DNA of 50,304 nt, from NCBI GenBank assembly GCA_002154345.1, contig MUNB01000051.1, positions 1 through 50,304 on the forward strand, in the 5' to 3' direction. Each line of letters opens with the position of its first letter. Position 1 is the first letter of the stretch. Of the stretch, positions 1-50,304 are shown piece by piece. Position numbers and translations under genes: made by a program. The DNA is from Streptomyces griseus. GTDB taxonomy: Bacteria; Actinomycetota; Actinomycetes; Streptomycetales; Streptomycetaceae. Under the pieces are notes generated by a model. The model worked only from the letters and a program-made list of their open reading frames with translations. It searched no databases and was not told the DNA's origin.

Positions 1-22
1 GTGAAGAGGCAGCGGGGGAGGG

Positions 23-63
23 CGGCCGGGGTGCGCCGTTCGTCGTACGGCACACCCCGGCCG
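23..63. terminator. Hairpin terminator after the beta-propeller gene
   Basis: A near-perfect inverted repeat with 17-base arms (one mismatch) and a 7-base loop lies just beyond the stop codon of the minus-strand gene ending at 71. It is GC-rich and lacks a long U tract, as is common for Streptomyces terminators. It probably ends the long minus-strand catabolic operon. Confidence 0.6.
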
Positions 64-70
64 GGATGGG

Positions 71-1111
71 TCAGCCGCGTGCGACGGCGATCGACCCGCC
101 GAGCCGGTCGCCCGCCTCGTAGACCAGATACGGCACGCCCCGGTCCGTCCCGAAGCTCGGCGAGGCGGCGCGGCCGTTCTCCGGGGCCGCGCTGCCGGAG
201 TCGTAGAAGACGCCGAGGTGGTTGCGGCGGGAGAAGTCGTTGCCGACCTCCGTGATCAGGATGTTCCCGCCGTTCTCCTTGCCCGTGTGGTAGACGACGT
301 ACGTACTGCCGCCCCGGGTCAGCAGATGCGGGCCGCTCAGGTTGTTCACACCGACGTCCGCATGGCGCACCAGCGGCTGCTGGGCGAAGGTCCAGGCCCG
401 GCCGTCCTTCGACCAGCCCCAGCCGATGTCACGGTGGTTGGACTGGTTGTTGACCATGAAGAGCATGACGTACCGCGCGTCGCGCGCGGGCAGGTCGTGC
501 CGGAACACCCGTGCGTAGGACGTCTCGCTGGTGCCCGCGGGCAGCATGTCCTTGGTCAGCACGGTGCGGTCGTACGTGAAGGCGATGCCGTCCTTGGAAC
601 GGGCGAGCCGGGTGGTGTGGTTCTCGCCGTGGAAGTAGAGCCACAGCTCCTTGACGTCCTCGTTCCACAGGACGTGCGGCGAGGAGACATGGCTGACCTT
701 GTAGTGCGGCTGCCAGTCGTTGGAGACCAGCGGGTTCGCCGGGTACTCCGTGAACGGGCCCTCCAGCGAGTCGCCGTACGCCAGGCAGATGCCGCCGGGC
801 GCGTCGTGCGGGGCGTAGTAGAGGTAGTAGCGGCCCAGCGGGTTCGCCAGCCTGTCGTAGACGCCCCGGATGCACGGGAATATGATCTCGCCCGTCGGGT
901 TGTACTTCAGCTGGGAGGGCGTCAGCAGCGGCTTCAGATGACGGTAGTCCGGGAATCCGCCGGGGGCCGCGACGGCGCGCCCGGCCGCGGCGCCGGAGGC
1001 GATCAGCCCGGCGGTCGCCGCCGTGCCCGCCACCGCGCCGCGCAGAAAGATCCGGCGGCTCGGCCGGAACGCCCCGGCTGCGGAAGGGGTGGTGTCCTCG
1101 TGCTGTGTCAT
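71..1111 (-). CDS. Tat-secreted beta-propeller protein, glycoside hydrolase family 43-like
   Basis: A 346-residue protein with a twin-arginine signal (SRRIFL, residues 18-23), a hydrophobic stretch and a likely cleavage site near AVAA (about residue 49), so it is probably exported folded. The mature part has repeated W/Y-rich strands such as YYLYYAPHD, LWLYFHGENH and DIGWGWSKDGRAW, the pattern of five-bladed beta-propeller glycosidases (GH43/32/68 superfamily). I could not assign the catalytic acids, so hydrolase activity is inferred. It is the last gene of a minus-strand series, 28 bases after the permease gene. It may act on the extracellular saccharide whose products feed the permease and ManD genes upstream. 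Confidence 0.7.
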   Translation of the reverse strand: MTQHEDTTPSAAGAFRPSRRIFLRGAVAGTAATAGLIASGAAAGRAVAAPGGFPDYRHLKPLLTPSQLKYNPTGEIIFPCIRGVYDRLANPLGRYYLYYAPHDAPGGICLAYGDSLEGPFTEYPANPLVSNDWQPHYKVSHVSSPHVLWNEDVKELWLYFHGENHTTRLARSKDGIAFTYDRTVLTKDMLPAGTSETSYARVFRHDLPARDARYVMLFMVNNQSNHRDIGWGWSKDGRAWTFAQQPLVRHADVGVNNLSGPHLLTRGGSTYVVYHTGKENGGNILITEVGNDFSRRNHLGVFYDSGSAAPENGRAASPSFGTDRGVPYLVYEAGDRLGGSIAVARG

Positions 1112-1139
1112 GTCGTTCTCCGTCCCGAAGAGTGAGCGA

Positions 1140-2420
1140 TCACAGATAGCTGGCGGCGGTGACGCAGAACCCGCCGAGCGCCACGGCCCAGACGTACGGC
1201 AGGGTCCGCAGCATCACCTGCTGCGGCGTCACCCCCGCGTACTGCGCGCTCCACACGGTCTGCGTGCTGGTGGGGTCCGACACCCCGAAGACCTGGTTGT
1301 ACGAGGTGGCCAGACCCAGCACCGCGACGGCCGGGTAGATGCCGGCGGCGATGAGGACCCCGGCGATGCCCGCGCCGAGACCGAAGACGTTCAGCGGCCC
1401 CCGGTACAGGCAGAGCGGCACGAGCAGCGTGAAGACCAGCACGAACAGCACCGGGTTCTGCGGGCTCACGGCCTTGACCAGCGGCTCCAGCGACTCCACC
1501 GCACCGGGCAGCTTCACCGCGGCGAGCAGGATGCCGATGGCGACGAACAGGACGATCGGAGCGGCCGCGACCTCGAACGAGCCGTACAGCGTCCGCAGCA
1601 GCCGCTTGTTCATCTCCCGCGGCCGGGTCGTCGTGACCAGCGCGAACAGGACGCCCGCCAGCATGGAGGGCAGGATCGCGATCTCGAAGCCCAGGGCGAG
1701 CACCAGCGGCACGACCGGGGTGAGCAGGGCGTACCACGGGGCGTCGCCCAGCTGCTTGCGTCGCGAAACGGGCTTGGCGGACGCCGACTTGAGCGACCAG
1801 GCGTGCTCGACGCCGCGCCGCCGCGTCTCGATGAGGACGAAGAGGACGGCGGCGGCCAGCGCGAACGGGAACAGCTTGAACATGAAGCCGCGCACCGTCT
1901 CGACCGGCAGCTCCAGCGCGGTGGAGAAGAACTGCCAGATCGGCAGCTCGAACGGCATACCGGCGGCGATGCCCATCAGGATCGTCCCGGCGGCCGTGAC
2001 CTTCGGGATGCCGACGGCGATCATGGCGGGGATGCCGATGATCCCGGCGAGCATCGCCGCCGGAGCCGAGCCGGTGACCGTGCCGACCAGCGTGGAGACG
2101 GCCAGGACGCCGAGGGCGACCACCACCGGCCGGTCCCCGCCGAACTCGACGATCTTGCGCACCAGGGTGCCCGCGATGCCGGTCTCGTCGAGGAGCTTGC
2201 CCAGCCAGGAGCCGAGGAGGATCGCGATCATCGTGGCGGCGAGAGCCGGCGCGCCCTCCTGGACGACCGTGTCCAGCACGCTGTTCTCGCCGGTCAGCGG
2301 AGCGCCCGCGACGAACGCGATGACGACGGCGAGGATGACGAGCGCGAAGGCGGTGGGCAGCCTGCGGGTGAGCATCGCGGCGACACCGGCCGCCATGACA
2401 AGAAGGATGACGATGCCCAT
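1140..2420 (-). CDS. GntP/CitMHS-like multi-pass permease
   Basis: A 426-residue integral membrane protein with about eleven hydrophobic segments. It begins with a short N-terminal helix and has small-residue-rich re-entrant-looking stretches (GSAPAAMLAGIIG), typical of the ion transporter superfamily that holds gluconate (GntP) and citrate (CitMHS) carriers. A predicted role is uptake of an organic or sugar acid, consistent with the ManD and hydantoinase-like genes nearby. It starts 4 bases after the stop of the preceding unknown gene and is 28 bases before the beta-propeller gene, so it is in the operon. The substrate cannot be read from the sequence. Confidence 0.75.
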   Translation of the reverse strand: MGIVILLVMAAGVAAMLTRRLPTAFALVILAVVIAFVAGAPLTGENSVLDTVVQEGAPALAATMIAILLGSWLGKLLDETGIAGTLVRKIVEFGGDRPVVVALGVLAVSTLVGTVTGSAPAAMLAGIIGIPAMIAVGIPKVTAAGTILMGIAAGMPFELPIWQFFSTALELPVETVRGFMFKLFPFALAAAVLFVLIETRRRGVEHAWSLKSASAKPVSRRKQLGDAPWYALLTPVVPLVLALGFEIAILPSMLAGVLFALVTTTRPREMNKRLLRTLYGSFEVAAAPIVLFVAIGILLAAVKLPGAVESLEPLVKAVSPQNPVLFVLVFTLLVPLCLYRGPLNVFGLGAGIAGVLIAAGIYPAVAVLGLATSYNQVFGVSDPTSTQTVWSAQYAGVTPQQVMLRTLPYVWAVALGGFCVTAASYL

Positions 2421-2424
2421 GGCG

Positions 2425-3069
2425 CTACTTCTCTCTTCCGTGCGGGTGCGGGTGCGGGGATCGGGCCGCGGACCTGTGCCGCGGCTCGGCCGCGGTGGCC
2501 AGGGCGGCCGTCAGCAGGAGCGGACTGCGGCCCAGACCGCAGACCGTGCGGGCGTGGGCGTGGGCGGCGATCTCGTCGGCGCCCGCGACATGGCCGTACA
2601 GGGTGTGCCGTCCGGCGCGCAGCACCACATGGTCCAGGGCGCGCTTCAGCGACTTCTTCGCCGGGCCGTGGTGGAGCCGCTCGTGCACCGCCTCGTGCGC
2701 GATCGCCGCCGCCCGGACCGAACCGGCCGGATACCAGTGCCGCCAGCCGAGCAGGTCGATCAGCTCCTCGGCGAGCGCCAGGGTGTCGGTGAACAGCTCG
2801 ACGGTGGGCGCCGGCCGTGAGGTGTAGCGGGCCAGCAGCCCGCGCGCCAGGCCGCCGTCGCTCTCCACGATCCGGGCCGTCGAGGCGACCGGCGGCAGCG
2901 CCGCGCCGAACGCGTCGGCGGTACGGGCCCAGTGGCGCAGCAGCTCGGGATCGCGCCCCTCGTGCGTCGGGGTGTTCGCGAGCAGCCGTACGCCGAACTC
3001 GACGTCGTCGTCGGCCTCCAGCGCCGAAATGGCGGTGCGCGCGGCCCGGTCGAGCAGGGCGGCCGTCAT
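2425..3069 (-). CDS. Conserved protein of unknown function, coupled to the hydantoinase-like gene
   Basis: A 214-residue soluble protein. Its ATG overlaps the stop of the upstream hydantoinase/oxoprolinase-like gene as ATGA, which fixes the start at 3069 and implies translational coupling. It is Ala/Leu/His-rich, largely helical in appearance, and has no signal peptide or membrane helix. A His-rich stretch (AHEAVHERLHHG) around residues 125-136 and a C-terminal HPHPHG could bind metal, but no family was recognised. Its position between the hydantoinase-like protein and a permease suggests an accessory subunit or regulator of that pathway. Confidence 0.6.
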   Translation of the reverse strand: MTAALLDRAARTAISALEADDDVEFGVRLLANTPTHEGRDPELLRHWARTADAFGAALPPVASTARIVESDGGLARGLLARYTSRPAPTVELFTDTLALAEELIDLLGWRHWYPAGSVRAAAIAHEAVHERLHHGPAKKSLKRALDHVVLRAGRHTLYGHVAGADEIAAHAHARTVCGLGRSPLLLTAALATAAEPRHRSAARSPHPHPHGREK

Positions 3070-5195
3070 GAGCGCACCTCCACGACCGCGACGACCGGTT
3101 CGTCGGCGGCCCGGGAGCGCAGCTCGCTGCGGGCCAGCGCCAGCAGCGGATCCGGGTCGATCACCCCGGACAGATCGGCGATCCGGGAACCGAGCAGCAG
3201 CCGCAGCGCCGGGGCGCGCACCCCGCCGTCCCCGTACGACGTGGCCTCCTTCACCAGCCCCGCGAGGACCTCGGGCGCCTGCCCCACGGTGGTCGTCTCC
3301 ACCCGGGCGTCCGGCGCGTGCAGCCGTACGACGCCGTCCGCGTCCACGACCCGCACCGGATGCCGGTCGGCCCGGAACCGCCGGTGCACCTCGGTGCCGT
3401 ACACGGTGTGGGCGGGCGTGCCCGCGAGGACCCGCACCGAGGCAGGGTCGGTCCGCAGGCTGTCGGCGGCGGCGCGCAGCCGGTCCGCCTCGTCGGCCCG
3501 GTGGGCGCGGTCCTGGGTGCGCAGCTCGGTGGCACCGGTCGCCACGGCCCGTACGGTGCTGGTCTGCGGGTCGACGGTGACCTCCACCTCCACCCCGTCG
3601 GCGGCGGCCCCCTGGGCGATGACGGCGGCCTCGGCCTCCGCGCGCACGGCGAGGATCTGTTCCTGACCCGCGCCCGGGATGATCCGCTCGACCTGCTCCC
3701 GGATCAGCGCCAGCGCCACGCCGATCGGGCTGATTACCTCGTTGTGCCGGGCGATCCGGCCCTCCTGGCCGGTGACGGCCGCCAGATGCGGGGTGACGGA
3801 GGCGGCGCCGCCACCACCGCCGACGAGCAGGGCGGTGTCCTTGTCCAGCCGGTAGTCGCGCATCATCGCCTCGACCACCGACCTCACCTGCTCGGTGCCC
3901 GCGTCCAGGAGCTTCGCCGCGGCCGTGGCGACATCGGTGCCGAGCGCGGCGGCCAGCGGGGCGATAGCGGCCTTCGCCACGGCCGGGTCGCACCGGGCGA
4001 AGTCCCCCTCCGGCACCCGGCCCAGCGCGTTCGCCGCACAGGTCATGGTGATCGCGAAGCGGCCCCCGGCGGCGTCCAGCACCGCGTAGTCGGCCGGGTC
4101 GTCCGCCATCGGCCGGACCGTGGTGAGCGTCGCGTCCGCCAGATCCTCCGGGCTCGCGAAGCAGGCGTACGGCAGCCCCGCGATATGCGCGCTGCGCGGC
4201 CCGACGCCGACGACCTTGCCGCCGTCGACCCGGACCATCGAGCCGCCGCCGACCCCGACGGTCCGCACGTCGAGCGCCGAGAGATACGACGTCCGGCCCA
4301 GCATCGTGGCGTGCCGGACGGCGACCTTGCCGCGCCGCACGACGCTGATGTCCGTGGACGTGCCGCCGGTCTCCAGGAACAGGCCCTCGCTGATGCGCTC
4401 CTGCATCAGCGCGCCGGCGACGCCCGCCGCCGGACCGGACAGCACCGTCAGCAGCGGTCTGCGCCGCATCTCGTCCAGCGACATCACCCCGCCGTCGCAG
4501 CGCATCACCATCAGCGGAGCGCTCACGCCCGCCTTGGTGATGGACGCGTCGACCAGGTCGGCGGTGGCGAGCATGCGCGGCAGGATCGCGGCGTTCACCA
4601 CGGCGGTACGGGTCCGCTTGTGGAGCCCGTACAGCGAGGTGATGTCGTGCGCCGCCGTCGTCGGCAGCCCGCGCTCCTCGGCGGCGGCCACCACCGCGTC
4701 CTCGCCCTCGGGCCGGTCGACGCTGAACGGCTGGCTGGCGACGACGACTTCGGCGCCCTCCCGCACGACCGCGTCGAGCGCGGCCCGGATCGCGGGCGCG
4801 TCGTCCGGGTCGGCCACATGCCCGTAGGCGAGCGGCAGCCGCTTGCCGGGCGTCAGCTCCAGCTTGCGGAACGCGGCCAGCCGACGGGTCAGGGCGGCGC
4901 TCGGGCCTGCACCGATGCCGATCAGACCGACGGTGGCGACGTCGCCCTCCAGCAGGGCGTTGGTAGCCTGGGTGGTGCCGTGGGCGAGGAACGTCACGTC
5001 CTCGGGCGTGTGGCCGGTCTGCTCCAGCAGACGGTCGAGAGCTTCGACGATGCCGTGGGCGACACCGTCCTCGTGATGGTGGCTGGTGGGAACCTTCACC
5101 TGCCCCAGCAGGTTCAGGGTCGTGGCGTCTACGGCCACGGCGTCGGTGAAGGTTCCGCCCACGTCGATGCCGACGCGTATGCGGTGGGTGTTCAT
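3066..5195 (-). CDS. Hydantoinase/oxoprolinase family protein (HyuA-like)
   Basis: A 709-residue protein with the N-terminal HyuA signature GIDVGGTFTD (residues 9-18) of the actin-like ATPase fold, and a central LETGGTSTDISVV segment that forms the second nucleotide-binding motif. The family opens cyclic amides (hydantoins, 5-oxoproline) or carboxylates ketones using ATP, usually with a HyuB partner. No HyuB is encoded here, so the reaction may differ. The start is secure: an AAGGAGGTG ribosome-binding site (5203-5211) precedes ATG at 5195. It overlaps the next gene by 4 bases. The FAD oxidoreductase gene lies 255 bases upstream on the same strand. Confidence 0.85.
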   Translation of the reverse strand: MNTHRIRVGIDVGGTFTDAVAVDATTLNLLGQVKVPTSHHHEDGVAHGIVEALDRLLEQTGHTPEDVTFLAHGTTQATNALLEGDVATVGLIGIGAGPSAALTRRLAAFRKLELTPGKRLPLAYGHVADPDDAPAIRAALDAVVREGAEVVVASQPFSVDRPEGEDAVVAAAEERGLPTTAAHDITSLYGLHKRTRTAVVNAAILPRMLATADLVDASITKAGVSAPLMVMRCDGGVMSLDEMRRRPLLTVLSGPAAGVAGALMQERISEGLFLETGGTSTDISVVRRGKVAVRHATMLGRTSYLSALDVRTVGVGGGSMVRVDGGKVVGVGPRSAHIAGLPYACFASPEDLADATLTTVRPMADDPADYAVLDAAGGRFAITMTCAANALGRVPEGDFARCDPAVAKAAIAPLAAALGTDVATAAAKLLDAGTEQVRSVVEAMMRDYRLDKDTALLVGGGGGAASVTPHLAAVTGQEGRIARHNEVISPIGVALALIREQVERIIPGAGQEQILAVRAEAEAAVIAQGAAADGVEVEVTVDPQTSTVRAVATGATELRTQDRAHRADEADRLRAAADSLRTDPASVRVLAGTPAHTVYGTEVHRRFRADRHPVRVVDADGVVRLHAPDARVETTTVGQAPEVLAGLVKEATSYGDGGVRAPALRLLLGSRIADLSGVIDPDPLLALARSELRSRAADEPVVAVVEVRS

Positions 5196-5329
5196 GGCTG
5201 GGCACCTCCTTGTGCGGGTGGCAGGGCGAGGGCGGCAGGCCCGGGCCTCGTGAGAGGTCCGGGGCCTGGGGCCGGGCGGGTACAGGTGGAGCTGCGCCCG
5301 CCCGGCGCTCCGCGTGCGCCCTGGGGGCC

Positions 5330-5395
5330 GTGCGGTGAAACGGGGTGGTGCGTGAAGCGGGTGTCGTGCGGTGAAGCGGGTGGTGATGCGTCGTT
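5330..5395. repeat. Short degenerate tandem repeats in the gap before the hydantoinase gene
   Basis: Three imperfect copies of a unit close to GTGAAGCGGGTG, some preceded by GTGCG, lie in the 255-base gap between the FAD oxidoreductase and hydantoinase-like genes. They could be regulator half-sites or simple slippage product; nothing in the sequence decides. No other structure is evident in this gap apart from the strong ribosome-binding site at its edge. Confidence 0.4.
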
Positions 5396-5450
5396 CGCGC
5401 CGTCCGTGGGCCGTGGTTCGCCGTGCGTGGCCCGTCGGGCGCGTACGGGG

Positions 5451-7064
5451 TCAGTAGCCGCGTACGTCCGGCCAGTGGCGCTGCACGCCGTCACGCTCCA
5501 GCAGCCGGGCGAACACCTCGAACCGCTTGTCCTCGGCCTGGACCTGGTGCGGCTCGACGCTCTCGGCGACACAGTGCGCGGCCAGCGCGCCGGCGACCTC
5601 GCCGATGTTCCATTCCACCGGGTGGAGCCGGTAGCAGCCGTTGGTGATGTGCGTCGTGCCGATGTTCTTGCCGGCCGGCAGCAGATTGCGGACGCGGCGC
5701 GGGACGAGCGCGCCGAGCGGTATCTCGAACGGCACCGAACCGATGTCGATGTAGTTGTCGCCACCGGTCGAAGGATGCAGATCGATACGGTAGTTGCCGA
5801 CGCCGACCGAGTCCCGGTAGCGGGTGCCGCCGTACGGCCCGACGATGTCGATCGAGACGTCGTGCTCGGTGACCGTGGTGACGGCCTTGATCCGCCGTGA
5901 CTCGCGGACGTACGGCGCCTTCGCCAGACCGTCCGCCGTGCCCGTGACGTCCGGGCGCAGTCGCAGACCCGGGAACCCCGTGCCGCCGTCCGCCCGGGGC
6001 GCCTCGGTCTGGAGCCAGTACAGCACCGAGAGCGACAGCTGGCGGGCCTCGGCCAGCGCGGCCGCCGAGGTCTCCTCGCCGTCGCCGATCAGCGGCTTCA
6101 ACCAGTAGTCGTTCAGGGGCCAGTTGACCAGCGTGATGTCCGAGTCGAACGCACCGGGCCGGTGCAGCTTGCGGGCCAGGATCCGGCGGAAGCCGAACAG
6201 CTCCTTGTCGCCCGCGTCGGCGGACTGGTCGGCGCTGACGTCCAGCGGATCCAGCTCCGGATTGGGCACGAAGGTGCGCGGCACGGCCTCCAGGCTGCGC
6301 GGATCGGGGGCCAGGAAGCCGAGCAGCGGACCCGGCCAGAAGTCCGGCCGATAGGTGCGCCAGAAGTCGTAGTCGGCCGGGCGCTCGATGGTGTGGTCCT
6401 CGCCCTCGTGGTGCGAGAGTGCGAAACACACCGTGATGCCCTGCTGGTTGAGGGGCTGCGCCTCCTCGGGGGCGTGCGGCTCGTCGTACTCGCTCCGCGC
6501 CTCGGCGCCGATCACATGCTCCACACCGGCGAGTTCGAGCAGTTCGCCGGTCTCGGTGGCGTCGATGACGTAACGGGCGCTGATCGTCAGGCGGTTGCCG
6601 CCGCGCAGGTCGGCCAGCGTCACGGACCGTACGGTGTCGTCCTCGCCCGCCTCGGCGGCCACCGGCCGGTGCTCGGTGAGCAGGGTCAGCAGACCCGAGG
6701 AGCGGTACGGCGCGATCATGGCCTCCATGACGGCGAGGGCGACGCGCGGCTCGTGGCACAGCTTGCTGACCCGCCCGGCGCCCGGGTTGAGGTTGCGCAG
6801 CGCCAGCGCCTCGGAACGCATCGGGTACCACTGGCGGTAGTAGTCGCGGATCGCGTCGCGCAGGGTGCGGTACGAGGCGGTGGTGCCGAACTCCTCGACC
6901 CACGGGTGCTCGTCCGGCGGAACCGCCTGCGAGGTGAGCTGGCCGCCGATCCAGTCCGTCTCCTCGGTGAGGACGACGGTGCGTCCCGCCCGGCAGGCGG
7001 CGAGAGCGGCGGCCACGCCGCCGAGTCCGGCGCCCACGATGAGGATGTCGGGTTCGGATGTCAC
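5451..7064 (-). CDS. FAD-dependent oxidoreductase (FAD_oxidored family)
   Basis: A 537-residue flavoprotein. The N-terminal dinucleotide-binding motif is G11-x-G13-x-x-G16 in ILIVGAGLGG, followed by an acidic strand end (VVLTEETDWIGGQLT), the hallmark of the FAD_oxidored family. A second nucleotide-contacting stretch is YVIDATETGELLELAG. A C-terminal segment LLPAGKNIGTTHITNGCYRL is typical of family members thought to oxidise sugars or secondary alcohols. GTG at 7064 is preceded by AAGGAG. It lies between the LacI repressor and the hydantoinase-like gene on the same strand, suggesting an oxidative step in the same catabolic route. The substrate is unknown. Confidence 0.8.
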   Translation of the reverse strand: MTSEPDILIVGAGLGGVAAALAACRAGRTVVLTEETDWIGGQLTSQAVPPDEHPWVEEFGTTASYRTLRDAIRDYYRQWYPMRSEALALRNLNPGAGRVSKLCHEPRVALAVMEAMIAPYRSSGLLTLLTEHRPVAAEAGEDDTVRSVTLADLRGGNRLTISARYVIDATETGELLELAGVEHVIGAEARSEYDEPHAPEEAQPLNQQGITVCFALSHHEGEDHTIERPADYDFWRTYRPDFWPGPLLGFLAPDPRSLEAVPRTFVPNPELDPLDVSADQSADAGDKELFGFRRILARKLHRPGAFDSDITLVNWPLNDYWLKPLIGDGEETSAAALAEARQLSLSVLYWLQTEAPRADGGTGFPGLRLRPDVTGTADGLAKAPYVRESRRIKAVTTVTEHDVSIDIVGPYGGTRYRDSVGVGNYRIDLHPSTGGDNYIDIGSVPFEIPLGALVPRRVRNLLPAGKNIGTTHITNGCYRLHPVEWNIGEVAGALAAHCVAESVEPHQVQAEDKRFEVFARLLERDGVQRHWPDVRGY

Positions 7065-7142
7065 GGTTCTCCTTGAAGTGCTGGGTGTACGTGGTGCGTT
7101 GAAGCGTCGGCCGGCCTCCTCCCGGGGCCGGGTCTACGAGGG

Positions 7143-8243
7143 TCAGAGGTGTACGGGGGCCGGTCCTGCCGTCGAGCCGGGCCGGAAGGTGCAGGCCACC
7201 AGGGGCTCCGTCGCCTCCTCCCCGGCCACCAGCGCGGCGAGCATCCGTACGGCGGCCGCGCCCAGTTGGGGCCGGGGGACGTCGAAGCCGGTGGGGACGG
7301 GCCCGTCCGCCAGATCCGGCGGGGGGCTGCCGAGCAGGGCGAGCGAGGCGTCGCGCGGGCAGTCGATGCCGACGAAGTGCGCGGCGCCGTGCAGGGCGCG
7401 CCAGGCGTCGCCGGTGTCGGTCTCCTCCGCGACGAACGCGGTCACGCCCTCGTCCAGCCAGCCGCGCAGCCGCTCGGCCGTCAGGTCGCGCTCGGGGTCG
7501 GCGGAGCGGAAGACGGCGGCGGGACCGCCGGGCAGCCCCGCCTCCTCCAGGCCCTTGAGGAAGCCGTGCTCACGGTCGGTGGAGGCGGGCGCCTCGTCGT
7601 CCTCGCGGACGAGCACGATGCGCCGGTGCCCGAGCGCGGCGAGGTGCGCGACGACCTCCTGGGCGGCGCTGACGTAGTCCGCGCCGACCCACGCCAGCCC
7701 CTCCAGCTCGTCCCGGCGGCCGAGGTGCACCACGGGGAAGCCGTCGGCGACCAGCCGCAGCAGCTCGTCGGCGGGGGCGTGGCGGCCGAGGAAGAGGCAG
7801 CCGTCGGCGAGCCGCACCCGGTTGAGGGCGTTCGGACCGGCGGCCCCCGCGCCGCCGGTGCTGGAGCCGGTGAAGAGCACCAGGTCGTAGCCCCGGGCGG
7901 CGGCCTCCTGCTCGACGCCGACGAGGAAGGGGTAGTACGAGTGCTGTACGTCGGTGGGGAAGGTGGACGTGAAGCTGAAGACCCCGAGCAGATTGTTCCG
8001 GGCGGCGGCGAGACGGCTGGCGGCCGGATCCGGCACATAGCCCAGGGCCCGCACCGCGTCGAGCACCTTCCGCCGGGTCTCCTCGGAGATCGTGGCGCCC
8101 TGCTTCCGGGCCCCCAGCACCAGCGAGACGGTGGCCTGCGAGACCCCGGCGAGCCGGGCGACCTCGGCCTGACGCGGCCGGGACGTGCGGCCCGCGGGAG
8201 CCGGCGCCCGGCCCGGCCTGGACCGCTTCCTGGGTTCTTCCAC
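7143..8243 (-). CDS. LacI-family transcriptional repressor
   Basis: A DNA-binding helix-turn-helix (AEVARLAGVSQATVSLVLG) and hinge helix (DPAASRLAAARNN) near the N-terminus are followed by a periplasmic-binding-protein-like effector domain, giving about 366 residues. A GTG at 8261 is in frame but lies inside the operator; GTG at 8243 has GGAGG 6 bases upstream and is the better start. A tandem palindromic operator sits immediately upstream, so autoregulation is likely. It probably controls the FAD oxidoreductase/hydantoinase/permease genes downstream and perhaps manD. The effector would be a sugar or uronate, but this is inferred from context. Confidence 0.88.
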   Translation of the reverse strand: MEEPRKRSRPGRAPAPAGRTSRPRQAEVARLAGVSQATVSLVLGARKQGATISEETRRKVLDAVRALGYVPDPAASRLAAARNNLLGVFSFTSTFPTDVQHSYYPFLVGVEQEAAARGYDLVLFTGSSTGGAGAAGPNALNRVRLADGCLFLGRHAPADELLRLVADGFPVVHLGRRDELEGLAWVGADYVSAAQEVVAHLAALGHRRIVLVREDDEAPASTDREHGFLKGLEEAGLPGGPAAVFRSADPERDLTAERLRGWLDEGVTAFVAEETDTGDAWRALHGAAHFVGIDCPRDASLALLGSPPPDLADGPVPTGFDVPRPQLGAAAVRMLAALVAGEEATEPLVACTFRPGSTAGPAPVHL

Positions 8244-8258
8244 GGTGTTCCTCCGGAT

Positions 8259-8289
8259 CACTAATGCGTATTAGTAATGCGCATTAGTG
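8259..8289. promoter_or_regulatory. Tandem LacI-type operator
   Basis: A 31-base dyad starts CACTAATGCG and ends GCGCATTAGTG. It contains the perfect 12-base palindrome TAATGCGCATTA and an overlapping imperfect copy CTAATGCGTATTAG, and the whole element is also an approximate palindrome. A centrally placed CG in an AT-flanked palindrome is the usual LacI-family operator form. It lies just upstream of the lacI-type gene's ribosome-binding site. Confidence 0.8.
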
Positions 8290-8356
8290 AGTACTGTGAA
8301 CCTCCGTTCCGCACGGGTCAAGGGATCGCGCAAGACTTCTTTCGGCCCATGTGGGT

Positions 8357-8384
8357 GCGGGGCCCGGCGCACGCCGGACCCCGC
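8357..8384. terminator. Hairpin terminator downstream of manD
   Basis: An inverted repeat with 12-base arms (GCGGGGCCCGGC and GCCGGACCCCGC, one mismatch) and a 4-base loop lies 22 bases beyond the manD stop. It probably separates the ABC importer-manD transcript from the LacI transcript. Confidence 0.6.
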
Positions 8385-8406
8385 GGAACTCATGAGCGAA
8401 GGGAAC

Positions 8407-9621
8407 TCACCAGTCGTGCACGGTCCCGTCGTGGAGCCGGTTGACCGGCAGATACGCGGGCGCGTACGGGTGGGCGGCGGCCAGCTCCTCGTCGAGCTCC
8501 ACCCCGATGCCGGGCGCCTCGCCCGGGTGCAGATACCCGTCCGTGAAGGTGTAGGCGTGCCGGAACACCGCTTCGGTGAGCGGGGTGTGGCCGGAGTACT
8601 CCTGGATGCCGAAGTTGTGCACGGCGAGGTCCAGGTGGACGGCGGCGGCCATCCCGACCGGGGAGATGTCCTCGGGGCCGTGGACGGCGCTCTTGATCTG
8701 GTACTGCGCGGCGAAGTCGAAGAGCTTGCGCAGCGGGGTGACGCCGCCGAAGTGGGTCACCGCCGAGCGCACGTAGTCGATCAACTGCTCGGTGATCAGG
8801 GCCTGGTAGTCGTACACCGTGTTGAACACCTCGCCGACGGCCAGCGGCGTGGTGGTGGACCGGCGGACCAGACGCAGCGCCTCCTGGTTCTCGGCCGGGG
8901 TGCAGTCCTCCAGCCAGAACGGCCGGTAGGGCTCCAGGTCCTTGCCGAGCCGGGCGGCCTGGACCGGGGTGAGCCGGTGGTGGGCGTCGTGGAGCAGCGG
9001 CAGCTCGGCGCCGAACTCCGCGCGCACCGCCTCGAAGACGGCCGGCACATGGCGCAGATACGCCGCGGTGTCCCAGTCCTCCACCAGCGGGCGGGCCTGC
9101 TGGTGGAGGACCGGCGCCCCGGTGTTATCGGTGTCGGATACCCCGTACACCGCCTTGAGGCCGGGGATGCCGGACTGGATGCGGACGGCCGGATAGCCCT
9201 CGGCGAGCCGGGCCCGTACGGAGTCGAGCAGTTCGGGTATGTCCCGGCCGTTGGCATGACCGTACGTACCGATCCGCTCCCGGCTCGCGCCGCCCAGCAA
9301 CTGGTAGAGGGGCAGCCCGGCGGCCTTCGCCTTGATGTCCCACAGTGCGACGTCCACGGCGGCGATGGCGGCCATCGTCACCGGACCGCGCCGCCAGTAC
9401 GCGCCCCGGTACAGCGACTGCCAGGTGTCCTCGATGCGATGCGGGTCGAGGCCGATCAGCAGGGGGGCGACATGGTCGGTGAGATAGCTGACGACGGACA
9501 GTTCCCGCCCGTTCAGGGTCGCGTCGCCGAGGCCGGTGAGCCCTTCGTCGGTCGTCAGCTTCAGGGTGACGAAGTTGCGGCCGGGGCTGGTGACGACGAC
9601 CTTCGCGTCGACGATCTTCAT
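8407..9621 (-). CDS. manD: D-mannonate dehydratase, enolase superfamily (ManD)
   Basis: A 404-residue enolase-superfamily enzyme, the standard ManD length, starting [20 protein letters not shown] as in this family (formerly RspA). The three Mg2+ ligands can be placed at Asp212 (LHDAHH), Glu238 (LEDCTP) and Glu264 (GEVFN). The [20 protein letters not shown] segment and the extended loop after TYGHANG also match. ManD-type enzymes dehydrate D-mannonate to 2-keto-3-deoxy-D-gluconate, though some members are slow and may have other roles. It is the last gene after a sugar ABC importer, 52 bases downstream of the second permease, so the importer probably brings in a uronate-derived oligosaccharide or acid. 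Confidence 0.88.
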
Positions 9622-9673
9622 GCGTGTGCGCTCTTTCCGCAGGTGGGGGTCGGAGGTCGGGGGAGTGGGACTC

Positions 9674-10519
9674 TCAGCCCTTGGTGGCGCCGGACGTCAG
9701 CCCGGCCACCAGGTACTTCTGGCCGAGGACGGCGGCGAGGACGACGGGCACGGTGATGAGGGAGGCGGCGGCCATCAGACCGCCCCAGTCCGTGCTCGCG
9801 TAGGAGATGAAGTTGAACAGGGTGACCGGCACGGTCTGGGTCCGGTCGTCGGAGAAGACCAGCGCGAACATGAAGTTGTTCCAGCTGAAGACGAAGGCCA
9901 GCAGCGAGGCGGTCGCGGTGCCCGGCGCCGCGAGCGGCAGCGAGATCCGCCAGAACGCGCCGAAGGCGCTCAGCCCGTCGGTGCGGGCGGCCTCCTCCAG
10001 CTCGACCGGCAGCCCCGCGAAGAAGCTGATCATGATCCACATGATCAGCGGCACCGACACGAACATATGGCTGAGGATCAGCACCGTGTAGGAGCCGACC
10101 AGGCCCATCCGCGCGAACAGGTAGTACCAGGGCACCAGCAGCGAGATCGCCGGGACGATGCGCGCCACGAGGATCACGGAGCCGGTACGGCGCATCGAGA
10201 ACCGGCCCACCGCCCAGGCCGCCGGTACGGCGATCACGGCGGAGAGCACCGTCGAAACCACCCCGACCAGGAGGGAGTTGCCCATCGAGCGCACGATCTG
10301 CCCGGCCTCGACGACGGCACGGAAGTTGTCCAGCGTGGGCGTGAACCACAGCCCGACGGACGGATCGGTCACCTGCACATTGGTCTTGAACGCCGCGGCG
10401 AACATCCACACCACCGGCAGCGCGAAGACGAGCGACACGACCGTGATGGCGGCCCCGCGCAGCCACGACCCGTACGGCCGGCCCCGCCGGGGGCGTACGG
10501 GGGAGAGGGTGGCACTCAT
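9674..10519 (-). CDS. Carbohydrate ABC transporter permease (MalG-type)
   Basis: A 281-residue permease with six predicted membrane helices and the EAA loop ([20 protein letters not shown]) that docks the ATPase. It belongs to the MalG half of CUT1 sugar importers. The ATG at 10519 overlaps the stop of the upstream permease gene as ATGA. No ATPase gene is present in this operon; Streptomyces CUT1 importers commonly share the MsiK ATPase encoded elsewhere. The next gene is manD. Confidence 0.88.
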
Positions 10520-11496
10520 GCGTTCTTCCTTCCGCCCCGGCGGCGCAGCAGCACCACGACACCGATGATGAACAGCGTGAACAGGACCAGGACGGCGGCG
10601 GCCAGGCCGTACTCCTGGTAGTCGAAGGTGAGCCCGTAGGCGTAGACGTTGAGGGTCTCCACCTCGAAGTCCGAACCGCCGCCCGCGCCCTTGGTGGCGT
10701 AGAGGATGTCGAAGGTCTTCAGCGCGTCGACGGCGCGCAGCACGAGCGCGGTGGCGAGCGTCGGGCCGAGCATCGGCAGGACGACGTACCGGAAGCGCTG
10801 CCAGGCGTTGGCCCCGTCGACCAGGGCGGCCTCCTCCGGCTCCTCGGGCAGCGTGGTGAGCCCGGCGAGCAGCAGCAGCGTCATCATGGGCGTCCACTGC
10901 CAGACGTCGATGAGCATCAGCGTCGGCAGCGACTGCCCGACCGAGCCGAGGAACTCCTGCCGGGGCACGCCGACCGCTTCGAGCAGGTGGTTGGCGATGC
11001 CGTTGGTGGGGTCGAGGATCAGCAGCCACAGGATGCCGATCGCGACCGGCGTGGCGAGCAGCGGAACGATGAGCGCGGTACGGACCCAGCGCATCCCGGT
11101 GAACGGCCGCCGCATCAGCATCGCCAGGGCGAGCCCGAGCACCGTCTCCAGCACCACCGCACCGACGGTGAAGACCAGGGTGCGGCGGGCAGCGGGCCAG
11201 AACCGGCGGGTGTCGCCCAGCGCGTCGGCGAAGTTGCGCAGACCGACGTGGGCGCTGTCGGCGTTGACCGCGCCGAAGGCGTCGGTGAGGCTGAGGTTCA
11301 GCGTGAAGACCAGCGGAAAGACGATCATCAGGCCGACGAAGAGCACGGCCGGGGCGAGCATCGCCCACTTGAGCCGCCGGTTGGCCTGCTCGAAGGTCCG
11401 CTGCCGCCGCCCGGCCCCGGGCGGCGCCGGGCGCGACGTACGGACGGCGGAGCCCCGGGCGGCTGCCGTGCTCCTGGTGGCCTCGGTGGCGGGCAT
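10516..11496 (-). CDS. Carbohydrate ABC transporter permease (MalF-type)
   Basis: A 326-residue permease with a charged N-terminal extension followed by a first helix (WAMLAPAVLFVGLMIVFPLV) and the EAA loop (EEPEEAALVDGANAWQRFRY). It is the MalF-like partner of the following permease. Its ATG at 11496 shares a base with the TGA of the binding-protein gene (TGATG), so translation is coupled. It forms the membrane channel of a CUT1 sugar importer together with the downstream gene. Confidence 0.88.
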   Translation of the reverse strand: MPATEATRSTAAARGSAVRTSRPAPPGAGRRQRTFEQANRRLKWAMLAPAVLFVGLMIVFPLVFTLNLSLTDAFGAVNADSAHVGLRNFADALGDTRRFWPAARRTLVFTVGAVVLETVLGLALAMLMRRPFTGMRWVRTALIVPLLATPVAIGILWLLILDPTNGIANHLLEAVGVPRQEFLGSVGQSLPTLMLIDVWQWTPMMTLLLLAGLTTLPEEPEEAALVDGANAWQRFRYVVLPMLGPTLATALVLRAVDALKTFDILYATKGAGGGSDFEVETLNVYAYGLTFDYQEYGLAAAVLVLFTLFIIGVVVLLRRRGGRKNA

Positions 11497-12815
11497 CAGG
11501 ACTCCTTGTGGCGGTTGTCGCGTACGAGGAAATCGGCGAACTCCGCGTCCGCGTCGCGCACGACCGGCCGGACGGACTCGCCGAGGATGCCCGCGACCAG
11601 CGGACGGCCGACGATGTCCCGGGCCCGGCCGACCTGGAGGACCCGGGGCCGGTCGTAGCCGACGCCGCGTTCCGCGTTGAGCCGCATGGATTCGGCCAGC
11701 TCCGGCGGGAAGGCGGCCAGCGTCTTCGGGTCGGACCACACCGAGGAGCGGGCGCCCGGTATGCCCTCCGACTGGAGGGCGGCCGACATCTCGGGGCCGG
11801 CGGCCCACCGGATGAACTCCCAGGCGTCGTCGCGCAGTCGGGAGAAGGTGTTGATGCCGAGGCTCCAGGACGGGATGTTGTGCGGCCTGGCCCCGGCCGG
11901 CCCGGCGGGGAACGGGGCGAAGCCGACGGTCTCACGCACCCGGGACACCTTCGGGTCGAGGAAGCTGCTGTAGATCGCGTCGGCGTCGACGAAGAAGGCG
12001 GCCTTGCCCTGCGCGAAGATCGGCATCGCCTGTTCGAGGCTCATGTTGGTCGCCCCGGGCGGCCCGGAGCCGGCCAGCAGCCGGCCGTAGTACTCGTACG
12101 CGGCGACGGCCTCGGCGCTGCCGATCCCGGACGTGCCGTCCACGACGAAGTCACCGCCGTACGAGTAGAGGAAGCTCGACCACTGGGACACCGCGCCGCT
12201 GCGCTGGCCCCGGCCGACGTACCCGTAGAACCCGTCCTTCCGGCGGGTCAGCTCCCGCGCGCCCTCCATCAGGGCCTCCAGGGTGCGCGGCGGCCCGCCC
12301 AGGTCCTCCACCAGGTCCTTGCGGTAGTAGAGCGCGGGGCGCTCGGTCACCACCGGGACGCTCAGCACCTTCCCGGCCGTGACCGACGCCTCGCGCGGCG
12401 CGTCCTGGAAGTCGTCCCAGGCGAACCGGGCGTCGTCGGCGACCCGGTCGCTGAGGTCGGCCAGCCAGCCGTTGTGCCCGAAGAGCAACTGCTCCTGGAG
12501 CGCGCGGACCATCATCACGTCCACGTCGGTGCCCGACGCGTTGAGCTTGACGTTGTAGCTGCTCGCGAGCTGGTCGGCGGTGAGCAGCGTCATGGAGACC
12601 CGCCGCCCGATCCGCTCCTCGAACTCCGCGGTGCGGCGCTTGACCGCCTGCGACCAGACGTGGTTGATCGCCATGATCCGCAACGGTGTGCCGGCCGAGG
12701 GCGTGCCGCCCCCGCCCGAACAGGCGCTCAGCGCGCCCGCCCCGGCGCCCGCCGCGACCCCTGCGGCCAGCCTGCCGAAGGCGCGCCGGCTCAGGAGCTG
12801 GCTGCTCGTGGACAT
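11496..12815 (-). CDS. Sugar-binding lipoprotein of the ABC importer
   Basis: A 439-residue extracellular solute-binding protein, family 1. The N-terminus has SRRAFGRLA, a twin-arginine motif, then an Ala/Gly-rich hydrophobic stretch and lipobox LSAC, so it is a Tat lipoprotein anchored outside the membrane. ATG at 12815 is chosen because it places this signal at the N-terminus; a longer in-frame reading adds only low-complexity Arg/Thr/His residues and runs through the operator. It heads the importer-manD operon. A FadR-type operator 85 bases upstream and a GntR gene just beyond suggest direct control. Confidence 0.87.
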   Translation of the reverse strand: MSTSSQLLSRRAFGRLAAGVAAGAGAGALSACSGGGGTPSAGTPLRIMAINHVWSQAVKRRTAEFEERIGRRVSMTLLTADQLASSYNVKLNASGTDVDVMMVRALQEQLLFGHNGWLADLSDRVADDARFAWDDFQDAPREASVTAGKVLSVPVVTERPALYYRKDLVEDLGGPPRTLEALMEGARELTRRKDGFYGYVGRGQRSGAVSQWSSFLYSYGGDFVVDGTSGIGSAEAVAAYEYYGRLLAGSGPPGATNMSLEQAMPIFAQGKAAFFVDADAIYSSFLDPKVSRVRETVGFAPFPAGPAGARPHNIPSWSLGINTFSRLRDDAWEFIRWAAGPEMSAALQSEGIPGARSSVWSDPKTLAAFPPELAESMRLNAERGVGYDRPRVLQVGRARDIVGRPLVAGILGESVRPVVRDADAEFADFLVRDNRHKES

Positions 12816-12899
12816 CCTTGTCCTCGTTTCTCTGCGTTGCTCTGCGGTACGTGCGTGCTTGTGGGGGTGTGTGCGTGTGGGGGTGCGCGTGCGGGACTC

Positions 12900-12932
12900 T
12901 GGTCCTACCTGGTCCAACTGGTAGGACCAGTT
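12900..12932. promoter_or_regulatory. FadR/GntR-type operators upstream of the importer operon
   Basis: A perfect 7+7 dyad (AACTGGT, three bases, ACCAGTT) spans 12916-12932 and contains TGGTAGGACCA, which fits the FadR-subfamily consensus TNGTNNNACNA. A second near-consensus copy TGGTCCTACCT lies at 12900-12910. The sites stand between the binding-protein start (12815) and the GntR gene (stop at 13010), in the right place to control the importer-manD operon. Confidence 0.75.
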
Positions 12933-13009
12933 GATCCGGACGTGACCGTAACAGCAGGGAAACCTCTACGACCAGACCCTGAAGCGAAGATTCCGGTGGC
13001 TGGACCGGG

Positions 13010-13828
13010 CTAGCGTCCCGGAGGTGTCCGGCGGCCCTCGGCCTGGTCGAGCAGCGTCTCGATGTGATTGCGCGCCATCGTGTCGACCTGGACGTCGAGA
13101 TCGGCCCCGTACGTCCGCAGCCCCAGCATCAAGTGCTCCCGCATCCGTGCACAGGCGAGGTCCACGTCCCGGGCCTCGACCGCCTCGAAGATCTCCGGGT
13201 GGTGCGGCACGCCGGGTTCGCCGATCGAGGGATCGGAGTTCGAGCGGAGCATCATCTCGAACATCATCCCGCCGATCGAGGACAGCATGATCCGCAGCAC
13301 CGGGTTCTTGCTGGCCACCGCGATGGCATCGTGGAAGTCCATGTCCGCCTGGGCCTTGACGACGACGTCGGTCGCCGACTCCAGCGCGTCCCGGGCGGCC
13401 CGCATCGCCGCGATGTCCTCGTCCGTGGCCCGCTCGGTCGCCAGCCGGACCATCTCGACCTCCAGCGGGATCCGCGCCTCGATCAGCTGCCGGACGGTGG
13501 GCCGGCCCGCCCGGTAGAGCGCGTCGTACCCCCGGGCCTGCCCGGAGGACTGCTCGCGGACGAAGGAGCCGCGTCCCGGGGCGACTTCGATCAGATGCTG
13601 GGCCTCCAGCCGCCGCAACACCTCGCGCACGACGTTCCGGCTGGCGCCGAACTGTGCGGCGAGCTCCCGCTCGGACGGGAGCTTCGTCCCGACGGCGATG
13701 GTGCCGGAGCGGATGTCGTGCTCCAGCTCACGGGCGATGCGCTCCGTCAGAAGCCCGCGCCGGGCGGGGTCCGCGACCGGACCGGGCCGCGCGGAGTCCG
13801 ACGGGGGCGAGGGGACGGACGGCTGCAT
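13010..13828 (-). CDS. GntR-family regulator, FadR (FCD) subfamily
   Basis: A 272-residue regulator with an N-terminal winged helix (TKLPSERELAAQFGASRNVV then REVLRRLEAQHLIEV) and a helical FCD ligand domain whose conserved Asp/His residues (DMDFHDAIA, HHPEIFEAVEARD) usually hold a metal and a carboxylate effector. ATG at 13828 is chosen; a longer in-frame reading adds 74 Arg/Pro-rich residues that look non-coding. FadR-type regulators often sense sugar acids, matching the neighbouring mannonate dehydratase. Two matching operators stand immediately downstream, ahead of the importer operon. Confidence 0.88.
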   Translation of the reverse strand: MQPSVPSPPSDSARPGPVADPARRGLLTERIARELEHDIRSGTIAVGTKLPSERELAAQFGASRNVVREVLRRLEAQHLIEVAPGRGSFVREQSSGQARGYDALYRAGRPTVRQLIEARIPLEVEMVRLATERATDEDIAAMRAARDALESATDVVVKAQADMDFHDAIAVASKNPVLRIMLSSIGGMMFEMMLRSNSDPSIGEPGVPHHPEIFEAVEARDVDLACARMREHLMLGLRTYGADLDVQVDTMARNHIETLLDQAEGRRTPPGR

Positions 13829-14077
13829 GATCGCAGCGTACAGCGCCGGAAGCCGCACGCGGCGGCGTGGTCGGGATGACCGATCCGGAGGGGACGGAAG
13901 CCGGACCCGGTCCCTCCGGCATGTCCGCGGTCCGGGCCGTGGTCGACGGGGGAGTGCGCCACTGCGGCATGACCGCCTGACGGGCTCCTGTGCGGGTTGC
14001 GGCGGACGAACCGGGCAAAGGGTGGAATCGCCCATCCATGGAAAGGGCATTTCGTGTGCCCGTGACAGGGAGCCGAC

Positions 14078-15052
14078 ATGACTGACCTACCTCCTCCGAT
14101 CACCCCCTGCCTCGAACCCGCGGCGAAGGAGCTGTGCGAGGCCACGGACCCGCACCCGCGGATCTACGAGGTCCCCCCGGAGAAGGGCCGTGACCTTCTG
14201 CCCGGCCTGCAGAGCGACCTGAGCGTGCCCCGTCCCGAGGTCGACGAGGAGTGGGTCGACGTGGACGCGGGCGAGTGGGGCACGGTCCGCACCCGGATCA
14301 TCCGGCCCAAGGGGACCACCGGTCCGCTGCCGGTGGTCTTCTTCATCCACGGCGCTGGCTGGGTCTTCGGCGACGACAAGACCCACGACCGCCTCTTCCG
14401 CGAACTCACCGTCGGCGCCGGTGCGGCGGGCGTCTTCCCCGTGTACGACCGCGCACCCGAGGCCACGTACCCCACCCAGGTCGAGCAGAACTACGCGGTC
14501 GGCCGGTGGGTCCTCGAACACGGCGCGGAACACGGCCTGGACACCTCGCGGATCGCCGTCACCGGAGAGTCGGTCGGCGGCTGCATGTCCGCCGTCTTCG
14601 CGCTGATGAACAAGGAGCGCGGCGGGATCGACCTCAAGGCGCAGGTCCTGCTGTACCCGGTGGCCGACGCCGACTTCGACACCCCGTCCTACCTCCAGTT
14701 CGCCGAGGGCTACTACCTCACCCGCGACGGCATGAAGTGGTTCTGGGACGCCTACACCAGCGACCCCGCCCAGCGCACCGAGGTGCACGCCTCCCCACTC
14801 CGGGCTTCCCTGGACCAGCTCCGGGGGCTGCCCACCACCCTGGTCATCACCGACGAGGCGGACGTCCTGCGCGACGAGGGCGAGAGTTACGCCAACAGGC
14901 TGCGCGAGGCCGGCGTGGACGTGACCTCCGTACGGGTGGCCGGCATGGTCCACGACTTCCTCCTCCTGGACAGCCTGCGCGACACCCGCGCCGCCAACGT
15001 CGCCCGCACCCTCGCCGTCGACGCACTCAAGAAGGCCCTGCACGACGGCTGA
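14078..15052 (+). CDS. Alpha/beta hydrolase (hormone-sensitive lipase-like esterase)
   Basis: A 324-residue esterase. The oxyanion motif is HGAGW at 91-95 (HGGG family variant), the nucleophile Ser165 lies in GESVGG, and the other triad members are probably Asp262 (DEADVL) and His292 (MVHDF). These match the family IV bacterial lipases/esterases that act on short-chain esters. It has no signal peptide, so it is probably cytoplasmic. It is monocistronic, divergent from the GntR gene and convergent with the CHAT gene; the natural substrate is unknown. Confidence 0.88.
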   Translation: MTDLPPPITPCLEPAAKELCEATDPHPRIYEVPPEKGRDLLPGLQSDLSVPRPEVDEEWVDVDAGEWGTVRTRIIRPKGTTGPLPVVFFIHGAGWVFGDDKTHDRLFRELTVGAGAAGVFPVYDRAPEATYPTQVEQNYAVGRWVLEHGAEHGLDTSRIAVTGESVGGCMSAVFALMNKERGGIDLKAQVLLYPVADADFDTPSYLQFAEGYYLTRDGMKWFWDAYTSDPAQRTEVHASPLRASLDQLRGLPTTLVITDEADVLRDEGESYANRLREAGVDVTSVRVAGMVHDFLLLDSLRDTRAANVARTLAVDALKKALHDG

Positions 15053-15094
15053 GGGCGCGACGGCTGAGGGCGCGACAGCCGGGTCGCCCCGTGC

Positions 15095-18000
15095 TCAGGC
15101 GCCCGCGTGGACGTGCGCGGCCCACACCGACGGCAGGTTCGGATACGTCGTTCTGAGCAGCCTGACCGCACGGTGGACCGCCGCCGACGCGCACAGCACA
15201 CCGGATCGACCGGCCGTCAGCTCGCCGTAGACCTGTCGGCTGAAGGCCGGTGCCACAGCGTCGTCCACGCGCCAGAGCGTTCCGACCACCTGGGAGAAGC
15301 CGGCGATCTGAAAGGCCGCCAACGGGTGGATCGCCTCGTCGGACAGGCGCGCGGTGGTACGGGCCGTGTCGCAGGCGGACAGAAACGCGAACTCCGCGTT
15401 CCGCAGGCGCAGTCGGGAAAGGTCCAGCACCCGGAACGGCGCGCGTTCGTGGTCGTGCAGCACGAGGTGGCTGTCCGAGGGATTGTCCGGGTCGCTGTAC
15501 CCGTGGCAGGCGAAGTGCGCCCAGCCGCCGTCGGACAGGGCGTCGAGAACGGTGTCACGCGTCGCGTCCGCGCCGACCAGGACCGTGGCGCCGGGGACGA
15601 GGGCGGCCAGGTGGCCGGCTTCGGTCGCCGCGCCGGGCAGGTCCGGGGCGTCCGGAGTATGCGGCATCGCGACCACCAGCAGCCGCGGCTCGGTCCGGTC
15701 GTCGCGGCGGCCCGCGCGGGCGTGGCCCAGTGCGCGGATCGTCGGCGTCATCGAGGAGACGACGCGGTCGAGGAGCGCGGGTCCGCCGTCGCGGTGGTGG
15801 CCCGCCGCATGGAGGGGAAGCAGGCTGAGCGCCCCGACCGGAGCCCACCAGATCCTCGGCCACGGACCGTCCGCCGCCGGTGGTTCCGTCAGCCCCAACT
15901 CGTCGAGCACCGGCCCCGCGACGGTGTCCCACAGCCAGCCGAGCGTGTCGTGGACCGTCTGCTCCGCGGCCATCCGGCCCTCGGAGAACGCGGTGTGCAG
16001 AGCGCGTACGCGCTGACTCACGGCCTGCGAGCTCAGCCCGTCCAGCCGGAGCGGCCGGACCCCGTCCGGAGTGAGGATCAGCGCGTCACACCGGTGCCGG
16101 CTGACGTTGACGTACACGATCGGGCCCTCGTGCGCCTGCGCGGTGAGGTCGGTGAGCAGCGGCGGCCGCAGGAACCGCTCCAACCCGGGCAGCGCGCGGA
16201 TCCGGTCGGTCACCGCGTCGAGCTCGTCGGCGAGGGCCACCCGGTCGCTCGCGGTGTCGGTCTCGAACTCCGCGGTGAGCGTACGGAAGCGATCGGCCAA
16301 CTCGGGAGCCAGCTCGCGCAGATCGGAGAGATCGCCGCGGCTGTCGAGCGCCTGGGCGGCCAGCACGCAGCGCCCGGATTCGAGCAGGGTCACCGCGCTC
16401 ACCTCGTCACCGGCGGCCAGCGCGCACGCGGCCGCGTCGGCGGCGACCCCGGCGAACCGGCCGAGCCAGTACTGGGCGTCCTCGCGGTCCAGGCGGCGCC
16501 CGGCGATCCGGGGCAGCAGCCGGACCGCGGCGGCGTACCCCTCGGCCGCGACGTCGAACCGCCCGGCCTCGGCGGCCAGATCACCCCACCGGCCCGCCGC
16601 CTCCGCCCGGTTCCGCGCGGGCGATCCGGCGGACGCCGCGGCTTCCCGGTAGCAGTCGAGGGCCTCGGCCAGCGCGTCGTCGTCGCCGAGGTGCCGGAAG
16701 CCGAGCGCCAGGACGTTGGCGACGCCGGTCAGCAGACCGGCCCGGGAGTAGGCGTCCTGCTCGGGCATCAGCGCCACACTCCGGGCCAGGCCGACCGCCT
16801 CGGCGAGAACCTGCGTGTCCACCGGCTCCGGCGGCTCCTGTCGCGCGACGGCAGGCACGGCGGCGTGGACGGCGGGCGCGGCGGGTGAGGCGAGGCTCGT
16901 GCACCAGTCGCCGAGCACGGTGGCCAGGCTCGCGGTGTACCCGGGCCGGTGCGGGCTGTCCTCCGGAGTCGCCGCCACGGACGCGCGCCGCGCCGCGATC
17001 GCGTCCAGCAACGCGTTCCGGTCGCCGAACCTGGTGTACGCCATTTCCAGCACACCGCCGAGATTGGCCAGCCGCCCCGCCCGTTCCGGGTCGTCGTCCG
17101 CCGTCACCTCCACGGCCGCACGGTGCGCGTCGATCGCCTCGTCGAGCACGCTCGCCCCGCCCGTCCTGGTGAACCGGTCGGACAGGATGGCGCCGAGGTT
17201 GGAGAGCCGCTGGGCCTGTCCGGCGACCAGGCTCGCGCCGAGGCGGACGGACTCCCGCGCGTGGTCGACCGCCTCCGACAGCACCCGCAGCTCGCCGGTC
17301 ACCCGGAACCGGTTGTGCAGCACGACGGCGAGGATCCCGAGCGAACGCGGGTGGTCACCCCGCCCGGCCGAGGCCTCGGCGGCACGGCGGGCGACGTCGA
17401 TCGCGTCCACGACGTGGGCCAGGTCTCCGGTCGCGTGGAACCACGCGTTCAGGTTGACGGCGAGGTTGCCGAGGAACTGGACCCGCAGCGGATGGCCGGC
17501 CGGCGTGCACGCGACCGCCTCCCGCTCGACGGCGACGGCCTCCGCGAGCGCGGCGTGGTCCCCGAACTCCTCACCCCGGGTGGCCAGCGCCGCGGCGAAG
17601 TGGTCCAGCCGCACGCACCGGCGCGGATGCCCGGCAGGCGTCCCCGCCGCCACCGAGCGCCCGAGCTCGATCGCCCGGTCGAGCAGGTCCGGGTCCCGGT
17701 TCCGCTGGAACTCGGCGGCGTAGCGGCCGCACATGTCGGCCTCGGTGTCGGCGCGTTCCCAGCCGCCGGTCGACTCCGGGCGCTCGCCGGTGAGCGCCGC
17801 CCAGTCCCGTTCCGTGGTCGTCAGATCGACGAGGTTCCGCGAGTGCCCCGGATCGGTGACCGGGGTGTGGGCCACCAGCGTCCGCCGGACCCGGAGCAGT
17901 TCGGCCAGGTCGTCCCGTGCTCCGTGCGCCCGGTAGCGGTCGCCGAGGAGGTACGCGAGGTGCCTCAGCCGTTCGCGTACGTCGTCCGATCCGGCCGGGG

Positions 18001-18661
18001 TGAACTCCACCGCTCGCCGCGCGGCGTCGACGGCTTCCTCCACGACACCGGTGTCCCCGGTGGCGCGGGACCAGTCGCGCAGGACGACGGCGAGGAAATG
18101 CAGACTCCTGGCGGTGAGAGCGTCATCGGGGGAGCAGTCGACGGCGTCCCGCGCGTGCTCGACGGCTTCCGCCAGCGGGGCGAGGTCCTGCGTCACGGTG
18201 AAGGCCGTCCGCAGCGCGACAACGAGGTTGCCGAGGTAGAACGCCTTCTTCGCGGACGGTGCCTCGTCGACGGCGCTCCGGCTCCAGTCCACCGCGTCGG
18301 CCAGGGTGTCGCGGTCCTGGTTCCGCTGGAACGCGGTGTGCAGCAGCATGCCGATGTTGTTGGCGTAGCTCGCCGAGTCCTCCGGGCTTTCGTACGCCAG
18401 GAAATACGCCTCCGTGACGTGCTGAACGGCCTCCTGGAGGAACGCGAAGTCGCCGGCCTGGTGGTAGCGGGTCTGCAACAGGCCCCCGAGGTTCGACAGC
18501 ACCGAGCGGCGCTCGGACGCGTCCGCGTCCGCGTCGAGCTCGGACAGCACGGCGCGTCCGAGCTCGACCGCGCTCTCGACCGACGCGGGGTCCGGGCTGT
18601 GCCGGGCCACGCGGAACGCCTCCCCGAACCGCGCGGCCGGCTCGTCCACGGGGCCGCCCAC
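15095..18661 (-). CDS. TPR-CHAT protein (caspase-like protease domain)
   Basis: A 1188-residue protein. About residues 20-700 are tandem TPR-like helical repeats, visible as recurring 'A-D-A-R-x-A/S-V' helices. The C-terminal ~300 residues form a CHAT domain, a caspase/separase-type cysteine protease fold, with catalytic His in HFACHG (about His1053) and Cys in LSACDTA (about Cys1097); both are intact, so activity is plausible. GTG at 18661 follows the stop of a 48-residue ORF by only 3 bases, and that ORF overlaps a DUF6338-like membrane gene, so all three are coupled. TPR-CHAT proteins elsewhere act as nuclease- or sensor-triggered proteases (Craspase, gasdermin-activating proteases). The target here is unknown. 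Confidence 0.85.
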   Translation of the reverse strand: MGGPVDEPAARFGEAFRVARHSPDPASVESAVELGRAVLSELDADADASERRSVLSNLGGLLQTRYHQAGDFAFLQEAVQHVTEAYFLAYESPEDSASYANNIGMLLHTAFQRNQDRDTLADAVDWSRSAVDEAPSAKKAFYLGNLVVALRTAFTVTQDLAPLAEAVEHARDAVDCSPDDALTARSLHFLAVVLRDWSRATGDTGVVEEAVDAARRAVEFTPAGSDDVRERLRHLAYLLGDRYRAHGARDDLAELLRVRRTLVAHTPVTDPGHSRNLVDLTTTERDWAALTGERPESTGGWERADTEADMCGRYAAEFQRNRDPDLLDRAIELGRSVAAGTPAGHPRRCVRLDHFAAALATRGEEFGDHAALAEAVAVEREAVACTPAGHPLRVQFLGNLAVNLNAWFHATGDLAHVVDAIDVARRAAEASAGRGDHPRSLGILAVVLHNRFRVTGELRVLSEAVDHARESVRLGASLVAGQAQRLSNLGAILSDRFTRTGGASVLDEAIDAHRAAVEVTADDDPERAGRLANLGGVLEMAYTRFGDRNALLDAIAARRASVAATPEDSPHRPGYTASLATVLGDWCTSLASPAAPAVHAAVPAVARQEPPEPVDTQVLAEAVGLARSVALMPEQDAYSRAGLLTGVANVLALGFRHLGDDDALAEALDCYREAAASAGSPARNRAEAAGRWGDLAAEAGRFDVAAEGYAAAVRLLPRIAGRRLDREDAQYWLGRFAGVAADAAACALAAGDEVSAVTLLESGRCVLAAQALDSRGDLSDLRELAPELADRFRTLTAEFETDTASDRVALADELDAVTDRIRALPGLERFLRPPLLTDLTAQAHEGPIVYVNVSRHRCDALILTPDGVRPLRLDGLSSQAVSQRVRALHTAFSEGRMAAEQTVHDTLGWLWDTVAGPVLDELGLTEPPAADGPWPRIWWAPVGALSLLPLHAAGHHRDGGPALLDRVVSSMTPTIRALGHARAGRRDDRTEPRLLVVAMPHTPDAPDLPGAATEAGHLAALVPGATVLVGADATRDTVLDALSDGGWAHFACHGYSDPDNPSDSHLVLHDHERAPFRVLDLSRLRLRNAEFAFLSACDTARTTARLSDEAIHPLAAFQIAGFSQVVGTLWRVDDAVAPAFSRQVYGELTAGRSGVLCASAAVHRAVRLLRTTYPNLPSVWAAHVHAGA

Positions 18662-18664
18662 GCG

Positions 18665-18811
18665 TCAGTCCTCGGTGCCGTTCGAGGTGCCGGCCGGTCC
18701 GCCGGGCGCCTCGTCCGGCTCGGCGACCTCGCGTTTCGGGGTGTAGCCGCGCCCCTCGTCCGCCTCCAGCAGCGCCGCCTCTTCGGGCGAGAGCTCGGGT
18801 TCGTACGCCAT
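18665..18811 (-). CDS. 48-residue acidic protein between DUF6338 and TPR-CHAT genes
   Basis: A small ORF, MAYEPELSPEEAALLEADEG onwards, ending GTSNGTED. Its ATG overlaps the stop of the DUF6338-like gene as TGATG and its stop lies 3 bases before the GTG of the TPR-CHAT gene. This tight coupling on both sides argues it is real. It is strongly acidic, probably disordered, with no signal or membrane segment. It could be a substrate, inhibitor or adaptor of the CHAT protease, but no function is known. Confidence 0.7.
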   Translation of the reverse strand: MAYEPELSPEEAALLEADEGRGYTPKREVAEPDEAPGGPAGTSNGTED

Positions 18812-19473
18812 CACCGCTCCTCATCCGGCACCGTGGCCGGTTCTCCGGCTTCGACGAACTCCAGAACGTCGAAGTCTTCCGCCCGCAGCTGAAGCCCCGC
18901 CGTCCCGTGCACGCGCGCGCCGAACGACCCGTCGGCACCCATCACGCGCGCCGATTCGAGGTACAGCTCGGCCGGGTGGGGATACGAGGAGGCGTACGAC
19001 CGGTGGCCGTACCAACCACCCGCCCAGTTGCCGTCCTTGAGCCGTACGCGGACGAAGCACGGTTCGCGGTCGCGGAACGCGTGGTCCCAGGCGCTGGGCG
19101 TGCGCAGGAACCGGGCCTTGCGGCGCTGCCGGTCCACCAGGGAGACGGCGACCGCGGCCACGGCAGGCACGACGAGGAACAGCATCAGGGCGACGAATCC
19201 GACCATCCGCGGCCGCTCCACGAAACCGTCCCAGCCGGTGCCGCCGCCGCTGCCGGTGCCGCGCGCCAGACGAACCAGCGCCGGCCCCGCCACCACGGCG
19301 TACAGGGCGTCCAGCGCGATCGAGGCGACGATCGCCCGCAGCACCCGCTCGCCCAGATCACGCTCACCCGGCACCGGCCCGCGACGGCGTTCCCGGATGA
19401 ACTGGTAGGTGACCCCGGGCAGCACCAGAAGGACGAGCAGAGCGAGCTGCACAACGGTCGCAGGCGCCTGCAC
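18811..19473 (-). CDS. DUF6338-like membrane protein
   Basis: A 220-residue protein with an N-terminal helix (QLALLVLLVLPGVTYQFI) followed by RERRRG, then two further hydrophobic segments (IVASIALDALYAVVAGPALV; VGFVALMLFLVVPAVAAVAV) and a soluble C-terminal domain ending in DFDVLEF. The layout resembles the streptomycete DUF6338 family, from memory. GTG at 19473 is taken as start although its ribosome-binding site is weak. It is first in an operon with the acidic ORF and the TPR-CHAT gene. A role as membrane sensor or effector partner of the CHAT protein is inference. Confidence 0.72.
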   Translation of the reverse strand: MQAPATVVQLALLVLLVLPGVTYQFIRERRRGPVPGERDLGERVLRAIVASIALDALYAVVAGPALVRLARGTGSGGGTGWDGFVERPRMVGFVALMLFLVVPAVAAVAVSLVDRQRRKARFLRTPSAWDHAFRDREPCFVRVRLKDGNWAGGWYGHRSYASSYPHPAELYLESARVMGADGSFGARVHGTAGLQLRAEDFDVLEFVEAGEPATVPDEER

Positions 19474-19662
19474 CTCCGCACCCCCCCATGTCTCACGGAA
19501 TGTCTTATGTCGGCCTCCGTTCGATCACGCTACTGGCTCGCGTGCCCCGTGACCGGCGGAACAGCCCTTTCCGCGAAAGCACCCGTCCGGGCGTCCAGGG
19601 CGGGCGCGCGTCCATGGGCTGCGGCCAGGATGGAGAGGGGCGCCCACGTACGAGGGAGAGGC

Positions 19663-20862
19663 ATGACCGGGAACGGGTCGGACAAGAGCGCACGCGGTGG
19701 GCCCGGGGAGCGCGGTAACCCCCGGTCCGGCCTGCCCGACCTGCGGCGGTTCGGGGCGAACCCGGATTTCTGGTACCCGGTGGCCCTGTCCCGGAAGGTG
19801 CGCAGGGGACGGGTGGTGCCGACCGCGTTCGCCGGGGAGCGCATCGCGCTCTTCCGCAGCCGGAGCGGTGCCGTCCACGCGCTGGAGGACCGGTGCGCCC
19901 ACCGGCAGGTGCCGCTGAGCATGGGCGTCGTGGACGGCGAGACGCTCCGCTGCTGCTATCACGCCTGGGCCTACCGCGGCGACGGCCGCATCTCGCAGAT
20001 CCCGTACCTGTCCAAGGGCGACGGCCGGCCGCCACGCGGCGTGCGCGCCTACCCGGTCCGCGAGGCGTACGGCCTGGTGTTCGTCTTCCCGGGCGACGCC
20101 GAGAAGGCGGCGGTCACCGGACTGCCCGAGCTCCCCGACTTCGCCTCACCGACGTACCGGACCATGACCTTCTCCCGGACCGTGCGCTGCCACTACTCGT
20201 TCATGCACGAGAACCTGCTCGACATGAACCACCAGTTCCTCCACCGGGGCGTGGTCGGCAAACTCCAGCCGCAGCTGCTGGGGTACGAGAGCGGCCCACG
20301 ATCGGTCGAGGCCCGCTACCTCTTCACGCACACCGGGGGCAAGCGCAGCCGCAGCGCCGGCATGCTCGCCGCCGAGGGCATCGGCGGCCGGCCCTCCAGC
20401 GACGTCATGACCATCCGCACCGCGTACCCGTACCAGACACTGGACCTGGTCCCGGAGAAGGCCGACCGCCCGGCACTGCGCCTCTGGGCCGTCTACGTAC
20501 CCGAGGACGCGGAGCAACGCAGGTGCCACGCGTACGGCCTGCTCATGATCGAGAAGCCCAGAGTCCCCGCCGTCCTGCATATGGCCTGGCCGTTCATCCG
20601 GCACTTCACCGAACGGGTCTTCGCGGAGGACCGCATGGCCGTCGAGGCCGAACAGCGAGCGTGGGACGAGCAGGGCGAGGACCGCAACCACGAGGTCTTC
20701 CCCCTGATCCTGGACGTCCGCGACGTGCTGCGCGCCAACGGCGTCCCGCTCCGCCCCCGCACTGCCGCCGCCGACACCGGCACCCCGGCGTGCGACGGCC
20801 GCGTCTGCGCCGACCTGGCGCCCCGTACGGATCCCGGACCGGGCCATGTCGGCGCCAGGTGA
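19663..20862 (+). CDS. Rieske non-haem iron oxygenase, alpha-subunit type
   Basis: A 399-residue protein. The Rieske [2Fe-2S] cluster motif is C78-x-H80 with C97-x-x-H100 (CAHR ... CYHAW). The mononuclear iron site is visible in NLLDMNHQFLH, the D-x2-H-x4-H pattern, with a later acidic segment for the third ligand. This architecture belongs to ring-hydroxylating or demethylating oxygenases. The start ATG at 19663 follows GAGGGAGAGGC. No ferredoxin or reductase is adjacent, so electrons must come from elsewhere. It is divergent from the DUF6338 operon; the substrate is unknown. Confidence 0.85.
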   Translation: MTGNGSDKSARGGPGERGNPRSGLPDLRRFGANPDFWYPVALSRKVRRGRVVPTAFAGERIALFRSRSGAVHALEDRCAHRQVPLSMGVVDGETLRCCYHAWAYRGDGRISQIPYLSKGDGRPPRGVRAYPVREAYGLVFVFPGDAEKAAVTGLPELPDFASPTYRTMTFSRTVRCHYSFMHENLLDMNHQFLHRGVVGKLQPQLLGYESGPRSVEARYLFTHTGGKRSRSAGMLAAEGIGGRPSSDVMTIRTAYPYQTLDLVPEKADRPALRLWAVYVPEDAEQRRCHAYGLLMIEKPRVPAVLHMAWPFIRHFTERVFAEDRMAVEAEQRAWDEQGEDRNHEVFPLILDVRDVLRANGVPLRPRTAAADTGTPACDGRVCADLAPRTDPGPGHVGAR

Positions 20863-20918
20863 GAAGCCCTGCCGTCGGAAGCCCTCGGTTGATCACGGTT
20901 GAGTCCTGAGCCGGAACT

Positions 20919-21971
20919 GTGGCTTCCGCCACAGCCAACGCGATCTCACCAGGTCAAGATCGCCGAGTGCTCGGTCTCCTCTTCCGGCTCCTGCCCTTCT
21001 GGGTCCGTGAGCCCCTGTTCATCGTGGTCGGGTCGGTCTTCGGCGTACGCATCATGTATCTCGCCCTCCACGACCATGCATGGCCGGCAGTCGGCATCGG
21101 CGTGGCGTTCCTGGTGTTCACCGCGGTGCGCGTCCACACGGTGATCCGGGCGCTCCGCGCCCGCCGGAACGCGAGGCCGACGGCATCCGCGGACTCCACG
21201 GCGCCCGACGCCGCTGTCCGGCCGCATCCGCAGCCTTCAGCGGGTCGGCGTCCCGCCTCGGCCGCCCCGGGGAAGGAACCCAACGCATGGGGCCAAGCCG
21301 TCGCCGCCGTGGCCCTGTTCGCGGTCCTGGGTGCCGCGCTGTGGCTGGGCCCACGGATGTTGCCCTCGGAAGACGACAGCACGCCTCGGGCCGCCTCGTG
21401 TCCGCGCGGGGAGGGCGAGGCGCTGCCGGGCGCGTACGAGAAGACGCCCCGGGCTGTCACCGGCGACGAGCTGTGCGAAGCACTCAACACCCCTGACCTG
21501 GCCCGGCTCCTCGGAACACCCGCGGAGACCGCGACCGTGGCATCCGGCACGAGCGACACCGCCCCCCTGACCGACGGAAAGGTCGCCCAACCGAAGGCCG
21601 AGGTCCAGTTCGACACCTACACCGTGAACGTCTCGGTCGCGTACAACGAGTTGTCGATCGCCCAGTACGTGAACCTGATGGAACTCGGGAAGAGTCCGGA
21701 GGTCAGCAAGGTCTCGGTCCTCGACCGGCCCGCGGTCCTCTCCTCCGGTCACACCATGGCGATCGAGATCGATCTCGGAAGCGGCGGCTCCGGCGGACCC
21801 GTCGAGCAGGGCCCTCCGTCCAGAACGCTGTCCGTGGCCCTCGACCGGAAGGACCGGGGCGGCTACTGCGACATCACGGTCTGGAGCAGGTCCGGAGCCC
21901 TCCCGGACGACAGCGCGCTCCTCGCCATCGCCGAGACCGTCCTTCCGGCGATCTCCGAGCGGACCACGTGA
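20919..21971 (+). CDS. Membrane protein of unknown function, DUF6215-like
   Basis: A 350-residue protein with a membrane-spanning N-terminal part (two helices in residues 25-70), a Pro/Ala-rich cytoplasmic linker, a third helix (AVAAVALFAVLGAALWLG) and an extracellular C-terminal domain with three cysteines. It resembles the streptomycete DUF6215 family, recalled rather than verified. The start is uncertain: GTG at 20919 or GTG at 20967 (giving VLGLLFRLLPFW). It is the last gene before the arsenic island and probably marks the pre-insertion chromosome. Confidence 0.6.
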   Translation: MASATANAISPGQDRRVLGLLFRLLPFWVREPLFIVVGSVFGVRIMYLALHDHAWPAVGIGVAFLVFTAVRVHTVIRALRARRNARPTASADSTAPDAAVRPHPQPSAGRRPASAAPGKEPNAWGQAVAAVALFAVLGAALWLGPRMLPSEDDSTPRAASCPRGEGEALPGAYEKTPRAVTGDELCEALNTPDLARLLGTPAETATVASGTSDTAPLTDGKVAQPKAEVQFDTYTVNVSVAYNELSIAQYVNLMELGKSPEVSKVSVLDRPAVLSSGHTMAIEIDLGSGGSGGPVEQGPPSRTLSVALDRKDRGGYCDITVWSRSGALPDDSALLAIAETVLPAISERTT

Positions 21972-22017
21972 CGGGCCGCTCCGGGATCACGCCTCGTTGT
22001 AAGGTGTTGGAACAGCA

Positions 22018-22046
22018 CTTGACCTGCAAAAACGCAGGCAGGGAGC
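22018..22046. repeat. Left-border repeat R1 of the arsenic island
   Basis: The segment CTTGACCTGC, five As, CGCAGGCAGGGAGC is nearly repeated at 48991-49018 (one base shorter, one mismatch), directly upstream of panD. It contains a small CCTGC/GCAGG hairpin. With R2 beside it, it may mark the left end of an inserted segment of about 27 kb. Confidence 0.55.
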
Positions 22047-22048
22047 AG

Positions 22049-22074
22049 GTCAGCAAACGGTCAGCATGCGTCCC
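22049..22074. repeat. Left-border repeat R2 of the arsenic island
   Basis: A 26-base segment starting GTCAGCAAACGGTCAGCATG matches 48830-48855 with three mismatches, in the same orientation. It contains two GTCAGCA half-units 10 bases apart, as recombinase arm sites do. The rest of the gap 21972-22277 holds only R1, this repeat and the terminator at 22207-22245. Confidence 0.5.
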
Positions 22075-22206
22075 GGACGTGTCCCCGCTTGCTGAACCTC
22101 GACCCGCGGTAAGGCGCCTGAGCAGGATCTTGGGCTGGAACGGACCCACGCCCGCCGACCAGCGCGGTGCTGGCCGGTGGCGCCGCCGAGACCCCGATCA
22201 CGCTCC

Positions 22207-22245
22207 TGGGCCCGCCGTCGCGCTTTCGCTGCGAGGGCGGGCCCA
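22207..22245. terminator. Terminator of the pst operon
   Basis: A perfect inverted repeat, TGGGCCCGC and GCGGGCCCA, encloses a 21-base interior that can pair further. It lies 33 bases beyond the stop of the minus-strand pstB-like gene, where a terminator is expected. Confidence 0.65.
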
Positions 22246-22277
22246 AGTCCATTGAGTTCTGTGGGGTGGACGAGCGT

Positions 22278-23000
22278 TCAGACCGCCGCTGCGGTGGTCG
22301 GCAGGTCGATGCGGACCGTGCGGTCGCAGAGTCGTTCCACCTGCGCGGGGTCGTGAGAGACGAGCAGGACCGTCCGGTTGCCCCGCAGGGCTGCCACGGA
22401 CTCCTCGACGGTGTCGCGGCTCCGCTCGTCCAGGGCGCTGGTCGGCTCGTCGAGCAGGAGGGCCGCCGGTTCGAGGGCCAGGGCGCGGGCCAGGCAGAGT
22501 CGTTGGCGCTGGCCGTTGGAGAGGGTCTGGGCCGGCGTGTCCAGGCGGTCGGAGACCTCGTTCCACAGGCCCGCCTCGCGCAGTGCCTGCTCGGCGCGGT
22601 CGTGCAGTTCCGTCCGGGACGCCCGTACCAGGTGGCGGAGGCCGAACAGGGCGTTGTCCAGGATGCTGCCGCCGAAGACCACGGGGGTCTGCGGCACCAG
22701 GACGACCGTGCTGCGCAGGCCGGCGTCGCCCTTGGCGTACCGGACGGGACGGCCGAGGACCTGCACCTCACCTTCGCGACGGAGCCCGTGGGGCAGCAGG
22801 TCGACCAGGGCGCGCAGCACCGTGGACTTGCCCGCGCCCGACGGGCCGCACAGGCCGGTGGTGGATCCCGAGGCCAGCTCGAAGGTGACCGGTCCGACCA
22901 GGCGCTTCGTGCCGTCGAAGATCTGCAGGTCGCGGACCGCGATGACCGTCTTGTCGACCGCGTCGTCCAGCGGAGCGAGACCGGTTGTCACGTCGTCCAT
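22278..23000 (-). CDS. pstB: Phosphate ABC transporter ATPase (PstB-like)
   Basis: A 240-residue ABC ATPase with Walker A GPSGAGKST (52-60), signature LSNGQRQRL, Walker B ALLLDEPTSALD and the switch His in LLVSHD. Its assignment to phosphate rests mainly on its place after PstS and the fused permease. It is more divergent from canonical PstB than the other subunits (Q-loop in LVPQTPVVFGGSILDN), resembling uncharacterised phosphate/phosphonate ATPases. It overlaps the permease gene by 13 bases. In an arsenic island, phosphate uptake can outcompete arsenate, or can admit arsenate as a precursor. Confidence 0.75.
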   Translation of the reverse strand: MDDVTTGLAPLDDAVDKTVIAVRDLQIFDGTKRLVGPVTFELASGSTTGLCGPSGAGKSTVLRALVDLLPHGLRREGEVQVLGRPVRYAKGDAGLRSTVVLVPQTPVVFGGSILDNALFGLRHLVRASRTELHDRAEQALREAGLWNEVSDRLDTPAQTLSNGQRQRLCLARALALEPAALLLDEPTSALDERSRDTVEESVAALRGNRTVLLVSHDPAQVERLCDRTVRIDLPTTAAAV

Positions 23001-24820
23001 CGTCGGGCTCCTTCAAAGCGGTTGCGCAGAAAGACCGCGAGGCTGAGCAGGCCCGCGGTGATCAGGACCAGGACGAGAGCGCTGCCCCATGCCTGGGCGA
23101 TCGCCTCGGGGGCGCCCGAGTCCTGCGACAGGGTGAAGATGTGCGTGGGCAGGGCCTGGACCGGAGCGTTGACGATGCCGGTCGGGAGGGCGGGTGCCCC
23201 GAAGAACACCGTGGCGGTGAAGATCAGGGGGGCCGTCTCTCCCGCCGCGCGGGCCAGGCCGAGAAGCAGGCCGGTGAGCGTGGCCGGCCAGGTGTACGGG
23301 ATGACCACCGAGCGGACGTACTGGGAGCTCGTGAGGCCCAGCGCGAGCGCGGCCTCGGTGATTTCCGCAGGCATGCTCCGAATCCGGCCTGCCGTGGTGA
23401 GGGCGACCACCGGGATCACGACGGGCACCAGGACCACGGCGCCGGCCAGCCAGGAGCGGCCCCAGCCCATGGTCGTGCAGAAGAGGACGTACCCGGCGAG
23501 GCCCAGCAGGATCGTGGGCGTTCCGCCGACCGCCACGGTCAGCGTCTCCAGCACGCGAGCGGTCTTCGCCGAGGCACGCGTGCCGATCACGATGCCTGCT
23601 CCGTAGCCGAGCGGCAGTGCGATCAGGGCTGTGGTGGCAAGGAGCAGGAGGGTGCCGAGGATCTGGTCGCGGATACCGCCACCCGCCGCACCTTCGGAGG
23701 CCGTGAACCAGAAGACCGGATTGAGCGCCGCGCCGCCGCGGGCCAGCAGGATGCCGAGCATGCCGACGAGGAGTGCCCCCGGCAGCAGCAGGGCCCCGAG
23801 CCGGACTGCGGTGGTGAGCCGGTCCTTCGGGGTGCGCAGCCATGCGGAGGACCGCCGGGCACGTGGAACGCGTACGGCTCGTCCCGTGGAGCCGCGGGTG
23901 CCCCAGACGGTGGCGACGGCAACCAGGGTCAGCAGGATGATGCCCAGCCCGCACAGGGCCGCGAAGTACGGGCCGGAGGTGCCCGCGAGCATCGGCTCGG
24001 GGCCGGCCAGCTTGGTGGTGAGCGTCTGACCGGGGCGTACGAGGAAGGAGAAGACGTCTCCGAGTGACTCGGGGAGCCGGTCGTCGGCGCGGCCGATGAC
24101 CATGAAGACCGCGATGGCCTCACCCAGTGCCCGCGCCAGGCCGAGCAGGACGCCGGCCCGCATGCCGGGACGCGCTTGGGGCAGGACGGCCGACCGCACG
24201 ACCTCGCGCCGGGTCAGGCCGAGCGAGTACGCGGCCTCCCGGTACCGTCCGGGTACGGTGGCCAGCGCGTCCACGCTGACCGCCACGATCGTCGGCATGA
24301 TCATCACGGCGAGGACGATGCCGGCGGCGAGCAGGCTGTCTCCGCCCGGCACGTCACCGAGATCCGCCACGAACGGCCGGATCACCATGATGCCGATCAG
24401 GCCGTAGACGATGGAGGGGACCGCTGCCAGGAGTTCGATGCTCAGACGCAGCGGCTTGGCGAGACGAGGCGGAAGGTACTCGGACAGGGCGACGGCCGCC
24501 GCCCAGCCCACGGGGACGGCGAGAACCAGTGCCAGGACGCAGACGACCGCCGATCCGTAGATCATGGCCAGGCCGCCGAACGCGAGGTTCCCCGGACTCC
24601 AGGTGGACGAGGTGAGCAGTGCCGTCCAGTCGACGGTTCCGCTCGCGATGCCCGTGGCCAGGTAGCCGAGCAGGACCGTGAGGGTGAGCAGCACCGACAG
24701 GATGCCGCTGTAGGCCCAGCCCCAGACCCATCTCGCCCGGCTGCCGCGGCCGCTCCCGGGGGAGGGCCGCGGCACGGCGGGTCCGGGCGCCTGGGTGGGG
24801 CGCTCCAGAGTGAGACCCAT
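22988..24820 (-). CDS. Fused phosphate ABC permease, PstC and PstA in one chain
   Basis: A 610-residue protein with two complete permease domains. Residues about 30-310 resemble PstC (VGWAAAVALSEYLPPRLAKP; GRYREAAYSLGLTRREVVRS as its EAA loop). Residues about 330-610 resemble PstA (second EAA loop ITEAALALGLTSSQYVRSVV). Pst permeases are normally two separate ~300-residue proteins; here there is no stop or restart between them and frame is maintained. It starts 2 bases after the pstS stop and overlaps the ATPase gene, giving the operon pstS-pstCA-pstB. The fusion would give a pseudo-heterodimeric channel of fixed stoichiometry. Confidence 0.85.
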   Translation of the reverse strand: MGLTLERPTQAPGPAVPRPSPGSGRGSRARWVWGWAYSGILSVLLTLTVLLGYLATGIASGTVDWTALLTSSTWSPGNLAFGGLAMIYGSAVVCVLALVLAVPVGWAAAVALSEYLPPRLAKPLRLSIELLAAVPSIVYGLIGIMVIRPFVADLGDVPGGDSLLAAGIVLAVMIMPTIVAVSVDALATVPGRYREAAYSLGLTRREVVRSAVLPQARPGMRAGVLLGLARALGEAIAVFMVIGRADDRLPESLGDVFSFLVRPGQTLTTKLAGPEPMLAGTSGPYFAALCGLGIILLTLVAVATVWGTRGSTGRAVRVPRARRSSAWLRTPKDRLTTAVRLGALLLPGALLVGMLGILLARGGAALNPVFWFTASEGAAGGGIRDQILGTLLLLATTALIALPLGYGAGIVIGTRASAKTARVLETLTVAVGGTPTILLGLAGYVLFCTTMGWGRSWLAGAVVLVPVVIPVVALTTAGRIRSMPAEITEAALALGLTSSQYVRSVVIPYTWPATLTGLLLGLARAAGETAPLIFTATVFFGAPALPTGIVNAPVQALPTHIFTLSQDSGAPEAIAQAWGSALVLVLITAGLLSLAVFLRNRFEGARRWTT

Positions 24821-24822
24821 GA

Positions 24823-25743
24823 TCAGAGGCCCATCTGCTCACGCGTGAGGTAGCCGTGCCTGGGCAGCAGCTTCTGGCCCTCGGGCGAGAGGATGTAGTC
24901 GATGTACTGCTTGACGCCGTCCTCCGGCCTGCCGTTGGTGATCATGTACAGGGGGCGGGTCATCGGGTACTTGCCGGACGCCACGTTCTCCAGGGTGGGG
25001 GCGACGTCTTCCAGAGGCACGGCGACCAGCTCGGGGTGACCCTCGATGAAACCGGTGGACAGCGGGGCGATGGAACCGCGGGTGGACTTGAGCTTGTTGC
25101 GGGTCTCCAGGTTGCCGCCCACGATGGCGTAGTTCGCGGACTTGGGCGGGGCCGGCGCCTCGCCCTTGCCGTAGATGAACTTGTCGAGCACCTCACGGGT
25201 GCCGCGGCCGGGCTCCTTGTCGTAGACGAAGACCTGGAGGTCGGGGCCGCCGACCTCCTTCCAGTTGGTGATCTTCCCCTCGAACAGGCCCGCGACCTGC
25301 GTCTTGGTCAGGCCCTTGACTCCGCCGTCGGCCACTTCCTTCGTGATGATCACGCCGACGGCGTCCGCGCCGATCTGCGTGGTCACGAAGTCCGTGTCGG
25401 GGTAGGCCTTCTGGTCCTTCTCCGACAGAGGCTTGGAGCTCAGCGCGATGTTGATCTGGCCGGTGCCGAGCTGGGAGATTCCGCCGGCGGAGCCGCCCTG
25501 GGTGGCGACGGTGATGTTCAGGCCCTTGGCCTTCAGCGCCTCGGCCGCATCGGATGCCACCGGGGCGACGGTGGTGGAGCCGCTGGCCTGGATGGCGTCC
25601 GAGCCGGCCTTCGCGGAGCCGGCGCAGCCGGTCAGGGCGGCGGAGAGGAGGAGGGACGCGGAGGCGACGGAAGCGCCCTGGCGGACGCGCCGGCCGGTGA
25701 GGCGCGCTGCTCTGCTGCGGGATTCGGTGGACATGAAAGACAT
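24823..25743 (-). CDS. pstS: Phosphate-binding lipoprotein (PstS)
   Basis: A 306-residue binding protein. The N-terminus has a basic stretch, a hydrophobic core and lipobox LTGC, so it is an extracellular lipoprotein. The mature part starts with the phosphate-binding signature QASGSTTVAPV and has LSSKPLSEKD, FVYDKEPGRGTREVLDKFI and LSPEGQKLL, characteristic of PstS. ATG at 25743 has AAAGG 7 bases upstream. It is divergent from the arsL-like operon across an 851-base gap. Island PstS proteins may differ in phosphate/arsenate selectivity; the sequence alone does not show which way. Confidence 0.85.
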   Translation of the reverse strand: MSFMSTESRSRAARLTGRRVRQGASVASASLLLSAALTGCAGSAKAGSDAIQASGSTTVAPVASDAAEALKAKGLNITVATQGGSAGGISQLGTGQINIALSSKPLSEKDQKAYPDTDFVTTQIGADAVGVIITKEVADGGVKGLTKTQVAGLFEGKITNWKEVGGPDLQVFVYDKEPGRGTREVLDKFIYGKGEAPAPPKSANYAIVGGNLETRNKLKSTRGSIAPLSTGFIEGHPELVAVPLEDVAPTLENVASGKYPMTRPLYMITNGRPEDGVKQYIDYILSPEGQKLLPRHGYLTREQMGL

Positions 25744-26210
25744 GGCGGTGCCTTTGCGGTGGTGGAGGGACGGTGATCGGGGAACGCCGGTGGCGGATCG
25801 CCACCCGTAGGGCATGCGGGTCTGAGGTCGGGACCTGAAAAGAGGTGTGGACGTGAGCGCCGGTCGCGCCCCTGACGCGTGGACGGGGAGAGGCGCCGGA
25901 CGAGAGTGCGGGGGCGCCGGGAGGACGGTGTGTGACCACCGGGCCTGCGGATGACGACTGTTCAGGGCCTGAAGCCCGAACTCCCTGAGTTCTCTCTCGC
26001 TTGCAGGTTGAACTCGCGCCGGACCGTGGGGAGTTGCCGTCGGGTCCGCACGCGTCTCCGTGATTGAAGCTCGGCCCGCTCCCCTTTGAAGGGCCTGAAG
26101 AATCAAGGCGTCGGTAGCCGTTCACCCGCTGACCCCGGGTGCGGACCGTGATGCCGTGGCCGAACGCTACCGTCTCGGACTCGCCCTGGCGAGATCTGGT
26201 GGGGCGAAAT

Positions 26211-26231
26211 TATCGATGATCGGCGATTGAA
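26211..26231. promoter_or_regulatory. Shared AT-rich operator-like element, copy 1
   Basis: TATCGATGAT followed by CGGCGATTGAA matches 44276-44296 (18 of 21 bases), which stands just upstream of the ArsP-like permease gene. It is markedly AT-rich for this genome. It is probably an ArsR-family operator; which gene it serves here, pst or the arsL-like operon, is unclear. Confidence 0.55.
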
Positions 26232-26392
26232 TTTGAGTCATGCGCCGAGATGGCAGGTGGGTCTCCTGTGGTCGGCAACGAAATTCGAAGCCCAGGTGAC
26301 CGCACTCGGCACCTTCGCTCTGAACGCCTTCCAGCTGGGTGAGCGAGGGGGTTCAGGTGAGTGACCTCTCTTCGCATCCAGTCACAGAGGAG

Positions 26393-26537
26393 GGCGAATC
26401 GGGGCACTGATGCCCCGCGACGACGGTGGTCCGCAGGGATGGTCTTTGAGCCATTCATCGATCTATTGACATACATCGCTCAACGCTGGCAGGGTTCCGG
26501 CCGTCGGTCGGTCGACAGCGTCGTTACCGACCTGGGC
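26393..26537 (+). promoter_or_regulatory. Duplicated promoter-operator block, arsL-like operon copy
   Basis: About 145 bases are similar to 36925-37067, with near identity from AGCCATTCATCG (26449) onward. A -35 box TTGACA (26466-26471) and -10 box CAGGGT (26490-26495) are separated by 18 bases. The operator-like TCTATTGACATACATCG (26462-26478) overlaps the -35 box and resembles the sites flanking the minus-strand arsR at 45501-45863. Repression by an ArsR released by As(III) is the likely control. Confidence 0.75.
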
Positions 26538-26594
26538 CCTGACCCGGCCCCCTCCCGATCCGTCACGCTCCTTGATCACTCCCTGGGGGGAAGT

Positions 26595-27845
26595 GTGAGT
26601 AGTGCCCGTGTTCTGGTTGCCTCCGCGTTCGAAGCGGAGCTCCAGCCTCTGACGTCCGCGTGTGCGGCTGCCGCTCTGCAGCATCACGGCGCCGACGTCG
26701 TCGGCTGGGACGCGCACCTGCTTCCCGACGCCATTCCGGAAGGCCCCTTCGACCTCACGCTCGTCTCCGTCCAGCAGTTCGAGGGTCTTGAGCGGGGGAT
26801 CGCCCTGGCGCGCAGGGTCTCGGAGGCGTACGGCACCACGGTCGTGACCTTCGGCCAGTACGCGCAGATGAACCACCGGGAGTTCCTCGAGGTCGCCGAC
26901 GGCATCATCATGGAAGAGCCCGAGCTCATCAGCGAGGAGCTGGCCCAGCTCGCCGCCGGCACCCTCGCGCTCGACGCTGTGCCCGCCCTGATGACCCGCA
27001 CGGGCATGCGGCCCAAGCCCCCGCGCCGGCGCATCTCGGTCACCAAGCCCGCGCGGGACCTGTTCCCCTCGCTCGTGCACTACCCGGCGCACCACTCGCC
27101 GTTCGGCCTGATGGGTAACATCGAGGCCTCCCGCGGCTGCCACCACAAGTGCACCTATTGCTCCGTCTACGGCGCGTACGACGGTGGCGTCGCCGCCTAC
27201 GACGCCGACAGCGTCCTGGCCGACGCACTGCAGCTGGCGGAGGAGGGCGTCCGGCACTTCTGCTTCATCGACGCCGAGTTCTTCAATTCGCGCACCATCG
27301 GCATCGGTGTCGTCGAGCGTCTCGTCGAGGCCATCGGCCCGATCACCTTCGAGTTCACGACGCGCGTCGACCACGTCCTGGACTACACGAAGGAGCTGGA
27401 GAAGCTCGTCTCGCTCGGTCTGCGCCGCGTCACCTGCGCCCTGGAGTTCCCCTCCAACCGCATCCTGCGCATCTTCGACAAGCACATCGACGTCGACCAC
27501 ATGCGCGAGGCGGTCGACGAGGCCGAGCGGATCGGCTTCGAGCTGTACCCGACGTTCATCCCCTTCACCCCGTGGATCGAGTACGAGGAGCTCCTCTGCT
27601 TCGAGGACTGGCTGGTCGAGACGGGCCTGGCGCGGGTCACCGACCCCACCGCCCTGCAGACCCGGCTGCTGCTCTTCAAGGGCTCCCCGCTGCTCTCCTC
27701 GCCGTGGATGGAGGACATCGCCACCGTCGACCGAGGCTTCTGGGTGGAGTGGACGCATCCCGACAAGCGCGTCGAGGAGCTCTGGCAGGAGCGCCGGACC
27801 GACGCCGAAGACGCCGGCAAGATCCGCTGCTGCGTGAAGTGCTGA
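26595..27845 (+). CDS. arsL: Radical SAM enzyme, ArsL-like (3-amino-3-carboxypropyl transfer to arsenite)
   Basis: A 416-residue protein. Residues about 4-130 form a Rossmann-like B12-binding-type domain (RVLVASAFEAEL) without a DxHxxG motif. The radical SAM core follows with the [4Fe-4S] motif CHHKCTYC (C-x3-C-x2-C). It ends in RCCVKC, a cysteine-rich tail like that of ArsL, which in Burkholderia gladioli transfers the aminocarboxypropyl group of SAM to As(III), giving hydroxyarsinothricin plus MTA. GTG at 26595 has a GGGGGGAAG ribosome-binding site; earlier in-frame starts would read through the promoter. ArsM downstream, ArsN and an MTA salvage operon in the same island all fit. Function is inferred from motifs and context. 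Confidence 0.82.
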   Translation: MSSARVLVASAFEAELQPLTSACAAAALQHHGADVVGWDAHLLPDAIPEGPFDLTLVSVQQFEGLERGIALARRVSEAYGTTVVTFGQYAQMNHREFLEVADGIIMEEPELISEELAQLAAGTLALDAVPALMTRTGMRPKPPRRRISVTKPARDLFPSLVHYPAHHSPFGLMGNIEASRGCHHKCTYCSVYGAYDGGVAAYDADSVLADALQLAEEGVRHFCFIDAEFFNSRTIGIGVVERLVEAIGPITFEFTTRVDHVLDYTKELEKLVSLGLRRVTCALEFPSNRILRIFDKHIDVDHMREAVDEAERIGFELYPTFIPFTPWIEYEELLCFEDWLVETGLARVTDPTALQTRLLLFKGSPLLSSPWMEDIATVDRGFWVEWTHPDKRVEELWQERRTDAEDAGKIRCCVKC

Positions 27846-27875
27846 CCCACCCGCTCACACGAAAAGGACACTGAC

Positions 27876-29135
27876 ATGGGTGGATCACCCCGCGTCGTCA
27901 TCTCCACCGGCCAGGCCCTCCCGGACATGGACTGGACCGGCGAGCTCGCCGGGCTCACCGACTCGTGGCCGTACCTCGGCCCCACCTGGCTGCGCGCCAC
28001 GGAGAAGGTGCTCCCCGACATCCAGCCCTGGCACACTCTCGCCCACCGCGCCCGCGGCGAACTGGCCCTCCTCCCCGGTTGCATCCTCACCACCCCGCCC
28101 GTCGTCGACCACGAGCCGCGCACCTACCTGGGGTGGCAGGCGCCCTCCGGCGAAGAGGTGTGCTGCGGCGCCGAGACCGACGCCGCGCGCAGCGCCGAGG
28201 TCGACGCCCTGGGAACCGAGCCCTTCTTCCCGACCCTCCTCCTCGGCTCCCCGCTGGGCTACCGCACCGAGGTCGCCTACAACTTCTGGACGCCGACCCT
28301 GATGGGGGCGATCGTCGACAAGCTCGTGCCCGCCGCCTTCGAAGCCGGCATCCGCTGCATCGTCGCCCCCTGGATCCCCAATCGGCGCGGCAACGACGCC
28401 CTCGTCGACGCGCTCAACGCAGCCGGAGCGTCCAGCACCTTCTGGGGCTACGAGGACTTCATGAGCCTCGACGCGCCGAACTGGGAAGGACACCTCGCCG
28501 CCCTGCCGCTGAAGAAGCGCCAGCGCATCAAGGGCGACGTCCGCCGCGCCGAGGCCGCCGGCGTGACGATCGAGCGCGTCGACGGCACCGACATCCGCCC
28601 CTACATCGCCCGCATCGCCGAACTCACCTGCCTCAACAGGGAGAAGAACGGCGCCGGCGAGGAGCCCGAGCACATCGTCGGTATCCTCTCCGCGCTCATC
28701 GACGAGGGCGCGGACGTCCGCGCCTACCTGGGCTACAAGGACGGCGCGTTGGTCGCCACCTGCGTCACCATCCGCAAGAACCACCGCCTCTTCCCGAAGT
28801 GGGCCGGCTTCGACTACGCGGCGATCGGCGAGCGCAGCGGCATCTACTTCGCCCTCGTCCTCGACGCGCCCGTCCGCGACGCCTACGCCGAAGGGCTGCG
28901 CACCGTCGAGTTCGGCGCCGGAGCCCACCAGGCGAAGGCGCTGCGCGGCTGCACGCCGCGCGAGGTCACCACCTCGATGCTGCTCTCCGACCCGGCGCTG
29001 CGGCCGCAGGCGAAAGCCTGGCTCGACGCTTTCGGCAACAGCAGGCGCGCCGCGTTCGGCGCCGCGTCCCCCGCCCCGGCCCAGCCCGCGAACCTGCCCC
29101 TCTTGGGCGGATCGGGCGACAGCTGCTGCGGCTGA
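27876..29135 (+). CDS. FemAB/GNAT-like protein (peptidoglycan-bridge aminoacyltransferase-like)
   Basis: A 419-residue soluble protein whose middle (ALPLKKRQRIKGDVRRAEAA) and later segments (YLGYKDGALVATCVT; FPKWAGFDYAAI) match the tandem-GNAT FemAB_like fold (COG3146 type, 'peptidogalycan biosynthesis/recognition'). FemAB-type enzymes transfer amino acids from aminoacyl-tRNA to amines. It ends in DSCCG, a vicinal cysteine pair able to bind As(III). It lies 30 bases after the arsL-like gene and 37 bases before the CobW gene, with the AAAAGGACACTGACATG leader typical of this operon. A role in tailoring the organoarsenical, such as aminoacylation or acylation, is inferred; it is not in the described minimal arsinothricin pathway. 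Confidence 0.7.
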   Translation: MGGSPRVVISTGQALPDMDWTGELAGLTDSWPYLGPTWLRATEKVLPDIQPWHTLAHRARGELALLPGCILTTPPVVDHEPRTYLGWQAPSGEEVCCGAETDAARSAEVDALGTEPFFPTLLLGSPLGYRTEVAYNFWTPTLMGAIVDKLVPAAFEAGIRCIVAPWIPNRRGNDALVDALNAAGASSTFWGYEDFMSLDAPNWEGHLAALPLKKRQRIKGDVRRAEAAGVTIERVDGTDIRPYIARIAELTCLNREKNGAGEEPEHIVGILSALIDEGADVRAYLGYKDGALVATCVTIRKNHRLFPKWAGFDYAAIGERSGIYFALVLDAPVRDAYAEGLRTVEFGAGAHQAKALRGCTPREVTTSMLLSDPALRPQAKAWLDAFGNSRRAAFGAASPAPAQPANLPLLGGSGDSCCG

Positions 29136-29172
29136 CCCCGCCCGACTCCACGACAAGGACGAGAAGGACCAC

Positions 29173-30279
29173 ATGATCACCTTCATCCCCCTGACCGGAT
29201 TCCTCGGGGCGGGCAAGACCACGACCATGACCGCCGCCGCGCTCGCGCTCCAGGCGCAGGGCCGCAAGGTCGCCGTCATCACCAACGACCAGGGCGTCGA
29301 ACTGGTCGACACCAAGCTGGTGCGCAGCAAGCTCGACAGCGTCGCCGAGGTCACCGGCGGCTGTTTCTGCTGCAAGTTCGAGGACCTCGTCGAGGCCATC
29401 GTCGCGCTCGTCGCCTCCGACAGCGTCGACACGGTGATCGCCGAAGCCGTCGGCAGCTGCACGGACCTCCAGGCCACCGTCGTACGACCGCTGCGCCAGT
29501 ACTACGGCGACGACATGGTCGTCGCCCCGCTGACCACCGTGGTCGACCCGCTGCGGCACCTGGCCTTCGCCCGTGCCGTCGAGCGGGGCGAGCCGGAGTC
29601 GGATCTGTCGTACCTCTTCCGCCAGCAGGTCACCGAGGCCGACGTCATTGCCGTGAACAAGCTGGACACCATCAAGGCCGACCGGGCCGAGGAGCTGCTC
29701 GCCTCGCTCCGCACGAGCAACCCCAAGGCGACCGTCGTCGGTTACTCGGCCACCACGGGCGCCCGCCTGGAGACGCTGCTCGACGCGTGGCAGGCGCCGG
29801 CGACGAACGAGGACGTCGTCCTCGACATCGACTACGACCGCTACGCGGCCGCCGAGGCCCAGCTCGCCTGGATGAACCAGGAGCTCGACCTCACCGCCGC
29901 CGGGGACGGTTTCGACGCGACCGCGTGGGCCCGCACCGTCCTTCAGGAGCTGTCCGGCTGGGCCGCGGAGCACGACGCCGTGATCGGCCATGCCAAGATC
30001 ACCGTGGAGACGGCCGACGGCGACTTCGCCAAGCTCAGCCTCACCGAGTCCGGCGCGCAGCCCACCCTCGACCGCGCCGCCGACGCGCACGCGCCGGCCG
30101 GCCGGGCCTTCGTCAACGCCCGGGTCGCCTGCGAGCCCGACGCCCTGGACGCGGCCGTCACCGAGGCCGTCAAGGCCGCCGACCTGGCCGCCGCCGTCAC
30201 CTCCTCGGCGACCACCCCGGTGTCGTTCAAGCCCTCCTACCCGCGCCCCGTGCACCGCCTCGCCCCCGCCGGCGCCTGA
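29173..30279 (+). CDS. CobW/G3E-family GTPase, putative metallochaperone
   Basis: A 368-residue P-loop GTPase with Walker A GFLGAGKTT (9-17), the metal-binding GGCFCC (CxCC) motif, a Walker B-like VIAEAVGS and the base-recognition VNKLD. The C-terminal domain is shorter and less conserved than in CobW_C proteins. G3E GTPases deliver metals such as Zn, Co or Ni to client enzymes. In this operon the client could be the radical SAM enzyme, the methyltransferase or an arsenic-loading step, where the CxCC motif might bind As(III) itself. It sits 37 bases after the FemAB-like gene and 19 bases before arsM. Confidence 0.82.
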   Translation: MITFIPLTGFLGAGKTTTMTAAALALQAQGRKVAVITNDQGVELVDTKLVRSKLDSVAEVTGGCFCCKFEDLVEAIVALVASDSVDTVIAEAVGSCTDLQATVVRPLRQYYGDDMVVAPLTTVVDPLRHLAFARAVERGEPESDLSYLFRQQVTEADVIAVNKLDTIKADRAEELLASLRTSNPKATVVGYSATTGARLETLLDAWQAPATNEDVVLDIDYDRYAAAEAQLAWMNQELDLTAAGDGFDATAWARTVLQELSGWAAEHDAVIGHAKITVETADGDFAKLSLTESGAQPTLDRAADAHAPAGRAFVNARVACEPDALDAAVTEAVKAADLAAAVTSSATTPVSFKPSYPRPVHRLAPAGA

Positions 30280-30298
30280 CCGAGAAGGACCACCCGTC

Positions 30299-31081
30299 AT
30301 GAGCGACACCACCACTGCCGGCAGCCTGCAGGAAGAGGTCCGGGAGTACTACCGGGCCAAGGCCGCGGAAGCCGAGACGAGCGGCGCCTGCTGCTCGCCC
30401 GACCCGCAGACCTTCGGTCCCGCCGCGTACGACGAGATCGGCCCCGGTACCGCCCCGGACGCCGCCCTCCTCGCCAGCCTCGGCTGCGGCAACCCGAGCG
30501 CCGTCGCCGAACTGCGCGAAGGCGAGACGGTCCTGGACCTCGGCTCCGGCGGCGGCCTGGACGTCATCCTCAGCGCCCGGCGCGTCGGCCCCGACGGCCG
30601 CGTCTTCGGCCTGGACTTCCTGGAGGAGATGCTCGCCCTCGCCGCGCGCAACGTCGCCGACGCCGAGATCGACAACGTCGTCCTCCTCAAGGGCACGATC
30701 GAGGCCATCCCGCTGCCCGCCGACACCGTCGACGTGATCATCTCCAACTGCGTGATCAACCTGTCGCTGAACAAGCCCGCCGTCTTCGCCGAGATGGCGC
30801 GCGTCCTCACCCCCGGCGGCCGCCTCGGCATCAGCGACGTCGTCGCAGAGGACCGGCTCAGCCCCGAGGAGCGGGCCGAACGGGGCGGACACAGCCAGTG
30901 CATCGCCGGCGCCCTCTCGGTGGCCGAGTACAAGGAACTCCTCGACGCGGTCGGCCTGAAGGACGCGGAGGTCGTGTTCACGCAGGAGGCGGCCGACGGC
31001 CTTCACGCCGCGATCATCCGCGCGCACAAGCCGGTCGATGCCGACGCGCAGGAGTGTGAGCCCGGCGGCACCTGCTGCTGA
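30299..31081 (+). CDS. arsM: As(III) S-adenosylmethionine methyltransferase (ArsM)
   Basis: A 260-residue class I methyltransferase. The SAM motif DLGSGGGLD is at 80-88. The arsenic-binding cysteines of ArsM are present: vicinal C31-C32 (GACCSP), C151 (SNCVINL) and C201 (HSQCIAGAL). A C-terminal GGTCC adds a further cysteine pair. In the arsinothricin pathway ArsM methylates trivalent hydroxyarsinothricin; in general resistance it methylates arsenite. Its place in the arsL-like operon points to the first role. ATG at 30299 has AGAAGG upstream. A strong terminator follows at 31098. Confidence 0.92.
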   Translation: MSDTTTAGSLQEEVREYYRAKAAEAETSGACCSPDPQTFGPAAYDEIGPGTAPDAALLASLGCGNPSAVAELREGETVLDLGSGGGLDVILSARRVGPDGRVFGLDFLEEMLALAARNVADAEIDNVVLLKGTIEAIPLPADTVDVIISNCVINLSLNKPAVFAEMARVLTPGGRLGISDVVAEDRLSPEERAERGGHSQCIAGALSVAEYKELLDAVGLKDAEVVFTQEAADGLHAAIIRAHKPVDADAQECEPGGTCC

Positions 31082-31097
31082 GCACGTCATCGCACAC

Positions 31098-31134
31098 GAA
31101 CCGTGGCCGGAGCGCACAGCTCCGGCCACGGTTC
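31098..31134 (+). terminator. Terminator of the arsL-arsM operon
   Basis: A perfect 16-base inverted repeat (GAACCGTGGCCGGAGC with its complement) closes on a 5-base loop, 16 bases after the arsM stop. It clearly ends the biosynthetic operon. Confidence 0.85.
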
Positions 31135-31486
31135 GCACCGTTGTACTCGCCCGCGTCCCCTCGTGACCGTGGGCGGACGACCACGCTCCCGATGGCTCGA
31201 CCGGTCCGCACTCCGCCGCTGCCGACGGTGTGGAGGCGATCCCCGTGGCCGCCAAGGATTCCCATGTCCTCCACACCGTCCGCTTCCTGACCAGGCGCCG
31301 GGCCGGTGCCAGCATCCGGTACGCCGTCAACCCCCGTTGCATCACCGAGTTCCCCAGCGCCGCCGACATCCTCATCGGCGCACCGGTCCACTCGTGCGGG
31401 GAACCGGAATCCAGCTGAAGGCCCTGCGGTCGCAGCCGTTCCGCAGGCGTCTGCCGAGCAGGTCCGAACCGTGAGCAGAGCAGATC

Positions 31487-31513
31487 AGCCGGCAACGCGT
31501 TCCGTTGCCGGCT
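31487..31513. terminator. Hairpin in the arsM-arsT gap
   Basis: Perfect 11-base arms (AGCCGGCAACG and complement) with a 5-base loop. It is a plausible intrinsic terminator for either strand. Confidence 0.5.
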
Positions 31514-31590
31514 CCTTGTGCTCACGTGCCGCCGTACGAAGACGAGAGACCGGTTGGGGTACGACTCGTCGAGCCGACCTGTGGAATGTG

Positions 31591-31636
31591 CCAGCTCCTG
31601 CCCGGCAGGTCCGCCAACGCGACGGGCAGGAGCTGG
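31591..31636 (-). terminator. Terminator downstream of the arsC-arsT operon
   Basis: Perfect 14-base arms (CCAGCTCCTGCCCG and complement) flank an 18-base interior, 42 bases past the arsT-remnant stop on the minus strand. Confidence 0.6.
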
Positions 31637-31677
31637 TGTTCATGGGGAGTGCCGACAGCGTGGGCTTCGCTGGGGCC

Positions 31678-32244
31678 TCAGGCCGCGACGGTGACGCTCG
31701 CGGCGGCCTTGCGCTTGTCGGCAAGGGCGGCGAGGTACCGCTCCGCGTCGAGTGCGGCCTGGCAGCCGGAGCCCGCGGCCGTGATGGCCTGGCGGTAGGT
31801 GTGGTCGACGACGTCGCCGGCGGCGAAGACTCCCGGCAGGTTCGTGCGGGTGGAGGTGTCGCGCAGGACGACGCCGGCGCGCATGCCGTTCTCGGCCTTG
31901 ATCTCCGCGATCTCGCTGTCGGTGACTTCCTTGATGTCTCCGGTCAGGTCGACGGAGACGATGTCGTCGTCGATCATCTCCGCGCCGAAGCGTTCGGCCT
32001 GGGCCCTCATGTTGTCCATGAGGTCGGGTCCGTCGATTCCGGTGGGGAAGCCGGGGAAGTTCTCGACCTCGGTCGTCGTGGTCAGGGACCCTCCGACGAA
32101 GATCGAGCTGCCGAAGAGCAGGGGCCTGAGCTGGGCGCGGGCCGTGTAGAGGGCTGCGGTGTATCCGGCGGGTCCGGAGCCTATGACGATCACCTCACGG
32201 ACGTCGTCCACGGTCGCAGGGTTCGAGTCGGTCAAGAGAGTCAC
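31678..32244 (-). CDS. arsT: Internally deleted thioredoxin reductase (ArsT remnant)
   Basis: A 188-residue protein with the FAD-binding start of thioredoxin reductase ([20 protein letters not shown]) and its authentic C-terminus ([20 protein letters not shown], then [20 protein letters not shown]). The normal ~320-residue protein is missing its centre: the redox CATC motif and NADPH-binding domain are absent. A fragment ([20 protein letters not shown]) survives in the middle, so two separate deletions occurred and both kept the frame. It cannot reduce thioredoxin. GTG at 32244 overlaps the arsC stop (GTGA), as expected for the arsC-arsT order in Streptomyces arsRBOCT loci. It could be a pseudogene or a retained FAD-binding domain. 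Confidence 0.75.
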
Positions 32245-32660
32245 GCCTCCTGCTTCGCGTCGATCTCGGCGATGAGGCCCTCGATCAGGACCTTGATCTC
32301 GTCACGGATCGGGCGGACGGCCTCGATACCCTGGCCGGCCGGATCCTCCAGGGCCCAGTCGAGGTACTTCTTGCCGGGGAAGACCGGGCAGGCGTCGCCG
32401 CAGCCCATGGTGATGACGTAGTCGGACGCCTGGACGGCCTCGGTGGTCAGCACCTTGGGCTGCTGGTCGGAGATGTCGACGCCGACCTCGGCCATGGCCT
32501 CGAGGGCGGCCGGGTTGACCTGGTCGCCAGGAATCGAACCGGCGGAGCGGACCTCGACGCGGTCGCCGGCCAGGTGGCGCAGGAATCCGGCGGCCATCTG
32601 GGAGCGGCCCGCGTTGTGGACGCAGACGAAGAGCACGGACGCGAGCGGAGCGGTGGTCAT
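32241..32660 (-). CDS. arsC: Arsenate reductase, low-molecular-weight phosphatase type (ArsC)
   Basis: A 139-residue reductase with the catalytic P-loop C13-x5-R19 ([11 protein letters not shown]) and a downstream [12 protein letters not shown] carrying the resolving cysteines. It reduces arsenate to arsenite for export by Acr3 or use by ArsM/ArsL, drawing electrons from thioredoxin or mycothiol; the matching reductase gene next door is internally deleted. It is divergent from arsR-acr3 across a 71-base promoter gap. Confidence 0.92.
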
Positions 32661-32731
32661 CAGTTCTTCCTTGCCGGCAAGAGGTCAGCCCCGGCTGGTA
32701 TCAGCAGCGAGTGATGTGACAGTATCAGTCC
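32661..32731. promoter_or_regulatory. Divergent arsC / arsR-acr3 control region
   Basis: This 71-base gap separates divergent arsC and arsR. It has a repeated GTATCAG element (within GGTATCAGCAG and CAGTATCAGTC) with TGATGTGACA between, likely an ArsR operator controlling both directions. Promoter boxes could not be fixed with confidence. Confidence 0.5.
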
Positions 32732-33040
32732 ATGATGACGTCAGTCGATACTGATCTGATCCGGGTTCTGGCGGATCCCCTCAGGCTCCAGATCGTGACC
32801 CTGCTCGCCCGCGAGACCCTCTGCACCACCCACCTCGTCGAGGAGACGGGCGCCAAGCAGACCAACCTCTCCAACCACCTGCGCGTGCTGCGCGAGGCCG
32901 GTGTGGTGGAGACGGAGCCCTGCGGTCGCTTCACGTACTACCGCCTGAAGCCGGACGTCATCGCCCAGCTGGCCGGCCAGTTCGCCGACCTGGCCGCATC
33001 CGCCCGTACCGCTGCCGAGAACAAGAGGGCCTGTCCGTGA
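32732..33040 (+). CDS. arsR: ArsR-family arsenic-responsive repressor (arsR-acr3)
   Basis: A 102-residue winged-helix repressor (TTHLVEETGAKQTNLSNHLR as recognition helices; YYRL wing). Cysteines in ETLCTTH and TEPCGRF are candidate As(III) ligands, as in actinobacterial ArsR types. ATG at 32732 or 32735 may start it. GTGA overlap couples it to acr3. It is closely similar to the arsR at 36239, suggesting the arsC/arsR pair was duplicated. Confidence 0.9.
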   Translation: MMTSVDTDLIRVLADPLRLQIVTLLARETLCTTHLVEETGAKQTNLSNHLRVLREAGVVETEPCGRFTYYRLKPDVIAQLAGQFADLAASARTAAENKRACP

Positions 33041-34119
33041 CCCCCACCCAAGCCCCCTCTCAGGCGGCGGATTCCTCGGTCGTCGCGAAGCTGTCGACGC
33101 TGGACCGCTTCCTCGCCGTCTGGATACTCCTCGCCATGGGCCTCGGCCTCGGGCTCGGGCGGCTGATCCCCGGCCTGAACGACGCTTTGGCCGAGGTCGA
33201 GATCGGCGGCATTTCACTGCCCATCGCCGTGGGCCTGCTGATCATGATGTACCCGGTACTCGCCAAGGTCCGGTACGACAGGCTCGACGCCGTCACCGGC
33301 GACAAGAAACTCATGGTCTCGTCGCTCATCGTCAACTGGGTCCTCGGCCCGGCGCTCATGTTCGCGCTGGCCTGGATCTTCCTGCCGGACCTGCCCGAGT
33401 ACCGCACCGGCCTGATCATCGTCGGCCTGGCCCGCTGCATCGCCATGGTCATCATCTGGAACGACCTCGCCTGCGGCGACCGCGAGGCCGCCGCCGTCCT
33501 CGTCGCCCTGAACTCCGTCTTCCAGGTCATCGCCTTCGGCGTCCTGGGCTGGTTCTACCTCGACCTGCTGCCCGGCTGGCTCGGCCTCGGCGAGGGCGAG
33601 ACGCTCGACATCTCGATGGGGAAGATCGCCCTGAACGTCGTCATCTTCCTCGGCGTTCCGTTGGCGGCCGGGTTCCTCACCCGCCGGATCGGTGAGAGGA
33701 GGATGGGCCGGGAGCAGTACGAGACGAGGTTCCTGCCGAAGACCGGACCGTGGGCGCTCTACGGGTTGCTCTTCACGATCGTCATCCTCTTCGCCCTTCA
33801 GGGGAAGACCGTCACCTCGCAGCCGCTGGACGTCGCGAGGATCGCGCTGCCGCTCCTCGTCTACTTCGCGGTGATGTGGTTCGGCACCTTCGCCCTCGGC
33901 AAGGCGATCGGCCTCACCTACGACCGCACCGCAACGCTCGCCTTCACCGCCGCCGGCAACAACTTCGAGCTCGCCATCGCCGTCGCCATCGCCACCTTCG
34001 GCGTCACCTCCGGCCAGGCCCTCTCCGGAGTCGTCGGCCCCCTCATCGAGGTCCCGGTCCTGGTCGCGCTCGTGTACGTGTCGCTGGCCTGGCGCAGGAA
34101 GTTCGCCCCTGCCCAGTAG
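33037..34119 (+). CDS. acr3: Arsenite efflux permease (Acr3)
   Basis: A 360-residue carrier with about ten membrane helices. The conserved cysteine lies in LARCIAMVIIWNDLACG and the conserved glutamate in AAGNNFELAIAVAIATFG, both hallmarks of Acr3 arsenite/H+ antiporters. GTG at 33037 overlaps the arsR stop (GTGA). It expels As(III) and is probably the main arsenite resistance determinant of the island. It lies upstream of arsO on the same strand. Confidence 0.93.
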   Translation: MTPTQAPSQAADSSVVAKLSTLDRFLAVWILLAMGLGLGLGRLIPGLNDALAEVEIGGISLPIAVGLLIMMYPVLAKVRYDRLDAVTGDKKLMVSSLIVNWVLGPALMFALAWIFLPDLPEYRTGLIIVGLARCIAMVIIWNDLACGDREAAAVLVALNSVFQVIAFGVLGWFYLDLLPGWLGLGEGETLDISMGKIALNVVIFLGVPLAAGFLTRRIGERRMGREQYETRFLPKTGPWALYGLLFTIVILFALQGKTVTSQPLDVARIALPLLVYFAVMWFGTFALGKAIGLTYDRTATLAFTAAGNNFELAIAVAIATFGVTSGQALSGVVGPLIEVPVLVALVYVSLAWRRKFAPAQ

Positions 34120-34198
34120 TAGCCCCGCCGAAACGCTACTCTGCGCCTCGCCTCTCCGCGGGGGCGAGGTGCAGCCGTATGAAGGGAAAGGCGATGAG

Positions 34199-35257
34199 AT
34201 GAGCAAGGCACTCGATGTCGTCGTGATCGGCGGTGGCCAGTCGGGACTCGCCGTCGGATACCACCTGCGCCGCCTCGGCGGCCTCGACTTCGCCGTCCTG
34301 GACGCGCAGCCCGCGCCGGGTGGGGCCTGGCGACACGCGTGGGACTCGTTGCACCTCTTCTCGCCGGCCGCGTACTCCTCCCTGCCCGGTCGCCTCATGG
34401 CGCCACAACAGGGGGAGACGTATCCCGAGGCCGCCCACGTCGTCGACTACCTCACCGACTACGAGCAGCGCTACGAGCTCCCCGTGCAGCGGTTCGTTCG
34501 CGCGGAGGCGGTCCGCCGCGACGGAGAGTACCTTCGCGTCGAGACCGATTCCGGTGTCTGGCGCGCCCGCGCCGTCGTCAGTGCCACCGGAACGTGGTCA
34601 CGGCCGTTCCTTCCCTCTGTCCCGGGCCGTGGCTCATTTCTGGGGCGGCAGCTTCACACCGTCGAGTACCGCACCCCAGGTGAGTTCGCCGGAATGCGGG
34701 TCATCGTCGTCGGCGGCGGGAACTCCGGAGCGCAGATCGCCGCCGATCTCGCGTACGACACCGACCTCACCTGGGTCACTCAGCGGCCCGCACGGTTCCT
34801 GGCCGACGACATCGACGGCCACGCCCTCTTCGACCACGCCACGGCCCGCCGCCGCGCCCTCGACGAAGGCCGCACCGACGGCGGGGGAGTCGCCTCCCTC
34901 GGTGACATCGTCGCCGTTCCGCCCGTACGCGAAGCCCGCGACGCGGGCCTCCTCACGTCGCAGCCGATGTTCACGCGCGTGACGGAGACCCGCGTCGAGT
35001 GGGCTGACGGGACGCGGGCCGAGGCTGACGCGATCATCTGGTGCACCGGCTTCCGTCCCGCTCTCGCCCACCTTGCCCCACTCGGGCTACGCGGTCCGCG
35101 CGGACACATCCCCACCTGGGGGACAGAGGCTCTCGAAGAGCCCCGCCTTCATCTGCTCGGGTACGGCGACTGGACCGGGCCGGCCTCAGCGACCCTTGTC
35201 GGCGTCGGCCGTCCCGCACGCGAGGCCGCGCGGTCCATCGCAGCCCTCCTGCGCTGA
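34199..35257 (+). CDS. arsO: Flavin-dependent monooxygenase (ArsO)
   Basis: A 352-residue flavoprotein with FAD motif VIGGGQSGLAVGYHL (GxGxxG near residue 11) and a second NADP motif VIVVGGGNSGAQIAADL, the layout of class B monooxygenases/ArsO. It has the acr3-arsO order of Streptomyces arsRBOCT clusters. Its reaction on arsenic is not firmly established. ATG at 34199 has GAAGGGAAAGG upstream; a GTG at 34169 is in frame but poorer. Confidence 0.83.
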   Translation: MSKALDVVVIGGGQSGLAVGYHLRRLGGLDFAVLDAQPAPGGAWRHAWDSLHLFSPAAYSSLPGRLMAPQQGETYPEAAHVVDYLTDYEQRYELPVQRFVRAEAVRRDGEYLRVETDSGVWRARAVVSATGTWSRPFLPSVPGRGSFLGRQLHTVEYRTPGEFAGMRVIVVGGGNSGAQIAADLAYDTDLTWVTQRPARFLADDIDGHALFDHATARRRALDEGRTDGGGVASLGDIVAVPPVREARDAGLLTSQPMFTRVTETRVEWADGTRAEADAIIWCTGFRPALAHLAPLGLRGPRGHIPTWGTEALEEPRLHLLGYGDWTGPASATLVGVGRPAREAARSIAALLR

Positions 35258-35345
35258 CGTGCCGCGGGTGAACGAACGGTGAACGCCTGACGGATATCAC
35301 TCCTCTGGTTCGCCATGCGATCTTGTCGGCTCGTATGGTGTCCGG

Positions 35346-35726
35346 ATGGCAACTCCGTTGGCAGGCATACCGATCGAGGACGTGAGCGAGGAGCGCTGTG
35401 TGCCCTGCTCCCCGGGGCTTCTCATCGGCCACGACGAAGTCGAGACGCTGTCTGTCCAGTTGAAGGCGATGGCCGACCCGACTCGCCTCCAGATCGTCCA
35501 CCTCATCGATCATTCGCCGGCAGGCGAGCTCTGTGTCTGCGACCTGACCGAGTCGCTCGACCTGGCGCAGCCCACGGTGAGCCGGCACCTGAAGATCCTC
35601 ACCACCGCGGGGCTGCTGCGCCGTGAGCAGCGAGGAACGTGGGCCTGGTTCTCGATTCGCTGGGATGCCTTGCAGGAGCTCAGGAAGCAGGCCTTCCCCC
35701 GGGGGATCGACTGCTCGCCGTACTGA
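35346..35726 (+). CDS. arsR: ArsR-family repressor with N-terminal Cys cluster
   Basis: A 126-residue repressor with an N-terminal CVPC pair (ERCVPCSPG), the metal-binding ELCVCDLTE helix and recognition helix LAQPTVSRHLKIL. The CVCD cysteines are the classical As(III) site. It is on the plus strand, following arsO by 88 bases, and its stop abuts the stop of the decayed minus-strand arsC. ATG at 35346 has no strong ribosome-binding site. Confidence 0.88.
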   Translation: MATPLAGIPIEDVSEERCVPCSPGLLIGHDEVETLSVQLKAMADPTRLQIVHLIDHSPAGELCVCDLTESLDLAQPTVSRHLKILTTAGLLRREQRGTWAWFSIRWDALQELRKQAFPRGIDCSPY

Positions 35727-36142
35727 TCATCCGGTTCCGTGCGCCGGAGTCACGTCCATCGCTGCGATGAGATCCTCGACGAGGCCCCTGATGGCGTCAC
35801 GGATGGGGCGCACCGCGTCCACGCCCTGCCCGGCCGGGTCGTCCAGCTTCCAGTCGGGGTAGCGCTTGCCGGGAAACACCTCGCAGGTGTCCCCGCAGCC
35901 CATCGTGACGCACACGTCCGACTCGCTGGCGGCATCCGCGTGGTGAGAATCTTGGGGACCTCCGCGGACATGTCGATGCCGACTTCACGCATCGCCTCTA
36001 CCGCCGCCGGGTTGACCGCCGAGGCCGGCGCGGAGCCCGCCGAACGGACCTCGATCCGGTCGCCGGCCACGTGGCGAAGTCATGCGGCGGCCATCTGGGA
36101 CCGGCCTGCGTTGTGCATGCATGCGAACAGGACGGAGGGCAT
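35727..36142 (-). pseudogene. arsC: Decayed second arsenate reductase (arsC)
   Basis: Clear ArsC sequence in broken frames. It starts [20 protein letters not shown], then an in-frame TGA stop at 36080-36082 replaces one residue, then LRHVAGDRIEVRSAG continues to KILTT. A one-base loss near 35941 shifts the frame, and the rest (VTMGCGDTCEVFPG onward) reads in the next frame to the stop at 35727. The catalytic P-loop cysteine is kept but the protein cannot be made whole. It sits back-to-back with an arsR (36239) exactly as the intact arsC/arsR pair does. Sequencing error at two sites is a less likely alternative. Confidence 0.85.
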
Positions 36143-36238
36143 CCGGGACACCTGCGTCTCCTCAAATGGGTTGTTGTGGAAAGGCGTTGAAAGTCGGACG
36201 GTCGATACACGTTGTACTTGGTGTGTCACGATCGGGGC

Positions 36239-36547
36239 ATGCTGACGTCGGTGAACGCGGAACTGCTGAGGGCCCTGGCGGACCCTTTGCGGCTTCGCAT
36301 CGTGTGCCTGCTCGCCCGCGAGTCGCTGTGTACGACTCATCTCGTCGAGGAGACCGGCGCGCGGCAGACGAACCTGTCCAACCATCTCCGGGTTCTCCGG
36401 GAATCGGGCGTCGTGGAGACCGAGCCCTGTGGGCGCTTCACCTACTACCGGCTGAGGCCCGAGGCACTGGCCGATCTGGCCACATTCCTCGGTGGCCTGG
36501 CCGAAGGAGGGTGCGAAACCCCTGCGGCCCGGCGGCCTTGCGGTTGA
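36239..36547 (+). CDS. arsR: ArsR-family repressor (copy paired with decayed arsC)
   Basis: A 102-residue repressor starting MLTSVNAELLRALADPLRLR, very similar to the arsR at 32732 (same LARESLCTTHLVEETGARQT and TEPCGRFTYYRL). An earlier in-frame start at 36212 adds nine residues but 36239 matches the paralogue. It ends GCETPAARRPCG. It is divergent from the decayed arsC and may act as an extra repressor of either the acr3 locus or the ligase-mtn operon 580 bases downstream. Confidence 0.85.
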   Translation: MLTSVNAELLRALADPLRLRIVCLLARESLCTTHLVEETGARQTNLSNHLRVLRESGVVETEPCGRFTYYRLRPEALADLATFLGGLAEGGCETPAARRPCG

Positions 36548-37128
36548 AAGTCCGGCCGCTTCACCTTCGGAGCGTCCCCGCCGTCTCGACGTCCACTCGC
36601 CCCTGACGCCATGGGCTGAGGATCTCGATCCGGGCGCGAACGTTACCCCCTCCGAGCGCCTCCCGCGACCCCGGTGCAGGTGACTTGACCGTGGCGGTGA
36701 CCGAGTGGGGGAAGGGATATCAGGTGTCCTCTGTCGCTCTGCATCATCGATGGCCACCGATTGAAATGCGCCGTGCGTCAACACAGCCCAGAGCCTCCCG
36801 CGACCCTGGCGGCGGAATCTGCTGGCGTCGCAAGACGAACCTGATCGCTCTCGCCTTTTACAGGTTTCATCTGCGCGAATGGCCACCCCGGGTAACCTGG
36901 CCGTCTTTCGCACCCCCAGACGTGAGCGAATCGGGGCAGGTGTGCCGTGCGGCGGTGACGCCGAGGAAGGTGGGCACCTTCAGCCATTCATCGATCTATT
37001 GACATACATCGCTTGACGCTGGCAGGGTTCCGGCCGTCGGCCGAACAGCGCCGTTGCCGATCTGGGCTCCACCCCGCTCCGTCGGCCCGCCCCGGCCCCG
37101 ACCACACGTCGACGCAAAGGTTCCCGCC
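36548..37128 (+). promoter_or_regulatory. 580-base gap with the ligase-mtn promoter
   Basis: No protein-coding gene is supported between the arsR stop and the ATP-grasp start. The downstream part (36925-37067) is the second copy of the duplicated promoter-operator block. The first 370 bases show no recognisable element. Confidence 0.6.
36925..37067 (+). promoter_or_regulatory. Duplicated promoter-operator block, ligase-mtn operon copy
   Basis: This is the second copy of the 26393-26537 block. The -35 box TTGACA (36999-37004) and -10 box CAGGGT (37023-37028) again have an 18-base spacer, and the operator-like TCTATTGACATACATCG lies at 36995-37011. The shared run AGCCATTCATCGATCTATTG is exact. 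Start codon of the ligase gene is about 100 bases downstream of the -10 box, leaving a long leader. Confidence 0.75.
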
Positions 37129-38391
37129 ATGGCCGCCACGCCCCGCCCGCACTCGCCCGTCACCGAGGCACCGGTCCTGCTCCTCATGGGCAGCGGTGAC
37201 CGCCGCTATCGGGAGTACATCGTGGCGGCCGTCTCGCGCCACTTCCGCCTGTGGCTTCTCGACGCGTACGAGCCGAGCTGGCAACTGCCGTACATGGAGG
37301 GGACCTCGCTCCTCGACACCAAGGACCTCGACGCCCTCCTCGTCGAGGCGAAGAAGGTCATGCAACAGCTGCCGGTCGCGGGGGTCTTCACCTACGACGA
37401 GTCCCTCGTGCACGCCGCCGCGCGCCTCGCCGAAGCCCTCGGCCTGCCCGGAAGCGCGCCCGACGCGGTGCTCTCCTGCCGTGACAAGGCGGCCACTCGG
37501 GCACGGCTCTCGGCGGCCGACGTGCCGCAGCCGGCCTGCACCCCGGTCTCCACGGCGGCCGAGGCACGCCGTGCCGCCGACGCGACCGGCTACCCGGTGG
37601 TGGTCAAGGCCCGTGGTCTCGCCGGCAGTCTCGGTGTCGTCCGGGCCGACCACGGCGACGCCGTAGAGGCGGCGTTCGAGGCGGCGAGCTCCGCCAACTG
37701 GCCCGGAGTACCCCGTTACGAGGCCGACGTCCTGGTCGAGGAGTACCTCACCGGACCCGAGATCAGCATCGACGCGGTCGTCGTCGACGGCGTGTGCACC
37801 CCCATGATCGTGGCACGCAAGCAGACCGGCATGGACCCGTACTTCGAGGAGACCGGCCACACCGTCGACGCCACCGACCCCCTCCTGCAGGACGCCGAAC
37901 TCCTGGACCAACTGCACCGCATCCACAAGGCGCTCGGCTTCGAACGCGGTGCTACTCACACCGAGTTCAAGCTCACCCCCGAGGGGCCGCGCCTCGTCGA
38001 GATCAACGCGCGCCTCGGCGGCGACTTCATTCCCCTCATCGGCATGCTCGCGACCGGCACCGATACCGCCGTCGCCGCTGCTCACGTGGCGGCCGGGCTC
38101 ACCCCCGACACCGCGCCGAAGGCGCAGAAGAACGCAGCCATCAGGTTCCTCTACCCGGAGCGCGACTGCGAGGCGGTCGAAGTGGTCGTCCGCACCGACC
38201 TCTTCGGGCCCACGGTGCACAGCGCGGTCGCGACGGCCGGCCCCGGCACCCGGCTGGCACTTCCGCCCCGGGCGTACATGAACCGCTACGGCTACGTCAT
38301 CGCCGTCGGCGAGGACCCCGAGCAGGTGACCGCCGACGTGGAGGCCGGGCCCACGCTGATCGAACTGCGGTCGCGTCCCCTGACCGACTGA
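37129..38391 (+). CDS. ATP-grasp ligase, putative amide-bond-forming enzyme
   Basis: A 420-residue ATP-grasp protein. The N-terminal domain begins VLLLMGSGDRRYREYI; the ATP-binding lysine region is YPVVVKARGLAGSLG, the lid VLVEEYLTGPEISIDAVV, and the Mg2+-binding end LVEINARLGGDFIPLIG. This fits the amino-acid ligase/carbamoyl-phosphate-synthase-like branch that joins a carboxylate to an amine through an acyl phosphate. It heads the mtn operon under the same promoter type as the arsL-like operon, so its substrate may be the organoarsenical amino acid, giving a peptide or amide. The exact substrates cannot be read from sequence. ATG at 37129 is preferred over 37054, which reads across Pro/Arg-rich non-coding sequence. 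Confidence 0.8.
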   Translation: MAATPRPHSPVTEAPVLLLMGSGDRRYREYIVAAVSRHFRLWLLDAYEPSWQLPYMEGTSLLDTKDLDALLVEAKKVMQQLPVAGVFTYDESLVHAAARLAEALGLPGSAPDAVLSCRDKAATRARLSAADVPQPACTPVSTAAEARRAADATGYPVVVKARGLAGSLGVVRADHGDAVEAAFEAASSANWPGVPRYEADVLVEEYLTGPEISIDAVVVDGVCTPMIVARKQTGMDPYFEETGHTVDATDPLLQDAELLDQLHRIHKALGFERGATHTEFKLTPEGPRLVEINARLGGDFIPLIGMLATGTDTAVAAAHVAAGLTPDTAPKAQKNAAIRFLYPERDCEAVEVVVRTDLFGPTVHSAVATAGPGTRLALPPRAYMNRYGYVIAVGEDPEQVTADVEAGPTLIELRSRPLTD

Positions 38392-38428
38392 CCGGTTGCA
38401 CCATTCAGGCCCCGAGGAGCCGCCGCCC

Positions 38429-39454
38429 GTGAGCAAGCCCTCCGACCAGCCGTCACTGCGCTGGGACGACAACGCGATCGTCACCCTCGACCAGCGCTCG
38501 CTGCCCCACGAGAGACGGCTTCTGCGCCTGGACACCGTGGACGACGTCATCACCGCCATCGCGACGCTCGCGGTACGGGGCGCGCCCTCCATCGGGCTCG
38601 CGGGCGCCCTGGGCGTCGCGCTCTCCGCGTACACCCACTGCTCGCCGGACGTCACCGGCGGCGGGCAGCAGGCCGTGCACGCCGACGCCCGGCGGCTCGT
38701 CGCCGCCCGCCCGACGGCAGTCAACCTGGCCTGGGCGGTCGACCGAGCCCTCGGAAGGCTCGCCGACGGCCCGGACGCGGTCCTGGCCGAGGCCACCGCC
38801 ATGATCGACGAGGACCGGGTGGTCAACCGGCAGATGGTCGCCCACGCGATCCAGGCCGTAGAGGACCGCTGTCCGCAGCGACCCCTGCGACTCCTGACCC
38901 ACTGCAACACCGGACGGCTCGCGACCGCGGCCGTGGGCACCGCCCTCGGCACGATCCTCGCCCTCGCCGACGCCGGAAGGGTCACCGAGGTCCTCGTCGA
39001 CGAGACCCGTCCACTCCTGCAGGGCGCACGACTGACGGCCTGGGAACTGGAGGAGGCCGGTGTGCCACACCGCGTCTGCGTCGACAGCGCGGCAGCCGCG
39101 GCCATGAGCCAGGGGCTCGTGGACTGCGTCCTCGTCGGAGCCGACCGGATCACCGCGCGCGGGGACGTGGCCAACAAGATCGGCACCTACGGACTGGCGA
39201 TCGCCGCCGCCCACCACGGCATCCCCTTCATCGTCGTCGCCCCCGAGTCGTCGTGGGACAGGTCCCTCGTCAACGGCTGGGACATCGTCATCGAGGAACG
39301 TGACGCGGATGAGGTGACCAGCTACGGCGGGATCCGCACCACGCCAGGCGGTACGCGCGCGTACAACCCCGCCTTCGACGTCACCCCGGCTTCCCTGATC
39401 ACCGCGATCGTCTCCGAGCACGGTGTCCACCACGGATCCGAGGTAAGGGCATGA
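38429..39454 (+). CDS. mtnA: 5-Methylthioribose-1-phosphate isomerase (MtnA)
   Basis: A 341-residue isomerase with the catalytic Cys159 (THCNTGRLAT) and Asp239 (VGADRI) and the AVRGAPSIGLAGALG motif near residues 48-62, all characteristic of MtnA. It converts methylthioribose-1-phosphate to methylthioribulose-1-phosphate in methionine salvage. GTG at 38429 has GAGGAGCC 8 bases upstream. It follows the ATP-grasp gene by 37 bases and overlaps mtnB by ATGA, so it is cotranscribed. Confidence 0.92.
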   Translation: MSKPSDQPSLRWDDNAIVTLDQRSLPHERRLLRLDTVDDVITAIATLAVRGAPSIGLAGALGVALSAYTHCSPDVTGGGQQAVHADARRLVAARPTAVNLAWAVDRALGRLADGPDAVLAEATAMIDEDRVVNRQMVAHAIQAVEDRCPQRPLRLLTHCNTGRLATAAVGTALGTILALADAGRVTEVLVDETRPLLQGARLTAWELEEAGVPHRVCVDSAAAAAMSQGLVDCVLVGADRITARGDVANKIGTYGLAIAAAHHGIPFIVVAPESSWDRSLVNGWDIVIEERDADEVTSYGGIRTTPGGTRAYNPAFDVTPASLITAIVSEHGVHHGSEVRA

Positions 39455-40113
39455 GCTACGCGCCGTCCACCGCCGCAGGCAAGCAGACCGCCCAGCAGCT
39501 GGCCGGCATCTCCCGCACCCTGTACGAGCGCGGATGGATGCCGGGTACGTCGGGCAACATCTCCATGCGGTTGCCCGACGTACCCGACCGGGCGCTGATC
39601 ACGGCGAGCGGCCGGGACAAAGGCGAACTGACCGCCCGGGACGTGGTGGAGGTCGACGCCCTTACCGGCCGGGCGTCTCCTTCCGTCCAGGACCGCCCCT
39701 CGGCGGAGACCTCCATCCATGCGGCGGTCTACCGCGTCACCGGAGCCCGCGCCGTCATCCACGTCCACTCCCCGTATGCCACGGTCGTCGCCCACCGTGC
39801 CGCCGCCCTGGACGCCGTTGCCTCGGTACGACTGGAACGCTTCGAGCTGCTCAAGGGACTGGGGCTGAAGAACCCGACCTTCACCGACCTGCCGGTCTTC
39901 CCCAACTGGCCCGAGGTCGACCGGATCGCCGACGACGTCGCCGCCCATCTCGGGGCCGACCGGGAAGGTCCGCCCGGGCTGCTTCTGGCCGATCACGGCA
40001 TCACCACGTGGGGCGAATCGCTGGGCCAGGCGAAGAACCGGCTCGAATGCCTCGAGTCGCTCTGCCAGCTGCTCGTGATCTCCCGGACCGAGCTGCACGT
40101 CTCCCGTTCCTGA
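39451..40113 (+). CDS. mtnB: Methylthioribulose-1-phosphate dehydratase (MtnB)
   Basis: A 220-residue class II aldolase-fold enzyme. Zn2+ ligands are visible as His104 and His106 (VIHVHSPYAT) and a later ADHG histidine; Glu86 lies in the SAETSIH catalytic loop. PGTSGNISMR (31-40) is the substrate phosphate loop. It dehydrates methylthioribulose-1-phosphate to the diketone. It starts in an ATGA overlap with mtnA and precedes mtnD by 24 bases. Confidence 0.92.
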   Translation: MSYAPSTAAGKQTAQQLAGISRTLYERGWMPGTSGNISMRLPDVPDRALITASGRDKGELTARDVVEVDALTGRASPSVQDRPSAETSIHAAVYRVTGARAVIHVHSPYATVVAHRAAALDAVASVRLERFELLKGLGLKNPTFTDLPVFPNWPEVDRIADDVAAHLGADREGPPGLLLADHGITTWGESLGQAKNRLECLESLCQLLVISRTELHVSRS

Positions 40114-40137
40114 AGAACTCGAGGACAGGACCACACC

Positions 40138-40713
40138 ATGACCTTGCTGCAGATCATGCCGGACGACGCACCGGACACCGTACTGCTCCACACGCGGGAC
40201 GAGGAGGCCATCGCACAGGCCCTGCGCGAGAGGTCGGTCTCCTTCACCCGCTGGCCGCTGCGCGCACAGGCCACGCCGCAGACGGCGTCCGAGGAACTGC
40301 TCGACGCCTACCGGGCGGAGATCGACGAACTGTGCGCCCGCCAGAAGCTGAGCCTCGTCGATGTCGCCCGCCTCCACCCCGAGGAGGGAGCGGAGTGGCA
40401 GGAGCGCGCGGCCAAGGCCCGGTCGACGTTCCTCGACGAGCACCGGCACGCCGAGGACGAGGTCCGGTTCTTCGCCCACGGCACCGGCTGCTTCTACCTG
40501 CACCTGGAGGACCGCGTGTACGCCGTGGTCTGCGAGGCCGGAGACCTGCTGTCGGTCCCGGCCGGCACCCGGCACTGGTTCGACATGGGACCCGTACCGG
40601 ACTTCTGCGCCATCCGGTTCTTCGAGAAGGAGGACGGCTGGGTGGGCGACTTCACCCAGGAGCCCATCGCCGATGGCTTCCCCCGCCTAGACGCGCTACT
40701 GCGGGAGGGCTGA
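40138..40713 (+). CDS. mtnD: Acireductone dioxygenase (MtnD)
   Basis: A 191-residue cupin. The metal ligands are complete: His102, His104 and Glu108 in EHRHAEDEVRFF, and His146 in AGTRHWFDMG. With Fe2+ this enzyme makes 4-methylthio-2-oxobutanoate, the direct methionine precursor; with Ni2+ it makes an off-pathway product. It overlaps mtnC by one base (TGATG). Confidence 0.93.
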   Translation: MTLLQIMPDDAPDTVLLHTRDEEAIAQALRERSVSFTRWPLRAQATPQTASEELLDAYRAEIDELCARQKLSLVDVARLHPEEGAEWQERAAKARSTFLDEHRHAEDEVRFFAHGTGCFYLHLEDRVYAVVCEAGDLLSVPAGTRHWFDMGPVPDFCAIRFFEKEDGWVGDFTQEPIADGFPRLDALLREG

Positions 40714-41495
40714 TGACGCGCAGCCGTCCGGGCCGAGTCCCCGACAACGGGCTGCGGGCCGTCGTTCTCGACATCGAGGGGACCACCGGCTCCCTCGGCC
40801 ACGTCCGTGACGTCCTCTTCCCCTACGCCCGCCGACGGATCGCTCCCTGGCTCGCCGCGCACCGCGGCACAACACCCTGGCGGCAGATCCTTGACGCGGT
40901 CGCCGCCCACACCGGGGCTGCCCATGACGAGGCGAGTGCTCTCGCACTCCTGGAGCAGTGGGCCGACGCAGATGTGAAGGCGGCGCCGCTGAAGACGCTG
41001 CAGGGCCTGATCTGGGCCGATGGCTACGCGGCAGGTGAGCTGTACGGTCACGTGTACCCGGACGTACCGCCCGCCCTGCAGCACTGGAAGACGCAGTGCA
41101 CAGACCGCTTCATCTACTCCTCCGGCTCCGTGGCCGCGCAGCGGGACTGGTTCGGCCACACGGCCCACGGCGATCTGCGCCCTTTGCTCGACGGCTACTT
41201 CGACCTGACGACAGCCGGCCCCAAGGCGGCCACCGACTCCTACCGTGCGATCGCGGCACGTCTGGGACACGCGCCCGGCGGCCTGCTGTTCGTCAGCGAC
41301 GTCGGTGCCGAGCTCGACGCCGCGGCCGAGGCCGGCTGGCAGACGGTCGCGGTGTGCCGTCCCGACGACGAACGTTCGGCAGTGACCGGCCACAAGACCG
41401 TCGCCTCGCTCACCCCACTCGTTTCCCGACCCGGCCCGGGTACGTCGACGCCGCCGGTCGACACGCACACGCAGGAGGACCCAAGCCATGAGTGA
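40713..41495 (+). CDS. mtnC: Enolase-phosphatase (MtnC)
   Basis: A 260-residue HAD phosphatase. The nucleophile motif is VVLDIEGTTG (Asp at about 20), the Ser/Thr motif FIYSSGSVAAQRDWFG, the Lys motif in TAGPKAATDSY, and the acidic motif FVSDVGAELDAA. These match MtnC, which enolises then dephosphorylates the diketone to acireductone. ATG at 40713 shares a base with the mtnD stop. It overlaps mtnP by 8 bases. Confidence 0.92.
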   Translation: MTRSRPGRVPDNGLRAVVLDIEGTTGSLGHVRDVLFPYARRRIAPWLAAHRGTTPWRQILDAVAAHTGAAHDEASALALLEQWADADVKAAPLKTLQGLIWADGYAAGELYGHVYPDVPPALQHWKTQCTDRFIYSSGSVAAQRDWFGHTAHGDLRPLLDGYFDLTTAGPKAATDSYRAIAARLGHAPGGLLFVSDVGAELDAAAEAGWQTVAVCRPDDERSAVTGHKTVASLTPLVSRPGPGTSTPPVDTHTQEDPSHE

Positions 41496-42309
41496 TCCGT
41501 CCGACACGACGCCGAAGGCCGACATCGCGGTCATCGGGGGCAGCGGCTTCTACGAACTCCTGCAGTCGGTACAGCGCGTCGAGGTCACCACCCCCTACGG
41601 CTCACCCTCCGACGCGGTGTTCATCGGCACCGTGGGCGACCGCGGAGTGGCCTTCCTGCCCCGGCACGGCAGCCACCACGAACTCCCGCCGCACCGCATC
41701 AACTACCGCGCCAACATGTGGGCACTGCGTTCGCTGGGAGTGAGGCAGGTCCTCGCGCCCTGCGCGGTAGGTTCGCTGCGCAGGTCTCTCGGCCCCGGAA
41801 GCGTCGTCCTCCCCGACCAGCTCGTCGACCGGACCGCCGGCCGCGTCCAGACGTACTACGAGCACGGCGCCACCCACGTGTCGTTCGCCGACCCGTATTG
41901 CGCGTCGGGACGGGCGGCCGTGCTCAAGGCAGCGGGAGAGGCGGGCGCCGATGTCCACGACGGGGGAGTGATGGTGGTCGTTGAAGGGCCACGGTTCTCC
42001 ACCCGGGCCGAGTCCCAGTGGTACGCCGCGGCAGGCTGGTCCCTGATCAACATGACCGGGCACCCGGAAGCGGTACTCGCCCGTGAGCTCGCCCTCTGCT
42101 ACACCTCCATAGCCCTGGTCACGGACTACGACGCCGGTGTGGAGCGCGGAGAAGGCGTCTCGCAGGACGAGGTGTTCCGTGTGTTCGCGGCGAACGTGGA
42201 ACGCCTGAAGAGCCTGGTCCTGAAGGCCGTCCCGCTCCTGGACCGCGAGCGGGTCTGCGCGTGCGCGACGGCGCCGGACGGGATGGGCCTGCCGTTCGAG
42301 CTCCCTTGA
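41488..42309 (+). CDS. mtnP: 5'-Methylthioadenosine phosphorylase (MtnP)
   Basis: A 273-residue phosphorylase starting with the family motif IAVIGGSGFYEL and containing PRHGSHHELPPHRINYRANM and INMTGHPEAVLARELALCYT. It cleaves MTA with phosphate to adenine and methylthioribose-1-phosphate, feeding MtnA directly; no MtnN/MtnK pair is needed. Its substrate is the by-product expected of the ArsL-type reaction. It is the last gene of the operon; a bidirectional terminator follows. Confidence 0.92.
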   Translation: MSDPSDTTPKADIAVIGGSGFYELLQSVQRVEVTTPYGSPSDAVFIGTVGDRGVAFLPRHGSHHELPPHRINYRANMWALRSLGVRQVLAPCAVGSLRRSLGPGSVVLPDQLVDRTAGRVQTYYEHGATHVSFADPYCASGRAAVLKAAGEAGADVHDGGVMVVVEGPRFSTRAESQWYAAAGWSLINMTGHPEAVLARELALCYTSIALVTDYDAGVERGEGVSQDEVFRVFAANVERLKSLVLKAVPLLDRERVCACATAPDGMGLPFELP

Positions 42310-42359
42310 CACAGCGGTCGGTACGGGCCGCAGCCGTTCCGTTCAGGAACACCCGGGCT

Positions 42360-42387
42360 GATGCCGGTCACCGTGGTGACCGGCATC
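42360..42387. terminator. Bidirectional terminator between mtnP and arsN
   Basis: Perfect 13-base arms (GATGCCGGTCACC and its complement) with a tight loop lie between the convergent mtnP and arsN stops, 3 bases beyond the latter. Confidence 0.8.
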
Positions 42388-42389
42388 GG

Positions 42390-42908
42390 TCATTCGACGA
42401 CGGGGCTGCGGCGCTCCACGAGCAGGACGTCGCGCCAGACGCCGTGGTGGCGGGCCACGCGCTCCCGCCGGCCCAGGACGCGAAACCCCAAGGACTCGTG
42501 CAGAACCAGGCTCGCCGCGTTCTCGGGGAAGATGCCTGCCTGGATCGTCCAGAAGCCCGCCTTCTCCGTGGAGACGATCAGAGCCTCCAGAAGTGTGCGT
42601 CCAACGCCGGTTCCGCGCGCCGTGGGACAGACGTACACGGAATGCTCGACGACCCCCGCGTACGCGGGTCGCGTCGAGACCTGCGACACCGCCGTCCAGC
42701 CGACCACCCGCCCCTCCTGCCCCAGCGCCACGAACCGGTGCGCCGGCAATTTGGCGGTGTCGAACGCGCTCCAGGGCGGCGCGGTGGTCTCGAACGTGGC
42801 GTTGCCCTCGTCGATGCCCTGCTGGTAGATCGCCATGACGGCCGAGGCGTGGTCGTCGGTCATCGGAACCAGGGCGATGCCCGGGTCCGGGTGCAGCGAT
42901 GCGGTCAT
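42390..42908 (-). CDS. arsN: ArsN-type N-acetyltransferase (organoarsenical resistance)
   Basis: A 172-residue GNAT enzyme with acetyl-CoA loop RGTGVGRTLL and the diagnostic C-terminal run HESLGFRVLGRRERVARHHG followed by WRDVLLVERRS, shared by phosphinothricin acetyltransferase (PAT/BAR) and ArsN. ArsN1 proteins acetylate the alpha-amino group of arsinothricin and so inactivate it; a self-resistance role is likely here. Placement next to the mtn operon and the permease supports this over general herbicide resistance. It has no close coding neighbour on its strand within 130 bases. Confidence 0.88.
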   Translation of the reverse strand: MTASLHPDPGIALVPMTDDHASAVMAIYQQGIDEGNATFETTAPPWSAFDTAKLPAHRFVALGQEGRVVGWTAVSQVSTRPAYAGVVEHSVYVCPTARGTGVGRTLLEALIVSTEKAGFWTIQAGIFPENAASLVLHESLGFRVLGRRERVARHHGVWRDVLLVERRSPVVE

Positions 42909-42975
42909 ACGTGCTCCTTGCCTCGGTGCGCTCCCGCTGAAGGGGCACGCACGCTGTTCGTCAGCGGGTACGGCG

Positions 42976-43011
42976 ACGCTCCTGCGGCGTCGGGGGTTGC
43001 CGCAGGAGCGT
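42976..43011 (-). terminator. Terminator of the ArsP-like permease gene
   Basis: Perfect 13-base arms (ACGCTCCTGCGGC and complement) with a 10-base loop lie 29 bases beyond the permease stop on the minus strand, upstream of arsN. Confidence 0.7.
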
Positions 43012-43040
43012 GGGTTGGGGGTGGGAGGAGGAGTACCGGA

Positions 43041-44162
43041 TCAGAGCAGGGGCAGGGTGACGAGACCGATGCCCACGCTGCCGAGGAGGCCCACGCCCAG
43101 GTAGAAGACGAAGACCTTCGCCTTGACGACGCTCTTGACGGCCACCATGGCCGGGATCGTCGTGATGGCGCCGCCGAGGAGGAAGGTGACACCCGCCGCC
43201 CCGACCATGCCCTGGTCCAGAAGGCCCTCGACGACCGGGATGGCACCGACGCCGTTGAGGTAGAGCGGGACGCTGATGAACCCGGCGACCAGGACGGAGA
43301 GGACGCCGTCCGTGCCGAGGATGCCCGAGACGACATCAGTGGGGACGTAGCGGACGATCAGGGCCTCGAGGACGATGGCCAGCAGCAGCCACTTGCCCAG
43401 GATCAGAGAGTCGCTGACGATCTCCTTCAGGATCTCGCCGGCGCGGAGGTTCTTGATGTCGCGCCGCACGAGTACGCGCCACGGGGTGCCGTCGTCCTCC
43501 GCGTCGTTCCGGGCTGCTGTGGAGCAGCCACCGGCCGCGGGCTCGATCTCCTGCGCGGCGCTTCCGCGGCCGCCCTCGGCCGCCCCACCGTCCGCGCCAC
43601 CAGCACCGACGGTCACGGGCTCGGGGACGGTCGCCTTCGCCGTCGAGCACGCGGTTTCGGGAACGGTCACCGTCTCCTGCGAACAGCTCTTCGCGGCCGT
43701 CTTCTCCTCGGTGGACTCGAGCAGCGGATCGGCGAACCGCCCACGCCGCTCGAGCGCCAGGACGATGAGCCCCGCGCCGAAGCTCAGTACCAGGGCACCG
43801 ATGAGGCGGGCGGTGGCGATGGGGATCCCGAGCTGGGCGGCGGAGAGCGCGTAGATCTCCGGGTCCATGGAGGGGGAGGCGATCCAGAACGACATGACCG
43901 CCGAGAGCGGAACGCCGGCCATCAGGAAGCGGCGGATCAGCGGGATCACGGTGAAGGAGCAGAAGGGACTGAACGCTCCGACGGCCGTGACGATGGCGAT
44001 GCCGAGGACGCCCCTGCGCCCGTGGGCGAAGCTGCGGCGCGCGACCACGTCGATCGACAGACGCTGTACGGCGATTCCCAGAACGATGGCGACCAGGAAC
44101 CACGGGAGATAGTGCAGCACCTCGAACAGGATGAACCGGCCAAGGGCCAGCAGTTCGTCCAC
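43041..44162 (-). CDS. arsP: ArsP/DUF318-family permease with Cys-containing central loop
   Basis: A 373-residue membrane protein with two bundles of helices separated by a ~90-residue soluble loop. The N-terminal half has the family motif FSPFCSFTVIPLIRRFLMAG. ArsP members export trivalent organoarsenicals such as methylarsenite, so this could export the arsenical product or its trivalent form. The loop carries scattered cysteines (KSCSQE, ETACST, GGCSTA), unusual for the family and possibly arsenic-binding. GTG at 44162 has AGAGAGG 7 bases upstream. An operator-like element lies 115 bases upstream. Confidence 0.82.
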   Translation of the reverse strand: MDELLALGRFILFEVLHYLPWFLVAIVLGIAVQRLSIDVVARRSFAHGRRGVLGIAIVTAVGAFSPFCSFTVIPLIRRFLMAGVPLSAVMSFWIASPSMDPEIYALSAAQLGIPIATARLIGALVLSFGAGLIVLALERRGRFADPLLESTEEKTAAKSCSQETVTVPETACSTAKATVPEPVTVGAGGADGGAAEGGRGSAAQEIEPAAGGCSTAARNDAEDDGTPWRVLVRRDIKNLRAGEILKEIVSDSLILGKWLLLAIVLEALIVRYVPTDVVSGILGTDGVLSVLVAGFISVPLYLNGVGAIPVVEGLLDQGMVGAAGVTFLLGGAITTIPAMVAVKSVVKAKVFVFYLGVGLLGSVGIGLVTLPLL

Positions 44163-44275
44163 AGGTGAACCTCTCTGAGACGGTGACACATGAGGGGAGC
44201 GGCGCCGTGAAGGTACGTACGAGGGACGTGCCGAGCCGCGTGGGGGAGGCTCGGTCGGCATCCCCTTTTATCGAA

Positions 44276-44296
44276 TATCGATGATAGACGATTAAA
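44276..44296. promoter_or_regulatory. Shared AT-rich operator-like element, copy 2
   Basis: Matches 26211-26231 at 18 of 21 bases. It stands upstream of the ArsP-like gene and is preceded by a related TATCGAATATCG, making a small tandem dyad typical of ArsR sites. Confidence 0.6.
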
Positions 44297-44528
44297 GAGA
44301 GCTCCGGCAATGGGGATCCCGTGTCCCTCGTTGCGCCGAAGGGGTGTCCTGCACTTTCGGCGGCGGCCGGCAGGGAGTGGGTATTGTTCCCAGGTCGAAC
44401 CGATGTAGACGCCTTTCATGTGGTCTCTGCGCAGTCCCGCACGTCAGCGGTTCCGGTTGTCGGCGGGCCTCCGTGGGCTCTTCGTGAGCTCCGTCTGCGC
44501 GGAGCGAGCCTTGCCGTCGCGGGTGGTC

Positions 44529-44546
44529 ATCGAATAACATCGATGG
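44529..44546. promoter_or_regulatory. Operator-like dyad upstream of arsR (44550)
   Basis: ATCGAATAACATCGATGG contains ATCGA direct and inverted half-sites and ends 3 bases before the arsR start codon, consistent with autoregulation. Confidence 0.55.
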
Positions 44547-44549
44547 ATC

Positions 44550-44879
44550 ATGAGCGGTACGATGAATGCCCAGCTGATCGACCGAACCACGGCCGAGTCC
44601 TACGCAACCTGGTTCAAGGCCCTCTCCGATCCCACCCGCGTGCAGATCCTCAATCTCCTCGCCCTGGCGACCGGGCCGATGAGCGTCGGAGAGATCGTGG
44701 ACCGGATGGGCGTCGGGCAGTCGACGGTGTCCCATCACCTGAAGCTGCTCGCCGACGTGCGGTTCGTCCTGCGCGAGCGCCAGGGGACCTCGATGCTCTA
44801 CTCCATCAACGTCGCCTGCGTGGCCTGTTTCCCCAGCGCCGCCGACGCAGTCATGGGCCGCCCCGCGGCCTCGGCGTGA
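44550..44879 (+). CDS. arsR: ArsR-family repressor with C-terminal CVAC motif
   Basis: A 109-residue repressor. The recognition helix is GVGQSTVSHHLKLL. The usual CVCD site is absent (MSVGEIVDRM instead); cysteines sit near the C-terminus in NVACVACFPSA, so the metal site is of a different type. ATG at 44550 or 44562. Its TGA overlaps an in-frame GTG of the next arsR, so the two may be cotranscribed. Confidence 0.85.
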   Translation: MSGTMNAQLIDRTTAESYATWFKALSDPTRVQILNLLALATGPMSVGEIVDRMGVGQSTVSHHLKLLADVRFVLRERQGTSMLYSINVACVACFPSAADAVMGRPAASA

Positions 44880-44896
44880 GGGCCGGCCCCTTGACC

Positions 44897-45286
44897 ATGT
44901 CGACCCCGCACATATCCGGTGCGACCGCCACTGCCTGCTGCCCGCCCATCGCGACCGCCGCGCTGTCCGAAGGGGACGCCGAGACCATGGCGGCGATGTT
45001 CAAGGCGCTGTCCGACCCCGTCCGGCTCCGCCTCCTGTCCAGAGTGGCGTCGCACCCCAACGGTGAGGCGTGTGTCTGCGACATAGCCGACGTGGGCGTC
45101 TCCCAGCCGACGGTCAGCCACCACCTGAAGAAGCTCCGGGAAGCGGGCCTGCTCACTTCGGAACGGCGCGGCACCTGGGTGTACTACCGCCCTGCGCCGG
45201 GCGTCCTGGCTGCGCTCGGCGAGTTTCTCGCCGACGCCGAGAAGGCCGGCAAGGAAGAGATCGCTCCGGCCGTCCAGGTCTCCTGA
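44897..45286 (+). CDS. arsR: ArsR-family repressor (CCPP and CVCD type)
   Basis: A 129-residue repressor with N-terminal ATACCPP and the canonical GEACVCDIADVGVSQPTV metal/DNA helix region. Very similar to the minus-strand arsR at 45501 (same LLTSERRGTWVYYR). Start uncertain: ATG at 44897, or GTG at 44876 in a GTGA overlap with the preceding arsR. It is convergent with the other copy, the likely outcome of duplication and inversion. Confidence 0.85.
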   Translation: MSTPHISGATATACCPPIATAALSEGDAETMAAMFKALSDPVRLRLLSRVASHPNGEACVCDIADVGVSQPTVSHHLKKLREAGLLTSERRGTWVYYRPAPGVLAALGEFLADAEKAGKEEIAPAVQVS

Positions 45287-45479
45287 CGTCCGGCGTCGCT
45301 GTCCTCGCGTCCGGGCGGCGGTGCCGTTCTGCCGCGGCGCGACTGTCTGTGAGCATCCGTACGCCTGCGCTTGGCCGCGGTAGTCGATGCGAGCCTTCCG
45401 GGCCCCTGACGTAACGCCCCGTCCCTGTGCGTCAGGGTGCGGGTTGAAGGTGTGGGCGAATTCTGAGGCTGGCGCGCTT

Positions 45480-45498
45480 GGCTCCGCGCTTCGGAGCC
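45480..45498 (-). terminator. Hairpin after the minus-strand arsR
   Basis: GGCTCCG and CGGAGCC arms with a 5-base loop lie 2 bases beyond the arsR stop. The 214-base gap to the convergent arsR otherwise shows nothing. Confidence 0.5.
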
Positions 45499-45500
45499 GC

Positions 45501-45863
45501 TCAGGCCGAGGCGGCCTTGGTGAGGAGGGCTCCCATGGCTGCGAGGACGGTGGGCTCGACGCGGTAGTACACCCAGGTGCCCCGCCGTTCCGAGGTGAGG
45601 AGCCCGGCTTCCTTCAGCTTCTTCAGGTGGTGGGAGACCGTGGGCTGGGAGACGCCGACATCGGAGATGTCGCAGACGCAGGCCTCGCCGCCTTCGTGCG
45701 AGGCGACGGAGGAGAAGAGCCGCAGCCGGACCGGGTCGCTCAGCGCCTTGAACATGACAGCGGTTCGCTCGGCCTCTTCGGCGGTCAGCGGCCGCTCATG
45801 CAGAGGCGGGCAGCAGGGCTCTATGTCGGGCTCCAGCACCGGCGGCATTTTCACGTTCGACAT
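45501..45863 (-). CDS. arsR: ArsR-family repressor (divergent from the flavoprotein gene)
   Basis: A 120-residue repressor with N-terminal CCPP pair (IEPCCPPLHERP) and GEACVCDISDVGVSQPTV, the standard trivalent-arsenic site. The ATG at 45863 is only 3 bases from the operator-like TCTATGTTGACATACGTCGAA (45867-45887), so the message may be leaderless or start at an internal Met. Because the same operator form occurs at the arsL-like and ligase-mtn promoters, this is the best candidate for their repressor. Confidence 0.85.
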   Translation of the reverse strand: MSNVKMPPVLEPDIEPCCPPLHERPLTAEEAERTAVMFKALSDPVRLRLFSSVASHEGGEACVCDISDVGVSQPTVSHHLKKLKEAGLLTSERRGTWVYYRVEPTVLAAMGALLTKAASA

Positions 45864-45866
45864 ATA

Positions 45867-45887
45867 TCTATGTTGACATACGTCGAA
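45867..45887. promoter_or_regulatory. ArsR operator-like site A
   Basis: TCTATGTTGACATACGTCGA plus A, flanked on its left by TTCGAC, gives an imperfect dyad with TTCGA/TCGAA ends (45856-45887). The sequence is 18 of 21 identical to 46067-46087 and shares the TTGACATAC core with the duplicated promoter blocks. Confidence 0.65.
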
Positions 45888-46066
45888 CCAGCAGTCCGAG
45901 GCTCCGCTGCGCCCTGAGTCGCACCCGGTTTCGTCCCAGCCGTACTGGCGTGTCCGGCGCGGGCTTCGGTCGGGGCTCTCGGGGCTGTGCCTCCCGGCGC
46001 CCGCCCGGTCCGGTTGGGTGGCCTTGCTCGGTCGGCGGGCACCCGAAGCGGTGGATTAGATGTATG

Positions 46067-46101
46067 TCTATGTTGACGCTTGTCGAATCAAGTGCCATGC
46101 T
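46067..46101 (+). promoter_or_regulatory. ArsR operator-like site B and promoter of the flavoprotein gene
   Basis: TCTATGTTGACGCTTGTCGA plus A (46067-46087) repeats site A exactly 200 bases away. Its TTGACG (46073-46078) can act as a -35 box with CATGCT (46096-46101) as a weak -10 at 17 bases. This drives the flavoprotein-arsI pair. Confidence 0.6.
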
Positions 46102-46146
46102 GAAAGCGCAAGAGATCGACGGATGTCGAATCAAAGGGGAAGAGTC

Positions 46147-47514
46147 GTGAACGTCACCGCCACCGACCAGCTGCCCGTCGTGGTCATCGGAGCCGGACCC
46201 GTCGGCCTGGCCGCTGCCGCGCACCTCGTCGACCGTGGGCTGGAAGCCTTGGTGCTCGAGGCCGGCGCCCAGGCGGGAGCGGCCGTTCGGGAGTGGTCCC
46301 ACGTGCGGCTCTTCTCCGCATGGGGCGAGGTCATCGACCCGGTCTCCGAGAAGCTCCTGGCCCCGGCCGGCTGGGTGAAGCCCGACGCGGACACCTACCC
46401 GACCGGCGGGGACTGGGCCGCCGCCTATCTCCAACCGCTCGCGGACGTCCTCGGCGACAGGGTCCGGCTCGACGCGCGGGTCACCGGCGTATCCCGCACG
46501 GGCCGCGACCGTGTGGTCGACGCCGACCGTGACAAGCAGCCCTTCACCGTGCACATCCAATACGGCGACGGCCGCGAAGAGCGCGTCCTCGCCCGGGCCG
46601 TGGTCGACGCCTCCGGTACGTGGTCCGCTCCGAGCCCGGCAGGCGGCGACGGACTCCCGGCCCTCGGTGAACGTGCAGCGGCGGAGCGGATCTCCTACCG
46701 GGTTCCCGACCTCAAGGACCCCGCTGTGCGCACCCGTTACGCGGGCAGGCGCACCGCCGTCATCGGGTCCGGAGCCTCGGCCTTCACGGCGCTCGCCTCG
46801 CTCGCCGACCTCGCGAAGTCCCGGGACGGCGCGGACACCCGTGCGACCTGGATCCTGCGGCGCAGTATCTCGGGCCGCACGTTCGGCGGAGGGAGCGCTG
46901 ACCAGCTCCCGGCCCGTGGCGCCCTCGGCCTCGCGGCCAAGGCCGCGGTCGACGAGGGGTACGCGGACGCTGTCACCGGCTTCCGCACGGACGCGATCGA
47001 GCGCGACGGCGAGCGCCTGGTTCTGGTCGCCGAGGACGGCCGTCGGCTCGACCCCGTGGACGAGGTCATCGTCCTGACAGGCTTCCGCCCCGACCTGACC
47101 TTCCTCGGCGAACTGCGTCTGGGACTCGACGAGCGGCTCCAGGCCCCCGTCGAGCTCGCCCCGCTCATCGACCCGAACCAGCACTCCTGCGGCACCGTCT
47201 ACCCGCACGGCGTGAAGGAGCTGGCCCACCCGGAGGAGGGCGTGCACCTGGTGGGGATGAAGTCCTACGGCCGCGCTCCGTCCTTCCTGGCGCTCACCGG
47301 CTACGAGCAGGTCCGCTCGGTCGTCGCTGCCATCGCCGGCGACCGCGAGTCCGCCGAGCGCGTCGAACTCGTACTCCCCGAGACGGGCGTCTGCGGCGGT
47401 GCCGGCCTCTTCGACCACCCCACCGACACCTCGACCGGCGGCGGTGGCTGCTGCGCGACCCCGGCGGCGCTCCAGATCGGCGTCGGGTCCCCGGCCGCCT
47501 CCGGCGGCTGCTGA
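46147..47514 (+). CDS. FAD/NAD(P)-dependent oxidoreductase with Cys-rich tail
   Basis: A 455-residue flavoprotein with FAD motif VVVIGAGPVGLAAAAHLV near the N-terminus and a second nucleotide motif AVIGSGASAFTALASL. The fold is of the thioredoxin-reductase/monooxygenase-like group common in actinobacterial ars loci. The tail has CGGAG, GGGGCCATP and a final SGGC, suggesting binding of trivalent arsenic. GTG at 46147 follows AAAGGGGAAGAG. It lies 46 bases before arsI and shares its operator-like promoter with the divergent arsR. Oxidation of an organoarsenical is possible but unproved. Confidence 0.75.
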   Translation: MNVTATDQLPVVVIGAGPVGLAAAAHLVDRGLEALVLEAGAQAGAAVREWSHVRLFSAWGEVIDPVSEKLLAPAGWVKPDADTYPTGGDWAAAYLQPLADVLGDRVRLDARVTGVSRTGRDRVVDADRDKQPFTVHIQYGDGREERVLARAVVDASGTWSAPSPAGGDGLPALGERAAAERISYRVPDLKDPAVRTRYAGRRTAVIGSGASAFTALASLADLAKSRDGADTRATWILRRSISGRTFGGGSADQLPARGALGLAAKAAVDEGYADAVTGFRTDAIERDGERLVLVAEDGRRLDPVDEVIVLTGFRPDLTFLGELRLGLDERLQAPVELAPLIDPNQHSCGTVYPHGVKELAHPEEGVHLVGMKSYGRAPSFLALTGYEQVRSVVAAIAGDRESAERVELVLPETGVCGGAGLFDHPTDTSTGGGGCCATPAALQIGVGSPAASGGC

Positions 47515-47560
47515 CCCTGCCCGTCCAACCCATCCCCCCACCCACAACTGGAGGATCACG

Positions 47561-48025
47561 ATGTCCCGCGTACAGCTCGCCCTGCGCGTTCCCGACCTGG
47601 CGGCATCCGTCGCCTTCTACTCGAAGCTCTTCGGTGCTGAACCGGCCAAGCTCCGTGAGGGCTACGCCAACTTCGCCATCGCGGAACCGCCGCTCAAGCT
47701 CGTCCTCATCGAAGGTGCAGAGAACGAGGACACCCGCCTGGACCACCTCGGCGTGGAAGTCGGCACCACCGAGGCGGTTCACGCGGCCACCGCCCGGCTG
47801 GACCAGGAGGGTCTGGCAACGACGGAGGAGAACGACACGACCTGTTGCTACGCCCTCCAGGACAAGGTGTGGGTCCACGGCCCCGGCCGCGAACCGTGGG
47901 AGGTGTACGTCGTCAAGGCCGACGCTGACACCCTGCCCAAGCAGCAGGGCAGCACCTGCTGCGCCCGCACCGCCACTACCGACAGCGATGCGAGGGAACC
48001 GGTCGCCGCCGGCGGATGCTGCTGA
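47561..48025 (+). CDS. arsI: ArsI/CadI family dioxygenase (C-As bond lyase-like)
   Basis: A 154-residue vicinal-oxygen-chelate protein. Candidate metal ligands His62 and Glu114 and the vicinal arsenic-binding pair Cys95-Cys96 (TTCCYALQDK) align with characterised ArsI. The first ligand position (residue 5) is Gln, not His, as in the mycobacterial CadI branch, so activity may differ. ArsI cleaves methyl groups from trivalent organoarsenicals. Further Cys pairs (STCC; final GGCC) are in the tail. ATG at 47561 has GGAGG 7 bases upstream. A terminator follows at 48055. Confidence 0.87.
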   Translation: MSRVQLALRVPDLAASVAFYSKLFGAEPAKLREGYANFAIAEPPLKLVLIEGAENEDTRLDHLGVEVGTTEAVHAATARLDQEGLATTEENDTTCCYALQDKVWVHGPGREPWEVYVVKADADTLPKQQGSTCCARTATTDSDAREPVAAGGCC

Positions 48026-48054
48026 TCTCTCAATGGCCGACCTTCATACCCGTC

Positions 48055-48089
48055 GGGCCGCGACCGGAGCAGGGGACCGGTCGCGGCCC
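48055..48089 (+). terminator. Terminator after arsI
   Basis: Perfect 13-base arms (GGGCCGCGACCGG and complement) with a 9-base loop lie 29 bases after the arsI stop. Confidence 0.75.
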
Positions 48090-48102
48090 TGCGCCGTCCA
48101 CC

Positions 48103-48741
48103 GGCGCCACGATGGCCGCGTTCTCACTCGCCCTGGTCGTCCACCAGCCCGCGTTCGCCGCACTCACCCGCTGGTGGGCCCCGGATCACGTCCGAGCCCT
48201 CACGATCGTCACCCTCGCCGGCGGCCTCGCCTCCACCGTCTTCGCCCCGCTCACCGCTGCGCTGGCCGACCACCTGTCGTGGCGCGAGACCTATCTCGTG
48301 CTGGCGGCGATCCTCGCCGCCGTCACGATCCCGGCCCACGCAATCGCCCTCACAGCTCCCCGTCGATACCGCCGAGAGCCGGAGCGCCGTAGCGCGAAGC
48401 CCTCATCGCACTCGGCGCCCTGACCACCGCGGCCCTCGCTGTCACCCCCGGCCCGTACAGCCTGGTGATCGCGGTGTCGATCGCGGCCGGCACGGGTCCG
48501 CGGCATCCTCACCCTCCTCCAGGCCGCCGCCATCACCGACCGCTGGGGCACACAGCACTACGGTCGGCTCTCCGCCCTCCTCAGCGCCCCCGCCATGACA
48601 GCCTCCGCTCTCGCGCCCTTCGCTGCAGCCACTCTCGCCTCAATTCTGGGCGGCTACCGGGAGTTGTGCGGAGTGCTTGCCGGCCTCGCGGCGGCGTCCG
48701 CGATCGTGGCCACGGCGACATCCGTACGAGGAAAGGAATGA
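48103..48741 (+). pseudogene. Remnant of an MFS transporter
   Basis: A degenerate C-terminal half of a major facilitator transporter. Recognisable pieces are VTLAGGLASTVFAPLTAALA (about 48207-48266), then after a frame change RGILTLLQAAAITDRWGTQH and a final ASILGGYRELCGVLAGLAAA, ending at the TGA 48739-48741. The N-terminal half is missing and at least one frameshift (around 48400-48510) breaks the rest. It marks decay at the right edge of the island. Confidence 0.75.
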
Positions 48742-48829
48742 TCCTGATCATCAAGGCCGACGATCTCGGCACAGTGTTGGTGACGTCCGTATGCACGGGC
48801 TTCCGCATGCCTGATGGGCCATCAGGCGA

Positions 48830-48855
48830 GTCAGCATTCGGTCAGCATGAGTCCC
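48830..48855. repeat. Right-border repeat R2'
   Basis: A 26-base segment starting GTCAGCATTCGGTCAGCATG, 23 of 26 identical to 22049-22074 in the same orientation. Confidence 0.5.
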
Positions 48856-48990
48856 CGCGCGATCCGGGGCGGTCGTCCCAACAGGCGCCGCTACTAAGGG
48901 ACACCCCAGACAGGAAGCTGTCCAGCGCGATCGGAGCGATTTTCCGCACAAACATCGTTCGGCGTGTCCCGGTGTACAGTCGGGACCGCC

Positions 48991-49018
48991 CTTGACCTGC
49001 ACAAAGCAGGCAGGGAGC
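48991..49018. repeat. Right-border repeat R1' in the panD leader
   Basis: CTTGACCTGC, ACAAA, GCAGGCAGGGAGC, close to 22018-22046 with one mismatch and one base less. It lies 20 bases upstream of the panD start, so an insertion here would keep panD intact. Confidence 0.55.
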
Positions 49019-49037
49019 CTAGCCCAGGAGTACCGCA

Positions 49038-49463
49038 GTGATGCGAACCATGTTCAAGTCCAAGATCCACCGGGCCACCGTCACCCAGGCCGACCTGCAC
49101 TATGTCGGTTCCGTGACGATCGACGCCGCCCTGATGGAGGCCGCCGACCTGCTGCCCGGCGAGTTGGTCCATATCGTTGACATCGACAACGGCGCCCGCT
49201 TGGAGACATACGTCATCGAGGGCGAGCGCGGCTCCGGTGTCATCGGGATCAACGGCGCGGCCGCACACCTCGTGCACCCCGGTGACCTGGTCATCCTGAT
49301 CAGCTACGCGCAGGTCGACGACGCCGAGGCCCGTGCACTCGTGCCGCGGGTCGTGCACGTGGACGCGGACAACCGGATCGTGGCACTCGGTGACGACGCC
49401 TCGGCGCCGGTTCCCGGGAGCCGTACGGAGCGGAGCCCGCAGGCCGTCGTCCCGGGCGGCTGA
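49038..49463 (+). CDS. panD: Aspartate 1-decarboxylase proenzyme (PanD)
   Basis: A 141-residue proenzyme with [20 protein letters not shown]; Gly24-Ser25 is the self-cleavage site that creates the pyruvoyl cofactor, at the same position as in E. coli when the GTG at 49038 is used as start (ATG at 49041 is possible). AGGAG lies 7 bases upstream. It makes beta-alanine for pantothenate and coenzyme A. It is a core gene just outside the arsenic island. Confidence 0.93.
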
Positions 49464-49529
49464 GGCCGTCGTCCGCGCTTCCGTGACGAGCACGGTGGTG
49501 CGCGGTCCACGAACGAGAGGGCAGGGTCC

Positions 49530-49883
49530 ATGGCGGAGAACGCGGCAGTGGAGATCAGGGACGACCGGGAGCACGGCAACCTCGTGGCGTACGAGGACGG
49601 CACGTCGGCCGGGACCATCGCGTACTTCGTCATGGATCCGGCTCCCGGCGCGCTCGTGGCCGTGCACACCGTGGTCCGGCCCGAGCACGAGGGCAAGGGC
49701 ATCGCGGGTGCGCTCGTGAGGGAGTTCTACGCCATGGCCGCCCGCGAGGGCGTGCCCGTCGTGCCGCTGTGCCCGTACGCGGCGAAGTGGGCGCAGCGCC
49801 ACCCCGACGAGGCGCCCGCGGCGCCGGGCGAGCTGGTGCGGGAGGCGGAGCGGCAGCTCAGGCGCCATCCTGAGCTGTTCTGA
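49530..49883 (+). CDS. Small GNAT-family N-acetyltransferase
   Basis: A 117-residue single-domain protein (COG2388-like) with acetyl-CoA loop RPEHEGKGIAGALVREFY and CPYAAKWAQRHPD near the C-terminus, a typical feature of the small YjdJ-like acetyltransferases. It lies 66 bases after panD on the same strand. The substrate is unknown. Confidence 0.85.
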   Translation: MAENAAVEIRDDREHGNLVAYEDGTSAGTIAYFVMDPAPGALVAVHTVVRPEHEGKGIAGALVREFYAMAAREGVPVVPLCPYAAKWAQRHPDEAPAAPGELVREAERQLRRHPELF

Positions 49884-49910
49884 GCCCTCCGTCCGCATCG
49901 CACGCGCCCG

Positions 49911-50304
49911 TCAGGCGCTCAGCTCCGTGGCGGACCCGCTCCGGGGCGTGAGGTCCTGGCGGATGTACCACTCGGTGCCCAGCACCTCCCGCCGAACCGC
50001 CGGAGGCAGAGCGGCGATTCGGCCCGGTGCCGCCCCTCGTTCCACCTCGCTGCGGTGGGCGAGGATCGCGGCGAGCTTCTGCGGGAGCCAGGGGCCGACG
50101 TCGACCGTCGTGGTGATCCACGCGTCCTCCGAGCAGTACAGCGCGCCGGCCGGGGTGCCCGCCCGGGCCAGCCGTCCGCCCACCGGAACGGCCGCCGAGC
50201 GGGGGTGCGTGGCGAGGTAGAGGGCGCTCGGCTGCCAGGGATCACCGGCATGCGGACCGTACTGGGGAGCCCGGCGGCCCGGACCGCCGGCGCGGTGATC
50301 CGGT
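49911..50304 (-). CDS. PIG-L family deacetylase, C-terminal part
   Basis: A frame open from beyond the window edge to the stop at 49911. It contains the end of the zinc motif PDHRAG (of HPDHR), then LYLATHPRSA and LAAILAHRSEVERGAAPG, ending ATELSA, which is the C-terminal part of PIG-L/LmbE deacetylases such as those acting on N-acetylglucosaminyl substrates. The N-terminus lies outside the window, convergent with the GNAT gene. Confidence 0.8.
   Translation of the reverse strand, partial: PDHRAGGPGRRAPQYGPHAGDPWQPSALYLATHPRSAAVPVGGRLARAGTPAGALYCSEDAWITTTVDVGPWLPQKLAAILAHRSEVERGAAPGRIAALPPAVRREVLGTEWYIRQDLTPRSGSATELSA

Follow-up and report, generated by a model that had tools for sequence, protein, structure and literature searches.

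An arsL locus of Streptomyces griseus with two linked operons suggests an expanded arsinothricin-type pathway

Genes of the arsenic island

The window, by which we mean the whole 50,304-nucleotide stretch of Streptomyces griseus DNA that was analysed, carries arsL, a FemAB-like gene, cobW and arsM as one operon on the forward strand, which extends from the start of arsL at 26595 to the stop of arsM at 31081 (Table 1). The initial annotation had described this four-gene operon and had placed its radical SAM protein in the ArsL family, and translation and alignment together with Pfam and NCBIfam profiles bear out both claims. The start codon of arsL is GTG, preceded by a GGGGGGAAGT stretch, and translation and alignment give a product of 416 residues with C182HHKC186TYC189 and R411CCVKC416. 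This protein scores 489.1 bits with NF040542, the NCBI curated ArsL model (cut-off 450), and its best match is ArsL and not an unrelated family in which the RCC tail is absent. The CX3CX2C cluster motif and the RCC-KC tail are invariant in 13 of 13 aligned ArsL proteins, including those of proteobacteria. The defining activity of ArsL (NF040542) is the transfer of a 3-amino-3-carboxypropyl group from SAM onto As(III), and because the window protein lies above the curated cut-off, its sequence makes arsinothricin-type chemistry likely at this locus. When arsL of B. gladioli was expressed in E. coli, AST-OH was formed (PMC8552651, excerpts). The ArsL naming in Streptomyces is not new, since NCBI records already apply it there to this protein.

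Two further ideas about the core operon were rejected. A B12-dependent ArsL fails because the resemblance to B12-radical-SAM families is weak and Pfam shows no B12-binding domain, and a plasmid origin finds no near match in 72,556 plasmid records, with the exception of a 460-base piece of arsM (76.7%) in one record.

Table 1. Features of the arsL region of the window; scores are given against the model cut-off in bits.
Feature	Position	Strand	Profile or remark
pstB, fused pstC/pstA, pstS (phosphate transport, upstream of arsL)	22278..25815	-
48-bp promoter-like element before arsL	26456..26503	+	core of 65-bp repeat 26446-26510
arsL (radical SAM; CX3CX2C motif, tail RCCVKC)	26595..27845	+	NF040542
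FemAB-like tandem-GNAT protein	27876..29135	+	PF13480/PF04339
cobW-family GTPase, GCFCC motif	29173..30279	+	PF02492, 103.8
arsM, SAM methyltransferase, arsenite-methyltransferase type, C-terminal GTCC	30299..31081	+	PRK11873
arsC-like arsenate reductase	32241..32660	-	named from sequence
acr3, arsenite efflux	33037..34119	+	TIGR00832, 433.9 vs 282.8
arsO, flavin monooxygenase	34169..35257	+	NF040505, 543.4 vs 425
Second copy of 48-bp promoter-like element, before ATP-grasp/mtn operon	36989..37036	+
ATP-grasp ligase, L-amino-acid-ligase type	37129..38391	+	solved-structure profile matches
mtnA	38429..39454	+	TIGR00512, 387.6 vs 279
mtnB	39451..40113	+	TIGR03328, 165 vs 137.05
mtnD, acireductone dioxygenase	40138..40713	+	PF03079, 108.1 vs 27
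mtnC, enolase-phosphatase	40713..41495	+	TIGR01691, 235.4 vs 128.1
mtnP, methylthioadenosine phosphorylase	41488..42309	+	TIGR01694, 303.1 vs 274.85
ArsN1-like N-acetyltransferase, predicted self-protection	42390..42908	-	NF040503, below cut-off
ArsP-family permease	43041..44261	-	PF03773, 137.5 vs 32.3
FAD protein, distantly ArsO-like	46060..47514	+	NF040505, 55.7 vs 425
arsI/cadI, GGCC tail	47552..48025	+	NF041414, 202.8 vs 116

The pst genes occupy the same position in loci L004-L012; pstB and the fused pstC/pstA were named from sequence, and PstS scores 166.6 bits with TIGR02136, under its cut-off of 206.6. Of the 21 named loci, 17 show an arsC-like match within the flanks that were fetched. 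The motif G63-C64-F65-C66-C67 of CobW is invariant in 10 of 10 proteins, and the matches of the CobW protein are only to YjiA-type and one other GTPase, covering the nucleotide-binding part. ArsM reaches 245.3 bits with PRK11873 (cut-off 263) and stays under both arsinothricin ArsM cut-offs (NF040538, 112.4 vs 500 bits; NF040539, 57.2 vs 240 bits); judged by these profiles, it belongs to neither arsinothricin ArsM family. No ArsQ-like exporter was identified; the operon is flanked by the pst genes and by a shortened reductase gene, and the far permease at 1140-2420 is of DctM type.

The initial annotation had also placed an ArsN acetyltransferase and an ArsP-like permease in the island and had proposed that the locus makes arsinothricin or a derivative. 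The permease is recovered with its Pfam profile, and the acetyltransferase resembles ArsN1 family A most closely, yet it misses the cut-offs of both ArsN1 families (NF040503, 126.2 vs 170 bits; NF040504, 94.3 vs 210 bits), so that we keep only the name ArsN1-like. The proposed product is supported in part, by ArsL membership, yet ArsM and the acetyltransferase fall short of the arsinothricin-specific cut-offs, so that "an arsinothricin-type arsenical" is a safer description of what the locus makes than "arsinothricin".

Conservation of the arsL neighborhood

Among the 21 actinobacterial loci that were named, 18 preserve the gene order arsL-femAB-cobW-arsM, with ArsL identity from 64 to 99%, which argues that the operon association is more than chance. 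The three exceptions are a contig that ends early (L021), a locus without arsM at this place (L022), and a locus without cobW and with arsM elsewhere (L024). None of the 25 actinobacterial loci lacks a FemAB-like gene next to arsL. An ATP-grasp gene was seen in the neighborhood of arsL in 16 of the named loci and unseen in the other five, one of which is on a contig that ends early. FemAB is absent from six of six proteobacterial arsL loci and ATP-grasp from five of six, as fetched, and the window ArsL shares just 35-38% identity with its counterparts in the fetched proteobacterial loci.

A Cys-Cys-rich paralogue of the FemAB-like protein occurs in seven genomes without an over-cut-off ArsL, and in each of the seven it stands beside bisenarsan-type C-As genes. 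FemAB is missing from 16 of the 23 genomes that have an iPGM gene, four of these 16 having been inspected more closely. Two further iPGM-type loci hold several ATP-grasp genes, with an SCC end in three of the four proteins scanned. At L126, L127 and L129 the EPSP-synthase was left unclaimed, as the overlap filter kept one of each EPSP-synthase/iPGM pair. The window contains no homologues of BsnM/BsnN type (EPSP-synthase, phosphoglycerate-mutase) at E 1e-10, and its genome has no iPGM match at E 1e-40.

These distributions bear on what the locus makes. The product could be plain arsinothricin or AST-OH, with the ATP-grasp and FemAB-like proteins capping reversibly or handling arsenic traffic and no peptide exported. 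B. gladioli needs two enzymes only, according to the excerpts of PMC8552651, the proteobacterial loci largely do without both ligases, and the island already has an ArsN1-like capping enzyme; however, the FemAB-like gene follows arsL in every actinobacterial locus and has a paralogue with an unrelated C-As pathway, and the multiple ATP-grasp genes with SCC ends in the further iPGM-type loci point the same way, so that we regard this reading as somewhat unlikely. Nor do we think it likely that the island serves arsenic resistance only, turning arsenite into an innocuous organoarsenical that does not act as an antibiotic. Its ars genes are dense (acr3, arsO, arsP and arsI by profile, arsC by sequence), and a similar argument has been published for bisenarsan (PMC12159101, excerpts), but SAM-costly chemistry, ligases and an ArsN1-like gene for self-protection would exceed the needs of Acr3 efflux.

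A second operon and its link to methionine salvage

The second operon combines an ATP-grasp gene with mtnABDCP. MtnP, MtnA, MtnB and MtnC score above curated cut-offs, and MtnD, with no NCBIfam match at E 0.001, is assigned by Pfam only; these proteins belong to the methylthioadenosine (MTA) phosphorylase route of methionine salvage. Among profiles of solved structures, the ATP-grasp protein matches BL00235 (4.2e-27) and BacD (2e-23) before other ATP-grasp classes, a distant match over residues about 68-307, and it is a candidate enzyme for joining two amino acids by an amide bond. The 48-bp element stands before arsL and before the ATP-grasp-mtnABDCP operon, and the 7.8 Mb genome has no third copy when up to three mismatches are allowed (control, 0). 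The copies of the 65-bp repeat are 94% identical. The element is conserved 5' of arsL in relatives, and its second copy is absent from ISL-100 and three others; we infer a promoter function for it.

In 14 of the 25 actinobacterial loci arsL has methionine-salvage genes beside it, and the mtnA genes concerned fall into three lineages; this repeated linkage fits recycling of the MTA that ArsL would release. The other 11 loci, among them the early-ending L021, have no linked mtnA, and in three of the 11 genomes mtnA has no match anywhere. The mtnA of A. pretoriensis lies under the TIGR00512 cut-off (187.5 vs 279). Shuffles on the mtnA tree showed the linkage label to be clustered, which does not imply independent origins, and the 22 rows without linkage in that tree are the fetched ones rather than a random sample. 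Among the matches listed, we found no open-access paper that takes up organoarsenic and methionine salvage together, and arsinothricin is absent from the open-access papers combining three of the related subjects.

The mtn genes might instead restore general methionine salvage after loss of a housekeeping copy, their position reflecting hitch-hiking rather than MTA from ArsL. In favor of this, the cluster copy is the sole mtnA in seven genomes, and S. gardneri and S. filamentosus have neither an mtn block between ATP-grasp and arsN nor an mtnA match anywhere. The window genome and ISL-100, however, still keep a housekeeping-type mtnA, arsL linkage recurs across the three mtnA lineages, and the mtn operon of the window genome carries the arsL element, which makes this account quite improbable.

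The FemAB-like protein and a candidate route to an arseno-peptide

The FemAB-like protein has Cys-Cys pairs at 96-97 and 417-418, each of them present in 14 of 15 aligned proteins. Of 97 listed homologues of at least 410 residues, 93 have a pair within the first 220 residues and 86 have the tail pair; it is missing in 11, among them three close homologues with separated cysteines. Because the best solved relative by sequence reached only E 0.98, the structure was predicted. The model (pLDDT 86.7) has the FemX/Sbb17/MprF fold, its tandem GNAT arrangement lies nearest to tRNA-dependent FemABX-type members, and its top 22 structural matches are users of aminoacyl-tRNA, although identity to the solved enzymes of FemX-like fold is only 9-15%; the C-terminal Cys pair falls in a disordered tail with pLDDT under 50. 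The model thus predicts an aminoacyl-tRNA-dependent transferase. That it is an acyl-CoA-dependent GNAT, whose N-acylation of the arseno-amino acid, or of an adduct between arsenic and a thiol, would give a storage or transport form, is quite improbable given those structural matches and the poor conservation of the acyl-CoA-like pattern Q/RxxGxG/A, which is missing from the window protein and six other members, whereas the ArsN1-like neighbor has RGTGVG. The occurrence of this pattern in 8 of the 15 aligned proteins, in seven of them at residue 234, speaks against the aminoacyl-tRNA reading.

The ATP-grasp/mtn operon, the shared element, and the FemAB-like protein with its predicted fold and its repeated occurrence suggest a peptide derivative. 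The analysis shows which genes are present and that they are conserved, that both operons carry the element, that mtn genes are linked to arsL repeatedly, and how the predicted model folds; on balance we lean toward an expanded arsinothricin pathway, in which two operons would produce an arsinothricin-type arseno-amino acid, recycle MTA and likely form an arseno-peptide. ArsL, with CobW as its predicted chaperone for a metal(loid) or a cofactor, would make the arsenical and release MTA, and MtnP-A-B-C-D would carry MTA toward methionine, such that the spent SAM may be largely regained. The arsenical would be methylated by ArsM. On the basis of fold, Cys pairs and neighborhood, we infer that the trivalent arsenical is held on the Cys-Cys pairs of the FemAB-like protein while an amino acid is added from aminoacyl-tRNA. 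A second amide bond, made by the ATP-grasp ligase, would give an arsenic counterpart of phosphonate peptides, a transportable pro-drug, and the producer would be protected by ArsN1-like acetylation, ArsP, Acr3 and ArsO.

Phosphinothricin tripeptide (bialaphos) is a pro-drug in which a peptide carries a glutamate analogue, an inhibitor of glutamine synthetase. It is served by peptide synthetases, in place of which the window has stand-alone ligases. If the arseno-peptide reading is true, the window product would likewise be a peptide pro-drug of a glutamine-synthetase-blocking glutamate analogue, with As for P and ArsL for the phosphonate route. The phosphinothricin cluster comprises 24 genes (PMC8552651, excerpts). 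The arsQML operon of Burkholderia gladioli GSRB05, as described in the same excerpts, resembles the window in the CX3CX2C motif of ArsL, the adjacent ArsM and the surrounding ars genes, and the RCC-KC tail is common to the window ArsL and its aligned proteobacterial relatives. Unlike arsQML, the window has another type of ArsM and no identified ArsQ, and it adds femAB, cobW, ATP-grasp and mtnABDCP. The dehydrophos-type aminoacyl-tRNA-dependent GNATs (DhpH, DhpK, VlmA, PacB, Orf11; PMC12945691, excerpts) transfer an amino acid onto a small acceptor, itself an amino acid or an analogue of one, as is predicted here, but the substrate of the FemAB-like protein would be an arsenical and its Cys-Cys pairs are conserved. 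The bisenarsan (bsn) clusters of Streptomyces also form an arsenic-linked island, with the FemAB-like paralogue in seven BsnM/BsnN-type loci; they differ in that a C-As bond without SAM enzymes is proposed, and ArsL is absent, in the excerpts of PMC12159101.

Novelty at this locus lies around ArsL, in the second operon, the shared element, the mtn linkage, and the FemAB-like protein, which has a telling predicted fold and recurs beside C-As genes; the second operon, the element and these two features of the FemAB-like protein were absent from the earlier reading. Organoarsenical natural products are rare in bacteria (PMC12159101, excerpts), and we found no bacterial C-As peptide in the open-access literature, where the arseno-peptide matches, as excerpted, concern arsonopyruvate and arsenic-peptide complexes. 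More tentatively, the data may point to a hidden actinobacterial class of arsenic peptides, in which the chemically unrelated ArsL and BsnMN-type C-As routes would each have recruited amino-acid ligases that grip trivalent arsenic through Cys-Cys pairs, of FemX fold and tRNA-dependent in both and SCC-tailed ATP-grasp proteins in the two further iPGM-type loci; the ArsL branch would have a dedicated and co-regulated salvage operon for the SAM by-product, and the window product would be the arsenic counterpart of bialaphos. If true, the expanded pathway would be an unrecognised arsenic-peptide pathway with relevance to glutamine-synthetase-directed antibiotics, and a FemX-type ligase common to two C-As pathways, with Cys pairs suiting trivalent arsenic, would provide a handle for genome mining. 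The mtn link predicts that ArsL releases MTA and that MTA recycling limits production.

A RiPP link was considered, as a radical SAM methyltransferase gene adjoins arsL in S. albidus, with a look-alike in Labedaea by sequence only; it was set aside for the window, in which no such gene was noticed.

The arsL operon and its fit to arsinothricin

The initial annotation had described a radical SAM protein with CHHKCTYC and RCCVKC motifs in one operon with FemAB-like, cobW, and arsM genes, and this arrangement is confirmed at the coordinates tabulated below, with intergenic gaps of 19 to 37 bases. ArsL carries C182HHKC186TYC189, ends in RCCVKC, and scores 489.1 bits against the NCBI model "arsinothricin biosynthesis radical SAM protein ArsL" (cut-off 450). 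In an alignment with eight actinobacterial and four proteobacterial relatives, neither the cluster motif nor the RCC-KC tail varies. NCBI already gives the name ArsL to Streptomyces proteins, and therefore the arsL gene by itself is not new.

According to the available text of PMC8552651, Burkholderia gladioli arsL expressed alone in E. coli yields hydroxyarsinothricin (AST-OH), while arsL plus arsM yields arsinothricin (AST). The window ArsM falls under both arsinothricin ArsM cut-offs (112.4 and 57.2 bits vs 500 and 240); its nearest model is the general arsenite methyltransferase (245.3 vs 263). The acetyltransferase called ArsN is indeed closest to ArsN1 family A but lies below the cut-off (126.2 vs 170). 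ArsP-family membership of the permease is borne out. The proposal that the locus makes arsinothricin is thus supported by ArsL but not by ArsM and the acetyltransferase.

We consider arsinothricin-type chemistry likely. ArsL would form AST-OH and methylthioadenosine (MTA), the latter likely recycled by the Mtn set; ArsM would perform methylation, and two predicted ligases, the FemAB-like and ATP-grasp proteins, would attach amino acids to the arseno-amino acid, gripped via its trivalent arsenic. Peptide formation is the weakest step of this reading. A search of open-access literature with five arseno-peptide terms led to two papers, whose accessible passages describe no bacterial compound of this kind.

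Features of the window and of related loci
Feature	Locus	Position	Strand
arsL	window	26595-27845	+
FemAB-like protein gene	window	27876-29135	+
cobW	window	29173-30279	+
arsM	window	30299-31081	+
ATP-grasp gene	window	37129-38391	
mtnA, mtnB, mtnD, mtnC, mtnP	window	38429-42309	
pst phosphate transport genes adjoining arsL	window	22278-25815	-
arsR remnant after arsM, DNA-binding part missing	window	31230-31420	+
Thioredoxin-reductase-like gene, shortened to 188 aa	window	31678-32244	-
Second arsC copy, broken over two frames	window	35750-36200	-
ArsK-like MFS piece, 135 aa	window	48016-48423	+
arsL-femAB pair, then ABC transporter set with SBP_bac_3 binding protein	L024 (Lentzea)	13148-16083	
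Distant ATP-grasp, orf (weakly ArsM-like), MFS exporter, arsM-like, arsL, phosphate-permease-like	L029 (Vogesella)	2249-8621	
Several ATP-grasp ligase genes	L127 (Streptomyces)	1262-7818	-
Several ATP-grasp ligase genes	L129 (Streptomyces)	13159-16740	+
CCAEP-tail radical SAM gene, DUF169, ArsR-like gene, 608-aa ATP-grasp protein	L084	6566-11210	-
RiPP-maturation radical SAM methyltransferase divergent from arsL	L015 (S. albidus)	7584-9491	-
Gene resembling that of L015	L021 (Labedaea)	3797-5938	-

A second operon with ATP-grasp and methionine salvage genes

A second operon, some 10.5 kb downstream from where arsL starts, combines an ATP-grasp gene with five mtn genes, whose products all pass curated cut-offs. 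The ATP-grasp profile ranks the L-amino-acid ligases BL00235 (4.2e-27) and BacD (2e-23) before other ATP-grasp classes. Such a gene lies near arsL in 16 of the 21 named actinobacterial loci, in the window, and in genomes G360, G271, and G458; it is not near arsL in L019, L021 (contig end), L022, L023, and L024. The CCAEP-tail protein of L084 belongs to a sister family of ArsL (NF040546, 620.8 vs 500 bits).

A 65-bp repeat (94% identity) precedes both arsL and the ATP-grasp gene. When two positions of its 48-bp core are left open and up to three mismatches are allowed, the core has just two matches across the 7.8 Mb genome (reversed control, 0). By blastn, both copies were matched in 11 of 15 other Streptomyces loci (L004-L016, G360, G271) and the arsL copy alone in four (L013-L016), although mtn genes are present in L013 (ISL-100). 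Judged from sequence, the simplest reading is a putative promoter common to both operons, probably arsenic-responsive.

Loss of the aminocarboxypropyl group from SAM leaves MTA, as the accessible part of PMC11794875 states for related chemistry, and the corresponding radical is proposed, in the accessible part of PMC8552651, to be formed by ArsL. Of 25 actinobacterial arsL loci (L004-L024, the window, G360, G271, and G458), 14 have mtnA no farther than ∼13 kb from arsL and 11, including L021 near a contig end, do not; no mtnA match exists anywhere in three of these 11 genomes (S. gardneri, S. filamentosus, Kineosporia). In both S. gardneri and S. filamentosus, the ATP-grasp gene and arsN have no mtn block between them; in G271, just an arsR-like and an arsC gene separate the core operon from the ATP-grasp-mtn block. 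A tree of 36 mtnA rows has arsL-linked copies in a Streptomyces clade, in Amycolatopsis pretoriensis, and in Lentzea; this distribution of the label takes three changes, of which well-supported branches force at least two. The Amycolatopsis mtnA, adjoined by mtnC, mtnB, and mtnD, is divergent and under the family cut-off. Of 199 Streptomyces searched, 174 have an mtnA over the cut-off; seven genomes have no mtnA besides the cluster copy, and the window genome and ISL-100 each carry one more. Sister mtnABDCP sets lie by a SAM synthetase gene (L101) and by NRPS genes (assigned by Pfam in L104 and by resemblance to L104 in L105); the set is perhaps a reusable MTA-recycling cassette of other biosynthetic clusters.

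The FemAB-like protein, its paralogues, and cysteine pairs

The FemAB-like gene follows arsL in all 25 actinobacterial loci and in none of six proteobacterial ones. The protein is matched in 21 of 391 genomes of the order: all 10 with over-cut-off ArsL, seven without such an ArsL (47-51% identity), and four weak matches. Each of those seven paralogue loci (L115-L121) encodes homologues of EPSP synthase (BsnM-like), phosphoglycerate mutase (iPGM, BsnN-like), class I aminotransferase, a LuxR-type regulator, and glutamine amidotransferase; arsR-type, pst, and distant ArsP-like matches lie close by. A large share of the genes for bisenarsan-type C-As chemistry, as far as the available text of PMC12159101 gives them, is present in these loci, and the EPSP synthase, iPGM, and aminotransferase homologues suggest arsonoalanine as an intermediate. 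The iPGM type occurs in 23 of the 391 genomes, FemAB alongside in seven.

These seven paralogues have seven to nine Cys-Cys pairs each and a C-terminal CCG. In the arsL branch, 14 of 15 aligned proteins have a pair at 96-97 and 14 of 15 a C-terminal pair; the Lentzea FemAB (L024) is without a CC tail. Among 120 homologues listed, 97 have at least 410 aa; the C-terminal pair is present in 86 of these, and 93 carry one within the first 220 residues; three close homologues have separated cysteines instead. In a mechanical set of 146 called ORFs (at least 150 aa; 14 loci, eight without arsL), 15 end in Cys-Cys, and all are ArsL, FemAB, ArsM, or ArsI.

The window ATP-grasp protein lacks an SCC tail. 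Three of four ATP-grasp proteins scanned from L127 and L129, iPGM-type loci without FemAB, end in SCC; L127 also encodes an M28 peptidase and a carboxymuconolactone-decarboxylase-family protein ending TCC. These two loci are possible arseno-peptide clusters of another kind.

Further genes beside arsL

Phosphate transport genes of the PHO4 type also lie near arsL in L015 (assigned by Pfam) and in L020 and L022 (assigned from sequence), and an aquaporin-family gene adjoins arsL in L023; these recurring neighbors possibly serve arsenic uptake. The S. albidus RiPP-maturation enzyme scores 621.4 bits against TIGR03975 (cut-off 281.85).
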